The translations under genes were made by a program, and so were the position numbers. The notes beneath the pieces were generated by a model. It was given only the letters and a program-made list of their open reading frames with translations. It had not been told where the DNA came from and did not search any database. From Eutreptiella sp. 'Long Island Sound 2002' (lineage: Eukaryota; Euglenozoa; Euglenophyceae; Eutreptiales; Eutreptiaceae), in NCBI GenBank assembly GCA_964036045.1, contig OZ038384.1, forward strand, positions 46,376,851 through 46,440,850: a DNA stretch of 64,000 nt, read 5' to 3'. Shown piece by piece: positions 1 through 64,000 of the stretch (positions are counted from its first letter, which is position 1; each line of letters begins with the position of its first letter).

Positions 1-1578
1 TCCTCATTGGGCCTGCACTCGGAAGCGCTGTGGCACGCCCTCATGGCCTTGGAGGCCGTCAAGAAGCTGCTGGCCCTTGCAGATCTTGTGGACTCAAAGC
101 GGCCGAAGAGTGGCATTGAAACTGAGGCGGAGGTTGTTGTGCTCGTGCCCTGCATTGCCCTTTAGACCGCAGCGCATTCAGCCATTTCGGACGCACCTAC
201 CAGAGGGCGACGGAGTAGAGGCCGCATGCATTTTTGAGCATCAACCCCCCCCCCCCAAGTGGGAAAGTGTTGATAGGATGGCTGTCACACTTGGGGTCTT
301 CTAGGGCCGGTCCGGTACGTCTGGGGGTAAGTAGTGCAGGTGCCAATGATGAGGGAGCCACAACGCTCTTGGAAGACTGCAGTATGCGATGTAGCCCTAG
401 TCAAGGTCGCCAAGTAGTCTTCAGAGCCCACAGTTTTGTCGCATGATGCAGGCTGAATCACCTCACGTCGTGGGGAGGGTGTGTAAAGAGGTATGGGAAG
501 ATGTGGTGCGTAGTCTCACCTTTTGGCCTTTACATGCAGTGTTTTGCGTGGTGGGTGGTTTTGGGGTTGGCTCCGGGACAGTCCCCCAGATGACAGGTGC
601 TGTGCGCAGGCGCCCTTGTGAGGCTGTGTGACCGTGGAGTGGTGCCCTACAACCCATGCTGCAGTCACCATAGCCCAAGCGCTAATGCCCCAGCATGCTC
701 CTGGGCCACATGCCCCATAACACGCCCTATACCCCATACCACGACTCCTGCGTGCCCCTTTGCCAGGCGCACAGTGCTGCACGTGCTCCTATACCATGTG
801 TCATGTACCACCACCCCCGGCCTATGCCGTCTGCCCCATGCCCTAAGTCTGATACCCAATCCCCCTGGCTCCTCCGCCTTATGTCTGCTGCAGACCCTGT
901 CCACCACTGGCCCGTGTGCAGGTTGCTCCGGAGCTGTTGCAGCTGCTGCATGCGGGGGACCTGGACACCATGTTGCAGGCGGAGGTTTGGCAGTTGCCGC
1001 GCGGCGAGCGCATGGCCGCGTTCGGGGCGCAGCTCGCCACCGCTTACTATGCAGTGGCGGTGGAGCAGGAGTACCTTCTGGACGCGCCGGCGTATTTCCA
1101 CACGTACCGTGAGGCCGTGCGAACTGCTGAGGACTTGTTAGGCCCCTCGGACCCCCTGACCCTCCGCTTCCGGAAGTCGCTGACGCGTGCGGCGCGACAC
1201 GAGCGGCACCTGCGGGTCATCGCCCACACATCCCCAGCGGCCACGGCAGACAATCCAGAGCTTGCGCATTCGTTGACGCGCGCAGATCAGGCGTCGCCAC
1301 TGGCCCTTGCAGACGCGCTTGTGCCGCAGCAGACGGCCTCCCTCGCCATCAACGTGCCGCTGCACGTCACCCCTGCCGGGTCGCCGGTGCCGGGGCCCTG
1401 GGTTACCGCCGCGGGATCCCCGATACCCGGCGCCACCCCCATCCCTTCGGCAAAGGCGGTCCGACAGTTGCCACCTCTGCCACAGGCCCCGACGGCATCG
1501 GCACCCGCCGGGCCTGATGGGGCGGTGCGGCACGGGCTCCTGCGCTCCCTCAGCAACGGCCCTCGGTCTGTGACATAG
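1..1578 (+). CDS. 3' part of a TPR-like alpha-helical protein gene (5' end outside window)
   Basis: The frame is open from base 1. I read two exons, 1-132 and 922-1578, joined by a 789-base phase-0 intron running from GAG|GTTGTT to GTGTGCAG|GTT. Without splicing, the frame stops at TAG 163-165. The predicted product starts with amphipathic helices (EALWHALMALEAVKKLLALA), followed after the junction by LLQLLHAGDLDTML and LLGPSDPLTLRFRKSL, which resemble helix pairs of tetratricopeptide-type proteins. The last ~100 residues are Ala/Pro-rich and probably disordered (repeated PxP and GSPxPG motifs), ending at TAG 1576-1578. Third positions are strongly GC-rich, unlike the flanking repeats, which supports coding. 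The TPR assignment is inference from helix pattern only; partner and function are unknown. The upstream exons lie outside the window. Confidence 0.6.
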
Positions 1579-1740
1579 CCCTCGGCGTCAGGGTTGTGTG
1601 GGCCGGAGATGCTCGGCCACTGCGACCGGGATTGAGGCCCCACATCAGCTCATGTCCCGCCCTGCCGATGCGGCAACCCCCATGCCAGGGGGCCAGAAGC
1701 AGCACCTGTCAGCAGAGGGAAATGATGTATACAGTTTCGT

Positions 1741-1745
1741 TGTAA
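1741..1745 (+). promoter_or_regulatory. possible TGTAA polyadenylation signal
   Basis: TGTAA lies about 165 bases after the stop codon of the TPR-like gene and is followed by A-rich sequence. TGTAA is the usual polyadenylation signal in green algae. If it works here it would end this transcript and hint at a green-algal host, but a 5-mer alone is weak evidence. Confidence 0.3.
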
Positions 1746-1799
1746 AAACAAACAACAAGACGCACATCCGGCACACTGGCTGAGCTTCAACCCCCAACC

Positions 1800-4790
1800 C
1801 CCCTCCCCCACCCTCGCACACAAGCCCTCCACACCCTCCCTGACACTTTTGACCAACAAAACTGCGGTGTTGCTCCTCTGATCTTCATAGACACAAACGA
1901 CTCCGATCAACAAGCCACACAGAACACATGGCATTTCACACCAGGTGTACTGTGCAGCCCTCCTCCCCCCCTCTACTCCACATGTCATGGTGTCTTGGTA
2001 GTCAGTTGAACCCTGTGCCGCTTCCTCCGGACGTGAGGCCCAGAGGCCACTCCAATACTGAATGCTGAACGAATGAAAAAGGCAGTGCACCGTTTGTGTT
2101 CACAAGTCTTCTAGGGGGCGTACTGCATGCTGTGCGCACGCCGTGCACGCACTGTGCAAAGTTTGTACAGTACCGTATCCAAGCTGCATAGTAGTGCCTA
2201 GTACCAGTAACTTTGAGCCTTGTTGTGCATCCATATGAGTTGCTTGCATGCTTTGCCCTCATTTCTAGTGTATTGGTGTGTGTTGTTTTGGATCCTTTCC
2301 TATAGGTTCGTGGTATCTATCAAGAAGTTGGATTTGGATTGGCCCTTTCTGGTTGGGGACCGGCACGTCAGGCTTGCACGCTTGGTGGTGTCGCATGCTT
2401 GACAGATTGACTGTGGGTCGAGTGCAACTCCCCAACAGTCCTATCTATGTGCCTGAGGATTCAGATGAGACTGTGCAGGCCCTGGAGTGGGCTAGCCATT
2501 TGTCCATCGTTGATAGGGCTCTTAACCCTGTACCTTTGTGTGACCGGATCAACCTATGCTCAAAGAGGTCATGGCCGAAAATCGTGCCCTGGTGTCCCAT
2601 ATTCCTACCAGGACATATTTCACCAAAAGAGTGCACATCAAATGCCGGGGCTGTCCAACATTGTGGGGGTGTAGTATGGTCTGTATAGGCAATATTGCCA
2701 ATTGTAGCAAAACCCCCCAATTTCTCCCTGTCATGTGCGCGCTGTGCACGCGCTGTGCCGACACTTCCCCCGAGTGACCGTGTTCAGCCATGACACATGA
2801 GTGCATTCCTGCATACCTGCCTTTTGGTGGTTCGGGGATAACTTCCAAATCACCACCCTTGCACGCCGAAGACGCAAGACTGAGACCATAATCAAGTCCT
2901 CCATCTTCTAATCAACGCCCCCAGTGTAATTACAACCCACTGACCACTGTGCTGCTGACCACCATGATTACATGCACGTCCCACTGTATGGTCTGGAGCC
3001 ATCACGGGGCGCATGTTCTGCTGTATGCCCCGCAGTTACTGTATTGTGTCTTCTGATTGTTTTCAATTCCGACCCTGAAGCTGCGATTATGTATGCGTGG
3101 GTGTATGGTCCTCGTTGTCGTCATCGCAGTTGTCGTTGTTCTTCTGGGTGAGGGTGTGAACACATGGAATGATGTTGCACGATTGCAAACGGCGCTACTG
3201 AAGTGGCAGCAGGCATTCCAAAGCAATGTCCCTGTCCTCTCGCCTCGACCCTGTGGAGGTAGTAGACAAGGTCGTGCCAGAGAAAATTGTGATTGACAAC
3301 TCCAGTTGACGGATACATTGCCGTGTGGGGCTGTGGGGCTGCCTGTTATTCTCCAGACGATCCCTGCGTCCTCAACTTGCAGCACTGTTGTTTCGTCCTA
3401 CTGCCCCGTGGGCACGTCTTTGCCCCGCCTTTCCCTTCGCACGTGGCGCTGCCCCTCGTTCCGTCCCCTTAGGTCTGTATGTTTGTATGTCGCCCCCACG
3501 TGTTGATATTGTGTGTCCTGTGAGGCAAAGGCAGCCAGACAGCTGCCGATGGGGGGTGACCTCTTCAAGTCCTTTGTTCTAGCTGCGCGCAGCGATTGTG
3601 GGCCTGCAACCCTGTCGCGTGTGTTAGTGGGAGTGGGGGTGCTAGACTGGTGAAGAAACGCAGCGTTCAGAGAGGGTGGGTTACTGCAGAAGGAGGCAAA
3701 GGACGAGTTGAAGAGGGAGGGAAGGCCTATGACCGTCCAAGACGCTAAGTCAGCTGAAGAGCTCGGGAGTGGGTTACCTTGACGCCCTGACGCTGCACTG
3801 ACCCCTGGGTGAGGTTGCGCACACAAATTGGGAGGGCGATTACAGAGCTGGCAAATCCGGGCTTCCGTGTTGGTTTGCCACGAGGGAGGCACCGTAAAGA
3901 CCCACCGAGTCACATCCGATGGTAGGCACGGTAACCAGTGCACGGTGACTGGGTGCGGTTTGGGTATGGCTCAAACTTGGCCTGTTGCTCAGCAACAGGT
4001 TTGCCCACCATCCTCCGGGAGGGGGGGGGGCGAAGAGTTTGGGTGACGACTGCGAGATCACATATGTGTGAGATGGTTGTTGGAGAGAGAGAGGGGCGAG
4101 GGCATTCATTTGACGACCTTACAAGTCCACTCATCAACAACATTCTGCTCGAAAGTGCAGTGCCATTTGTTTCGAGTAATGTGAGTCGCTTGCCTGGGGA
4201 TTGTGCTCGAGCACAGCCCTATCTGAGCACGGAATTGACCCTCACCTTCCCTGACTTCGCTCGTGCTTGAGCAATGGAGGGGCGGGGCACTAGTAGCCTT
4301 TCGCACCTTCCCAAACCAAAGCCCCAGAGCGGGTGGGAGTTTAGGTTGGGCCCCCACTTCCTGTCATACATGCGCTTGCAGCGCAACGCCCCATTGGCCC
4401 AGTCTGCTGCAGTTGTCTTGGCGCAGCAGACTGCACAGCAGCATGGTATCAATATTCCTGTGGCTTTTCACCTTCAATCCGTTGCCTATTGGGCACCTTT
4501 TGCATTTTTCAAAAGGGATATTTCCGTTAGATATAGTTCAGAGGTCCACCAACACCTCCTTACCACTGCATGCACCAAGCGCACCACCCCCACTGTACCC
4601 TCCTGTCCGCTTGCCTGCAAACAAGCCACGGAAAGGTCACAAGGAATGCGTGGCACATGAGGTAACCACAGAAGCCACAGGGAGCATAACCCGGAGAGCA
4701 GTTTAGGTTCAGACTCACCTGCCGCTTCAAGAGCGGCCCCAAAGGAACATTTCTAGGGCTCAGGGGGCGTGACCCAGCGTTGCGAGAGAT
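1800..4790. other. intergenic stretch without recognisable gene
   Basis: About 3 kb in which no reading frame shows convincing protein character on either strand. Open stretches are short, overlap each other and carry no motif I recognise. Two GC-rich motifs near 2125-2150 and 2737-2760 (GCGCGC then TGT then GCACGCGC then TGT) resemble the terminal motif of the Harbinger-like remnants at 17-18 and 43-44 kb, so part of the stretch may be transposon debris. Confidence 0.5.
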
Positions 4791-4950
4791 GGTTGCCTCC
4801 ACGGGGGGGCGGCCGGGCCCGGTCCTTGTATGCGACACCCCCCAGCCCCCCCCCCCCCCGGGTTTTGAAAGATAGTGGTGCCGGGTCGGCCACCAGCAAG
4901 TGTCCCTAGAGAAAACTGTCCGGCGCCAAAGGCGCCAATTTTTTTTTTTC
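4791..4950. repeat. G/C-run module bordering the satellite array (left)
   Basis: A block with CACGGGGGGGCGG, GGTCCT, TATGCGACAC and a long C run. It reappears in inverted orientation just beyond the other end of the satellite, near 14271-14325. The adjacent GGGTTTTGAAAGATAG is matched in direct orientation by GAGTTTTGACAGATAG near 14252. It is followed by a T10 run. It may mark an old element border. Confidence 0.45.
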
Positions 4951-6137
4951 ATACTATGTGTTTATACTCAAAATGCTCAAAATTTTGTAGAGAATTCATA
5001 TTTGGGCTACAAGAGGGCTGCAGGCCCTAACAGCAACCCTAGCCCTAATCAAGACTGAATATTGGGACCGAGCTGGTGGGGGAGGGAACATCAGCTATGA
5101 CTGGTGAGGGACATCAAGAATGATTCACACATTGATGGCTCTTGACAAAGTGAAATCAGCTTGCAAGTGAACCCCAGCCCACTTTCAAAGCTTTTTGGAC
5201 TTCTGAGGGGCCAAATTGCCCCAAACCGGGCTCAAAATGGGCTCATTTCACCCGTTTGTGCACACCAAATGGTGTAGGATGAGGTTTGGAAAAATGCATT
5301 TGTGACCCATTTTTGACCCATTTTTGGTCCCAAAACACCCCATTTTCAAGGCATTTTAGGATTTTCGGAGGCCCAAAATGGGCCACCACAAGCTCAAAAC
5401 GGTCCAAAAACACTTGTTTCAGCGTCGCACATGGTCTAGGATCATTTTTGAGAAAAGTCATCTTTTTGCCCCTACTAGACCCCGTTGACCCATTTGGGCA
5501 CCCACGTGTTTGGGCTTGAGCTTGCAGCTTGCTGCAGCCTAGTGGGCCTAGGTATTGGGGTCTAGGCGTCCATTTGGGCAATTCTGAGGGGTGGAAACCA
5601 CAAAAAGTGCGGGGTTGCGGGTGGAGTAGGTGCCCTTCGAATCGCATTTTGAGCCATGTAGCTAAAGATATGGCCTATTCTTGGTTTGTGCCCGTCGGCA
5701 TTTGGAGCTTATGGGGGCCTTTTTAGGCCGTTTCCGGGACATATCATGGAGTTAGAGGGCCGCAAAGAGCTCGTTGACACGGGGAAGTCAAGCCGCACGT
5801 GTAGTGTACCCACCGTTTCCCTTCGTTTGGCCGTTTTGAATGTGTTCCGGGGCTTTTTTGGCCCAAAAATGGCTGTTTTTGGCCCTAAACTGCAGTTTTT
5901 GAAACTGAGGTCCGCCACTTGCGGAATCCCGTTCCCGGCCGCCACCGTTGAGTTTCCTGCTCAATCTTTGTGTGATTGTACTTCACACCCATAGGTATCA
6001 TGCACCAAAATTTCAACAAAATCCAAAGCACCACGACGGACGTCTGATTTTTCCCCATTTCGCGTGTGCTGCTGCTGCTGCTAAACCTGGTAGGTCCACC
6101 CTAGACACTAAAAAGGGTTATAAAACCAAGACCGGTT

Positions 6138-6195
6138 CCACCAGCTCGGTGACCCTAGCCCTAATCAAGACTGAATATTGGGACCGAGCTGGTGG
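6138..6195. repeat. inverted-repeat hairpin enclosing a telomere-like tract (unit 1/2 junction)
   Basis: CCACCAGCTCGGT at 6138-6150 and its exact complement ACCGAGCTGGTGG at 6183-6195 enclose a 32-base spacer containing CCCTAGCCCTAA. The same arrangement occurs at 7291-7348, 8477-8534 and 10561-10618. The expanded versions at 11724-11811 and 12889-13012 are listed separately. Only the right arm survives at 5067-5079 and only the left at 14099-14111. Confidence 0.85.
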
Positions 6196-9100
6196 GGGAG
6201 GGAACATCAGCTATGACTGGTGAGGGACATCAAGAATGATTCACACATTGATGGCTCTTGACAAAGTGGAATCGGCTTGCAAGTGAACCCCATCACCACG
6301 AGGCCCACTTTCAAGGCTTTTTGGACTTCTGAGGGGCCAAAATACCCCAAAATGGGCTCAAAATGGGCTCATTTCACCCGTTTGTGCACCCCAAATGGTC
6401 TAGGATGAGGTTTGGAAAAATGCGTTTTTGACCCATTTTTTACCCATTTTTGGTCCCAAAACAGCCCATTTTCAAGGCATTTTGGGATTCTCGGAGGACC
6501 AAAATGGGCCACCACAAGCTCAAAACGGTCCAAAAACACTTGTTTTAGCGTCGCACATGGTCGAGGATCATTTTTGAGAAAAGTCATCTTTTTGCCCCTA
6601 CTGGACCCTGTTGACCCATTTGGGCACCCACCTGTTTGGGCTTGAGCTCGCAGCTTGCCGCAACCTAGTGGGCCTAGGTATGGGGGTCTAGACGTCCATT
6701 TGGGCAATTCTGAGGGGTGGAAACCACAAAAAGTGGGGGGTTGCGGGTGGAGTAGGTGCCCTCGGAATCGCATTTTGAGCCATGTAGCCAAAGATATGGC
6801 CTATTCTTGGTTTGTGGCTGTCGGCATTTGGAGCTTCTGGGGGCCTTGTTGGGCCGTTTCCACGACATATCATGGAGTTAGAGGGCCGCAAAGAGCTCGT
6901 TGACATGGGGAAGTCAAGCCGCACGTGCAAAGTAGCCACCGTTTCCCTTCGTTTGGCCGTTTTGAATGTGTTCCAGGGCTTTTTAAGCCCAAAAATGGCT
7001 GTTTTTGGCCCTAAACTGCAGCTTTCGAAACTGAGGTCCGCCACTTGCGAATCCCGTTCCTGGCCGCCACCGTTGAGTTTCTTGCTCAAACTTTGTGTGA
7101 TTGTACTTCACACCCATAGGTATCATCCACCAAAATTTCACCCGAATCTGAACCCCCACGACGGAGTTCTGATTTTGGCCCATTTCGCGCGTGCTGCTTG
7201 CTTGCTGCTTGCTGCTTGCTTGCTGCTTGCTTGCTAAACCTGGTAGGTCCACCCTAGACACTAAAAAGGGTTATAAAACCAAGACTGGTTCCACCAGCTC
7301 GGTGACCCTAACCCTAATCAAGACAGAATATTGGGACCGAGCTGGTGGGGGAGGAAACATCAGCTATGACTGGTGAGGGACATCAAGAATGATTCACACA
7401 TTGATGGCTCTTGACAAAGTGAAATCGGCTTGCAAGTGAACCCCATCACCCCGAGGCCCACTTTCAAGGCTTTTTGGACTTCTGAGGGGCCAAAATACCC
7501 CAAAATGAACTTCTGAGGGGCCAAAATACCCCAAAATGGGCTCCAAATGGGCTCAAAGTGGGCTCATTTCACCCGTTTGTGCACCCCAAATGGTCTAGGA
7601 TGAGGTTTGGAAAAATGCGTTTTTGACCCATTTTTGACCCATTTTTGGTCCCAAAACAGCCCATTTTCAAGGCATTTTGGGATTTTGGGAGGACCAAAAT
7701 GGGCCACCACCACCTGAAAATGGTCCAAAGACACTTGTTTTTAGCGTCGCACATGGCCTAGGATCATTTTTGAGAAAAGTCATCTTTTTGCCCCTACTGG
7801 ACCCTATTGACCCATTTGGGCACCCACCTGTTTGGGCTTGAGCTTGCAGCTTGCCGCAGCCTAGTGGGCCTGGGTACGGGGGGTCTAGGCGTCCGTTTGG
7901 GCAATTTTGAGGGGTGGAAACCACAAAAAGTGGGGGGTTGCGGGTGGAGTAGGTGCCCTCGGAATCGCATTTTGAGCCATGTAGCCAAAGATATGGCCTA
8001 TTCTTGGTTTGTGGCTGTCGGCATTTGGAGCTTCTGGGGGCCTTTTTGGGCCGTTTCCCGGACATATCATTGAGTTAGAGGGCCGCAAAGAGCTCGTTGA
8101 CACGGGGAAGTCAAGCCGCACGTGCAGTGTACCCACCGTTTCCCTTCGTTTGGCCGTTTTGAATGTGTTCTAGGGCTTTTTTGGCCCAAAAATGGCTGTT
8201 TTTGGCCCTAAACTGCAGTTTTTGAAACTGAGGTCTGCCACTTGCGAAGCCCGTTCCTGGCCGCCACCGTTGAGTTTCTGGCTCAAACTTTGTGTGATTG
8301 TACTTCACACCCATAGGTATCATCCACCAAAATTTCAGCCGAATCTGAAGCACCACGACGGAGTTCTGATTTTTAGCCATTTCGCGCGTGCTGCTTGCTG
8401 CTTGCTTGCTTGCTTGCTGCTAAACCTAGTAGGTCCACCCTAGACACTAAAAAGGGTTATAAAACCAAGACTGGTTCCACCAGCTCGGTGACCCTAGCCC
8501 TAATCAAGACTGAATATTGGGACCGAGCTGGTGGGGCTGGAAACATCACCTATGATTGGTGAGGGACATCAACAATGATTCACACATTGATGGCTCTTGA
8601 CAAAGTGAAATCAGCTTGCAAGTGAACCCCTTCACCACAAGGCCCACTTTCAAGACTTTTTGGACTTCTGGGGGCCAAAATACCCCCAAAATGGGCTCAA
8701 AATGGGCTCATTTCACCCGTTTGTGCACCCCAAATGGTCTAGGATGATTTTTGGAAAAATGCGTTTTTGACCCATTTTTGACCCATTTTTGGTCCCAAAA
8801 CAGCCCATTTTCAAGGCATTTTGGGATTTTCGGAGGACCAAAATGGCCCACCACAAGCTCAAAACGGTCCAAAAACACTCGTTTTACCTTCGCACATGGT
8901 CTAGGATCATTTTTGAGAAAAGTCATCTTTTTGCCCCTACTGGACCCTGTTGACCCATTTGGGCACCCACCTGTTTGGGCTTGAGCTTGCAGCTTGCCGC
9001 AGCCTAGTGGGCCTAGGTATGGGGGTCTAGGCGTCCGTTTAGGCAATTCTGAGGGGTGGAAACCACAAAAAGTGGGGGGTTGCGGGTGGAGTAGGTGCCC

Positions 9101-9599
9101 TCGGAATCGCATTTTGAGCCATGTAGCCAAAGATATGGCGTGATCTTGGTTTGTGGCTGTCGGCATTTGGAGCTTCTAGGGGCCTTTTTGGGCCGTTTCC
9201 GGGATGTATCATGGAGTTAGAGGGCCGCAAAGAGCTCGTTGACACGGAGAAGTCAAGCCGCACATAGAGTGTACCCACCGTTTCCCTTCGTTTGGCCGTT
9301 TTGAATGTGTTCCGGGGCTGTTTTGGCCCCAAAAATGGCTGTTTTTGGCCCTAAACTGCAGTTTTTGAAACTGAGGTCCGCCACTTGCGAATCCCGTTCC
9401 CGGCCGCCACCGTTGAGTTTCTTGCTCAAACTTTATGTGATTGTACTTCACACCCATAGGTATCATCCACCAAAATTTCACCCGAATCTGAAGCACCACG
9501 ACGGAGTTCTGATTTTGGCCCATTTCGCGCGTGCTGCTTGCTTGCTGCTTGCTGCTTGCTTGCTGCTTGCTTGCTAAACCTGGTAGGTCCACCCTAGAC

Positions 9600-9650
9600 C
9601 CTAAAAAGGGCCCCAAAATGGGCTCAAAATGGTCTCATTTCACCCGTTTG
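9600..9650. repeat. satellite unit junction lacking the telomeric hairpin
   Basis: At the unit 4/5 junction, CCCTAAAAAGGG runs straight into CCCCAAAATGGGCTC. About 160 bases are missing: the TTATAAAACCAAGACTGG segment, the hairpin with its telomere-like tract, and the start of the next unit. This explains the 977-base length of unit 5 and looks like a deletion between short G/C-rich matches. Confidence 0.75.
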
Positions 9651-10474
9651 TGCACCCCAAATGGTCTAGGATGATTTTTGGAAAAATGCGTTTTTGACCC
9701 ATTTTTGACCCATTTTAGGTCCCAAAACAGCCCATTTTCAAGGCATTTTGGGATTTTCGGAGGACCAAAATGGCCCACCACAAGCTCAAAACGTTCCAAA
9801 AACACTCGTTTTACCTTCGCACATGGTATAGGATCATTTTTGAGAAAAGTCATCTTTTTGCCCCTACTGGACCCTGTTGACCCATTTGGGCACCCACCTG
9901 TTTGGGCTTGAGCTTGCAGCTTGCCGCAGCCTAGTGGGCCTAGGTATGGGGGTCTAGGCGTCCATTTAGGCAATTTTGAGGGGTGGAAACCACAAAAAGT
10001 GGGGGGTTGCGGGTGGAGTAGGTGCCCTCGGAATCGCATTTTGAGCCATGTAGCCAAAGATATGGCGTGTTCTTGGTTTGTGGCTGTCGGCATTTGGAGC
10101 TTCTGGGGGCCTTTTTGGGCCGTTTCCGGGATGTATCATGGAGTTAGAGGGCCGCAAAGAGCTCGTTGACACGGAGAAGTCAAGCCGCACATAGAGTGTA
10201 CCCACCGTTTCCCTTCGTTTGGCCGTTTTGAATGTGTTCCGGGGCTGTTTTGGCCCAAAAATGGCTGTTTTTGGCCCTAAACTGCAGTTTTTGAAACTGA
10301 GGTCCGCCACTTGCGAATCCCGTTCCCGGCCGCCACCGTTGAGTTTCTTGCTCAAACTTTGCGTGATTGTACTTCACACCCATAGGTATCATCCACCAAA
10401 ATTTCACCCGAATCTGAAGCACCACGACGGAGTTCTGATTTTGGCCCATTTCGCGCGTGCTGCTTGCTGCTTGC

Positions 10475-10505
<31 letters not shown>

Positions 10506-11723
10506 AAACCTGGTAGGTCCACCCTAGACCCTAAAAAGGGTTATAAAACCAAGACTGGTTCCACCAGCTCGGTGACCCTAGCCCTAATCAAGACTGAATA
10601 TTGGGACCGAGCTGGTGGGGGAGGGAACATTAGATATGAATGGCGAGGGACACCAATGAGTTACACATTGAAGGCCGTTGACAGGGTGGAATCAGCTTGC
10701 AAGTGATCCCCTTCACCACAAGGCACACTTTCAAGGCTTTTGTGGACTTGTGAGGGGCCAAAATGCCCCAAAATGGGCTCAAAATAGGCTCATTTCACCC
10801 GTTTGTGCACCCCAAATGGTCTAGGATGAGTTTTGGAAAAATGCGTTTTTGACCCATTTTTGACCCATTTTTGGTCCCAAAACAGCGCATCTTCAAGGCA
10901 TTTTGGGATTTTCGGAGGACCAAAATGGGCCACCCCAAGCTCAAAACAGTCTAAAAACACTTGTTTTAGCATCACACATGGTCTAGGATCATTTTTGAGA
11001 AAAGTCATTTTTCTGCCCCTATTGGACCCTATTGACCCATTTGGGCACCCACCTGTTTGGGCTTGAGCTTGCAGCTTGCCGCAGCCTACTGGGCTTGGGT
11101 ACGGGGGTCTAGGCGTCCATTTGGGCAATTTTGAGGGGTGGAAACCACAAAACGAGGGGGGTTGCGGGTGGATTAGGTGCCCTCGGAATCGCGTTTTGAG
11201 CCATGTAGCCAAAGATATGGCCTATTCTTGGTTTGTGGCTGTCGCCAGCCAATCTGCACAAAATTTGGGGCTTGTGGGGGCCTTTTTGGGCCGTTTCCGG
11301 GACATATGGTGGAGTCAGAGGGCCGCAAATGGCTCGTTGACACAAGAAAGTCAAGCCGCACATGGAGTGCACCCACCCTTTCCCTTTCCTTGGCCGTTTT
11401 GAATGGGTTCTAGGGCTCTTTTGGCCCAAAAATGGCTGTTTTTGGCCCTAAATTGCAGTTTTTGAAACTAAGTTCCGCCACTTGCGACACCCATTCCCGG
11501 CCGCCACCGTTGAGTTTCTGGCTCAAACTTTGTGTGGTTGTCCCTCACACCCATAGGTATCATCCACCAAAATTTCAGCCGAATGTGAAGCACCACGACG
11601 GATGTCTGATTTTTCCCCATTTCGCGCGTGCTGCTTGTTGCTGCTTGCTGCTTGTTGCTGCTGCTGCTAAACCTGGTAGGTCCACCCTAGACCCTAAAAA
11701 GGGTTATAAAACCAAGACTGGTT

Positions 11724-11811
11724 CCACCAGCTCGGTGACCCTAACCCTAACCCTGGCCCTAACCCTAACCCTAACCCTAATCAAGACTGAATATTGGGAC
11801 CGAGCTAGTGG
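11724..11811. repeat. expanded interstitial telomeric tract inside hairpin arms (unit 6/7)
   Basis: Left arm CCACCAGCTCGGT, then about seven CCCTAA-type repeats (one variant reads CCCTGG), then AATCAAGACTGAATATTGGG and a right arm with one mismatch (GAGCTAGTGG). The extra copies relative to other junctions show that the tract length changes while the bracket is kept. Confidence 0.85.
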
Positions 11812-12888
11812 GGGAGGGAACATCAGCTATGATTGGTGAAGGACATCAAGAATGATTCACACATTGATGGCTCTTGACAAATTGAAATCAGCTTGCAAGT
11901 GAACCCCATCACCATGAGGCCCACTTTCAAGGCTTTTTGGACTTCTGAGGGGCCAAAATGCCCCAAAATGGGCTCAAAATGGGCTCATTTCACCCGTTTG
12001 TGCACCCCAAATGGTCTAGGATGAGGTTTGGAAAAATGCATTTTTGACCCATTTTTGGTCCCAAAACACCCCATTTTCAAGGCATTTTGGGATTCTCGGA
12101 GGACCAAAATGGGCCACCACAAGCTCAAAACGGTCCAAAAACACTTGTTTTAGCGTCGCACATGGTCTAGGATCATTTTTGAGAAAAGTCATCTTTTTGC
12201 CCCTATTGGACCTTGTTGACCCATTTGGGCACCCACCTGTTTGGGCTTGAGCTTGCAGCTTGCTGCAGCCGAGTGGGCCTAAGTATTGGGGTCTAGGTGT
12301 CCGTTTGGGCAATTTTGAGGGGTGGAAACCACAAAAAGTGGGGGGTTGCGGGTGGAGTAGGTGCCCTCGGAATCGCATTTTGAGCCATGTAGCCAAAGAT
12401 ATGGCCTATTCTTGGTTTTTGGCTGTCGGCATTTGGAGCTTCTGGGGGCCTTTTTAGGCCGTTTCCGGGACATATCATGGAGTTAGAGGGCCGCAAAGAG
12501 CTCGTTGACACGGGGAAGTCAAGCCGCACGTGCAAAGTACCCACCGTTTCCCTTCGTTTGGCCGTTTTGAATGTGTTCCAGGGCTTTTTTGGCCCAAAAA
12601 TGGCTGTTTTTGGCCCTAAACTGCAGTTTTTGAAACTGAGGTCTGCCACTTGCGAATCCCGTTCCCGGCCGCCACCGTTGAGTTTCTGGCTCAAACTTTG
12701 TGTGATTGTACTTCACACCCATAGGTATCATCCACCAAAATTTCACTGAAATCCAAAGCACCACGACGGAATTCTGATTTTTACCCATTTCGCGCGTGCT
12801 GTTGCTTGCTGCTTGCTGCTGTTGCTTGCTGCTAAACCTAGTAGGTCCACCCTAGACACTAAAAAGGGTTATAAAACCAAGACTGGTT

Positions 12889-13012
12889 CCACCAGCTCGG
12901 TGACCCTGACCCTAACCCTAGGGCTAACCCTAACCCTAGGGCTAACCCTAACCCTAGGGCTAACCCTAACCTTAACCCTAATCAAGACTGAATATTGGGA
13001 CCGAGCTGGTGG
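12889..13012. repeat. expanded interstitial telomeric tract with 18-base higher-order repeat (unit 7/8)
   Basis: Between intact 13-base arms, the tract contains three turns of an 18-base unit, CCCTAACCCTAGGGCTAA. In this unit one TTAGGG-like hexamer is inverted (AGGGCT) within the CCCTAA run. It is followed by ordinary CCCTAA repeats. It is the longest telomere-like tract in the window. Confidence 0.85.
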
Positions 13013-14098
13013 GGGAGGGAACATTAGATATGAATGGTGAGGGACATCAAGAATGATTCACACATTGATGGCTCTTGACAAAGTGAAATGCACCTGAACC
13101 CCATCACCACGAGGCCCACTTTCAAGGCTTTTTGGACTTCTCAGGGGCCAAAATGCCCCAACATGGGCTCAAAATGGGCTCATTTCACCCTTTTGTGCAC
13201 CCCAAATGGTCTACGATGAGTTTTGGAAAAATGTGTTTTTGACCCATTTTTGACCCATTTTTGGTCCCAAAACAGCCCATTTTCAAGGCATTTTGGGATT
13301 CTCGGAGGACCCAAATGGGCCACCACAAGCTCAAATCAGTCCAAAAACACTTGTTTTAGCGTCGCACATGGTCTAGGATCATTTTTGCGGAAAGTCATAT
13401 TTTTACCCCTTTCGGACCCTGTTGACCCATTTGGGTACCCACCTGTTTGGGCTTGAGCTTGCAGCTTGCCACAGCCTAGTGGGCCTAGTTATTGGGGTCT
13501 AGGCGTCCGTTTGGGCAATTTTGAGGGGTGGAAACCACAAAAAGTGGGGGGTTGCGGGTGGAGTAGGTGCCCTCGGAATCGCATTTTGAGCCATGTAGCC
13601 AAAGATATGGCCTATTCTTGGTTTGTGGCTGTCGGCATTTGGAGCTTCTGGGGGCCTTTTTGGGCCGCTTCCGGGACATATCATGGAGTTAGAGGGCCGC
13701 AAAGAGCTCGTTGACACGGGGAAGTCAAGCCGCACGTGCAGTGTACCCACCGTTTCCCTTCGTTTGGCCGTTTTGAATGTGTTCCGGGGCTTTTTTGGCC
13801 CAAAAGTGGCTGTTTTTGGCCCTAAACTGCAGTTTTTGAAACAGAGGTCCGCCACTTGCGGAATCCCGTTCCCGGCCGCCACCGTTGAGTTTCTCGCTCA
13901 AACTTTGTGTGATTGTACTTCACACCCATAGGTATCATGCACCAAAATTTCAACCAAATCCAAAACACCACGACAGAGTTCTGATTTTTCCCCATTTCGC
14001 GCGTGCTGCTTGCTGCTGCTTGCTGCTTGCTGCTGCTGCTGCTAAACCTGGTAGGTCCACCCTAGACCCTAAAAAGGGTTATAAAACCAAGACTGGTT

Positions 14099-14126
14099 CC
14101 ACCAGCTCGGTGACCCTAACCCTAAC
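14099..14126. repeat. terminal satellite junction: left hairpin arm plus two CCCTAA repeats
   Basis: The array ends with the left arm CCACCAGCTCGGT followed by CCCTAACCCTAA, which runs directly into a C run. No right arm follows, so the array stops exactly inside the telomere-like tract. Confidence 0.8.
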
Positions 14127-14255
14127 CCCCCCCCCCTCACCCCATCCGACGCCCCCCTGACCCCCGGCCAGACCCCCCCCCGACCCCCGGCTTGACCCCC
14201 CCCCGACCCCCGGCTTGACCCCCCCCCAACTCTGCCCCCCCCCCCCGCCCCGAGT
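14127..14255. repeat. C-rich minisatellite, ~21-base unit
   Basis: C runs alternate with GACCCCCGGCTTGA in about three turns with a period of roughly 21 bases. The block fuses at its left with the last telomere-like tract of the satellite and ends in a 13-14 base C run at its right. Confidence 0.75.
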
Positions 14256-14270
14256 TTTGACAGATAGGTG

Positions 14271-14325
14271 GGGGGGTATGTCGCATCAGGACCGGTTGTA
14301 GTCGCCCCCCCGTGGTTGCCTCACC
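14271..14325 (-). repeat. G/C-run module bordering the satellite array (right, inverted)
   Basis: Read on the minus strand it gives CAACCACGGGGGGGCG, then CCGGTCCT and GATGCGACATACCCCC, matching the module at 4791-4843 on the plus strand. The two copies therefore face each other across the satellite array. Confidence 0.45.
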
Positions 14326-14329
14326 AGCG

Positions 14330-17030
14330 GTGTGTGTTACCTGTGCATGGCAGGTTCTCCCCGAAGACCAATCCCCCAGTGTTCAGAGAAAGCATGTCCT
14401 GACTGTGTGTGCAGTGTGCAAACAATCAGGACAGAGACCCACCCAATCTCAGCATACAGAGGGATTTGGAGGTTGAAGTGGCTGGTATGGAGGTTCTTGG
14501 CGCTGGGCAAGGGATGTCAGTTACAATATGGGGCAGATAGAGCTTAACACCAAATCCCATCACCGCCCAGGCTTTGGCCGGGAGCCCTGCTACGCTTCAG
14601 GGGGGGAGGTGATGGACGTGCATACAAACTGGGCAGTGCCCTGAATATTGGGGGATATCCCACCGCAGACCACCACGTGGAATTGGCTGGTGCTCCAGGT
14701 ATTTGGGCGGGTTCAGCATTCGGGGGACTGCTCTAGGAAGTGCTTGCAACTTTAAGGGGGGTTAGGGGCTGTGGTCAGAAAGCGAAGGCTGCAAACTCCC
14801 CGGTCCACCTCCTCTGCTGCAGGCACGGGCAGGTTCTGTTGATTGGGTCCCCCCCGGGAACTGCCACACACTGTTGCATATGCACACCAGGACGGGCCTG
14901 TGTGGAGCACTCTTTGATCCGTCTGCAGCCCTGCGAAGGACAGTAGAAGTTTGTAGTGCACTGTGGGTCTCAGGGGGAGGGGCAGATGTTGAGTGCCACG
15001 TTTTGGGCATTCTGGTTGTCAATACCTGTTCCGACCCTCTGAGCCATCGTTATGGTATTGTCGCTTTTCTTGGGCTTCCAAGACCCCTCATTTAGCCTCT
15101 TGTGCATTCTCCAGTGTGTCAAATCTGTAGACTGTGCCTGGTTCCCACAAGCACGGTTGACATCTTGCACCAATGGAGGTGAACCCAAGGGCAGTATCCA
15201 TGTCACGCTGCACCCTCAGAGGTTGCCTTGTGCGCGCTGCGTTGAGGCACCCTCTCAGGTGTATCTTTTGAAGCGGGTTTTGCAGCTCCTAGGCATTTCT
15301 TTGCACAAGGATTTTCCATCGCTTTGAGCAACTGCGACGGACGGTTGCACATCCTGCACTCGCACTCATGCTCAATGTGCTCTGTCATCTCTAGTCATTC
15401 CCCATACACCAGCCATTGAATTTACATATGTTTGCAGTTATTCCCAGGGAATGCACACAACACTGCAAACCGTTTCATCTGTCCCTGTATATAGTTTGGC
15501 ATAATGTGTCAAAGTGACTGTCCATGTTATTCCCCGTGTGTCTGCATGCATGTTGATGTGTAAGCTGTGTGTTGAGGTGAGTGGCTGGTGGGTGTTCGGA
15601 CCGTGGGTTAAAGATGCAGGCTTGTGGTAGCGAGCTGCATAGTTTTGTGGTCGAATGTGGGCATCGAGTTTCGCTTTTGGGGTTGCGCACCATTTGTCCA
15701 GAAGTTGTGATGTGTGCGTAGAGGGAGTGGAACCGGTGGCTTGCATGAACATCACCATTTCTTGTTGTCACTTTGAAGTTGATGGTGTATGGCCTGGCCC
15801 GTGAAAGGGAGGGTAAAGTGCCCGCTGCCAATCGAGCAAGCATGTTGCTACCGTAGTCTGCTGCAAGACCACGATGAGGACACCCCAAAAATGGGACTTG
15901 CTTGCACAGTAATGGGAGGCATGGGTCACAATCACGGTATTTCCCCGCCATGGAGGTGGGAAAACACTGCATGCAAAGCTCCAGGGTTCATCAGTTCATC
16001 GTGCCGTCCCACTGCCGACTGGATGTCGTAAGGGGAAGAGCCAAAGCCGAGAAGTCATGAAAAGCTCTCTGAAGACACTAAGAGTGCTCCGATTGAGAAA
16101 TTCTAGAAATGATGTTTAGCGACGGTATTGTGTCGATCACTGTCCGTTTCCCAGCATATGCGGTGGGGGTGGAGGGGGCAACGCCGGCAGGAAAGGCTGA
16201 GAACTTGTAACTGCATAAGTCAGGGCCATCAGCTGCCGATGTCCCAGTGCTGCTATGAGGTAGGGTGCATAATGATATGCAAATGCTGCCGGCGCACCCA
16301 CAATATGTGAAGACTGGGTTGGGTGGTTGAGGGGGGAGGGGGGGTAGGAGTGGACTTGTCGGCATGTTGCCGTTTAGCGACCAGCCCTGCTCCGGGGGAC
16401 CACCGACCCCAAGGTTAGCGCCCTACTTTCTGGACGACAACAACAAAAGCATTATCATCCATGGTCTTTGAATTCTACACATTCAGTTGAGCTGTTGGCT
16501 TCACAACAACGTTCGCCGCCACCCGACTTCATTGAACGCAGAGCCGATCTTGGGCCTTCGTGGGCCTGTGAGCCGGGAGAGTCTCACCTCACCTCCCTTT
16601 GGCGTTCCCCCGAGAGAAGAATCACCGACCTTTGGCTTTCTTTGTGTTTGTGGTCTATGCAACTCATTGTGGGTGTGGTCTCGTCACGTGACGGGCAGAC
16701 CATGGATTGGAAGCCCGTGACTGGATCTCCACGGCCTCCTAAGGCTGTCCATTTTGTGCACCTTGAGAGCCTGCGTGCAGCGACCTCCCGCCATCCACCA
16801 CCCTCACACCCACCCTTGCTTCTGAATTTGTCATGCCCGCAAGGATGTTCCCCCTCCCCATTTTCCCCGTGATTCTCTTTAGTCTTAGTGGGAGTTCTTG
16901 GCCCAAAATGTGGGTTCCCATCCTTCATGGGTGCAAGCAATTTTCAGTTTTTTGGCCGGCAAAGAAATGGGTTCTGTAATGAGTTCGGTCCACACTAAGG
17001 TCACGCAAGCCCATCACCAAAACTAGGACA
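14330..17030. other. unassigned sequence
   Basis: About 2.7 kb in which I recognise no gene, RNA or repeat. Open stretches exist on both strands (for instance plus strand 16468-16872 and minus strand 15475-15972), but they overlap in other frames and have no conserved-looking motif or splice context. Confidence 0.45.
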
Positions 17031-17045
17031 AGGGGGGGAACGTTA

Positions 17046-17068
17046 GCGCGCCGGGCGCGCGCCGGGCA
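17046..17068. repeat. GC-rich terminal motif of Harbinger-like remnant (copy 1)
   Basis: GCGCGC, CGG, GCGCGCGC, CGG, GCA, preceded by AAGGGGGGGAACGTTA. The same architecture with AGT or AAT as the three-base spacer recurs at 17316-17336, 17968-17990, 18386-18408, 43522-43552 and 43970-43992. Confidence 0.7.
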
Positions 17069-17069
17069 T

Positions 17070-17385
17070 CTTTTTTGACCCGTGCCCTATCGGTGGACTA
17101 TTGCTGTTGATATGTTGGGCAACATTATATGGATTTGCCCCTTAGCCCCCGGGAAATCAAGAGATGTTTTGATTTGGGATGGGTATGAACCTTCTCGTAC
17201 CCGAGGTGATTTGTTTGATTTTGAAGTTGGGGGGCATGATGGTGCTTATAAAGGCCGGATTCATGTCATTGTGCCTCTCATTGGAAGAAAGAATGGCAAT
17301 TGGGGGGAGCCTCAAGCGCAGTGCGCGCGCAGTGCAACTATTTGGGCGTCTGGCCGAACTAGAGACCCATATTTTGAGATACTAG
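17070..17385 (+). pseudogene. PIF/Harbinger-type (DDE_Tnp_4-like) transposase fragment
   Basis: The plus-strand frame from 17082 carries features of the DDE_Tnp_4 superfamily: AVDMLGNIIW, PGKSRDVLIWD, then GGHDGAYKGRIHVIVPLIGR, where HDGAY fits the family's GDxxY element containing a catalytic Asp. After a frameshift at the GC-rich motif 17316-17336, another frame gives VQLFGRLAELETHILRY, matching the family's C-terminal helix. The usual Glu before that helix is not visible. The start and N-terminal third are missing and two frames are needed, so this is a dead fragment. Such transposases cut and paste DNA flanked by short target duplications. The GC-rich motifs at both sides suggest these are the element's terminal sequences. 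Confidence 0.65.
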
Positions 17386-17586
17386 GGGCTCCTAGGGGCA
17401 TCATGGTGACCCCTAGCGGAGGTTTTGCAAGGTGTAGCACGTTTGGGTCAAGGCATGGCAAGGCGTAGCATGGTTGTGTCAAGGCATGGCAAGGCGCAAT
17501 GCTCGTGTGCACACATTGATCTATCGTGCTTGCACATATGCTACAGGACTTCATACCCCCCTCCTCCTTTCTTAGAAACACTGTCT

Positions 17587-17755
17587 TCATGGATTTGAGT
17601 CTTGGCGATCGGGTGTTCTACACCCGCTCCAACGGCGTGCGAGTTCTTGCCACGGTGGTTGGGATGGCAGGAGATGGGCTCATCCACTTGGAGTACTACC
17701 AAGATGCACTACGGGTGGTAAATCGCCAATGCAAGATGGAGTCCATGTGTACTTA
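17587..17755 (+). pseudogene. small SH3/Tudor-like fragment next to transposase remnant
   Basis: A short frame reading MDLSLGDRVFYTRSNGVRV, then LATVVG and LIHLEYYQDALRVV, ends at TAG. The alternation GDRVFY, TVVG, LEYY is like a small SH3-type beta-barrel (Tudor/KOW-like). A shorter copy (DRVFYTRSNGLR) follows the second transposase remnant near 43825-43880, so the segment travels with that element. The function is unknown and the fold is inferred from pattern only. Confidence 0.35.
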
Positions 17756-17967
17756 GTAGACAATGGAACAGAAAGACAATTCTATGTTCTTGAGGGTGGC
17801 GAGCAATGCGCTGCTCATGGCTTTTCCAGCCGTGCATGATGTGTGTTATGTGAAGGGAAGGTAGTTTGCAACTTTCTTGAGCTGGGGCAGTTTTGGTCAC
17901 CTAATTCTAACGGCGTTTCCAAGGGGTTTGCTTGGGGGCTCTTCGGGGGGAACATAGTCTAAAAGTA

Positions 17968-17990
17968 GCGCGCAGTGCGCGCGCAGTGCA
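17968..17990. repeat. GC-rich terminal motif (copy 3)
   Basis: GCGCGC, AGT, GCGCGCGC, AGT, GCA followed by AATATTCCCCCTTT. The preceding ~60 bases (CTAATTCTAACGG, CCAAGGGG, TTCGGGGGGAACATA) match the sequence just before 43970, so both mark the same end of the same repeat family. Confidence 0.7.
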
Positions 17991-18385
17991 AATATTCCCC
18001 CTTTGACAGCCCGTCACCAATGTTACAATGACGTGCATGGGTGGTATAGGGCACGCATTGAGCAACTGTTTGCTCGGTTGTGGCACGCAAGATGAGGTAG
18101 AGGATGAGGCAGAAGTGTGTGTGTTGTGCTGCCCGCAGCGCTCCACCGTCGCAGTTTGTGATGAGCACTATGGTACTGAATGTATTGACACGCACACTTG
18201 TGGGACCAATGTTGTTTGTGAAGTACAATATAGATGACAGTTGGAGTTGCTGAATTCACATATATTGCTTTGGTATGCAACGTGCTTTGTAGGGAAGGTG
18301 TGCAGTGCAACGTGGTTCTACTTGTGGGGCTTCTCCATGAGACGGTAAATCTGGGGCTGAAGTCGGAATAGTTAATAGAAAAGTA

Positions 18386-18408
18386 GCGCGCCGGGCGCGC
18401 GCCGGGCA
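18386..18408. repeat. GC-rich terminal motif (copy 4)
   Basis: GCGCGC, CGG, GCGCGCGC, CGG, GCA followed by AACATTCCCCTAGG. It has the same spacer (CGG) as the copy at 17046, so 17046 and 18386 may be the paired ends of one ~1.35 kb insertion. Confidence 0.65.
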
Positions 18409-18904
18409 AACATTCCCCTAGGGTGCCCACAACATAGGACGTTCATCCAGCACCCCTCTGGGTGGCCCCAACCTCAATGTGTACTCTTTGCCTCTCTATG
18501 TTAGTTGGACAACGAAGCAAAAGATAGCACACCCTGTTTTATGTCCCTGGCTAAGTTAGCCGCCCTCCTCAGAGTGGCATTTGTCAAGGAGAAGTTTGTT
18601 ACATCTCAGATTTTTTTCTCTGCGGCCACCACGGCACCTCCCCGTTTGGGAATGCAGGGCGTAGGTCATAGGCATGCCTGCTTGGTCCACAAGGCCATCT
18701 CATCCCTCCTGTATCGCACAGTGCCCTTGCTACATGACGTGCGCGAGGGTAGCCCTGCGCGCAGCTGTCGCCGTCCGCACGCTCCACATGTACCACCGGT
18801 GCCCAGCATAGAACATTGGAAGAAAGACCAATATTGTCCCGTTACCGGTGCCAATTTTAGGAAATTTGTACCGACGTGCATGTGATATGCTTCTGTCCGC
18901 CGCT

Positions 18905-19046
18905 TGGAAGTTTTCAAAAACCCTTGGAAAGATGCTCGGAAGTTTTGGCAGCCAGATCGGCCCCCAAAAACGCAACCGATATCGGTAGGAATGTTCCATG
19001 GACTTCACAGCCGACCGTGCTAGGGGAGCTCGGAAGAAATTTTTTA
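18905..19046 (+). repeat. ~140 bp dispersed repeat, copy 1
   Basis: Starts TTGGAAGTTTTCAAAAACCC, contains the 12-base palindrome ACCGATATCGGT and GGAATGTTCCATGG, and ends GGGGAGCTCGGAAGAAATTT. Copies 2 and 3 are at 21572-21710 and 57347-57485. No coding capacity is visible. Confidence 0.75.
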
Positions 19047-19120
19047 GCCCGAACCTAGTGGAACTTTGGTTGGATGCTTGGTGCCTACCTTGCCCGCAAG
19101 ATGCCCGCTAGAACAGTACC

Positions 19121-19582
19121 TTGAAGCTAATGTTTGTCTACCCTTTGTCTGCTTTGCCTACAAAACTTTTTTCAATCCCTGTCTTGACGACACGGGAGGC
19201 TATGGGCAAGACAAGCCCCAGCAAACATGAAACTTTTTACGGTGTACAATACCGAAACCTCTGCGTTGTTGTTCCGGATCCGAAATACAACACGGACCGG
19301 ACCTTTGGAGAGGAATCTGATGAGAGGCTGCGTGTACATTACATGTACTTGAAATCAATACTGCTCACACACCCGGACAGTACCATTTGCGAGTTAAAGT
19401 GGACGCAGAGTGATGTAGTTACTTGGTTCAAAGAGCCCAAGGTGAAAAAGCGGTCCAAAAAAGTAGTTACCTGCAACGTGCAGTTCCCCCCCCTCTCATT
19501 TGTTCATGTTCCGTTCCAGGTTTTGAGAGTCATCATAAACGATGCCTTCTGTATGTCGTCCAGGTCTGGCAGTTTCAAATAA
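19121..19582 (+). pseudogene. unknown protein fragment with ELKWTQSDVVTWFKE motif
   Basis: A 153-codon open frame follows copy 1 of the 140 bp repeat. It contains GKTSPSKHETFYGVQYR and ELKWTQSDVVTWFKEPKVKK. A diverged copy lies in the opposite orientation at 21258-21520: KHKTSYGVQYK in one frame and ELKWTQSHIATWLKEAKVK in another. The recurrence of the same peptides suggests a repeated element-borne gene fragment rather than chance. I do not recognise the family. The start is uncertain and no introns are obvious. Confidence 0.4.
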
Positions 19583-19613
19583 TACCAGGCTCAAAATCAT
19601 GAAAGTGGGGCGC

Positions 19614-19633
19614 CTGGGCGAAATTTCGCTCAG
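19614..19633. repeat. element III palindrome (3' side)
   Basis: CTGGGCGAAATTTCGCTCAG: the GAAATTTC core is the same as in elements I/II, but the arms read GGGC/GCCC instead of GGCC/GGCC. Confidence 0.8.
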
Positions 19634-19677
19634 CTCGAAGCACAATAGCATATAACACAGTCAAATCAATCCCAACC

Positions 19678-20048
19678 CTATGTACTCCGTCCCAACACCT
19701 CTTCCTCATCAAGCATTTCGAGGGACGAGTCACTACGCACCTCTTCTGGGCCCTCACTGGCACTGTCAACATAAGTAAAATCATCTACCACCGGTACAGC
19801 AGCAGGCATGGGGTAGAGGAAAGGGGTTTTGTGGGGGGGGGTCTCGGGAGGGGGGGGGGGGCAGGGGGGACTACCACTGGCACACCGCGGGCTGGGGGTT
19901 TGGCAGCTGGTTTCGGAGCATTACCACCAGCTATGTTGATACTCTGGTATTGTGGGAGTGTCCTCCCTTTGTTCAATGCCACCCGAATCACAGCCTCCGG
20001 GGTCCGAACGCGAGTACCCCACGGCTGTTTGAAGAAGATGCACATCAA
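19678..20048 (-). pseudogene. element III Pro-rich/acidic tail homologue
   Basis: On the minus strand the frame gives GTRVRTPEAV, QSINIAGGNAPKPAAKPP, a long Pro run, and then (through a frame change in the poly-G/C run near 19840-19860) DSSLEMLDEEEVLG. The order matches elements I/II: ARTRVPEGV, SIRAANRAPPA, the Pro run, and SVASFEALDEAEHIG. Immediately upstream of the conserved part the frame has ACA TGA, as in elements I and II. This is a remnant; the rest of ORF1 is gone. Confidence 0.6.
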
Positions 20049-20172
20049 TCATGTCTCACAGCCACATTAGCATAAGCACCCCTAAGGGTCAGTGAACAGA
20101 ACCCAACACAGGTACCACCCCATAGGTACAAGGGTAGGTACCACCCCATAGGTACAAGGGTGCAAAGGCAAG

Positions 20173-20441
20173 CTGGAATAAATTTCGCCAGGTTCAACTT
20201 TATCGACTGGTGGGCCTAAGTGACCGTGAGGCAAAGGGCAACATATCAGGCACATGACAAGCAAAGAAGCAACAGGAGGGGGGCTGGAAGAAATTTCGCC
20301 TAGGATCACTGATTGGTGTTGTTGACCTATACATTTTGCAGAAGAGGCGGAGCTGGGGGAAATTTCGCCCAGGGTCATCAAGACATCAAAATATGTATCC
20401 TTTTTTTGCTATCCGGGGGGGCTGGGGGAAATTTTGCTCAG
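20173..20441. repeat. four element III palindromes, 69-111 bp apart
   Basis: Motifs start at 20173, 20284, 20353 and 20422, so the last two gaps are both 69 bases. They approximate CTGGGCGAAATTTCGCCCAG (20353 reads CTGGGGGAAATTTCGCCCAG). They lie upstream of the gene remnant on the minus strand, in the same position as the ~70-base-spaced clusters of elements I and II. Confidence 0.85.
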
Positions 20442-20647
20442 GTCTGGGAAAATTGGCAAATAGAGACACCGAATTTGAGTTTCAAAGTGTGTATGCATAG
20501 GACACACAATAAATGTATAATGATTCTTCACGACCTATTACAGTACAGGCGACACATGGAAAACATAGACACAAAATCAAGACGCAAAAAAGGCGACAAA
20601 GTGCGCATGTTTGGGTCGTATGGGGCGGGTAGTTAGCATGGCTTAAG

Positions 20648-21287
20648 TTTCAGGTCATTTACTCACACCGACACAGAGCTCTGGACGCCTGAAAAGTGCT
20701 CTACTATCCGACCCCTTCCAGGGGCCCACTGTTTCAGCTTCTAGCAAACAAGGCTTCCGTGGAAAGCCCCAACCATTCGCTTTCACCAGAACGTTATTTT
20801 AGGTCATTTGCTCACACCGACACAAAGATCTGGAGGCTTGAAAAGTACTGTACCATCTGCCCCCTTCCAGGGGCCCACTATTTCAGCTTCTAGTAAACAA
20901 GGCTTTTTTGGAAAGCCCCGACCAGCAGCTCTCACCAGCACTTTATTTTAGGTCATTTGCTCACACCCACACAGAGATCTTGAGGCTTGAAAAGTGCTCT
21001 ACTATTCCCCCCATTCCAGGGGCCCACTGTTTCGGTTTCTAGCAAATAAGGCTTTTTTGGAAAGCCCCGACCCGTAGCTCTCACCAAAACTTTTTTTTAG
21101 GTCATTTGCTCACACCCACACATAGATTTGGAGGCTCGAAAAGTGCTCTACTATCCGCCCCCTTCCAGGGCCCACTGTTTCAGTTTCTAGCAAACAAGGA
21201 TTTTTGGGAAAGCCCCGACCAGTAGCTCTCACCAGAACTTTATTTTAGGTCATTTGCTCACACCCACACAGAGATCTGGGGGCTGTT
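20648..21287. repeat. 149 bp tandem repeat, ~4.3 copies
   Basis: Units start with AGGTCATTTGCTCACACC near 20653, 20802, 20951, 21099 and 21247 (partial), so the period is 148-150 bases. Each holds AAAGTGCTCTACTATC, CCAGGGGCCCACTGTTTC and AACAAGGCTTTTTTGGAAAG. The first unit abuts the end of element III exactly. Confidence 0.9.
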
Positions 21288-21520
21288 CTCACAGACATCG
21301 AATGGCCTTTTCACCTTGGCCTCTTTCAACCAAGTCGCTATGTGGCTCTGGGTCCACTTTAACTCGCGAATGGCTACAAGTACTGGATTTGTATTGTACA
21401 CCGTACGAAGTTTTATGTTTACAGGGCGTTGTCTTGCCCACTGAACATTCACATTTCAAGCTTAAGTGAACAGTCATGCTTGTCTTTTTGTGTGTTTCTT
21501 TGCCAAGGTGTGGGATTTGG
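21258..21520 (-). pseudogene. second copy of the ELKWTQS protein fragment
   Basis: Minus-strand frames give ELKWTQSHIATWLKEAKVK (about 21300-21400) and KTTPCKHKTSYGVQYK, parallel to 19190-19450 on the plus strand. Different frames are needed, so it is broken. It follows the partial last unit of the 149 bp repeat. Confidence 0.4.
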
Positions 21521-21571
21521 GAACCAACAACGGTGTACTTCATTGTACAAAAAATCAATGGAAAAAAGCGT

Positions 21572-21710
21572 GGAAGTTTTTGAAATCCCCGGGAAAGATG
21601 CTAGGAAGTTTTGGCAGCCAGATCGGGTCCCAAAACGCAACCGATATCGGTAGGAATGTTCCATGGACTTCCCAGCCGACCATGCCGGGGGAGCTCGGAA
21701 GAAATTTTCG
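21572..21710 (+). repeat. ~140 bp dispersed repeat, copy 2
   Basis: TGGAAGTTTTTGAAATCCCC to GAGCTCGGAAGAAATTTTCG, including ACCGATATCGGT. It is very close to 18905-19046 and in the same orientation, although the neighbouring ELKWTQS fragments are oppositely oriented. Confidence 0.75.
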
Positions 21711-22730
21711 CTGGGACTTCCGAAATCAACCCTGCAATATGAGTCCCATTTGCTCAACATAAATGCTCAGCATCCCCAAATATCTTGAGCAATATTCTCA
21801 GCATTTTCCTGCCATTTTTTACCTTCTATGCTGTGTGTTCCAGCACCATGTGCAGCAAGACAGACCACACTGGCCTGTGTCTTGTACAATTGATGCTGAC
21901 CTGGGCTCCCCCTTGTTCAATGGCGTCAAGAACATGGCGAGGGATCCGCTAACATGTCCCCCATTTGGTGACACATGTGACCCATTGCTGGCGGCGGAGG
22001 GCTGATGTGTGACATGTGGATTCGGAATCCCTCTAGAATGGGCGGCAAGGCACTGTCTACGGCAAGCGCCCGGAGACAGTGCGCCGCCGACGGGTCTATG
22101 CATAGGTCAGGCGGCGCCAGCGGCTGCACCCCTAGGTTGGCCCCAGACACGTCGACTTCTTGGAGTATAGATGCACTACAGCAACTAGGCATGCTGCTTG
22201 ATGACCATACATGCCCAAGGGCCGGCCTCTGGCCTTCACGTCGGTGACCCTCCAGCACTCGGATCTGGCATAGAGCGCCAAGGTCTGCAGATACTCCTTT
22301 GCCGCGGTGCTCCTGACTTAGGGCGGGAGCCACCCTGTTGCCACGGGCCACGACATCGCCACTATCCCCGACCATATGACATTCGCGGCCCCTTTGCGCG
22401 TTGACCCGAGGCGCCACGTAGACGCGGCCTCCGAGAGGTGAACGCTGGCCCCTGGCTGCTCTAGAGTCGTTGATGTAGTGGAGTTCCAAAGGCGTGGGCC
22501 GTCCGTCCTTGCCATGGAGAACACCAGGGCACGGAACGCTGCAGGGCAAGGACCAATTACCCGAAAGCGTGCAAGATGTGTTGAACCCATCCCTCGTACG
22601 CCATGCTGTAGAATGGGCAGTGGAAGACCTCCGCATTCTCGACTCACAACCCCGCAGGAGCCCCTACGTAGGTGGCCACGTTGAGCGCATCTTTGGACAG
22701 CTCCGCATTGAGGATCGTGGTCTCCCAGTG

Positions 22731-23396
22731 CTACGCAATGGAGCCATGCAGGCTCAAGAGGGCGTCCATTGTGGGCATCGGGGCAGCCAAGGCCTCGAAC
22801 TGTGCCTCCATGGCTTGCGAGTGCCCCATGTAGGGGAGCCCATGGCGAATCAGGACACCCAGCTCGCCCACCTCTGTTGCAAAGGGAATGGTGTCATTCT
22901 GCGCGTAGGGGACACCCGCCGTGGCGAGGAAACGTGCCTCGAGTTGCAGATTAGGCAGCAAGTGGGACCCCTTCGCCGTAGACGCCCTCTTCACTAGTGG
23001 GATATCACGGTGTGGCACTCCTCGAAGCGTTGGGTCTGTGAATAAATCGCGTGCCTCCTAGACTCCCAAAATGTCTGGCTCGATGTCCACCAAGAGGGCC
23101 AAGAGGCGCGGGAGTTTGGCGCCCAAGCCCCTTGCATCGACGGAGAAAACGACCAGATCGGTGGGTCTTTTGGGAATGGCATCGAACTTGGGTACATGGT
23201 GAGCCGCGCATGACTGACACAGACACTTCGAGGCATCCGCTCTGGGCGGCAAGGGGTGATTGTACGCCCGGGGGCGGCAGTAGTTGCGCACCGAGAATTT
23301 GAGGCAGTATGCACTGGGGTGGGTGTCATGCCCAATGCGCAGCGTGCTCCAAGCCGCCAAGCGGCGTATTACCGTAGTTCTTTTCGGTAGGGACAC
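22731..23396 (-). pseudogene. degenerate endonuclease-like (LINE-type?) reading frame
   Basis: A 222-codon minus-strand frame interrupted by one TAG near 23055. The part LVVFSVDARGLGAKLPRLLA followed by LLVDIEPDILGV, then TAG, then EARDLF resembles the N-terminus of AP-endonuclease domains of non-LTR retrotransposons (N-x-N-G-L, LQE), with the Gln codon changed to TAG and Asn replaced. Further on, GELGVLIRHGLPYMGH fits a gGvaIliR-like strand. Later endonuclease motifs (GDFN, SDH) and RT motifs are not visible nearby, so the assignment is tentative. Upstream, a Cys-rich stretch (CLKFSVRNYCRP, CLCQSCAAHH) could be a zinc-binding region. Confidence 0.35.
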
Positions 23397-23399
23397 GTA

Positions 23400-24713
23400 G
23401 GTGGGATATCCCTTCTCCGAGGACCAGAATCACCTTTCCATCCTAAACCAGCCGCAAGACCAGTACGTCTTGCATGAGCCGGTGACTGTCGGTGTGTGGT
23501 AGAGCCGCCTAGTGTTCCAACAGGACGAAAGCCTGGGCTAAGGTTATGTCCCGCAATAGCATGGAGAGGGACGCATAGCTCTGCCTAGAGGCTTATGCGC
23601 TGCGGGGTCGAGGAGATTCGTGGGATGTAGAGGTGGCTACCCGGACAAGCATGCCCATTTGGTGGGCATGGCCCAAACCAACCGCAGTGGAGGGACGTTG
23701 TTGGGGACCCGCGAAGTGCCAAGTCTTGATCGGAGCTCCCTACCGCGGACTGCAGAGCAGAGGTGATGATGTGTGTGACGTCCTCCAGCGAGACCACCAG
23801 GGACTGACGCTTTCCCACCCCTTCACAAACCCTCCGCGGCCTGTGAGCGAGGGTTTGCACCCGGAGACGTAGCTGTTCGCCCACGGAGACCGATCCAATG
23901 AGAAGAGCACTCAGGACGGCGGGTGCTTACGGGGGTGGCGCCACTGGGACGTGCTCGAGGAGTCATTGATTTTTGGACTTCTTCCTTGGCACATCTCGCA
24001 CTCTCACCGTGTGGGCCGACGGCTTCGTCAAACCTGCGCCCCACAATTGTTTGACGGATTTTGCTTGCGTGCGGCCTTCGGACAACCACTTTTCCGCGCG
24101 GCGATCTCCGAACGCAGGGCGGCCACGCGTGCGGGCTGTGGCACTCAGCTTTAGTCAAAGGTGGGGTGCCGTCGCGGGAACGGCGCGCACCATGGAAAGT
24201 GGGAAGGTGGGTTGCACGGGTGCGGGGGGAAGGACGGGCTGCCATGCCGCGACGACGGCGTGTACTCACGGTCGTCGTAGTAGTGGTAAGGGCTGCTGTG
24301 GCGCCACCGGCTGCGATCTGCTAGCTTTCACGTATCTCGACGATCGCAGAGACCCTATGGAGAAAGGCTCCGTTGGTCCCGGAGGGATGGGGGAAGGTCA
24401 TTTCCCTCTTACCACGACGCTCGGCGCTCATCGGAACGCCACCGGTGCTGTGTGGGCTGCAGCGACCGCCTTCTCGAGCGGCTGGCCACTATGTAGAACT
24501 CAAACACTGTCTAAATAGACATGGCTCATCTCCTCTTGCCACCTTGCGCCATGCATCGAGGGGGAGGCACAGTCGGCAGATCCCATCACGTGGTGCACGA
24601 GACAACACCAACCCTGGCTTGGCTAGGAGGGCGAAGACGGCCGCCCATATCTCCACCGTGCTCCGGCCCGAGAGGCCACTGAGCTCCACGTCTTGACTGT
24701 GTTCTTCTAGGCT
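23400..24713. other. unassigned, continuous with 37306 onward before element II inserted
   Basis: Minus-strand frames exist (24489-24806 with STVEIWAAVFALLAKPGLVL, and 23823-24269), but I cannot assign them. Because element II and its target duplication AGGCT lie between 24709 and 37305, this sequence was originally joined to 37306-39300. Confidence 0.4.
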
Positions 24714-24738
24714 CTTAGGCGACACAACTCGCCTGCCC
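24714..24738 (+). repeat. left terminal inverted repeat, element II
   Basis: Begins CTTAGGCGACACAACTCGCC. It is followed by CTCTAGGACCCCGT, identical to the sequence after the left end of element I. Confidence 0.8.
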
Positions 24739-24915
24739 TCTAGGACCCCGTTTATGCATGATGTGAGAATATTGTACATGTCTATTTTGAGTATGCTATT
24801 TGACATATGTGACTAATGTTGTTACCAGCGCTGTGTGACACCCATTGAAATAGTTGGTGATGTGTTACCCTTATGTATCCAGTTCCTCTAGTGTGTTGTA
24901 TTTGACGTTTTTGAA

Positions 24916-25150
24916 GCTGGCCGAAATTAAGGCTAGCTTTTTGGTTTCTCAGTGAATAGGTATAGTTATTTTCATTTTTCTTCGGGCCGGCCGAAATTCC
25001 GGCCAGGTTTCTGGTCTATTTACTATTCAAGCACTCCCATTCCGGTTTTTTGGCGGTCTGGCCAAAATTTCGGCCACCTTTTCCTATTTTTGCAAATATA
25101 AGCAATTGTTTCACCTTCGGACACACCTGCCCTAAACGTCGGCCAGCTTG
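24916..25150. repeat. four decayed palindromes in the leader of element II
   Basis: Starts at 24916, 24985, 25057 and about 25127 (gaps 69, 72, 70). The copies are mutated, for example GGCCGAAATTCCGGCC and CTGGCCAAAATTTCGGCC. They correspond one to one with four of the five motifs in the element I leader. Confidence 0.8.
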
Positions 25151-25217
25151 CAATGGTCATTGTTCATGAGTATTACACCTTACACTCCTACATAGCTGCT
25201 TTCTTGTCACAACATTA

Positions 25218-26990
25218 ATGTCTTCTGCTGTTACTATAAATGTCGTACATGCTGCAGTTACTGGTGCTTTTGCTACTACAGCCAAAGGGCTGTTGCGAAA
25301 TGCATTACGCGGTGGGAATCTGCAAAAGCTTTTGCAATTCTGCCTCATGTTGCGGAAGAATCGCAGGAGCCGGCATTCTATGGCATAGTTCAAGGCTGCC
25401 GCCACCGACAAGAATCCCCCGCGATGGTACTTGACATTTTTGCCATAGTTCCATGCCCTGTACTGCCTGCTGCGCCGTATGGCCCTCCCATACTCTAACT
25501 GTAGGTCTGGTCACAACTAGGGTATTATGTCTTGCCGCCAACGCCGCAAGGTAGGAGTCCTTGGTCAGTGTAGCACTAAGCAGGAGTCCATTCACCATCG
25601 TGCTGGACTAGCAGCACACAACTTGTGGAACACCATGCACCGTAGGCAAGTTTGTATATGGTTTGATAACCCGAGGCGTTACAGGTCGGGAGATGATCCC
25701 CATTCACCTCACCTAACCCTAAACTGTATAGCTGTTGCTGTTTTGCACACTATTGCCCTGTTTGCATACCCGGGTCTGCCGGAGCTGGCCGAAATTGCGG
25801 CCAGGGTACCAAAGGTTGCAGATGACATCTTTCGCTCACATAGACCATTGTTTGATCGTATTGATGTTGCCAACCAAGGTATTCAGAGAGTTTGGGTTCA
25901 TGCTCCTTTCCATGTTGCCAAAAAAAAATTAGTTATCCAAACTGGAGACCTTTTTTCTTGTGTGAACTCCGCTCCGGCACACGCAAAGAGCTTTCGCAAT
26001 TTGTGGTTGATCTGTCATGTGTGGAACACCGCACCAGGCACTGTGTTCCGCTGCTTGTGGACATGAAAATACACTTTGCACCACTTAAGCTGTGTTATGG
26101 TGCGGCCTATTTCTGTGGAATGTACCGCAACTACTGTTGGGTTTTCCTTTGGTATACGGTGTGTGGCATAGCTATAAGTACTGCGTTGAATTCATCTATA
26201 GGGCCTTCCTGCCGTTCATTGAGTTTTTTGAGCAAGGGAATAGCCTTCAAGCTGGGTCTATCCTCCCTCGCACGGTCAAGGTCATCCATATGGAGAAGAC
26301 CTTGCTTGGACTCATGCTAGCCACATCGTCCAATAGAGGCAGACTAGATGAGCGTGTAACTGCCCTGCTGATTAGCCAGCGGGAGTTGACACCCATTCAA
26401 CGCAAGGGTCTGCGTATGTTATTAGCCCTTAAGGCGTTGCTATACACATACTGTCCAGCCGCTTTGAGCATTGGGACTTTGGTGCGTGAGTGCAACTGGG
26501 AGGGCCGGGGGGCAGGTTCCGGGTTTGTTGCTAAGCAGGCTTTTGAGATGTCCCTACTGCTCATGCTAAACATCCTAAACCCCGGGGAGCAGTTAGCCAC
26601 GGAGTATGTGAAAACCACTGCCGTTGCTTCTTTGTTTTGGAGTCAGTGGCATTCCTCCTCCCTAGGGTGTATCCACTCTGAGGAGCTGGGGGAGGCACTT
26701 CTACGTCGGTTCTAAGCTCACCGTCGCCGCACCACTGCCTGTACCATTGTCCAACGGTCATCTGATTTGGTTCTGACAATTCCCCTGTCCAACCGGGGGA
26801 GAAAGTTTTGCGTGGTGTGTTGACTGAGAGATCTGTGCCAATGTTCTCTGCCAATCTGAAACAATTCGTCTTGACAGCCCATACACGGAGCATCCCCATA
26901 TGTGTTCCCGTTCCTGACTATAAAGTTGAGGTGAGAAGACTGGATGCAGTTGATGATCTGTCTTTCCCTGGTACCAAGTCTACGACATGA
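25218..26990 (+). pseudogene. element II ORF1 (WFDN/LLVDMKIHF protein), broken
   Basis: Starts at ATG 25218, as in element I. Compared with the sister copy it has in-frame TAG codons at 25386, 25446 and 25518, a frameshift near the A run at 25919-25927, another near 26110, a TAA at 26713, and small indels near 26780. It retains about 350 bp (26272-26622) that element I has lost, encoding IHMEKTLLGLMLATSSNRGR, LVRECNWEGRG and AVASLFWSQWHSSSLG, so it is the only guide here to the full-length protein. The motifs CIWFDNPRRYR, LLVDMKIHF and LVYGVWHSYKYCVE are shared with element I. I do not recognise the family. A transposase role is an inference from its being the largest conserved protein of an element with inverted repeats. 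Confidence 0.7.
25785..25804. repeat. palindrome embedded in ORF1 codons (element II)
   Basis: CTGGCCGAAATTGCGGCCAG lies in the ORF1 frame and encodes part of PELAEIAARVP. Element I has CTGGCCGAAATTGAGGCCAG at 28454. Confidence 0.75.
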
Positions 26991-26999
26991 ATCACCACA

Positions 27000-27308
27000 G
27001 ACCGGTTGAAAGTGGTTCTGTTGCATGCAATGCAAAATCTGGTTGCGCGTACCACAGTTCTTGAGGCTGTTGAGGCTTTTTTTACAAACAAATGCACCCG
27101 CTCGCACTGCTGTCCAGCAAGGGGTATTGTGTACTGCACATGCTTCGATCCGTGCTGCCAACCGTGCACCGCCTGCTTCTCCTGGTGGGACTGCCTTGCC
27201 CCCAAAGCCACCCCCCAAGCCCCGAGCGAGACCCCCCCCCCAGTACCTCCCCCCCCCGTCCAACCTCGGGTAGTGCAGGCCCCTGCCCCTGATGATTGCT
27301 CCATTGCC
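27000..27308 (+). pseudogene. element II Pro-rich tail, 5' half
   Basis: In the ORF1 frame, after an in-frame TGA (26988-26990), come VVLLHAMQNLVART, then (after one extra T in a T7 run near 27077) LQTNAPARTAVQQGVL, SIRAANRAPP and a Pro-rich stretch with C runs. The reading frame ends where element I is inserted (27308). Its acidic 3' half resumes at 33462. Confidence 0.6.
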
Positions 27309-27333
27309 CTTAGGCGTCACAAGTTGCCCACCC
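27309..27333 (+). repeat. left terminal inverted repeat, element I
   Basis: CTTAGGCGTCACAAGTTGCC then CACCC; an exact reverse complement of 33432-33456. Confidence 0.95.
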
Positions 27334-27514
27334 TCTAGGACCCCGTATACGCGCGATTTGACAATATTCTACATTTCTACTTTGAGTATGTTATTTGACG
27401 TATGTGACCAAAGTGGTTGGCAGAGCTGTGTGACACCCGTTGAAATACGTGTTGATGTGTTAGCCTTGTGTACCCCCGTTTTCTAGTGTGTTGTATTCGA
27501 CGTTTTTCTGAAGG

Positions 27515-27815
27515 TGGCCGAAATTTCGGCCAGGTTTTGGGTAACATTGCAAACAACTATGTGTATATGCAGTTGTTGACCCTTCTGGCCGAAATTTCGG
27601 CCAGCTTTTTGGTTTTCTTGGTGAATAGGCATAGTTATTTTCATTTTTCTTAGGGCTGGCCGAAATTTCGGCCAGCTTTTTGGTCTGTTCACTATTCAAG
27701 CACTTATATTCTGGTTTTTTGGCGGTCTGGCCAAAATTTCAGCCAGCTTTTCCTATTTTTGAACATTTCAGCAATTATTTCCCCTTTGAACACACCTGGC
27801 CGAAATTTCGGCCAG
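27515..27815. repeat. five palindromes at ~70-base spacing in the leader of element I
   Basis: CTGGCCGAAATTTCGGCCAG or close variants start at about 27514, 27585, 27656, 27727 and 27796, giving gaps of 71, 71, 71 and 69 bases. Three are perfect. Each is followed by a T-rich stretch (AGCTTTTTGG or AGGTTTTGGG). The cluster ends about 70 bases before the ORF1 start codon, a position suited to a promoter or transposase-binding array. Confidence 0.95.
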
Positions 27816-27886
27816 CTTGCAATTGTCGTTGTTCATGAGTATTACACCATACACTCCTACATAACTGTTTTCTTGACTCACCATTA

Positions 27887-29312
27887 ATGTCTTCTGCTAT
27901 TGCTGTCAATGTTGTACATGCTGCAGTTACTGGTGCTTTTGCTACTACAGCCAAAGGGCTGTTGCGAAATGCATTACGTGGTGGGACTCTGCAAAAGCTT
28001 TTGCAATTCTGCCTCATGTTGCGAAAAAATCGCAGGAGCCGGCACTCCCTGACACAGTTGAAGGCTGCCGCCACTGAGAAGAAGCCCCCACGATGGTACA
28101 TGACATTTTTGTCACAGTTCCATGCCCTATACTGCCTGCTGCGCCATATGGCCCTCCCATACTCTAACTATGGGTCTGGTTACAACTGGGGTATTATGTC
28201 CTGCCGCCAACGCCGTAAGGTAGGAGTCCTTGGTCAGTGTGACACTACGCAGGAGTCCATTCACCATCGTGCTGCACTAGCGGCACACAACTTGTGGAAC
28301 ACCATGCACCGTAGGCAAGTTTGTATATGGTTTGATAACCCGAGGCGTTACAGGTCGGGAGCTGATCCCCATTCACCCGACTTAACCCTAAACTGTACAG
28401 CTGTTGCTGCTTTGCACACTACTCCCCTACCTGCATACCGGGGTCTGCCGGAGCTGGCCGAAATTGAGGCCAGGGTACCAAAGGTTGCTGATGACATCTT
28501 TCGCTCACGTAGAGCATTGTTTGATCGTATTGATGTTGTCAACCAAGGTATTCAGAGCTTTTGGGTTCGTGCTCGTTTGGATATTGCCACAAAAAATGTT
28601 CGTTCCCTCACTTGGAGACCCTTTTTCCTGTTTGAGCTGCACTCCGGCACACACAAAAAGATTTTGCAACTCGTGGTTGATTTGTCATGTGTGGAACACC
28701 GCACCAGACACTGTGTTCCGCTGCTTGTGGACATGAAAATACACTTTGCCCTACTTAAGCTGTGTTATGGTGCTGCTTATGTTCCCTGGAATGTACCACA
28801 ATTACTGTTGGATTTTCCTTTGGTGTACGGAGTATGGCATAGCTATAAGTATTGCGTTGAATTGATCTACAGGGCGTTCCTGCCGTTCATTAAGTTTTTG
28901 GAGCAGGGGAACAGCCTTCAGGTTGGGTCTATACTCCCTCGCTGTTGCTCTTTTGTTTTGGAGTCAGTGGCATTCCGCCTCCCTAGGGTGTATCCACTCT
29001 GAGGAGCTGGGTGAGGCACTTCTGAGTCGGTTCTCAGCCCACTGTCGTTGCAACACTGCCTGTACTAGTGCCCAACAGTCGTCTGATTTATTTCTGACAC
29101 TTCCCCCTATCCAACCGGGAGAGAAAGTTTTGCGTGGTGTGCTGACTGAGAGATCCGTGGCAATGTTCTCTGCCAATCTTAAACAATTCGTCTTGACAGC
29201 CCATACACAGAGCCTGCCCATTTGTGTTCCCGTCCGGGACTCTAAAGTTGAGGTGAGAAGACTGGATGCAGTTGAGGATTTGACGTTCCCCGGTACCATG
29301 TCTAGGACATGA
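27887..29312 (+). pseudogene. element I ORF1 (WFDN/LLVDMKIHF protein), internally deleted
   Basis: Open from ATG 27887 for 371 codons. The N-terminal ~110 residues are Ala/Leu- and Arg/Lys-rich (LLRNALRGGTLQKLLQFCLM, KNRRSR). Then come QRRKVGVLGQCD, CIWFDNPRRYR (residues ~145-155), LNCTAVAALH, LLVDMKIHF (~280-288) and VYGVWHSYKYCVELIYR (~313-329). After residue ~355 a 351-base segment present in element II is missing and the join shifts frame. The correct frame resumes as AVALLFWSQWHSASLG and runs through ERSVAMFSANLKQFV to TGA 29310-29312. From memory, the WFDN, VYGVWHxYK and LLFWSxWH pattern recalls uncharacterised high-copy proteins of some protist genomes; this is unverified. It may be the element's transposase. 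Confidence 0.75.
28454..28473. repeat. palindrome embedded in ORF1 codons (element I)
   Basis: CTGGCCGAAATTGAGGCCAG encodes LAEIEA in the ORF1 frame. Two changes from the consensus in the right half keep the frame open and non-repetitive in protein terms. Confidence 0.75.
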
Positions 29313-29751
29313 ATCACCACAAACCGTTTAAAAGTGGTTCTGTTGCATGTAATGCAAAATCTGGTTGCGCGTACCAGGGTTCCTGAGGGTGTTGAGGATT
29401 TTTTACAGACAAATGCACCTGCCCGCACTGGTGCCGAGCAAGGGGTGTTGCGTACTGCACATGCTTCTATCCGCGCTGCCAACCGTGCACCGCCTGCTGC
29501 TCCTGCTGCTGCTCCTGATGGAATTGCCTTGCCCCCAAAGCCACCCCCGAAGCCCCGAGCCAGAGGCCCCCCAGTACCCCCCCCGCCCCCCCCCCCCCCG
29601 CCCAGTACCCCCCCCCGCCACTGATGATTCCATTGCTGTCGACTCTTGTGATAGTGACCAGGATATTGATTGTGATGCAGACAGCGTTGCCTCCTTTGAG
29701 GCCCTAGATGAGGCGGAACACATCGGTGTGGATGCCCAGGACTGGGACTGA
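29313..29751 (+). pseudogene. element I Pro-rich and acidic tail (ORF1 continuation or separate ORF)
   Basis: It is in the same frame as ORF1 after the TGA at 29310. Segments are LKVVLLHVMQNLVARTRVPE, LQTNAPARTGAEQGVLRTAH, ASIRAANRAPPAA, then KPPPKPRARGPP and a Pro run encoded by C runs near 29576-29620. After a one-base frame change in those C runs it reads VDSCDSDQDIDCDADSVASF, EALDEAEHIGVDAQDWD and stop. The basic/Pro-rich then acidic layout suggests a disordered protein-protein interaction tail. Translation would need readthrough of TGA, splicing across it, or an independent start. Confidence 0.55.
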
Positions 29752-29884
29752 TTTCTATTTGCAGTTGTGTTTGTCACTGTGGTATGGGTTCTGCCACGCA
29801 TTGCCAGTGATTTTGGTGTGTCTATTTGCTGTTTCATGTTGTTTTGTCATATGGCTGCCCCCAGAACACAAATGACATGAGGTT

Positions 29885-29972
29885 CTGGCCGAAATTTCGG
29901 CCAGCCTCTCAAAATGGTATTTGTACACAGTGGTTTGACATGCAGAGCAGCTCTGGCCGAAATTTCGGCCAG
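29885..29972. repeat. two palindromes between the tail and ORF3 (element I)
   Basis: Perfect CTGGCCGAAATTTCGGCCAG at 29885-29904 and 29953-29972, 68 bases apart and about 120 bases before the ORF3 start. Confidence 0.95.
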
Positions 29973-30907
29973 GTTGTCTGATTTTCCTGTCAGGCATTCC
30001 GTTTTGGTCCTTTTTTGGTTGATCTGTGCTTGTTATTTGCTATCTGGGAACTCTCCCCTTCATAAAATGTTGCCCTGTAGCCCTTTATTTTATGACTGAG
30101 CGTGGAGGGGTATCACAGGACGTGGCTGTTTTGCCAGATGGTGAGCCTGCAGCAAACAAAGGGCAATCTCAAGTGCAATCCCAGTCTCAAGAGGACCAGG
30201 CGAGCACAGAGGGACTTCAAAAGAAGCCTAAGGCCGCACCAAAGAAAAATTCATCATCCTCCATCAAGTTATCCGACCGGGTTACGTCAACGACGAAAAG
30301 AAAGGTTCGGTGGGATAGATTATTATCAACCACGACCGAAAATTTGGGCAGGTCCGTAGGATTTCGGATGATCGGGTGCAACGCCGCTACGACGATCTGA
30401 AGGCAGCCCCGCCTGTGGATTACATCCAGGCTCTTCTTTTTTATAAAGTCACTCGTATGTGTGTTGTGGTATTCTTCTCAATAGTATCGTTTTTGCGTCT
30501 GAATTTTCGACCCTGCTACGAATATTCCTGTTGCACAGCCACTCGCTGGGTTCTGTTGGGGGGTAAGCATCTTTACACTGCTGCCCAAAAACACAAGACC
30601 GAATTTGAGATGAAAAACATGGAGACTCCGGATCGGACCCTGGTATTTGGTGGTTATGAAGTCAAACAGGACTGCCCCCTGCGGACTAGGCGCCGGCTTG
30701 CAGGCTTACATGAAATCCAGACCACTGCTGGCTCAGCATCCACCACATCGGAGCGAATGTTCCTACTCCTGGATAGGCTTGAGGATGAGGATGCCAATGA
30801 GTACACCCTATACCATCACATTGCTGTTATGCTTGAAGAGTGTGGTGTTACTGCCGAGGAAGGCACTGTGGTGTGTTTCGTTTATTCATTCGGTTTTGTC
30901 GATCGAC

Positions 30908-30927
30908 CTGGCCGAAATTTCGGCCAG
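30908..30927. repeat. palindrome inside ORF3 intron 2 (element I)
   Basis: A perfect CTGGCCGAAATTTCGGCCAG centred in the 87-base intron 30871-30957. Element II has the same arrangement at 34765 in intron 34728-34814, also 87 bases. Confidence 0.85.
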
Positions 30928-31305
30928 CTTCTGTGTTCCACATGTTCTCCCGTGTAGACTGCTATTGCCAAACGGTGGGCAGGCGTTGGGCGTTTGGTGA
31001 AATTTGTGGGTCTTGCTTCAGTAGACGCCATGGCAGCCATGGAAAAGCGTGGACTACATGCCGCACTGGGTACGTTCAAGGAAGTGGAAGGCATCACGCC
31101 TGACCGACTTCGCGACATCGTAGGTTACATGGATGGGACAAAAAGTACCCTACCTGGTCTCAAAAAAATTATAAAAGATGTTAAAAAGGCCGACATGTGG
31201 TCCTGGCACATTCTTCATCCGGAGGCGGTTACCAATGGGCTTGTCAACAACACGAGAGGTATGTTTTGGTCAAACAGGGGTTTGTATTCGAATAAATCGA
31301 CCGAC

Positions 31306-31325
31306 CTGGCCGAAAATTCGGCCAG
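31306..31325. repeat. palindrome inside ORF3 intron 3 (element I)
   Basis: CTGGCCGAAAATTCGGCCAG, with a shifted core (AAAATT), within the 128-base intron 31259-31386. Element II has TTGGCCGAAAATTCGGCCAG at 35163, so the variant core predates the split of the copies. Confidence 0.85.
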
Positions 31326-32712
31326 CTTGTGTGTCGTTCAATTAATGCACAATAGGAGCCCACCCTGTGACACCACTTGTCTGCAGCTACACTTGGTACT
31401 ATCAAGATGGCCAAAAGGGAGTGCGCTATTGCATCACACCTGAAGGTAGCCTATGGCAGTTGGACCTGGACTGAAGAAAACCCCTGGCCCCCGTGGTCAG
31501 CAGTAATTAAGGCCCCTCTTTGGAAGGAACCCAAATATGAGGGGTAGCGGGGATTGTTGCAGAAGCCTGTTGCTAAGCTTGTTTGTGAAAAATCTGATAC
31601 TGGTCTGGTCAGTATCCAGTATGCTAGGGAGTCCCTCGTTGAGTCAAGCACAGGCAAACTCATTGCAGAGTTAGGCCGTGTGGAACTGATGGCAATGCGT
31701 TGTGGAGTCCCTGTTCCCAGTATCATTAGTTCACTGCCCTTTGCTGCTTGTGTCATTGAGGTGCCCCGCCTCTATACAGCTGGTTTGCATAACCTGGTTG
31801 CGCAGCTGCTTTTGTCCGGTGTGCCTGTGTTCATTGCGGGTGAGTCTGCTGATGTGAAAGCCACTGTTGCTGCTTTGAAGGCCACTGTGGCTGAGGATAT
31901 GTGTCAGTGTGATGTTGCAATTTACAATTTGTCAAGCAAGACCCCGCTGTACACTTCTACGTCCCATGGTTTCCATTTGTTCTGCCACTGCATTTGAAAA
32001 CAGGCTGCCCCGTTACGTGGCTTTTACTGAAGGACCCATGTCGTCTGTGATGCCTGTTCAGATATTCTCATTTCTTTTGAGCCTGGTTCCGGTGCCAGAA
32101 CGGGCAGGCAACTGGTTTTTGCTGGGGACTCTGTCTGTGTATTTTGCAAGCATGATGTGTACCAGGTTTTTCAAGGAGTGTAATGTTGTGTGTGCCCTTT
32201 TGGGTGAGGAGACTGTTGTGCCTGATGAGTTTGTTCAGTCCATCAGAGCAGCTATCACCAACGCCGACACGTGCCCCCCCAAGTCATGGGAGGATGTGTA
32301 CCACGACTTGGGGGCAGGTTTTCCTGTGGATTGTTCTGGGGTTAGGTATGTAGATGAGGATCCCGAGGAGCAAGATGGGGAGGCAGAGTCGCAACCCGAG
32401 ACACACACTCCAAAGAAGAAACCCAAAACTGCCCCTGCCCCCTCACCCAGTGGCACGCAGTGCGCTCAGGCCACCCCAGCTTCCTCCTCAGGCACTGTGG
32501 CCCCTACTGGCAAAGGTATGAATACTTTTGTGAATCATTTTTTACCATCCCAGGGTGGAAACACAAAGTCACAGAACTCTGCCACTGCCAAGCCTGGTGC
32601 TGCAGCCCCTGCCAAGCCTCCTGCTAACACAGTTGCTAAGAAGCCCCGTGCATCTGGTCTGAGCAAGCGCTAATGCCAGTCTTGCTGCTTATATTGCCTG
32701 TCAGTATGAAGT

Positions 32713-33036
32713 CTGGCCGAAATTTCGGCAAACATGCAGTCCTCAGCCTCTTCGGCCTTTTATTATTGTGTTTCCCCATAGGCACTGCAAAAGTTTGCTT
32801 TGATTTGTCAGGTGGCAAGTATTTGCTTGTAATTGAGTATATTATCTTGCACACCCTGTTCAAATGTCACTGCTCCTGTGTTCCTTGCTCATGTCTACTG
32901 TCTTAGGTACCCATTTCAGTGATCATACTCGGAGTTTCGATGGACGTGGCCGAAATTTCGGCCAGCTTAGGCCTGTCTGTCAAATAGGACCATGTGTTTG
33001 GACAGTTTTCGAAGAGCTGGCCGAAATTTCGGCCAG
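32713..33036. repeat. three palindromes in the 3' region of element I
   Basis: A decayed copy at 32713 (its right arm reads CGGCAA), a near-perfect one at 32947 and a perfect one at 33017; the last two are 70 bases apart. The rest of 32674-33431 holds no gene that I can see. A C12 run lies near 33183. Confidence 0.9.
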
Positions 33037-33431
33037 GTTGGTTAAAATAGGAAATACAAGTACATGCTTTGGGATAGTTTTCTGTGTGCTTCAATGAAAG
33101 GTATGTTTGGGGTTCCCTCATCTGTGGTGTATAGGGGGGTTCTGTGATCAACCTGGAACAAAGGGGAGAGAAAAATAGGCAGCCCCCCCCCCCCACACTG
33201 GAATGCAGTGGTCTAAATGTAAAATAACACTATATTTTGGTGATTGAATGTCTTTATTTTGAAAATCTGTGTGTTTCCAGAAATGCAAATAATGGCATAC
33301 ATTTGAAATACACACCTTGTTTTTGCATGTTGCCACCAGGGGGGTTTGGATACCCAAAAAATAACACCCCTTTTCACATACTTTTCCCCTCATTACAACA
33401 TGGACTTCCGTGGGCCATAGCGCCAGGTGCG

Positions 33432-33456
33432 GGGTGGGCAACTTGTGACGCCTAAG
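33432..33456 (-). repeat. right terminal inverted repeat, element I
   Basis: GGGTG then GGCAACTTGTGACGCCTAAG; an exact reverse complement of 27309-27333. It is followed by the target duplication TTTCC. Confidence 0.95.
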
Positions 33457-33461
33457 TTTCC

Positions 33462-33575
33462 ATTGATTCTTGTGATAGTGACCGGCAGATTGATTGTGAT
33501 GCAGACAGCGTTACCTCCTTTGAAGCCTGAGATGAGGCGGAACACATCGGTGTGGATACCGAGGGCTGGGATTGA
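33462..33575 (+). pseudogene. element II acidic tail, 3' half
   Basis: The sequence after element I matches 29641-29755 (TCTTGTGATAGTGACC, GATTGTGATGCAGACAGCGT) and ends with the equivalent of the stop at 29749-29751. A TGA within GCCTGAGATGAGG shows it is broken. It is the other half of the frame cut at 27308. Confidence 0.65.
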
Positions 33576-33667
33576 TTTCTGTTTGCAGCTCTGTTTGCCA
33601 CCGTGGTATCTGTTCTGCCACGCATTGCCAGAGATTGTGGTGTGTCTGTTCTGTGTTTTGTGTCTTT

Positions 33668-33826
33668 CTGGCTGAAATTTCGGCCAGAGTTGTTGTTTGG
33701 CCATGTGTGTACCCCCGGAGTACAAATGACATACGGTTCTGGCCGAAAAGTCGGCCAGCTTCTCGGAATGGTATTTTTGCACAGTGGTTTAACATGCAGA
33801 GCAGTGCTGGCCGACATTTCGGCGAG
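33668..33826. repeat. three palindromes between the tail and ORF3 (element II)
   Basis: Starts at 33668, 33739 and 33807 (gaps 71 and 68), each with one to three changes (CTGGCTGAAATTTCGGCCAG, CTGGCCGAAAAGTCGGCCAG, CTGGCCGACATTTCGGCGAG). Element I has only two at this place, so the number of motifs changes in ~70-base steps. Confidence 0.9.
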
Positions 33827-33920
33827 GGTATTGGATTTTTTCCTCGGGTAGTCCATTTTGGTCCTTTTTTGGTTGAATTGTGCTTGTTATTTGCCATTTT
33901 GTAACGGTTCCATTCATGAA

Positions 33921-36533
33921 ATGTCGTCATGTGGCATCTTATTTTATGATGAGCCCGGAGGGGTATCGCAGGACGTGGCTGTTTTGCCAGATGGTGAGCT
34001 TGCAGCAGAAAGTGCGCAATCTGAAGTGCAGTCCCAGTCTCAAGAGGACCAGGCGAGCACAGAGGGACTTCAAAAGAAGCCCAAGGCCGCACCAAAGAAA
34101 AATTCAGCATCCTCAATCAAGTTATCCGATTGGGTTCCGTCAACGACGAAAATAAAGGTTCGCTGGGACCAAATTGTTATTTACCATGACGGAAAGTTTG
34201 GGCAGGTCCGTAGGATATCCGATGATCGCGTGCAGCGCCGCTACGACGATCTGAAGGCAGCCCCGCTTGTGGATTGCATGCAGGATCTCTTTTTTTATAA
34301 AGTCACTTGTATGTGTGTTGTTGTATTCTTCTCGATAGTACCTTTCTCGTGCCTAAATTTTTGACCTTGCTGTTTCTGATATTTTTGTTGCGCACCCCCT
34401 CGCTGGGTTCTGTTGGGGGGTCAGCATGTGTACACTGCTGCCCAAAAACACAAGACGGAATTTGAGATAAAAAATACGGAGACTCCGAATTGGACCCGGT
34501 TATTTGGTGGTTATGAAGTCAAGTAGGATTGCCCCCTGCGGACTAGGCGCAGCCTTGCGGGCTTATATCAAATTCAGACCACTGCTGGCTCAGCATCCAC
34601 CACATCGGAGCGAGTGTCCCTACTTCTGGATAGGATTGAGGATGAGCATGCCAATGAGTACATCCTTTTGCATCACATTGCTGTTATGCTTGAAGAGTGT
34701 GGTGTTGCTGCCGAGGAAGGCGCTGCGGTGTGTGGCGTTGTTTACTTCAGTACTTTCGATCGACCTGGCCGAAATTTCGGCCAGCTTCTCTGTTCCACAC
34801 GTTCTCCTGTGTAGACTGCTATTGCCAAACGGCTGGGCCGCGTTGGGCGTTTGGTGAAATTTGTGGGTACTGCTGCAGTAAACGCCATGGCAGCCACTGA
34901 GAAGCGTGGATTACATCCCGCACTCGGCGCGGTCAAGGAAGTGGTACGCATCACGCCTGACCGACTTCGAGAAATCGTAGGTTACATGGATGGGATAAAA
35001 AGTACCCTACCTGGTCTCAAAAAAATTATAAAACATGTTAAAAAGGCCCAGATGTGGTCGTGGCACATACTTCATCCCGAGGCGGTTACCAATGGGCTTG
35101 TCAACAACACCAGAGGTATGTTTTGGTCAAACAAGGGTTTGTATTCGAATAAATCGACCAACTTGGCCGAAAATTCGGCCAGCTTGTGTGTGGTTGAATT
35201 AATGCACAATAGGATCCCACCCTGTGACACGACCTGTCTGCAGCTACACTTGGTACTATCAAGATGGCCAAAAGGGAGTGCGCTATTGCATCACACCTGA
35301 AGGTAGCCTATGGCAGCTGGACCTGGACTCAAGAAAACCCCTAGCCACCGTGGTCAGCAGTAATTAAGACAGTTCTTTGGAAGGAACCCAAATATGAGGG
35401 GTTGCGGGGATTGTTGCAGAGGCCTGTTGCTAAGCCTATTTGTGAAAAATGTGATAGTGGTCTCGTTAGTATCCAGTGTGCTAGGGATTCCTTCGTTGAA
35501 ACAAGCCCAGGCAAACTCATTGCAGAGTCAGGCCGTGTGGAATTGATGGCAGTGCGTTGTGGAGTCCCTGTTCCCAGTATCATTAGTTCACTGCCCTTTG
35601 CTGCTTGTCTCATTGAGGTGCCCCGCCTCTATACCGCTGGTTTGCATAACCTGCTTGCGCAGCTGCTCCTGTCCGGTGGTGATTGTGTTCATTGCGGGTG
35701 AGTCTGCTGATGTGAAAGCCACCGTTGCTGCTTTGAAGGCCGGTGTAGCAGAGGATATGTATCAGTGTTATGTTTCAATTTACAATTTGTCAACCAAGAC
35801 CCCGTTGTATACTTCGAGTTCCCATCTGGTTTCCATTTGTCCTGCTACTGCCTTTGATACGAGGATGCCTCGTTACGTGGCTTATACTCAAGGGCCCATG
35901 TCCTCTGTGCTGCCTGTTGAGATATTTTCGTACCTTTTGAGCCTGGCTCCGGTCCCAGAACGGGCAGGCAACTGGTTTCTGCCGGGGACTCTGTCTCTGT
36001 ATTTTGCAAGCATGATGTCTACTAGGTTTTCCAAGGAGTGTAATGTTGTGTGTGCCCTTTTGGGTGAGGAGACTGCTGTGCCTGATGAGTTTGTTCAGTC
36101 CATCAGAGCGGCTATCACCAACGCCGACACGTGCCCCCCCAAGTCATGGGAGGATGTGTACCATGACTTGGGGGCAGGTTTTCCTATGGATTGTTCTGGG
36201 GTTAGGTATGTAGATGAGGATCCTGAGGAGCAAGATGGGGAGGCAGAGTCGCAACCAGAGACACACAACCCAAAGAAGAAACCCAAAACTGCCCCCGCCC
36301 CCTCACCTAGTGGCACGCAGTGCGCTCAAGCCACCCCCGCTTCCTCCTTAGGCACTGTGGCCCCTACCGGCAAAGGTATGAGTGCTTTTGTGAATCATTT
36401 TTCACCATCCCAGGGTGGAAACGCACAGTCACAGAACTCTGCCACTGCCAAGCCTGCTGCTGCAACTAGTGCCAAGCCTCCTGCTAACACAGCTGCTAAG
36501 AAGCCCCGTGCATCTGGTGTGCGCAAGCGCTAA
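33921..36533 (+). pseudogene. element II ORF3, four-exon gene, inactivated
   Basis: Start ATG 33921 (MSSCGILFYDEPGG). Exon 1 is 33921-34308 and is open, with KVRWDQIVIYHDGKFGQVRR and ISDDRVQRRYDDLKAAP. The intron 1 acceptor is damaged (GCGCACCCC where element I has GCACAGCCA). Exon 2 ends at 34727 and carries a TAG near 34525. Exon 3 is 34815-35115 and exon 4 is 35244-36533, with a TAG at 35342-35344 and an indel near 35680. The last 325 codons (35559-36533) are open and end in a basic Pro/Ala-rich tail (KKKPKTAPAP, AKKPRASGVRKR). The defects differ from those in element I, so the two copies decayed independently. Confidence 0.7.
34765..35182. repeat. two intronic palindromes of ORF3 (element II)
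   Basis: A perfect palindrome at 34765-34784 in intron 2 (34728-34814), and TTGGCCGAAAATTCGGCCAG at 35163-35182 in intron 3 (35116-35243). Confidence 0.85.
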
Positions 36534-36572
36534 TGCCAGTCCTAATGCTTCTATTGCCTGTCAGTATGAAGT

Positions 36573-36825
36573 TTGGCCGAAATTTCGGCCAGCATGCAGT
36601 CTTCAGCGTTCGTCATCTCTTATTATTGTGTTCCTCCACAGGCACTGCAAAAGCCTGTATTGATTGGTGAAGTGGCAAGTATTTGCTTGTAATTGAGTGT
36701 ATTACATTGCACACCATGTTGAAATGTCACTGCTCCTGTGTTCCTTGCTCCTGTCTACTGCCATAGGTACCCATTTCAGTGATCATGTTTCAAGTTTCGA
36801 TGGACCTGGCCGAAATTTCGGCCAG
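36573..36825. repeat. two palindromes in the 3' region of element II
   Basis: TTGGCCGAAATTTCGGCCAG at 36573 and a perfect copy at 36806. The equivalent of 33017 is lost here by a short deletion near 36875. Apart from a C run near 37026, nothing else is visible in 36534-37275. Confidence 0.9.
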
Positions 36826-37275
36826 CTAAGGCCTGTCTGCCAAATAGGACGATGTGTTTTGATGTTTTTCGAAGATCTTGGTTCAAATAGGAAATACAGG
36901 TACTTGCTTTGGGGATAGTTTTCTGTGTGATTCGATGAAACGTATGTTTCGGGTTCCCTTACCTGTAGTGTATAGGGGGGTTCTGTGATCACCCTGGGAC
37001 AAAGGGGAGAGAAACAATAGGCAGCCCCCCCCCCTCCCGGCATTGGAATGTGGTGGTCTAAATGTAAAACGACACTATTTGTTGGTGATTGAATATCTTT
37101 ATTTTGAAAATTTGTGTGTTGCCAGAAATGCAAATAATGGCATATATTTCAAGTACACACATTGTTTTTGCATGTTGCCACCAGGGGGGTATGGATACAA
37201 AAAAAAACAACCCCTTTTCACATACTTTTCTCCTCACTACAACATGGACTTCTATGGGCCATAGCGCCAGGTGGG

Positions 37276-37300
37276 GGGCGCGCAACTTGTGACGCCTAAG
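37276..37300 (-). repeat. right terminal inverted repeat, element II
   Basis: Ends CAACTTGTGACGCCTAAG and is followed by the target duplication AGGCT at 37301-37305. Confidence 0.85.
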
Positions 37301-37476
37301 AGGCTAGGAATGTGCCGCTTGTTGTGCGACCGCCATTCCTCGCAATCGACTCCGTGGCGTGTATCAACCGAACGGTTTTGGCTGCGGGAGGGACATCCGC
37401 TGCTCCTACTCAAGCCAATCCGCCGGTCCATGTACTTGGCCGCTCAGTTAAGCAGTAGTTGTACCCCAGCTTGGTC

Positions 37477-38139
37477 TCACAAGTGATATATTGTTTTAGC
37501 CCCGAATGATGTCCAGACGTTGAACACAAATTGCACGGAGGCCGGCCAACAAGTGCCGATGCTATAAGCCGCCATCAGCGCGTCGACAAATGGCGTCCCT
37601 AGCCCTTGTCTGCCGCCCGTGACGGCCACATGGGCACCCAGCGCACGCGCTCTTGGTCCAGAGTGTGTGCAGCCACAATCTCCTCGGCCGTGTCCAGGAG
37701 CGCTTGTTTGGAGCTTGGCGCCCCTTGAAGTAGCCGGCGTTCGGACAGGTACCCTAGCTAATATGCCGGAGCAGTGGCTGCCGCCCCGGAACCGGCCCCA
37801 AAGAATGTGGCTTGCGATGTGAGGATGGCCCCGAACTACTTTCCAGTAGATGCCTGCCCGAAAGAGGGCAATTCCGTCACCATGGACGGCAATGGTGCCA
37901 GCTGCAACTACAGATTGGTGGCCGGAGCAGTATCCTGGCGGCGGGCTTTGGCACGTGTCCCACAATCCTTGCAACTCATCCGTCTTGGCCTGCGGAGCGT
38001 TGCACGGTCTCTTACCCGTGATTGCTGGGGGTTTCGCCAGTGCAGACCCCCGTGGGTTCAGCCGAACACCCGAGGGTTTCTCCTGCAATCGGCGGTGCGG
38101 CAGCATGGCGGGGAGCCATCTCTTGATGGCGAACGACAA
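37477..38139 (-). other. 220-codon minus-strand open frame, unknown
   Basis: An open frame with Arg/Pro/Gly-rich composition and no motif I recognise. It sits in the older locus that element II interrupted, downstream of the frame at 38201-38689 on the same strand. It could be part of the same degraded mobile element as 22731-23396, or chance openness of GC-rich DNA. Confidence 0.2.
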
Positions 38140-38200
38140 CTTCGAGTCGGATATGGGAAGGTTCGGTGGGTGGCCTCCCAGGTCCTACAGGGGAGCAGGC

Positions 38201-38689
38201 CTAGCTCACATGTTGACCTATACGCCTTGCCCACGCGGCATCCACGGCATGCCAGAACCACAGCCACCCCATCATGGTCCTACCGAATGATATTGGCGGA
38301 GATGACTGGTGAAGTGGGCGTCTGAAGTGGCTTGGATCCTTGTTGAGCTTGCTGCGCAGCTCCTCCTGCCCCCGCAGCCACTGGTCTGGTGTGAACACAT
38401 TCACTAGCAGAGCTATCTTGTCGGCCTCCGAGCAACCCTCAAGGAATGTGGAGACCTCCTCCAACACCTTTGCAAATGTGGCCTAGGAGACCCTAGGCAC
38501 TTTGGTGGCCAATATACTCCTCTCCATCTTCCGCAGGGTACCCGACAGCTTCGCCGCATACAGGGCCAAGCTACCCTCCATCTCCGACGACATCACGATA
38601 CCCGGTACGTCTGTTCCAAGGGGCCATGGGTCGCCGACAGAAGGATTTCCTGAGACTCGCGGTCCTTGCACGCCCGCGTGACGGCCCAC
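38201..38689 (-). pseudogene. degraded minus-strand frame with helical segments, unknown
   Basis: One continuous minus-strand frame of about 163 codons interrupted by a single TAG near 38481. It contains MEGSLALYAAKLSGTLRKME, then KVLEEVSTFLEGCSEADKIA and LLVNVFTPDQWLRGQEEL, which look like real amphipathic helices. Without a known family I can only say it reads like a decayed protein gene, perhaps the first ORF of the interrupted minus-strand element. Confidence 0.35.
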
Positions 38690-39510
38690 AAATCGGCCGA
38701 CTAGAATTGCCGCTGCTATTGCTCGAGGGTCAACTCACCAAAAGAACGAGGCATGGTCGCTGCAAAGACTTCGCAGAGGGATGTAGCTGGGCATGAGGCG
38801 CACGGCGGCCGTCTCGCAATGTTCAGCGATGGGCCACTAATGCACTCCTGGGCTCCTGCAGCTCTACGCTGCTAGGGCATCTCCGACACTGAAGCACAAC
38901 ACCCAGCCGTGAACGGGGACTCCGCGGCACACTGCACGTCCATCTGGACTGCGAGCACCGCAGCATAGCCTGCATGTATGCGGCACCATCTCCTTGTCGG
39001 TCGGTACCACAGCACCTGCACGCAACCCGCTCAAAGTCTAACGCAGCACCTGAGCACGCGCAGCTCGCCGACGGCATGTTCTATGCCATCCTACTGCATG
39101 GGAGGTGGCACATCTTGCTATGCAAACGCACTGCGCTGTCTCCAAGACGTTGGTCCGCAGAGCACTCCCATTGACATGTCGGGGCATGAGGCGATGGGGA
39201 TCGCGGCCCCTATAAAAAGGCAGCAAGTGAGAGCATGGGTTGGGCATCGCACGAGGGAAGGTAGTTGGATGTGCAAGCGGGCTCCCCAGACCCAAAAGCT
39301 ATCAATCTAGGTGAGTCCGCGACCCTCACACGCTCGCACCCTTTGTTGTACTAAGGAGCCACATCTCCCGGGGGGAGAGCCAAGGTTAGAATTTGCAGAA
39401 GGGGAGCACAAGTGTACCCTTCGTGAACCGGTTCTAACTAGCCGTTTGAATGACCGGGTGAAACTGCCTTTGTTTTTTGGTGTTTTGCTCGCTACTTGGT
39501 GCCACGGTGT

Positions 39511-41856
39511 CCCTTGGTACACGCTAGAATACCCAATCTCGTTCTAGCCGAGAACCGGCTAGAGCGGCTAGAACGAAAAAAAGAGGGGGATACCCCCCCC
39601 CCCCCCCGCAAGGGGGCGGGGGGGATGAGGTGTCTAACCTGGACCCCCCTATCCATACTCGGGGGCCCATACTTTTTTTTTCACAATTTCACTGTTTTCA
39701 CCTGGTTTTGGAGTCCAAAAAATTTTCGTTCTAGTTGTGTTCTAGCGACGTTCTAGCGACGTTCGCTAGAACGTCGCTAGAACATTCTAGCCTAGATCAC
39801 AACTAGAACAAAAACGTTCATGCATGTGTCGCATCTAAGGGACACCAAAGTGGGGCCGGGGTGGAGGGGTAATACACATACGCTAATAAAAACCAACACA
39901 CTTGACGCATGCATAGTCATATGTGCCCCCCCCCCCCCCACACACACACTTTGGCATAGGCATATGCACAACACAACACACAGCACAAGATGTCACGGGG
40001 GGGAGGGTGGGCCAAGAGGTCGAACACAAGCACCGCACAAACTCCCCCTCAGTGTCAAGCTATCAGCCCCCCCCCCCCCCCTCTTTCCATGTTGTGGTCT
40101 GGGTTGTGGGGCCCCTGCTTGTTTTGCCTAAGGTTAGGGAGGGTATTCCTTTCCTCTTTGCAGGTGTGCTGGTTTTTTTTTCCCAATGTGGATGTCAAGA
40201 AGTGGGTACACAGTGACACCAAGAGGTAGGTGTGTTACTCCTTCCCTCCTCCCTGCCATGTACACGTGTGTGACCGTGTGTCTGTGGTATGGGGTTGCCT
40301 AGTGCACTGCTGTAGCGTCAGGAGGTGTGCTGTGCGGGTCAGTGGTGTGCTTTGTCCCCCCTCCTCCCAGTTTATGCACCCCCCCCCCTGTGTGCACTGG
40401 TGCTTGGCTTGTTGGTTGGTTGGCTTTTGGTTTTCGGGTTGCTTGGTTGGTTGTTGCGTTGGTTGGTTGGTTGTTGGTTGATTGGTTCTGGCACAGCTGA
40501 GTTTGGCTGGTTGGTTGGTTGGTTCGTTGGTTGGTTGGTTGGTTGGTTGGTTGGTTGGTTGGTTGTTGGCTAGTTGCTGGGGTGTATGTGTGTGTATTGT
40601 CTGCACACATGCTGTGTGGTGTTGCTGCACAGTGTGTCTGTGTGTAAGCTTGTATGTGCAGCGATTGCAAAGGTCCTGGGGGGGGGTTGTGCACATTTCA
40701 TTTTGGCCTTCTAGCGGCGTTCTATCGAGGTGTTCTAGCGGCGTTCTAGCGGCGTTCTAGCGGCGCCGCTTCGCTCCCTAGAACGCCGCTAGAACACCTC
40801 GCTAGAACGCCGCTAGAAGGCCAAAATGAAATGTGCACAACCCCCCCAAAGAGCCTTGCAATCGCTGCACATACAGGCTTACACACAGACACACTGTGCA
40901 GCAACACCACACAGCATGTGTGCAGACAATACACACACACCCCCCCCCAGCAACTAGCCAACAACCAACCAACCAACAAACCAACCAACCAACCAACCAA
41001 CCACCCCACCAACCAGCCAAACTCAGCTGTGCCAGAACCAATCAACCAACAACCAACCAACCAACGCAACAACCAACCAAGCAACCCGAAAACCAACAGC
41101 CAACCAACCAACAAGCCAGGTGCCAGTGCACACGGGGGGGGGGGTTGCAGAACCTGGGAGGAGGGGGGACAAAGCATACCACTGACCCGCACAGCAGCAC
41201 AGTGCATAACCCAGCTGGGGGGGGGGGGGCAAGGGAGGAGGGATGGTGGGAAGGGGGAACCTGTACACTAGACAACCCCACACCACAGACACACATGGCA
41301 GGGAGGAGGGAAGGAGTAACACACCTACCTCTTGGTGTCACCGTGTACCCACTTCTTGACAACCACATTGGGAAAAAAAACCAGCACACCTGCAAAGAGG
41401 CAAGGAATACCCTCCCTAACCTTAGGCAAAACAAGCGGGGCCCCACAACCCAGACCACAACATGGAAAGGGGGGGGGGGGGCTGATAGCTTGACACTGAG
41501 GGGGTGTTTGTGCGGTGCTTAATTAATTAATTGTTTTTGGCCTCTTACCCACCCTCCCCACCCTTGACATTGTATGTTGTGTGTTGTGTTGTGCATATGC
41601 TTTTGCAAAACTGTGTGTATGCTGGGGGGGGGGGGGCATATGCGTATCCATGCGTCAAGTGTGTTGGTTGCTATGAGTGTGTGTGTCATGCACCCCCCAA
41701 CCCACTGTGATAATTTGTTTTTTTATGTTCTACCTATTCGACCACTCCAGGCTAGAACGATCTGTGTTCTAGGCTACAACCATTCTAAGCTAGAACGTTC
41801 TAGCTAGAGCGTTCTAGGCTAGATCAAGATTGGGTCTTCTAGCGTGTGCCAAGGGG
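39511..41856. mobile_element. 2.35 kb foldback (long inverted repeat) element
   Basis: Two arms of about 1.2 kb face each other around a centre near 40764 (CGGCGCCG). Outer ends: CCCTTGGTACACGCTAGAAT (39511) against ATTGGGTCTTCTAGCGTGTG (41830). Matching landmarks on both arms: CATGCATAGTCATATG-like sequence with C or G runs, a TTGG/CCAA tract (40505-40562 and 40963-41010), CTGTGTGTCTGTGTGTAAGC and TTCTAGCGGCGTTC repeats at the centre. Short inverted TTCTAGCGACG/CGTCGCTAGAA motifs also cluster at 39727-39790. No protein is encoded; the Trp/Leu/Val/Gly-rich translations are simple-repeat artefacts. Confidence 0.9.
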
Positions 41857-43500
41857 TCCGTTTGCCGTGCCGTTTTCGCGGAAATGTAGGGACTGCCGAT
41901 GCCTAGAAATCTAAATGATGACATCTTAGGCACTTGCAAAAACCAACCCCATGAATGGAGCGTGAATGTACCTTGAAAGAGTGCGTGAATTGGTCCTTGA
42001 TTTTTTATGATTTGCTCACAATGTGGTGTGGTTGTGTCCGTTTATTGTGGTGTTTTCACATGTGTGAAGGCGTTGTGTAGTGAGCAAAGCATGAAAAGCG
42101 TGAATTGGCCATTCAAATGACCAATTCATGAAGGGTGAGTAGGTTAGGGTGAGCATGCACCGCTTATAAGATGCCCATTAGGAGAGGAAGATTTGGCGTA
42201 CCGTGACCCACGGGCGCCGACTGCAGCCCATGTACCTCCTCTTGGGCAAAACGGCGCTCGGATACCCAACCCCTGTATGTGTGTGTGGAGGGAGCACACT
42301 TCGTTAACATATCGTTCTTTTGTGGCATGTGTGTTGTCTTTCCACTACGCGCATTCCGCACCGAAGCGGCCCTCCTATTGTGCCAAATACTCACCGAGAT
42401 GTTGTAGAGCACCGTTGGCACCGGTTAGCTCTTCCTACGCTTCCCTAAGCTCCCGGTGTCTACGTTATTGGGCAATCGCACATTGGGCAAGAAGAGCCAC
42501 TGGTGAGGTGGACGCATGAGTCATTGGTGAGATGCATTTTTGGGATGGACACAATAGTGGTGTTGTTGCAGGGCTTAGATAGACTATCTGCACAGAAGGG
42601 CGTACTTGGTGCTGCTGAAGATTGAGTGGTGCTCGATATGGGGCTCAATTCCAAGGTTGAAGAGAGGGGACAAGCACCATTTCAGTTGCTGAGAGCTCTA
42701 TGGACTTCCCACGCCCGTGTTGTTTCTTGAATGGGGATGGTGTTGTACCCCCCCTTTTTCGGCCTGTCGGTGGCGTCCTGAGGACCAACAGGCCCCCACA
42801 CCACAACAAGGTCTCCGGTCCTAGAGTCTAGACGGACGTGAGCGCGGGGAGCGGGGAGGTAAGGGGATGGTTGCCCTAAAAGTCCATACACCTTGGTTTG
42901 TAGACAATTTTTCCTCTGGTTACAATGGAGATGTAGTGGAAAGGTCAAGTGTGGGTCATCGCGCATTCTGTCATTTGGTGACGGTTCCTCCGGGGGTTTC
43001 GGGGGACCGTCGCGCGTTTTGGGGGGCAGTCTCCACAGGGCCAGGGGCGGTATGTGGCGTAGCTGTTTGGTTGTGTATGCCCGGTTTAGTAGAGAACGAA
43101 GGCCCCACCAGGCAGAATCATTGCAGACTACTTGACAGTTGTAGGTTGCCGCAGTTCGATGTGTGGTTTATGAGGGCTGTTGAGGATTCGTCCCTCTCCG
43201 TTGTGTAGAGATAACCAAGGAGCCGCAATAATACAGGAATCATGTTCACACAACAATGTAATTGCATGCGGCGTATATAGTGGACCTTGTAGACCCGTAG
43301 CCCTCAGCATGTGAATGCGGACCTGTTCCACACACCATCATGTCGCTGTTGAGGTTGTTGAAGGGTGGATGATTTGTGGTGGTGTTTGAGGGGTGATGAC
43401 CAAGGGCTTTTGGAAGTTTGTATCAGTCACAACCATGGATGGTTTGTGAAGATTGAGCAAGGTGATGAGGGTTTTTCGTGGGAATGGTCACTTTAGGGTG
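41857..43500. other. unassigned sequence
   Basis: No supported gene. The most AT-rich part (41900-42150) has a short inverted motif, GAATTGGCCATTCAAATGACC followed by AATTCATGAAGGG. Open stretches on both strands (for example 42867-43208 plus) show no recognisable domain. Confidence 0.45.
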
Positions 43501-43504
43501 CAGC

Positions 43505-44005
43505 ATTAGGGGGCGCCTTAAGCGCAGTGCGTGTGCAGTGCGCACGCAATGCAACTATTTGCGCGTCTAGCTATAGTAGAAACCCATACTTTGCGGTACT
43601 TTGGGCATCATTGTTGTTTGGTAGTAGGTTGTGATGCATTGGGGATCTGGCATTTTTTGGATGTTCACCCTGTTTCACCCATTTCTACTTTTTTGCACAC
43701 ATTTTTTACCCATTTCCACCACATCTACTCTTTTTCTGAGTTGGTTGATATGGTGATACACTTTGAGGTGCCTGCTACAGGACATCATACTTCCCTCCTC
43801 ATTTCTCAGGCCCACTTTCTCCATGGATCTCAGTATTGGGGATAGGGTGTTCTACACCCGCTCCAATGGCCTGCGACCTCCCTCCAGTCCAGTTTGGGTC
43901 GCCTAATTCTAACGGTGTTTCCAAGGGGCGTGCCTAGGGGCCCTTCGGGGGGAACATAATCTAAAAGTAGCGCGCAATGCGCGCGCAGTGCAAGGATTCC
44001 CCCTT
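43505..44005 (+). mobile_element. second PIF/Harbinger-like remnant (3' end only)
   Basis: Parallel to 17300-18000: GC-rich motif at 43522-43552, a transposase C-terminal helix (MQLFARLAIVETHTLRYFG), a DRVFYTRSNGLR fragment near 43850 and the end motif at 43970-43992 followed by AAGGATTCCCCCTTAG. The catalytic part of the transposase is absent. The copies differ enough to be old. The remnant ends about 150 bases upstream of the phosphatase gene. Confidence 0.6.
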
Positions 44006-44157
44006 AGTTTGAGTTGCTAGGCATTGCTGCAGGCTGAGGTGTTTGCTGTGCTGAGCTGAAAGACGGAGAAGAGCAGCGTCAGGGTGCGGCTGTCACCCAA
44101 CCACACCTCCTGCACTCCTGCCCAGCTTGCTTTCGCATCCATTAGCACTGTGCCCTA

Positions 44158-44988
44158 ATGGCCAGTGTGCTATCGGATGTCAAAGATTTGTCGGTGCATG
44201 TGCACCTCGTTGAGTACATTCGAAGTGCACTAATCAAATTGCACATGCTCCTGTTCGCCCTTTACACGTGCTGCTGGAGGAGGATTCGTGCGCATATGGA
44301 GCCCATCGATGAGGCTCTGTCCGACTCGGACCTGCTGTCGAGCTTCCTGTTCCCCTGCAATTTTGAACTGTACCGCCACGTACCTTACGGGCGACCGAAG
44401 GACAAAGTCCTGGCATTGGACCTCGATCAAACCTTAGTCTGTGCCTCCCCAAAGCCCCTGCATGTCCACCACCATTGGATCCAGACAACGAACGCGGCGC
44501 TGTTTGTGTGTGAGCGGCCGTACCTCCGGCACTTCTTGGCACAGGTCTCGCAGTGGTACAAAGTGGCCATCTTCACTGCGGGCACCAAGGCATGGGCAGA
44601 CCCGATCATCAGCCACCTTGACCCCGAGGGCACGATGATTGAGAAGCGGTATTTCCGGCAGTTCTGCTCCAGAACGAAGGACGGCACTTACGTCAAGGAT
44701 CTGAGCCTGATTACAACTAAAGACAAGATCGCACTGTCCAAGTGCATCCTGGTGGATGACACGGCCGTGTCCTACCAGTTGTACCCAGACAATGCCATCC
44801 CCATTCAGTCCTTCTACGCCGAGAGCTACGATGCGGACTCTGCGCTGCTGAACCTGCTGCCCGTGCTGCACGCCCTCCAATACGTCCAGGACGTGCGGTC
44901 CCTGCTGAGCTGGCGCACCTGCCAGCGCAAAGAGTGCCTGTCAGACGTCGCCCCCAAGGGCGAGGGCAAACGCCCCGCGGGGAGGTAG
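44158..44988 (+). CDS. FCP1/SCP-type HAD phosphatase (CTDNEP1/Dullard-like)
   Basis: A single-exon 276-residue protein, apparently intact. The HAD signature is DLDQT at residues 88-92, where the first Asp is the catalytic nucleophile and the second the acid/base, within KVLALDLDQTLV. Motif II is FTAGT, followed by WADPIISHLDP, typical of the SCP/Dullard clade. Next come KRYFRQFC, YVKDLSLI and motif III/IV CILVDDTAVSYQLYPDNAIP, close to the family's VDNSP...NAIPI with Asp-Thr replacing Ser-Pro. Residues ~24-40 (ALIKLHMLLFALYTCCW) could be a short membrane or amphipathic segment like the N-terminal anchor of CTDNEP1. Members dephosphorylate Ser/Thr on proteins such as the RNA polymerase II tail or lipin; the substrate here is unknown. 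ATG 44158 is the first Met in frame. The ~22-residue tail after LLSWR is basic and not conserved-looking. Confidence 0.88.
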   Translation: MASVLSDVKDLSVHVHLVEYIRSALIKLHMLLFALYTCCWRRIRAHMEPIDEALSDSDLLSSFLFPCNFELYRHVPYGRPKDKVLALDLDQTLVCASPKPLHVHHHWIQTTNAALFVCERPYLRHFLAQVSQWYKVAIFTAGTKAWADPIISHLDPEGTMIEKRYFRQFCSRTKDGTYVKDLSLITTKDKIALSKCILVDDTAVSYQLYPDNAIPIQSFYAESYDADSALLNLLPVLHALQYVQDVRSLLSWRTCQRKECLSDVAPKGEGKRPAGR

Positions 44989-46410
44989 CCACTGCTAAAA
45001 CCACTGCGGTCCTCATTGGCACAACCATGTGGGTTTTATAGGTGGCCCCAGGTGGTTACCGCGGTTGGCAGGTAATGGACTGCTGTGGGTCCGGCCATGT
45101 GTTGTCATTGAGCAGGAGGCGTCATTTTGGTGCTCTTGTCCGAGGGATGCCGTGCATCGCAACAATGGAGAGTGCAACCTCCTCGGCAGAAGGGTTGTTG
45201 GGGATGCTGCATGCAGTGGGGAGGCCCTAAGGCAAGGGCGGCCTCCTCCAAGTGTGAGCCGGATGGGCATGCCCTCGGGCCCTCCAGCTGCAATGCGGGC
45301 GTCTACCAGGGGGGAAAGGGTACCTAATCGGGATCCTGCAACCCTGTGGGCCAACTCGTGTGTGTGGCACACAAACTGTCTGAGAGCCCGGATCCGTGAC
45401 TGGCTGTGTGTATGAGCCATGTGTCCAGCCTCCTGGACGTCCATGAGAGGGTTAGGAACTGTGGTCCCTACGCTGCTGTACCTGACCCATTGTGACCCCT
45501 GCATACAACTTAACAACGTAACGCTTTAGTGCCATGTGAGCTCCGAAAGCCCCCTCCAAATCCCCCCATATCTGTTGATCCCCCACTCCAACCTGTAACA
45601 GTATGGATGCACGGCCAACCCCCAGGCCTGTGCTTGAAGGGGTGTTGTACACCCCCCCAGCCCCAGCACGGCGACTGAAATTGCTTTCCAGCAGCCAGTA
45701 ACTGCTGTTGCAGCCGCTAGTGAAATACCCCTGCAGCCTGCATCTCTCTCTCAAATGCAGCCCGCGTGGGCAGGGGGAAGTAGGCATTGCCCGCTTTCGT
45801 GCACTCAGCTCCAGGCCTCAGGATGAGTCAAGTGGACTGCATCTCATTGCAAAGCAAAGGGCTCCAAGGTTGCCCCAAAGCGAATGCAAACATCCAAAAG
45901 AGGACTCACAATCCCCCTGCCAAAGCAACGATTTTTGTGGCGTTTGGCTTCACAGCAGCCAGATGGACCCAAATTGCCCAGAGTGGCCCTCCAATTCTTC
46001 CAAGCAGCTTGTGCCAGACCGTCTGTGCCCCCCCCACCTGTTAGTGCAGCAGTGCGGCAGACCATTGGTGAGCAGTGACCGTTTGCCTGAGTCACGGGGG
46101 CGCTCAGTAGCTAAGTATCCATTGCTTCCTGCACCCCCCCCCCCCTTACCCCGGGGGGGGAGCTGCCCGGCCCGGGCCCCTGACGCCGACCCCCCCTCCC
46201 TGGAAGTTGGCAGGGAAGTGCCGGACCGTTGATGCCAAAGGTGCCGTGAGGAAATTTCGCTTGATGTGGCAGAGGGTAAAACCCAGTGGTTCCACCCCAT
46301 GTGTCTATGCTCTATATACTCGGAATTTTCAGGACAGTTCAATAATGGACAAAATGGGCATTTTTTCAGCTAGCCCAAAATAAGTATCCCATCCCTGAGC
46401 AATGGTCATC
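44989..46410. other. 3' flank of the phosphatase gene and unassigned DNA
   Basis: No clear polyadenylation motif and no further gene. Frames on both strands are open but without recognisable motifs. A C11 run with an adjacent G run lies at 46130-46165. AGGAAATTTCGCTTGATG at 46250 resembles half of the element III palindrome but has no partner nearby. Confidence 0.4.
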
Positions 46411-46413
46411 TGA

Positions 46414-46493
46414 GGTGGCCAATATCCTAGTTGGTAGAACACTGCACCTGCACCTGCACTTGAAAAGTCCTGGGTTCAATTCCTGGGGCTGTC
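46414..46493 (+). tRNA. tRNA-like sequence (degenerate tRNA or tRNA-derived SINE head)
   Basis: A-box-like TAGTTGGTAGAA (46429-46440) and B-box GGGTTCAATTCC (46472-46483). The T arm pairs CTGGG with CCTGG around TTCAATT. The acceptor GGTGGCC (46414) can pair with GGCTGTC (46487) using three G-U pairs. The D stem pairs poorly and I cannot fold a confident anticodon arm, because the middle is a CACCTG-type repeat. It may be a pseudo-tRNA or the promoter head of a SINE. No CCA is encoded. Confidence 0.45.
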
Positions 46494-46499
46494 AAATAC

Positions 46500-47190
46500 C
46501 TGCCACTGGGCAAATGGGGTGGAGCTGTTTCCCCCCCCCCTTTTTTTCCATCCCTCATCATGAAACCACTTTTCAAAGGCAGGGGTTATGTAGCCACTTC
46601 TGATTTTGTCCCCTTTTTCTGGGGACCCCTGAGAACGCAGGGTTATGTAGCAATTCTGCTCAATTCTCGCCCCCCAAGAAGGCATGGGTCAAGTAACCAC
46701 TTCAAGGGGTTTCGAAGCGTAAATACATCAACTCCGTCCCGAAGACAAGCATGGTTTGGCCTGGGTGGGGCGCCACTCCCAACAGTGGCCGGGAATTGGG
46801 TGTGCTATGCCCTTAAACAAAAATACCACCAACCCCCCCCCCCCGCCCCTTGGTTCAAAATTTCTTTCACCCCAACAAATATGCCGCAAAATGATCCGTG
46901 CGACGAGGCGGTCATTTTAAGCCATATATGTTGGGGTCCAGGAGCCTCCACCCCCTCCGGTCACCCCCCAGACCCCCCAGACCCCCCCCCCCCCCTAAAG
47001 TGGCACGAAAGTGGGAGGGGATCGGTGTATGGCCCGTTGCTACGGCCCCCTTGCCCCTTACCTACATGAGGATTGAGGCTGGCTGTCCAATCATTCACTA
47101 CCCAATCGTGCATGGCCAGTTTCCCTTGTATGCTGGTGCTGCCTCTTGCCAATGGCACTCTGATCCCTATCTCTAAGTGTAGCACGGGGG
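46500..47190. other. unassigned sequence with long C runs
   Basis: C runs at about 46530, 46835 and 46985. No supported gene. Confidence 0.4.
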
Positions 47191-47219
47191 GAGGGGGGGG
47201 GCAAATTTTAGCCAAACCA

Positions 47220-50090
47220 CCCCGGTATGACACAACACCAAACATCGTCAAAAAACACACCCCCAATATTCTCGCTGCACACAGCACCAAACAACCTTAT
47301 TGCACACATCACCACCATCCTTGTGCCATACACCACCAAGCATCCCTATGACACGCATCACCAAAATAACCGTACCATACACTGCTGAACAGCCTCATTG
47401 CACATATCAACAAGATTCCCCACACCACACGCCACCGAACAACCATATAGATCACATCCTGTTACTACAACCAAGTACCCATACTCATACCACATATCAC
47501 CACACAGCAAGATCACGCATGGCACTACATGTCATCCAAGCGTCCTCATGACACAGCTAACTAAAACAACGACACAATGCACAACAAAATATGCTTGAAC
47601 CAAAGACAACTGGAGTACCCTTTGAACACACACCATAGACACCATACACATAGAACCAAAGATACTACACCACTGCATATTGGCATTACATACACCATTG
47701 TAACAGCCATACAACACACACAAGAAAAAACACATGGTGATGATGTGCGTGATGACGCGGTTCGGTGATGTGCGGTTTGGGTATGGGGATTTTGGTGGCT
47801 TGTGGTAGGCTATGGGGTTGTTGAGTGGTGAATGGTACAAGCATGTTGGTGATGTGTGTTATGAGCCTATTTACCATTCATAATTATGGGAAATTGGGCA
47901 ATGTGTTGTAAGGCTGTTTCTATAGGGATGATGGTGGTATATGCTACAAGCATGTTTGGTGGTGTATGGCAAGAGGGCAAAGGTCACACATGCTGTTTGT
48001 GACACATGTGATACATGTGTGTTTGGTGGTGTATGGTAGGAGAATGTTGGTGATGTGTGTAGCATCCTCCACAATAATACACATGTGGGATGGCATTTGA
48101 TGTGCCAATTGGTCGGCATACACCTCTTGACATGTTGCTTGACCCCATGTATCCATGGCATCTCAGAGCCAGTGAAAGGCCACCACACATTGTCCTTGCA
48201 GACTCCATCAATTGCAGTGTCGGCCGACCTGCATATGAGGCTGCTTTGTCGTGTGTGGCACACGGATGATGGAGATACGTATAACGAGGATGTTTGGTGG
48301 TGAAAAAGGGACAAGGATGGCGGTGTTGTGTGTTCGGAAGCTGTTTGGTGGTGTGCGGCACTTTTCCTTGGCAACCTATACCAGTGCACCCCCGTGTTTG
48401 CCCTATTATCAACGAAAACCTTGTTTTTTTTTATACATCTCAGCCCAAGATTTCCCCATTTTCTGAGAGAGCACAAAAAAAATTCCCCATTTTCTCCCAT
48501 TGTCCCCCATTTTCTAAAATCAGCCCATTTTGAGGATGTTGTTCTGGCAACAGTGCGGAAACGGGCACTTCTAGGCCTTCTACAAGGATTGTAGTGACAT
48601 GTGTTGTGTGGCTATTTGGCAGTGTCTTGTGAGGTTGCTTGGTGATGTGTGGCACAAGGATATGTTGGTGGGGTGCGCAATGAGGCTGTTCGTGATGTGT
48701 ACAATGATTTTGGTGATATGCCTGATTTGGATATGTGGTACCACGCTGCTTGGTAACCTATGGTGCGAGGATGTGGGCATATGTTGAAGTTCTTTTGGTT
48801 GTGTTTTGTTATTCATTTGTGTTTCTTATTTCATACTCCGCACAAAGTTGGTTGGCTCACCTTGGATGTATGGGGGCAAGGCCCAAGGGTGGGGGGACTA
48901 AAGGGGAGAGTGGTTATGGGATAGTGGTATGGGGGAGTGTTACAAAGGTGGCACCGCATAATCTATCGACACCGTGTGCTATACATAGACACAATTTACT
49001 AATTGGGACATGGTGGGCATGTACTAGGTGAGAGTTTTCTGGACTGTCCACGTGTGGGTGCCAAAGAAAGAGGCAGAAGCAGTGTGTGAGGCATGAGGCG
49101 ACAAAATGTTCATATTCAAAAATTTTTGGGGATTGACAGTGTTTACCCAGGTATATAGGGACGGCGGTCTATAGCTTGTAGACACTATTTACGTTGAGCA
49201 TCGTATGCCAATGGTAGACACTGTTGGCATATTGAAATTCATTCAGTGACGGAGCACACAGCACCAAACTGCCCAATTTTGTCACTTCAACCAACCTAAG
49301 GACTCCCTTCCTCAACCCTCCTTCCCCCACCTCGAGGCCTCCATGCCCAAGATAGTGCCACATGGCTGGAACCAAGTCAAGGCCAAGTGGGTGCGGAATT
49401 TTTTTCATCATCGAGTGCAGACCACGAGTCGCCTGTTGCGGTGATGATGTTACATGATGAAGGTAGTTGGGTGGCCAATGCTATGGTCTCCCAATGCCTA
49501 ATATTGTGATGGCTGGTTTTGATTCTTGGTGCATGCACATGGGTCCTCTTTCCCCTTTTTTTACATTATTTTTAGTTTCGACATAGCTCACAATCACGGT
49601 TGCACGCAAATGTGTTTTGACTGTTTCCCAATGCCATGCGGGAGCATGTAAAGTCCCCATGCAATGCAAGCATGCATGTCGAACGAATCCACTATCACTA
49701 CTTGGTGGATGAGTTGTGGACTGACACCACCCTCTTCTCCCATAGACAACACGCCATCAAGTATCCTCACAACAACCATCAAATACACCAATGCCACACA
49801 CAATCAGACTTCATCAACGATTTTGGTTATGCATGGCGGTGTATGGTAGCAAAGACCTAATTCTTGTGCGTAATGAGGTTGTTTTGTGGTGTATGGTGCA
49901 AGGATGGTGGCAATTTGTGTGATGAGGATGTTTGGTGGTGTGTGGCGCAAGGATGTTGTGATGTGGGTTACAAGGACACTTGGAGGTGTGCGGTATGAGG
50001 ATGTTGGTCATATGTGTTATTTGGATGCTTGGCGCTGTGGGGCGGGGGGGATGGTGTAAATATGTATTATGAGGCTACTTGGTGGTTTGT
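47220..50090. repeat. degenerate ~33-35 bp minisatellite in both orientations
   Basis: On the plus strand 47220-47720 reads as repeated CACCACCAA-, CATCCT-, GTGCCATACACCACC- and TTGCACACATCACC-like segments. From about 47760 to 50090 the same segments appear as their complements (GGTGGTGTATGG, GCAAGGATG, TTGGTGATGTGTG). The switch lies near 47740. A different insertion or decayed stretch without the repeat is seen at about 48840-49850. Frames in it are repeat artefacts. Confidence 0.7.
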
Positions 50091-50096
50091 GGTACC

Positions 50097-50140
50097 TAGG
50101 TTAGCAATAACGCTTTGCCTCAGGGGGGGCGGGACAGACA
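50097..50140 (-). repeat. end segment shared in inverse with 62665-62708
   Basis: CCTAGGTTAGCAATAACGC then TTTGCCTCA and a G run. It is the inverse of the C run, TTGAGGCAAAACCTAAG, TTATTGCTAACCTAGG near 62665. Both sit at edges of minisatellite-like stretches, so this could be a terminus of one element family. Confidence 0.55.
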
Positions 50141-50225
50141 AGGTTACAAGTCGGGACACTACCAACCTGCCACCCCTTTGCTTCAGTCAGTGAAGTGTTC
50201 TTTGTTTGCTTGGGACTAGATCCCG

Positions 50226-52578
50226 TTGTTGATGTCCGATCTATCGCCAAACGAGTCGGAGTCGCTAGTCCAGGAGGCCGAAGAGCCGGAGCGGGCTATG
50301 ACGCGGCCCTGGTTGGCGCAGCAGCCCCTGCCTGCAGACCTACACAGGAGCAGCCGCGTGCTAAGCGCACCAAGTGCCCGTTTGCATGAGACGTTGACAT
50401 GCCCCAAGCTGCCAGCGAATGATACAAAAAGTGGGCTTAGTGGAGAGATCACGGGGCGGCCACCTTCCGTGCCTTCCTCGGTGATGACTTGGCCGCAAAG
50501 AAGGCCGGGGAGTACCACGTGGTGCCGATGCATCGCGGGTTGGATCAGGGCGGTGTGGATGTGGCCACTGCGGGGGCTGCCCCATTGGCGGAGCCACATG
50601 AGGCGCTCTTGATGATGGCCCTTTATGAAAACCACGCGCGCTGGAGGCTGGATGTGGTCGTTGGGGAGTGGCGCCACATCGACTTCCCGCCCCAGGCCCC
50701 TCCTCAAGGCGCAGCACCGTGTGGGCCGGACCCGTAGGCCACCTGTCGGATCCGCACTGAGATTGCTATCCTTGAGGCCCGGTTGTCGCAGCTTCGAGGC
50801 TCGTCGACCCCGCCTCTGTCGCTGGGTGAAATGCAGCGCGCAAGAAACACAGAGCTCCATTCCGCATAGCAGTGCCAGCTGGTCGAGACACTCGTGATCT
50901 TCTTGAGGACCGAAGCGCCACAGCAAGGTTGTGATCAGTCTGAGGTTGCGACTGCGCTGGCTGACGGCACATGGGCAGCTCTGTGGCCAACCCTCGGGAT
51001 GAAAGAAGGCGAGTTCCCGGCCCGCCAGCGAACCCTGCAGGCCGCTAAGGCGGCCCCCCCTGGGGCTTGCTTCAAGTGCGGGCCGCACGGCCACTGGGCG
51101 CACGAGTGCAACGTGCAGCAATCCCAGCCCTCCTAGCAACCACAACCGCAGCAGCTGCCGGCGCCGGCGCATGCTCAGGCGCCGCGTGGGTACCGGCGGG
51201 TGGATTGCTCTCGGTGCACGGGGACCAGGCCCTGTACACGGCGTTCAGCACGGCGCGGCACCATATCGGCAATCCGAATGGCCAAAAAGCTCCAGCTGCC
51301 ACGGCCCACCGTATGCCCCATCCACTGGGCCATCGCGGCCGGGGCCGGCCGAGCGTCCAACTCCGAGCGTGGTCAACAAGTCTGTGGAACCCCCGGTAAG
51401 CTCCGCACGATGGCCATGGCTGTACGGACCAAGACGGACTTGGCCGTGCTCGCCCTCGCGGTCATCATGGCTTACCAGGGACTTCGGGTCTGGGAGGCCG
51501 CAACCATCCGCACGACCGATGTAAGTCATGCAGAGTGGATCAGCTTCTACGATCGCAAGACCAAGAGGCAGCCGATCCCAGCCAGGCTAGGAACCTGGGC
51601 AGAGCGGTGGCGACATGCCCTACTGGCATGCGGGGCCGTACAGTGCAGGGCCTAGTACCTGCACTCTTCTCGGAGGCAGAACTTGAACGCCGAATGCAGT
51701 GCTTGCTGTGGGGTACCCTATGGGTGGGAGTCACCCGGCACTGTTGGAGACGGCTCTCAGCAACAGCCATGGTCGCGCTTGGTGCCCCCATCTTCGCCGT
51801 GTGCATCTGGAACCGATGCACATCGTAACGGCAGGCATGGGAATACGCCGTACCTAGGCCAGACTGGGAATTTGAGCTCCCAGACCAGGCCCCCTGGTGA
51901 CACCCAGTCGCGGGTGTCACCACACTGCCCCTGTCCCCAGTCCATTCCTGGCCCGCGGGCGCCCTCGGGCGGCGCGCAGCCCCCGACGCTTCAAGCTCCC
52001 CTATTATCATCATGGTCGACAGTGATGACGAAGGGGACGACACCGACGACGGGGTACTGGGAACCCCTGGCGCGCATGGTGGAGTGGCCCCGGGAGGACG
52101 GGAACGACTCCGGGCCGCCGACAAGACGCGGCACAGGCCGTGTGTGCGCGTTCGAGTCCGCCGTCGCAGGCCCAAAGCCCGCGGGTCGTGCAAAGATGTT
52201 TCGTTTGTAGTTCATTCTCGGCAAGAGACAGTGCAACCCGCAACCGGAAGCCCTCAGCCGACTGTGCCACCATCACCGCAACAGGGGCAAGGCAGGGGCA
52301 ACTGGTCCCCACCCCAGAGCGCCTACCGAAAGTGCGGAAAGCTGATAAGTAAGCACATCCCGGATGCGGCGGTTGTGACGGCGGTCAAGGCGTCAGTTGA
52401 CCATCGGTGCGCGGAGAGCCTGCTGCGCATGTGGTGGGCGGACTGGCACCGCTGGGCCCTTGCGAGACCTAAGGTCAGCCCGGAAGACGAAGCGTTCCTG
52501 CACGACACACTCCACCACCTGGCGAGTCGGCCGCGGCGGCTAGAACACCACATCAGCAACCCAACACACCCACAGTGA
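50226..52578 (+). pseudogene. tyrosine-recombinase mobile element (DIRS/Crypton-like), broken
   Basis: The N-terminal frame (from 50226) is acidic (NESESLVQEAEEPER). The main frame then runs 50450-51655 with several stops and contains a zinc knuckle, CFKCGPHGHWAHEC (~51070), as in Gag-like proteins. The recombinase follows: LAVLALAVIMAYQGLRVWEA (~51440-51500) carries the first Arg box. After a frameshift near 51650, TRHCWRRLSATAMVALGA (~51735-51790) gives the His-x-x-Arg box, and AWEY (~51835) the Tyr, with one TAA between. The same frame continues with an acidic patch (VDSDDEGDDTDDG) to TGA 52578. No reverse transcriptase lies between zinc knuckle and recombinase, so either it was deleted from a DIRS-like element or this is a Crypton-like DNA element. 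Confidence 0.65.
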
Positions 52579-52675
52579 GTATCTCCTTTGCTAAGCGGAA
52601 AAGGGATGAGCCAGGAAAGTGAATCCAACCCAACAAACTGCTCCCTTGAATAAGATAAAACTGCTCCCACCTGCA

Positions 52676-55600
52676 TGAAAAACACGCCTTGCGGTGTTCA
52701 ATGCCAATGGAATCTGCGCAGAAGTAACCCCTTCTGGTTAACGGAAGCGACGCGTGGACTTCATCACAAAATTCTTAGTACAAAAAGAGGTCTCCGTCAT
52801 GGGGATACTGGAGCACCACCTCAGTACGCCCGAAGATCTGATCCGTTTGCAGGAACACTTCAAAGCTTTCAACTTTCATTTTTATGCTCAACTCTCCCCA
52901 GAGGGAAGGGGTGGTGCAAGCGTTGCCTTCAGGCAGGACTGGTCCATGCCATCACCCCCAGAGCCCATCCCCATCCCTACACACCCTGAGCTGCAGTCAA
53001 GAATGATGTTGGTCAAGTTACTTTCCCCCTTCGGGGCCTGCTACCCGATTTTGGTGGCCCACTTCCACCATCAGGCCAAATTGAGGCAAGCGCAATGGAC
53101 AGCCCTACATCAATTCTTTGTCCATAGACGGGACAGGATTATACTATTGGCAGACCATAATTCTTTCATCCTGCCCCACAGAGATGTAGCCTGACCCCCA
53201 CAATCCATTGATTCTGAGGTGACTGCAGCTAGAACAGTCGAGACCCAATTCCTAGCCACCAATGAACTGATGGACGCCTATCCATTTGTGCATGAAGCCA
53301 AATCGGTGTCGTCACATTTGGAAGGATGGACTTGGGGCTTCCCTGCGGCAACACCAAACAAACCACCAGCCGGGAAAAAACGCAAACACAGTCACACGAC
53401 ACAAGACGCACCACAAGTAAAACCACCCCCAAAACAGCACAGGACCACGGCGACGCCACCAGCCAACCACACACACGGCACAACAATAAAGGACCGCAGA
53501 AGGCGAATTGACAGAATCCACTTCCCGACAGAACTCTCTGAGTATGTTACAGGATGCTATCCTCTATTCTTAGGCGCCTCCGACCACAAATGTGTCTTAA
53601 TGACGATGGACCCACCACCGTAATCAAACGCTGCAAAGCGCACCCGCTGCCCGACAAATTTTTTGCATAATCAAGAACCGGTCGACACACTGGGAGCAGA
53701 GGTGATGGGGCTACGCTCAGAGGGCTTCTGTTGGTGGAAGGACGCACAACACATCATCATGCGCACAGCCATCGACTACGAGAAGCATCACAACCCCTCG
53801 GGTTTCACCAACATACAGGCACTCGTCATGGAGTGCTCCACTACACATATCTCACCACTGGCATGGGATCATCTGAACGACCTGGGCTGCCACCCACCAG
53901 ACCCATCTTCTGCCTATTCTATGTTGGTGATGTTACAGGCTCAGTCAGGGGGTGAACAGGCCAGGGAACAGGTACAGCGACAGCTGAAAGAAAGTCTTGA
54001 CACAGCCAACACGGCAAAGGATAAGTCAAGAGAGCTTTGGAGACTCCTCCAACAACTCAAAATAAAACGAAAGCTCTCATGTTTGCGGACAACCACCGGC
54101 CAGTCCTTACACTCGGCTGACGCAATCGCCCACGAAATCACCAGCTAACTGAAGTCTACCATGCAGGCCACTGGTGCCTCTGAGGATGCATGCCGGCAAT
54201 ATCTGCACCCCTTCTTTCATGGCAAAAACACACAGTCACTATTCCGCATGCTCACGAAAACGATAGATCTAGACCTGATTCAGGCACCCCTATTGTCTTT
54301 GCATCCCACGTCTTCCCCAGGAGAAGACGGTTTTACGGCACAAGTGTACCGTTCCTTTCTGCATGAATTTGCGCCTGTCATGTTGCGCATTGTCACACAA
54401 TTTTTGGTTGATGGCACACTGCCGCAGCAGTGGACCACAGCACTACTCAATCCCATCCCCAAGGGCTCAGGTGTGCCCACAGCAGGTGATTTACGACCGC
54501 TAGTACTCCAGACTGTGGCACTCAAATGGTTGGCAGCATCTATCTCTTTGCATCTCAAAGACCTCCTCATCTATTTAACCCCTCTTGAGCAAAAGGGCTT
54601 TATTCGCGGTAGATACATGTTTGAATGTTTGTATGAATCTTTCGGTTCCTGGAGGCACTACCTAGAAGCAGCCTTTCTCCCCATAGACTTTTCCAAAGCT
54701 TTTGACAGCGTTACGCACACATATTGCTCTGTCTTCTTTCAAATGATGGGACTGCCACAGGGATATGTTCCTGCGCTGCTTCATCTGTTTCAAGCGCCAA
54801 TCAAACTCCTCCTACCACAAGGAACATGCATCTGCATGGATATTCCCCCACCTCAGGAGTCAGGCAGGGCTACCCTCTCTCACCCATCTTGTTCTCGATG
54901 CTCATTTCACCAATAATTGCCCATTTGCGCTCACTGAACCACGACATCCGCTCACTTCTGTATGCAGACGATTTACTGATTATTCTACCCTTTCCCCAGC
55001 ATCTCTGTGTGAAATTGATTCATGGAGTTCTGCAGGAGCTTGCCCTCTTCACCAGGATCACGGGGCTCAGGGTCAATTTCGACAAGTCGGCAATTCTGTT
55101 GAAAGGAACATGGAGCCTGCATCACAAATCACTCATCAACTCTCTCCCGATTGCCATCAAACCATCCGCTAAATACCTTGGGGTACTGTTAGGCAATGCG
55201 ACACCCGAAGAGCCATTTGCTCCGGCACTGCAGAAGGCTCTCCACCGAGCGGTGCGCATGCAAGAATGGGGACTGACACTCCAGCAACGCATAGAACTAC
55301 TCAAGCAATGGGTATTGCCTGTACTGACGGTACCAGCACGCGTCATCTTCCCCACAAAGGCGATTGGTGCCCCACTGGCGGACGTGTACCGCATTGCACT
55401 CAAATTGAACCCATGGGGCATCACTCTCCCCATCCTGGGGCTACCTGTATCAGAAGGGGGTTTCTCACTGATGCCCCCGAAATCCTTTCTGCTGTGGCAA
55501 CACGCCTCCATGTTTTTGCAGTACGTCAAAGACCCAGCGACAATTTCCAACATTATAGCCGTGCCCTTCAAGCACTGGGCCGAGAGATACGGAGTGCACT

Positions 55601-55686
55601 GCACCTCGGCAACCCTTCCTTTCTTCAGCATGGGACCTGTTCCTTACAGCACCATGCCTACCATGGCCTTTGCCGCCAAGGCATAA
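52676..55686 (+). pseudogene. non-LTR (LINE) retrotransposon ORF2: endonuclease and reverse transcriptase, broken
   Basis: Endonuclease part: FNANG (~52690), catalytic-Glu region GILEHHLSTPEDL (~52803), LLADHNSFI (in place of GDFN, ~53150) and GASDHKCVLM (~53575). Linker 53660-54150 is helical. RT part: SSPGEDGF (~54310), LLNPIPKGSG...DLRPLVL (~54445-54510), QKGFIRGRYM, FLPIDFSKAFDS (motif A, ~54690), then after a frameshift near 54840 GVRQGYPLSPILFSM (motif B), SLLYADDLL (motif C, ~54960), NFDKSA and YLGVLLG. Stops occur near 53193, 53621 and 54146. The frame ends at TAA 55686 shortly after the thumb-like region. Such elements copy RNA into DNA at a nicked target. No poly(A) or target duplication is obvious; the original 3' end may lie beyond 55800. 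Confidence 0.9.
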
Positions 55687-55689
55687 CAC

Positions 55690-56460
55690 CGGCAACACTC
55701 ACCCTATGGGCCACCGTTGAAGATCCCGAAGCCCCCCAAACACAAACAGAAGAAGGGAACTAGAAGAAGCCGCAGTTGTAGCCCGTGTGGCAAGAAGGTA
55801 CAACCCTGGAGCCCTACCACCTGATAGCCGGGCACACCGCTGTTTGTGAGGGGTCGTTTCTTGGCTGGGATGAGCCTAACAGGCCGTGAGGCTCGCAAAG
55901 TAATGCACAGAGTAGCAGGTGGCATGGTTCTACCTCTGGCCTTTCATTCATCAGTTTTCCCGTATTGCCGGATGGTGCACGGCGGTTATGATTGCACAGT
56001 ATTGTCCGCTTGTTCATGCCATGCTGTGGGCTTGGTGTCCACATACATTGTGCACATCATCCCTGAATTCGCCGAAGAGGGTTGCACTACAATTCTATAT
56101 TTGCACGGGTAGAGCCACACATGCTTCAACCCTCCCACCCCCATGTTACTTTCGGATGAGGCAGGGGAGAGGGACTTAAGGGATGCCAAAAGGTAAGTGC
56201 CTCTTACTAGTACCCAACAAGATGCCAGTATATCCGAAATATTGTAACTCGAGCTCCAGCAAAAGATCGTGCGTAAGAACGAAAAAGTTCCGTCTGCCAA
56301 CACTTGGGTCCCTGTCCAGCGAAATGTTGTACTACAGGCCTGCATGGTGGCTGCCAATGTGCTGTGGCGCACAATCTTTGTACGCTTGTTACACCACAGG
56401 CATCTCAAAAACACCGCCCACAGACCCTTGAGGGCAAGAAGCAGGTGCCTGTACTGTATT
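55690..56460. other. unassigned sequence downstream of the LINE
   Basis: May include the LINE 3' UTR. No motif, polyadenylate tract or gene that I can support. Confidence 0.4.
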
Positions 56461-56461
56461 A

Positions 56462-57031
56462 ATGCACACAGACACGTGCTTTGTGAAGTGCACCTTCGTA
56501 GGTGCCAAAGAGGAAATGGATGTGTTGTGTGTGTGTGTGTGTGGGAGTCGTGGCGCAAAACGTGGCAGGCCGAGGTGGGTGTCCGCCGAGCTGGAAGCGA
56601 TCCAAGTTTGGCCCACATTGGGTTTGAAAAGTCGTGCCCATCTTGAATCATGTGTTGCACGTCTAAAGGCTCCTAATACAGGCAAGGGAGAACGTGCTAG
56701 CGAACCAGTCCCTAACCCTAACCCAAATACTTCCTCCATTGGCACTGTACCTCCATTTGAGGGGGAGGATAGTGCGGGCTCATTTCGAGGCCCTAATGTA
56801 GTTACTACGGAGCGACGTGTTGAGCACGCACGAAAAGCTAAGCTGATGAGTATCCCCATTGTTGATGGTGACATTGAGCACGAACTAGTGGCATGTGGTA
56901 GCAGCAGTAGCAGCAGTAGCAGCAGTAGAAGCAGCAACAGCAGTAGCAGCAAGAGCAGCAACATCAGTAGCAGCAACAGTAGTAGCAACAGCAGTGACAA
57001 TAGTAGTGAAGGCCCTTTTGGCGCCGACTAA
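56462..57031 (+). CDS. possible Ser-rich protein of unknown function (uncertain)
   Basis: An open frame of 189 codons. The first ~140 residues mix Cys-rich (TG)n-encoded sequence with polar segments (KRGRPRWVSAELEAI, SIPIVDGDIEHELV). The last ~40 are almost all Ser/Asn, encoded by an AGC/AGT microsatellite (56898-57010). In-frame simple repeats and the lack of a family match make this doubtful. The middle region has a mild coding look, and the frame is open upstream in another phase (56269-56646), so an exon of a decayed gene is possible. Confidence 0.25.
   Translation: MHTDTCFVKCTFVGAKEEMDVLCVCVCGSRGAKRGRPRWVSAELEAIQVWPTLGLKSRAHLESCVARLKAPNTGKGERASEPVPNPNPNTSSIGTVPPFEGEDSAGSFRGPNVVTTERRVEHARKAKLMSIPIVDGDIEHELVACGSSSSSSSSSRSSNSSSSKSSNISSSNSSSNSSDNSSEGPFGAD
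56898..57010 (+). repeat. AGC/AGT trinucleotide microsatellite
   Basis: Imperfect AGCAGCAGTAGC-type repeats of about 110 bases. Confidence 0.85.
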
Positions 57032-57346
57032 GATACTAGTGGGCAAGACGTATCCGGTGGCTCTCCTTTAAGTGCCACCGATTGTGATCGGTCCACGTCA
57101 TGAGGCAACAATATAGAAACCCCATCGCGAAATAAATCATCATGTGGTCGTGCATATTGGAAAGGACGTAGTGGGTGTGGATGCCATGTCCAGCGATGCA
57201 TGTCCAGTACGTATGCTAAGCGAAGGAGAGTACATCGTTCACACTTCAAGTTAAGTAAAAACTTTATGGTTGCCTTTCTTTTGCATGTGTCTTGCCTAGG
57301 TATAATGGCATCTCCTATGGTGTGCAAAGATGTTGGAAACACGCCT

Positions 57347-57485
57347 GGAAGTTGTCAAACGGGCTCGGGAAAACGCTCGGAAGCTTTGGCCGGGAAAGCG
57401 GCTCCAAAAAAGCAACCAATATCAGTAGCAATCTCGTGGGGACTTCCCGGCCATGATACCTAGGGGCGCTCGGAGGAAATTTTCG
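57347..57485 (+). repeat. ~140 bp dispersed repeat, copy 3
   Basis: TGGAAGTTGTCAAACGGGCT to GCGCTCGGAGGAAATTTTCG, with the central palindrome decayed to ACCAATATCAGT. It is more diverged than the two copies at 18.9 and 21.6 kb. Confidence 0.65.
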
Positions 57486-57639
57486 ATGCTACGTTGCTTC
57501 TAATTTTCAAAATCCACCGTCCCACATTTGTCGAATTGGGGGCATACATGTTGGCAGCTTCAAAAATCCTAAGCAATACGGGTAGCTTTTTCTATCCAAT
57601 TGTTACCTTCTATGTTGTGCCCCTAAGTGACATGTGCTC

Positions 57640-58555
57640 AAAGGAACGTAGAGCAAAGAAACGGTTTGCCAAAGGACAAATGTTGTGAGGATTACACCTC
57701 GGACCTAGTAATACCCACCGTGTTATTTCCTTTCTGCATGTTAGGCGGCGCCTCTGAGCCTTTGCGGAACACATCCGCTTGCCCATTAGCCTACGTGGAC
57801 GACAATAGAATGGTCTGCAGCCCAACGGTTTGGACCGTCGCTCACTTCGTTGCGAAGAAGCGGGTAGGGGAAAATGAGCCATCGCCAAGCCGTCGCCAGA
57901 AGGACCAACGTTGTGAGGTCTATATCTGTAGCTTGGTGACACTGCTGCTCTGCCTCTCTTTTGCAAGTCGAGCGGCGCCTCTCAGCCTTTGTGGAACACG
58001 TTTGCTTGCCTAGTTGCTCGCCGGTGGGATGACACAATGATTCACGGCCCAACGGAAACAACCGCAGCCCACTTTCCCAATAAAAAAAAAAACAAGTGAA
58101 TATGGGGCAAAACGGACGTTATAAGGCATGAGGGACCAATGTTGTGAGGACTAAAGCAATAACTTGGTGACATTGTTGGTCTTGCTTACTTTTGCATGTC
58201 CTGCAACGCCTCCGAGCCTTTGCTAAACGCGTTTGCCTGCCCAGCAGCTCGCCGGGGAGAGGACACAATGGTTCACGATCCAACGGAGAGGAGCCGAAGG
58301 CATTTTTCGTACAAAAAAAAAACAAGTGGAAACCGGGCAAAAATGAGATTATGAAGCGTGAGGCATCATTGTTGTTGGGATTACATCTCTGAATTGGTGG
58401 TTGCGCCGACATTGACACCTTTCATATGTCGTTTCGCACCTCCGAGCCTTTGCGGAACATGTTTGCTTGCCCAGCACCTCATGGGGAGATGATACAATGG
58501 TTCATGGCGCAACACAAAGGATTGCGGGGCATTTTTCTTAGCTATTTTTCTTCGG
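57640..58555 (+). repeat. ~230 bp tandem repeat array, left part
   Basis: Landmarks GGCGGCGCCTCTGAGCCTTT, GGAACACNTTTGCTTGCC, ACAATGGTTCANGGCCCAAC and GAGGACTANATC recur with a period of 226-233 bases (GCGCCTC at about 57747, 57973, 58206 and 58435). Each unit ends with an A-rich stretch (AATAAAAAAAAAAACAAGTG). Confidence 0.85.
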
Positions 58556-60015
58556 TTGGGCGGGGTACCATGTCGTCTTAGGGGGCTGAGGACCAATACT
58601 TTATTTAATTTCCCTCGTCTCCATCTCCATCTCGAGCACCGCGTTCTCCGACGCCGCCCGACTGGCCAGTATGGCGAGTTTCACCACTTCCTTTACCCAA
58701 CTAGTGTGTCCCTCTCAAGCCCAAGACCCTTGAGTTGATAGGAGAGAACTCAGGTCGGCACGATGCTCCTTTCGTCAACCGGGTCTCCGGGGAATGCACG
58801 CGCTACCGGTTCTCGTTGTTCAACTTGCAACGCAACCCTTTGTAGATCTAGAGGTCCAGATGGCGCCTTTCACGAAGTCATTTGGTGACGCGCACTGAGG
58901 AGCGGGCAGCACTTGTGCTAGACATGCTCTTGCCGGGGCCCACCATCGCTCCCGCGAGGATACCACACCCCGAGATAGAGCCGCCGCGCCCACTGCCTGC
59001 TGGTGGTGCACACCAACAAACCCTACAGCAAATTCAGAGGCACCGCCAGCACTTGCTTCTCCCCCTTCCGCCACCGTGTCCGCCACTATAAGCAGTGGCC
59101 CCGAAGCAGCCGGACCCCCACAGTCGGGTAGTAAAAGCCTGCCAAATGTCGGTTGAATGCTGGTGTCCCTTCTCCCCGTGATGTCACTGCCACCACGCTA
59201 CACGTCCCCCAATGCACCACGAACACGGTCCCTCCCTCATGACTGCGCCCGGCACTTAGGCGTCCCCTGGGCTCTCGGTACCCCCCACACCCTTGTCCCC
59301 AAGCTCCCCAGAGCCAGCACTCCCTCCTTCCCTAGGCTCCCGGCACTAGGCACTCCCTCCCCCCGCTGACCCCCAGCACCCGCCACTCCCTCCTCCCCAC
59401 CCCGGATTCACTGCCTAACAAGCGCCGGGGGACCCAGTGAAGGGACCATTCCACAAACGTTGCTTTTCGATACCACATTCCGCCCTCGGGGATAAATGCC
59501 AATGGTTGGTGGTTGGTGGTTGGTGGTTGGTCGCTTGAGCCTCTCTCTCTCTGTGTGTGCGTCAAATGACATCAACACAATGCCAGGAAGATTGTCTTGT
59601 GGGAGGAGAAGGTGGAGAAGGAGAAGGTGCAACAGGAAAGGAAGGAGAGGGAAGAGAAGGAGAAGAAGGAGAAGGCGAAGGAGAAGGAGAAAGAGCAGCG
59701 GGGGCGCCTCACCCTTGTCTCCCTAATGGACAAGCGGCTACTGGGCAACATGCCCATCGATGACGTGAGCGTCCCTTGGGAAACCTTGCCGCCCCGCTTG
59801 TGGGCCTACCAACAGGCCGACCGGGCAAAGATACCCGGTCCCAGGTGGGACACACACCGCCATGGTGCCACAACAGTGTTTTTCAACACCACTATTCCCT
59901 TGTTTGCACCGTCGGGGTGTTCGGGTATTTCTCAATGGTGCCCCCCATGTGCCGCTAGCAGGGCGCGAACCATCGGTCTACGGTTTACACAGCGGGGCTA
60001 CTAGCCGCTGGTAGG
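58556..60015. other. ~1.45 kb sequence interrupting the tandem array
   Basis: Unrelated to the ~230 bp unit. It includes a GGTTGGT tract (59498-59530), a purine tract of GGAGAA repeats (59596-59700) and a 135-codon plus-strand frame (59597-60004). That frame's first part (EKEKVQQERKEREEKEKK) is a charged helix encoded by the purine tract, and its second part (MPIDDVSVPWETLPPRLWAY) is less repetitive. I cannot tell whether that frame is a gene. Confidence 0.5.
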
Positions 60016-60640
60016 CGTCAACTAGTGACCCTATGTGGAAAAATCACAGGATGATATCGGGAGAGCAATTTTGTGAGGACTACATCTCTGAACTTGTGAG
60101 TTCGTTCGTGTTGAAAAATGTTCAATGACGTGCGGCGCCTCTCAGCCTTCGCGGAATGCGTTTGTTGGCCCGGCACCCATCCGGGAGACGACAAAATGGT
60201 TCATGGCCGAATGGAAAGGACCGCAGCCCATTTTGCTTAAAAAAAACTAGTGAAAACGGGGAGAAATTATATTATGAACCCGAGGGACCAAGGTGGTGAG
60301 GGCAACATCTCCAAACCGGTGGCCTTGTTGGTCTTGTTGTCTTTTCCATGTCGTGCGGCGCCTCCCAACCTTTTATGAACACGCTTGCAGCGGACCCAAT
60401 GGGAAGACACAATGGTTCATTGCCCGACGGAAAGAACCGTAGCCCTTTTTTCGAGAAAAAAAACAACAACAACAAAAAGTGAAAACGGAGCAAAAATGTC
60501 ATTTTGAACCCTAGGGGACCAAGGTTGTCAGACAATGTCTCTAAACTAGTGACCCTGTTGGTCCTTCCGTCTTTTGCATGTGGTGCGGCGCCTCCGAGCC
60601 TGACTGGAACCTTGGGAGGCCTTACCAAGCGACACTCTGG
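60016..60640 (+). repeat. ~230 bp tandem repeat array, right part
   Basis: Three more units with GCGGCGCCTC at about 60132, 60355 and 60586 and the same AAAACNAGTGAAAACGG segment. Together with 57640-58555 they form one array split by 58556-60015. The last unit breaks off in GAGCCTGACTGG. Confidence 0.85.
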
Positions 60641-62225
60641 GACACCCAAAAGTGCAAATTTTTGCCTCCAACAAGGCTTTTTTGGGAGGGTAACAATTAG
60701 AGGACAAGGTAAGACATTGCCAAAGATTGGGTTTTAAAAGACAATTTTTGTTTGCATACCCATGAAGCTTTCTCAACTATGTGGATCAACTGCCCAAATT
60801 AGCGGAAGTCAATTGTGATGTGAAATTTCGGATTTCATTTGAACATACGTGATATCAGACCCATTGTTAGCCACTTTGAGGTCCAATGAGATTTGAAACT
60901 TCGCCACTTCTTCCATTTGGCATGATTTGATGCCTTTCCTTTCAAAGATCATCTGTGATGCGTGTTTGTTGTGTACTGCAGCCCATTTGAAGCCCGTGTT
61001 GTTTTTTTGTGAGTCCGACATCTTTCTTTCCCACCTTGTTCATTGTTCTGAGGCATGTGAATCCTATTCATTGTTGTGAGCCGCCCACGGGCCGTGGATC
61101 CTCCATTGTTACATGTGGTTGTTGCTGGAAGTGAATTTCAAAGTGTAGAGAAGCTGATGACGTACGTTGCAAATGGTTGATCCGTTAGATTACTTGTCGT
61201 CTGGGCACTGGCCATACCAACTAATAGACGAACTCGGAAGGATCCTACGCAACTGCTGGTTGCTCATTGTGTCCGCAAGAAGCCCTATTGGTGCCCTGTT
61301 CTGGCAAATCAATTGGTGTGCCTTTGCAGACTGCTGCGAAAATTTGCTGCTCCCTAGACTCATTCTCAGGCTGCACCGGTGGCAATCCCTTGTAGCCGGA
61401 GGATAGACCAATTGTTCCATGCAAGAGGAATTGTGCACGCAGCCGTGCCCAAACTTACGTACACAGGGCGGGGGTCACTAGCAATTACTCTACCGGTAAC
61501 ACGTGCTAAGTATAAACTGATTTTTTTGGGCGTCGATATTGAACAATTTAACGACCCCGTTTTGCAGCCCCCGAACAACAAAAACACGCGCGTAAGTGGC
61601 CGCCTAACACCCACTCTCCATTTTATCGGATGGAGGCGGCCTCCTAGGCCCGCAAGCCAAGGCATGTGTTGGTGGCCTCCGGTGCCGCCACCTCTCAGTC
61701 CTCCGGGCAGCCCAGGTACAGAGCGTCATAGGCAGGCAACCCGCTCGGCGACCATGCAGGCAAACAACACTGCCAAAAACACCATAAAAAGCGCCACACT
61801 CGTGCCACACAAACTTTCAAAGAGGGAGTTCTCAATTTAGGCACGAGGGAACTTCTCGACTAACTTCGAGGAGTCGCTTTGCGGCTATGGTCTGGTTCGA
61901 GGCGGCTTTTGGTTTTTGAGCTTTGGGGAGTATTTACGCCACACACGCTCGCGCACACGCTACTTTTATTGCGGCCTTACCCAGAACCGATGGCCTTCTT
62001 ACGCCCTCTTAAAATGCGCCCCAAGAACTACAAATCCTTGGATACGACACCGGTGTAAAGATCCCTCCGTCTTGCAATATCCGGCACCTCCCGATGTGAC
62101 AACATACAACATGGCCCCTTGGGAGCAACCACAACCCTATTTCGGGGTCTCCGTGTTGCAATGTCAATCTTACCCACCCATGTCCAACTAGTGGAGGGAA
62201 ATTATAGCTCTTCCGGCTTAGCCAG
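60641..62225. other. unassigned sequence
   Basis: Open frames include 61379-61840 plus (LTYTGRGSLAITLPVTRAKY, FLGVDIEQFNDPVL) and 61366-61665 minus. They overlap, so at most one can be real, and I recognise neither. Confidence 0.4.
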
Positions 62226-62395
62226 GAGTTGATCTACAGCTACCTGATCCAGCGAAACACCACCAAATGGCCCCACCATGCACAATACCCGCCACCATGC
62301 CAGTCCCTATGTGTGTGGTGTGTCTGTTGGTTATACCATCCTTGTGTCATCGCATGTCAACGGAACATCCTCACAACACACAGCAATATCCTTGT

Positions 62396-62798
62396 TTTGC
62401 TTGTACTGAGGCCCTGCCACGTTGTCCTGCCCTGTCCCGCCATGACACAAGGCAAGCGGCCACAAAACAAACACTCCAGCCTTTGACTCAAGGGTGCTGT
62501 CCAGGTTCCTTAGGAACATGATGACAGCGGAGTGCGTGGCCAGCCGGCCTTTACATGGCACGTGATGCCCGAGGAGGCAACGGCATCCGGTACCAAGCAA
62601 ACAGAGAACAATTCACTGAAGCAGAGGGGTGGTAGGCTGGTACTATCCCGATCTGTTAACCGGTCCCCCCCCCCCCGCTTGAGGCAAAACCTAAGTTATT
62701 GCTAACCTAGGTTTTGCTTGTACTAAGGCCTTCGCACGCTGTCCTGCCCTGTCCCGCCCTGACACAAAGCAAGCAGCCTCAAAACAAACACTCCAGCC
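62396..62798 (+). repeat. ~86 bp direct repeat, two copies
   Basis: TTTGCTTGTACTGAGGCC to ACAAACACTCCAGCC at 62396-62482 recurs at 62711-62798 with a few changes. The segment between holds a C run (62667-62676) and the CCTAAGTTATTGCTAACCTA segment that is inverted at 50097. Confidence 0.8.
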
Positions 62799-62851
62799 GG
62801 TACCCCAAGGGGAAAATAACCATGCATGCACCATTCCTGCTAGGAGCCATC

Positions 62852-63752
62852 ATATATGGGCGGTTGCACGGGGGGGGGGGGGTCATTCCGACGCAAAGTG
62901 GTAGATTTTTCAGATCTCGCCGTTTTTCTCAAAAATGTCGTTCCGTAGGGGGAGGTATGTCATGCCTTTTTGAAATCTCCAAGAAATGGCCGTTTCGGCA
63001 AGGTGTGGGTTTGGGGGGGGGGGGTAGGTGGCCATATTTTTTCGTACCGGACCCAAACTTTTTGGCGTTTTGGCGTTTCTGCTCCAATAATCTGGTTTGG
63101 CTTGGTGTGGTTTGTATACAGGGTTTCACGGTGCTTGGCCCGGTGCTCCAACATGTCGTTAGTATGGCAAATTTCAGTGCCATATTAAATGATGCAGATT
63201 TTTATGCCGAATCTACTGGTGAAGGTCCCGACCTTCAACACAACGATATGTTGGAGAAATTTACCAAAAACTGTGTGCAGGCCTACGTTGCGTCAAAATG
63301 CGTCTGGTTAGCATGACTTTCGCAGGCTACACTGCCAGCAGTTTTTGGTGATTTGCTCTACAATATCGTTGAGTTGAGGGGTGGGACCTGCACCAGTGGA
63401 TTCGGCATGAAATTTTGCATAATTTACTAGTCCGCTGAAATTTGCCAAAGTGACGATATGTTTGAGCGGCGGGCCAAGCACAGTGAAAACCCTGTACGTA
63501 TGCCAGGCCAGTAGGAGCAAATTTCCTGAAAATCGCCCGTGTTCGGCACCTCGGATAGCCCTGCCACCGTTTTGTTGGGCCACGAAATCTTGATTTTTGA
63601 ATTCTCCATGTCCGAAATAGGGGGGGACCAGCTTTTGGGCAAAGTCCGTACCAACCTCGGGCCAAAATTCCGAAAACGGCCGAAAAACCTCCCACTTTGC
63701 TTCAAAACCCTAGAAATAACCCCCCCCCCCCCTGCAAACGCCCATATATAAA
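62852..63752. mobile_element. ~900 bp imperfect foldback / MITE-like element
   Basis: The outer ends are inverted: CATATATGGGCGGTTGCACG with a G run at 62852, and a C run with TGCAAACGCCCATATATA at 63720-63752. The arms match inward to a centre near 63305. Both arms carry the same peptide-coding stretch in opposite directions: FTVLGPVLQHVVSMANFSA (plus, ~63120) and FTVLGPPLKHIVTLANFSG (minus, ~63490), each ending in TKNC. By eye identity is roughly three quarters. Confidence 0.75.
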
Positions 63753-64000
63753 GTGTGCCCTCCCCCCCGCCCTTGCGGGCTGCTTCGCCCCGGCCCAATC
63801 TGCATGCAGCGGGCCTTGCCACACACGAATGGTCGAAGAGAACAGTCGGGAGGCGTGCTAACGCACCAGCGGTGCCAAACCACGCCACGGTTGTGGTCAG
63901 GAAACAAGACACACGATGCGGGGACTACCCCAAGGGAAGACATCGCCGACATGTAAATGGGAACGGTGGCGGGCATGTACAAGCAGGCGTCCCACACTAG
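63753..64000. other. window edge, unassigned
   Basis: No supported feature. GC-rich sequence follows the foldback end. Confidence 0.4.

Follow-up and report, generated by a model that had tools for sequence, protein, structure and literature searches.

Two related elements of some 6 kb, one lying inside the other, occupy the central part of the 64-kb stretch of Eutreptiella DNA analysed here (hereafter the window). Their matching inverted ends and 5-bp flanking duplications raise the question of whether they belong to an established class of DNA transposons or, as an earlier note made from the letters of the window had proposed, to a new superfamily or divergent branch with at least two genes.

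Two nested elements in the window

Element I (27309-33456, forward strand, 6148 bp) has complete ends, a perfect 25-bp inverted pair at 27309-27333 (forward) and 33432-33456 (reverse), and is flanked by TTGCC at 27304-27308 and TTTCC at 33457-33461, which match at four of five positions. It interrupts element II (24714-37300), whose left and right parts (24714-27308 and 33457-37300, both forward) amount to 6434 bp when the insert and one duplication are removed and whose own flanks, AGGCT at 24709-24713 and at 37301-37305, are identical. The two elements share 88.8% identity over 6036 aligned columns. The ends of element II, CTTAGGCGACACAACTCGCC on the left and CTTAGGCGTCACAAGTTGCG on the right (read as reverse complement), are diverged relatives of those of element I. 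Allowing up to three mismatches, the window contains eight occurrences of the end CTTAGGCGTCACAAG, more than the 1.7 that chance would give. When element I was excised together with 5 bases, the reading frame of element II was restored and its ORF1 tail read DDCSIAIDSCDSDRQID. Among trial joins in which 0-9 bases were removed the frame was kept at 2, 5 and 8, and the 5-base join is preferred because the resulting tail equals in length those of relatives such as P0052 (DDSSIAIDSFDSDREID). The earlier account of perfect and diverged ends, of the 5-base flanks and of an insertion in the ORF1 tail of element II is thus upheld.

Both genes of element I can be recognized on the forward strand. ORF1, the putative transposase, spans 27887-29751 and has 54 related proteins; it lacks 350 bp relative to element II, the deletion lying near 28941. 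ORF3 is composed of four exons at 30092-30454, 30539-30870, 30958-31258 and 31387-32673, the last containing one stop and one frame shift. Element I is therefore defective. In element II, ORF1 (25218-33575, forward) is decayed and split by element I, and ORF3 (33946-36533, forward, start approximate) is decayed as well. The exon boundaries were obtained by comparison with an intact genomic copy, L011, in which ORF1 is open (736 aa) and ORF3 encodes 761 aa in four exons separated by GT..AG introns. This copy supports the four-exon ORF3 that had been described for both elements; that the genes of element I are broken is a correction to the earlier description.

Other features of the window include a tandem array of units of about 1.1-1.2 kb, 89-98% alike (5036-14128), in which ACCCTA is briefly repeated at 11738-11780 and 12903-12981, and two overlapping frames at 54161-55683 that match reverse transcriptase (RVT_1) and correspond to a broken retroelement. 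An open frame at 44158-44985 matches the NIF-like phosphatase family (E 5e-44) and is likely a host gene or exon. At 39511-41855 lies an inverted-repeat structure of about 2.3 kb, possibly a further mobile element, which contains GTTCTAGC repeats and has arms rich in GTTG and in CCAA. A CTTAGGCAAAACAAG pair at 40118 and 41421 was rejected as a pair of element ends since it points outward and lies within an inverted-repeat structure distinct from elements I and II.

The ends and the 5-bp duplications recur across the genome

In the host assembly (2.28 Gb, 2205 contigs), exact matches to the outermost 15 bases of the end number 696 in forward and 704 in reverse orientation, against 3 and 3 for the reversed control, which is about 700 pairs' worth of ends of what we term family A. 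Twenty stretches between paired exact ends were then picked by hand from the places listed on contig C1; since both ends had to be exact, this sample is biased towards young copies. Exact 5-bp duplications flank 18 of the 20, five being the longest exact match in all 18 and the sole matching length in 14. The exceptions are L025 (four of five positions) and L023, whose flanks do not match. Chance or an assembly artefact is ruled out by the 1400 end matches (6 in the control) and the 18 of 20 duplications, and the inverted ends and fixed-length duplications in many copies identify the elements as cut-and-paste DNA transposons. The collection of further copies suggested by the earlier note has thus borne out the recurrence of ends and duplications.

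Twelve of the 20 copies measure 6.51-6.60 kb, and L015, L016 and L023 measure 6.4, 6.2 and 7.0 kb. Shorter forms were also recovered, three of 3.92-3.93 kb and two of 2.2-2.3 kb. Those of about 3.9 kb (L024, L025 and L026, all on C1) are non-autonomous relatives in which leader and 3' pieces are rearranged; they align piecewise to a full-length copy at about 74-82% identity and lack most of both genes. Fused frames made of part of ORF1 and part of ORF3 were observed in P0003, P0011 and P0012, as expected of internal deletion derivatives.

Four diverged families share ends, duplications and genes

An ORF1 profile search returned 106 proteins, with clusters of 267 (P0055), 54 (P0048) and 45 (P0102) members. 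Three further families, B, C and D, could be delineated, ORF1 identity between families being 25-46%. Querying the genome with P0057 gave at least 77 family B matches, most of them with stops. The P0102 query gave at least 67 matches, at least 25 of which are full-length at 94-100% identity and define family C; 19 of these 25 full-length ORF1 matches have no stop, and such open, near-identical copies suggest recent activity of family C. At least seven of the genome matches of P0102, at 32-35% identity, belong to family D. One family C copy is 7209 bp long, and copies of family D span about 8.9 kb, judging from their coordinates. Outside this assembly, P0106 and P0107 are relatives at 28-29% identity on 2.6- and 2.2-kb contigs of other records. 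Neither relatives nor the element end were found in the IMG/VR and GTDB contigs, sets to which the records of this genome possibly do not belong.

Left ends read CTTAGGCGTCACAAG in A, CTTAGGCCACGCTAAC in B (one copy), CTTAGACGAACCAAG in C and CTTAGACGGCTGAAC in D, all four families starting with CTTAG. Exact 5-bp duplications flank the copies considered in family C (3/3: ACTCT, CAACA, AATCA) and in family D (2/2: TAAAT, ACAAT). Copies lacking these ends or duplications would have spoken against the earlier note; the copies collected carry the ends and nearly all have exact duplications (18/20 in A, 3/3 in C, 2/2 in D).

ORF1 is a putative DDE transposase

Pfam searches with the ORF1 pieces of the window, P0102 and P0106 returned chance-level rows only at E-values up to 5, none of which named hAT; similarity to its dimerisation and BED domains may have been eroded. 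PDB sequence profiles gave chance-level rows only with ORF1, and comparison with BFVD gave no significant match. By VIA-align, the first eight rows obtained with a fold model of ORF1 (pLDDT 58.4) are all transposases, the best matches of this low-confidence model being the P-element transposase and Hermes, with RAG lower; no transposase was matched by an earlier family A model built from 59 rows, in which residues 90-312 have a pLDDT below 50. ORF1 carries invariant acidic residues in D/D/E order. We infer that it encodes a DDE transposase of RNase H-like type, belonging to the P/hAT/RAG class and containing a helical insertion, the likely catalytic triad being D150, D282 and E489 of P0055. 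A clear profile match of ORF1 to a named superfamily, which would have spoken against the earlier note, was not found in Pfam; the low-confidence fold leans towards the P/hAT class.

These results bear on two alternatives. ORF3 could carry the transposition chemistry with ORF1 as an accessory protein, an idea compatible with the conservation of both genes and with the lack of a sequence match between ORF1 and any transposase. We consider it very improbable, as the domain-length structural matches to transposases come from ORF1 (the one protein modelled) and the invariant acids in D/D/E order are found there. Alternatively, the elements could be very diverged members of a known RNase H-type superfamily, hAT5, Transib or P, whose similarity has been eroded. 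The best fold matches, P-element and Hermes with RAG lower, speak in favour of such an origin, but ORF1 finds no Pfam match at permissive E-values, CTTAG is unlike the ends of hAT, Transib and P, and a second gene with palindromes common to diverged families (see below) is not known to be typical of these three groups.

P elements usually make an 8-bp duplication, whereas 5 bp is observed here (18/20 in A, 3/3 in C and 2/2 in D). Transib elements make 5-bp duplications, in agreement with ours, and have ends beginning with CAC; the ends here begin with CTTAG, no Pfam match links the elements to Transib or RAG, and the second gene has no known kinship with RAG2. Polinton/Maverick elements are long and carry DNA polymerase B and integrase genes, whereas the present elements measure 6.1-8.9 kb and have two genes, and neither domain was found by Pfam in the pieces searched. 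PMC12730594 gives 8 bp for the KDZ (Zisupton) group, unlike the 5 bp here, and for hAT 8 bp with 5, 6 or 7 in named subgroups, so that the length seen here fits the hAT5 subgroup only. Since hAT5 families make 5-bp duplications according to the same paper (PMC12730594), this length favours a hAT5 origin to some extent and is less unusual than the earlier note had supposed. From P and hAT (Hermes) the elements also differ by their CTTAG ends and by the Pfam domains, none of which was found. Altogether we regard descent from a known superfamily as unlikely; by sequence the elements appear separate from the families compared. Because the fold model, at low confidence, is of the P/hAT class, superfamily here designates a sequence-level lineage and not a new chemistry.

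ORF3 is a second gene conserved across families

A multi-exon ORF3 homologue, its exons predicted, lies downstream of ORF1 in families C and D, and blastp comparisons of ORF3 gave E-values of 2.8e-37 (A-C), 1.2e-14 (A-D) and 4.1e-27 (C-D). Sequence comparison thus shows two genes conserved across families, the ORF3 homologue being present in A, C and D. Restricting the comparison to the six pairs of greatest divergence gives pN/pS values of 0.36-0.66 (ORF1) and 0.48-0.53 (ORF3). The medians for pairs with pS above 0.03 are both 0.65 (ORF1, 90 pairs, range 0.36-1.58; ORF3, 77 pairs, range 0.48-1.17). These ratios would fit selection during activity followed by decay after insertion.

With ORF3 pieces Pfam gave nothing above chance level and no ParB or methylase match, PDB sequence profiles gave chance-level rows only, PHROGs gave nothing, and tblastn against phage gave one match at E 3. 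A ParB-like string, LGGQH..LAGHHN, was noticed by eye. A ParB/methyltransferase reading of ORF3 was set aside, as profile comparison with six phage proteins gave it no support: with trimmed profiles the hhalign E-value was 0.26, and 11 of 40 shuffles did as well, and full-length profiles likewise scored no higher than shuffles, the profiles being thin (3 and 6 sequences). The C-terminus of the family A protein, GMNTFVNHFSP, is a short motif with a by-eye likeness to a PCNA-interacting box.

Palindromes with a common core are dispersed in the noncoding parts

A feature that the earlier note had overlooked is a palindrome, TGGCCGAAATTTCGGCCA in family A, which with up to two mismatches occurs at 23 places in the window, all within elements I and II, with 0 expected. 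In element I, five are found in the leader (27515-27814), 69-71 bp apart and embedded in repeats of that length, four of them exact and one with two mismatches. Two exact copies lie in the gap between ORF1 and ORF3 (29886-29971), one exact copy in ORF3 intron 2 (30909-30926), one with a single mismatch in intron 3 (31307-31324) and three, two of them exact, in the 3' part (32714-33035). Element II has decayed leader palindromes (24988-25076) and seven more in its right part (33669-36824), located in the intergenic region, introns 2 and 3 and the 3' part, three of which are exact. The two palindromes in the window that fall within ORF1, at 25786 and 28455, are both degenerate.

In L011, all 12 exact palindromes lie outside exons (5 leader, 3 intergenic, 1 in intron 2, 1 in intron 3 and 2 in the 3' part; P = 8e-7 under random placement), coding sequence making up 69% of this copy. 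The count was extended to 15 family A elements, made up of elements I and II and 13 of the 20 fetched copies (the five short ones, L015 and L023 excluded); none of their 130 exact palindromes falls within coding sequence. The 3.9-kb relatives each retain 13-16 exact and 15-17 near palindromes, about 30 in total. Genome-wide, CTNNNCGAAATTTCGNNNAG was found at 7023 places (control 0), with the family A form in 49 of the 50 listed, and CTNNCGAAATTTCGNNAG at 384 places (control 1).

The other families carry corresponding sites. One family C copy has 14 palindromes with core ATCGAAATTTCGAT, many with arms of the form C(T/A)..(A/T)G, in the leader, the intergenic region, three introns and the 3' part, and none within predicted exons. 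Family D has CTTCCGAAATTTCGGAAG together with longer and shorter forms; five occur in copy L053, one of them beginning at the ORF1 stop codon and none within predicted exons. One family B leader contains four copies of the pattern CTGGGCGAAATTTCGCCCAG, 69-111 bp apart, one symmetric over 16 bases and three decayed; the A and B palindromes differ by one symmetric pair. The palindromes are 18-20 bp long, and comparison of their forms in A-D indicates a constant core, CGAAATTTCG, flanked by arms that are family-specific yet symmetric. Such a mirror-symmetric word with family-specific outer letters suggests that each element may mark its own DNA for its own protein.

A proposed reader and its known analogues

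In the model that we propose, ORF1 would cut at the 5'-CTTAG..CTAAG-3' ends and join with a 5-bp stagger, generating the 5-bp target duplication. Less confidently, a dimeric element-encoded protein, most likely ORF3, would bind the palindromes along the element and act in cis, most plausibly in anti-silencing or expression in the manner of VANC in VANDAL; apart from anti-silencing, expression control or pairing of the ends could be served. By analogy, VANDAL/VANC anti-silencing is the closest functional counterpart. PMC5735166 reports that VANC21 of VANDAL21, VANDAL being of MULE type, binds a family-specific motif located in introns, intergenic and terminal noncoding regions, and that this motif evolved through tandem repeats. 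Both systems are multi-gene elements with a short family-specific motif that is dispersed in noncoding DNA and linked to tandem repeats. They differ in that the present motif is palindromic, spans 18-20 bp and keeps one core throughout the four families, that ORF3 has no known domain, and that the reader and its anti-silencing role are putative here. A second precedent comes from algal transposons such as Sola1-1_Ec32, which, according to PMC12477816, have a ParB and DNA methyltransferase accessory gene whose product is proposed to bind the transposon that encodes it and to mark it. An accessory gene adjoining the transposase and the by-eye ParB-like string recall this arrangement; element size and transposase differ, and the ORF3 profile is no better than shuffles, with no ParB or methylase match in Pfam.

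The palindromes might instead serve a host protein, RNA hairpins or recombination units, spreading by tandem duplication or conversion with no element-encoded reader. The location of leader palindromes within 69-71-bp repeats would suit such a process, the element-encoded reader is putative, and recent copies show no clear extra conservation: when 14 copies of family A are set against L011, identity is 97.4% at palindromes and 95.2% at the remaining noncoding positions, and the palindrome figure is reached by 37% of control windows of 18 bp, although these copies may be too young for the comparison. A family-matched reader, however, would more easily account for an invariant core whose arms stay symmetric and vary by family in all four families, and exact palindromes avoid exons and are retained in relatives poor in coding sequence. 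We therefore find an origin without a reader rather doubtful, though deserving of serious weight. The complete model, in which a new DDE superfamily has a dimeric ORF3 reading CGAAATTTCG-core palindromes, and protein and sites change together at family splits so that each family acts on itself only, is tentative and falls a little short of an even call.

We are reasonably confident of a broader statement, that families A-D form an undescribed, sequence-distinct DDE transposon lineage with a predicted DDE transposase in ORF1 and a putative element-encoded palindrome reader. In keeping with the new superfamily or divergent branch first suggested for this locus, ends, duplications and two genes recur in diverged families and Pfam remains blank. 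No description of these elements was found in a limited check of the literature that included the palindrome and the end letters, and given this limit we grade superfamily status as probable only: these DDE DNA transposons are a likely new superfamily, one whose putative self-recognition feature is unusual.

If this is right, the DNA transposons of eukaryotes would gain a superfamily-level lineage that is abundant in one genome of 2.28 Gb and has distant relatives (P0106 and P0107) on a pair of short contigs from other records. Self-recognition by selfish DNA would then become testable in four families whose proteins and palindromes correspond, as would the joint change of the specificity of one protein and its many sites.
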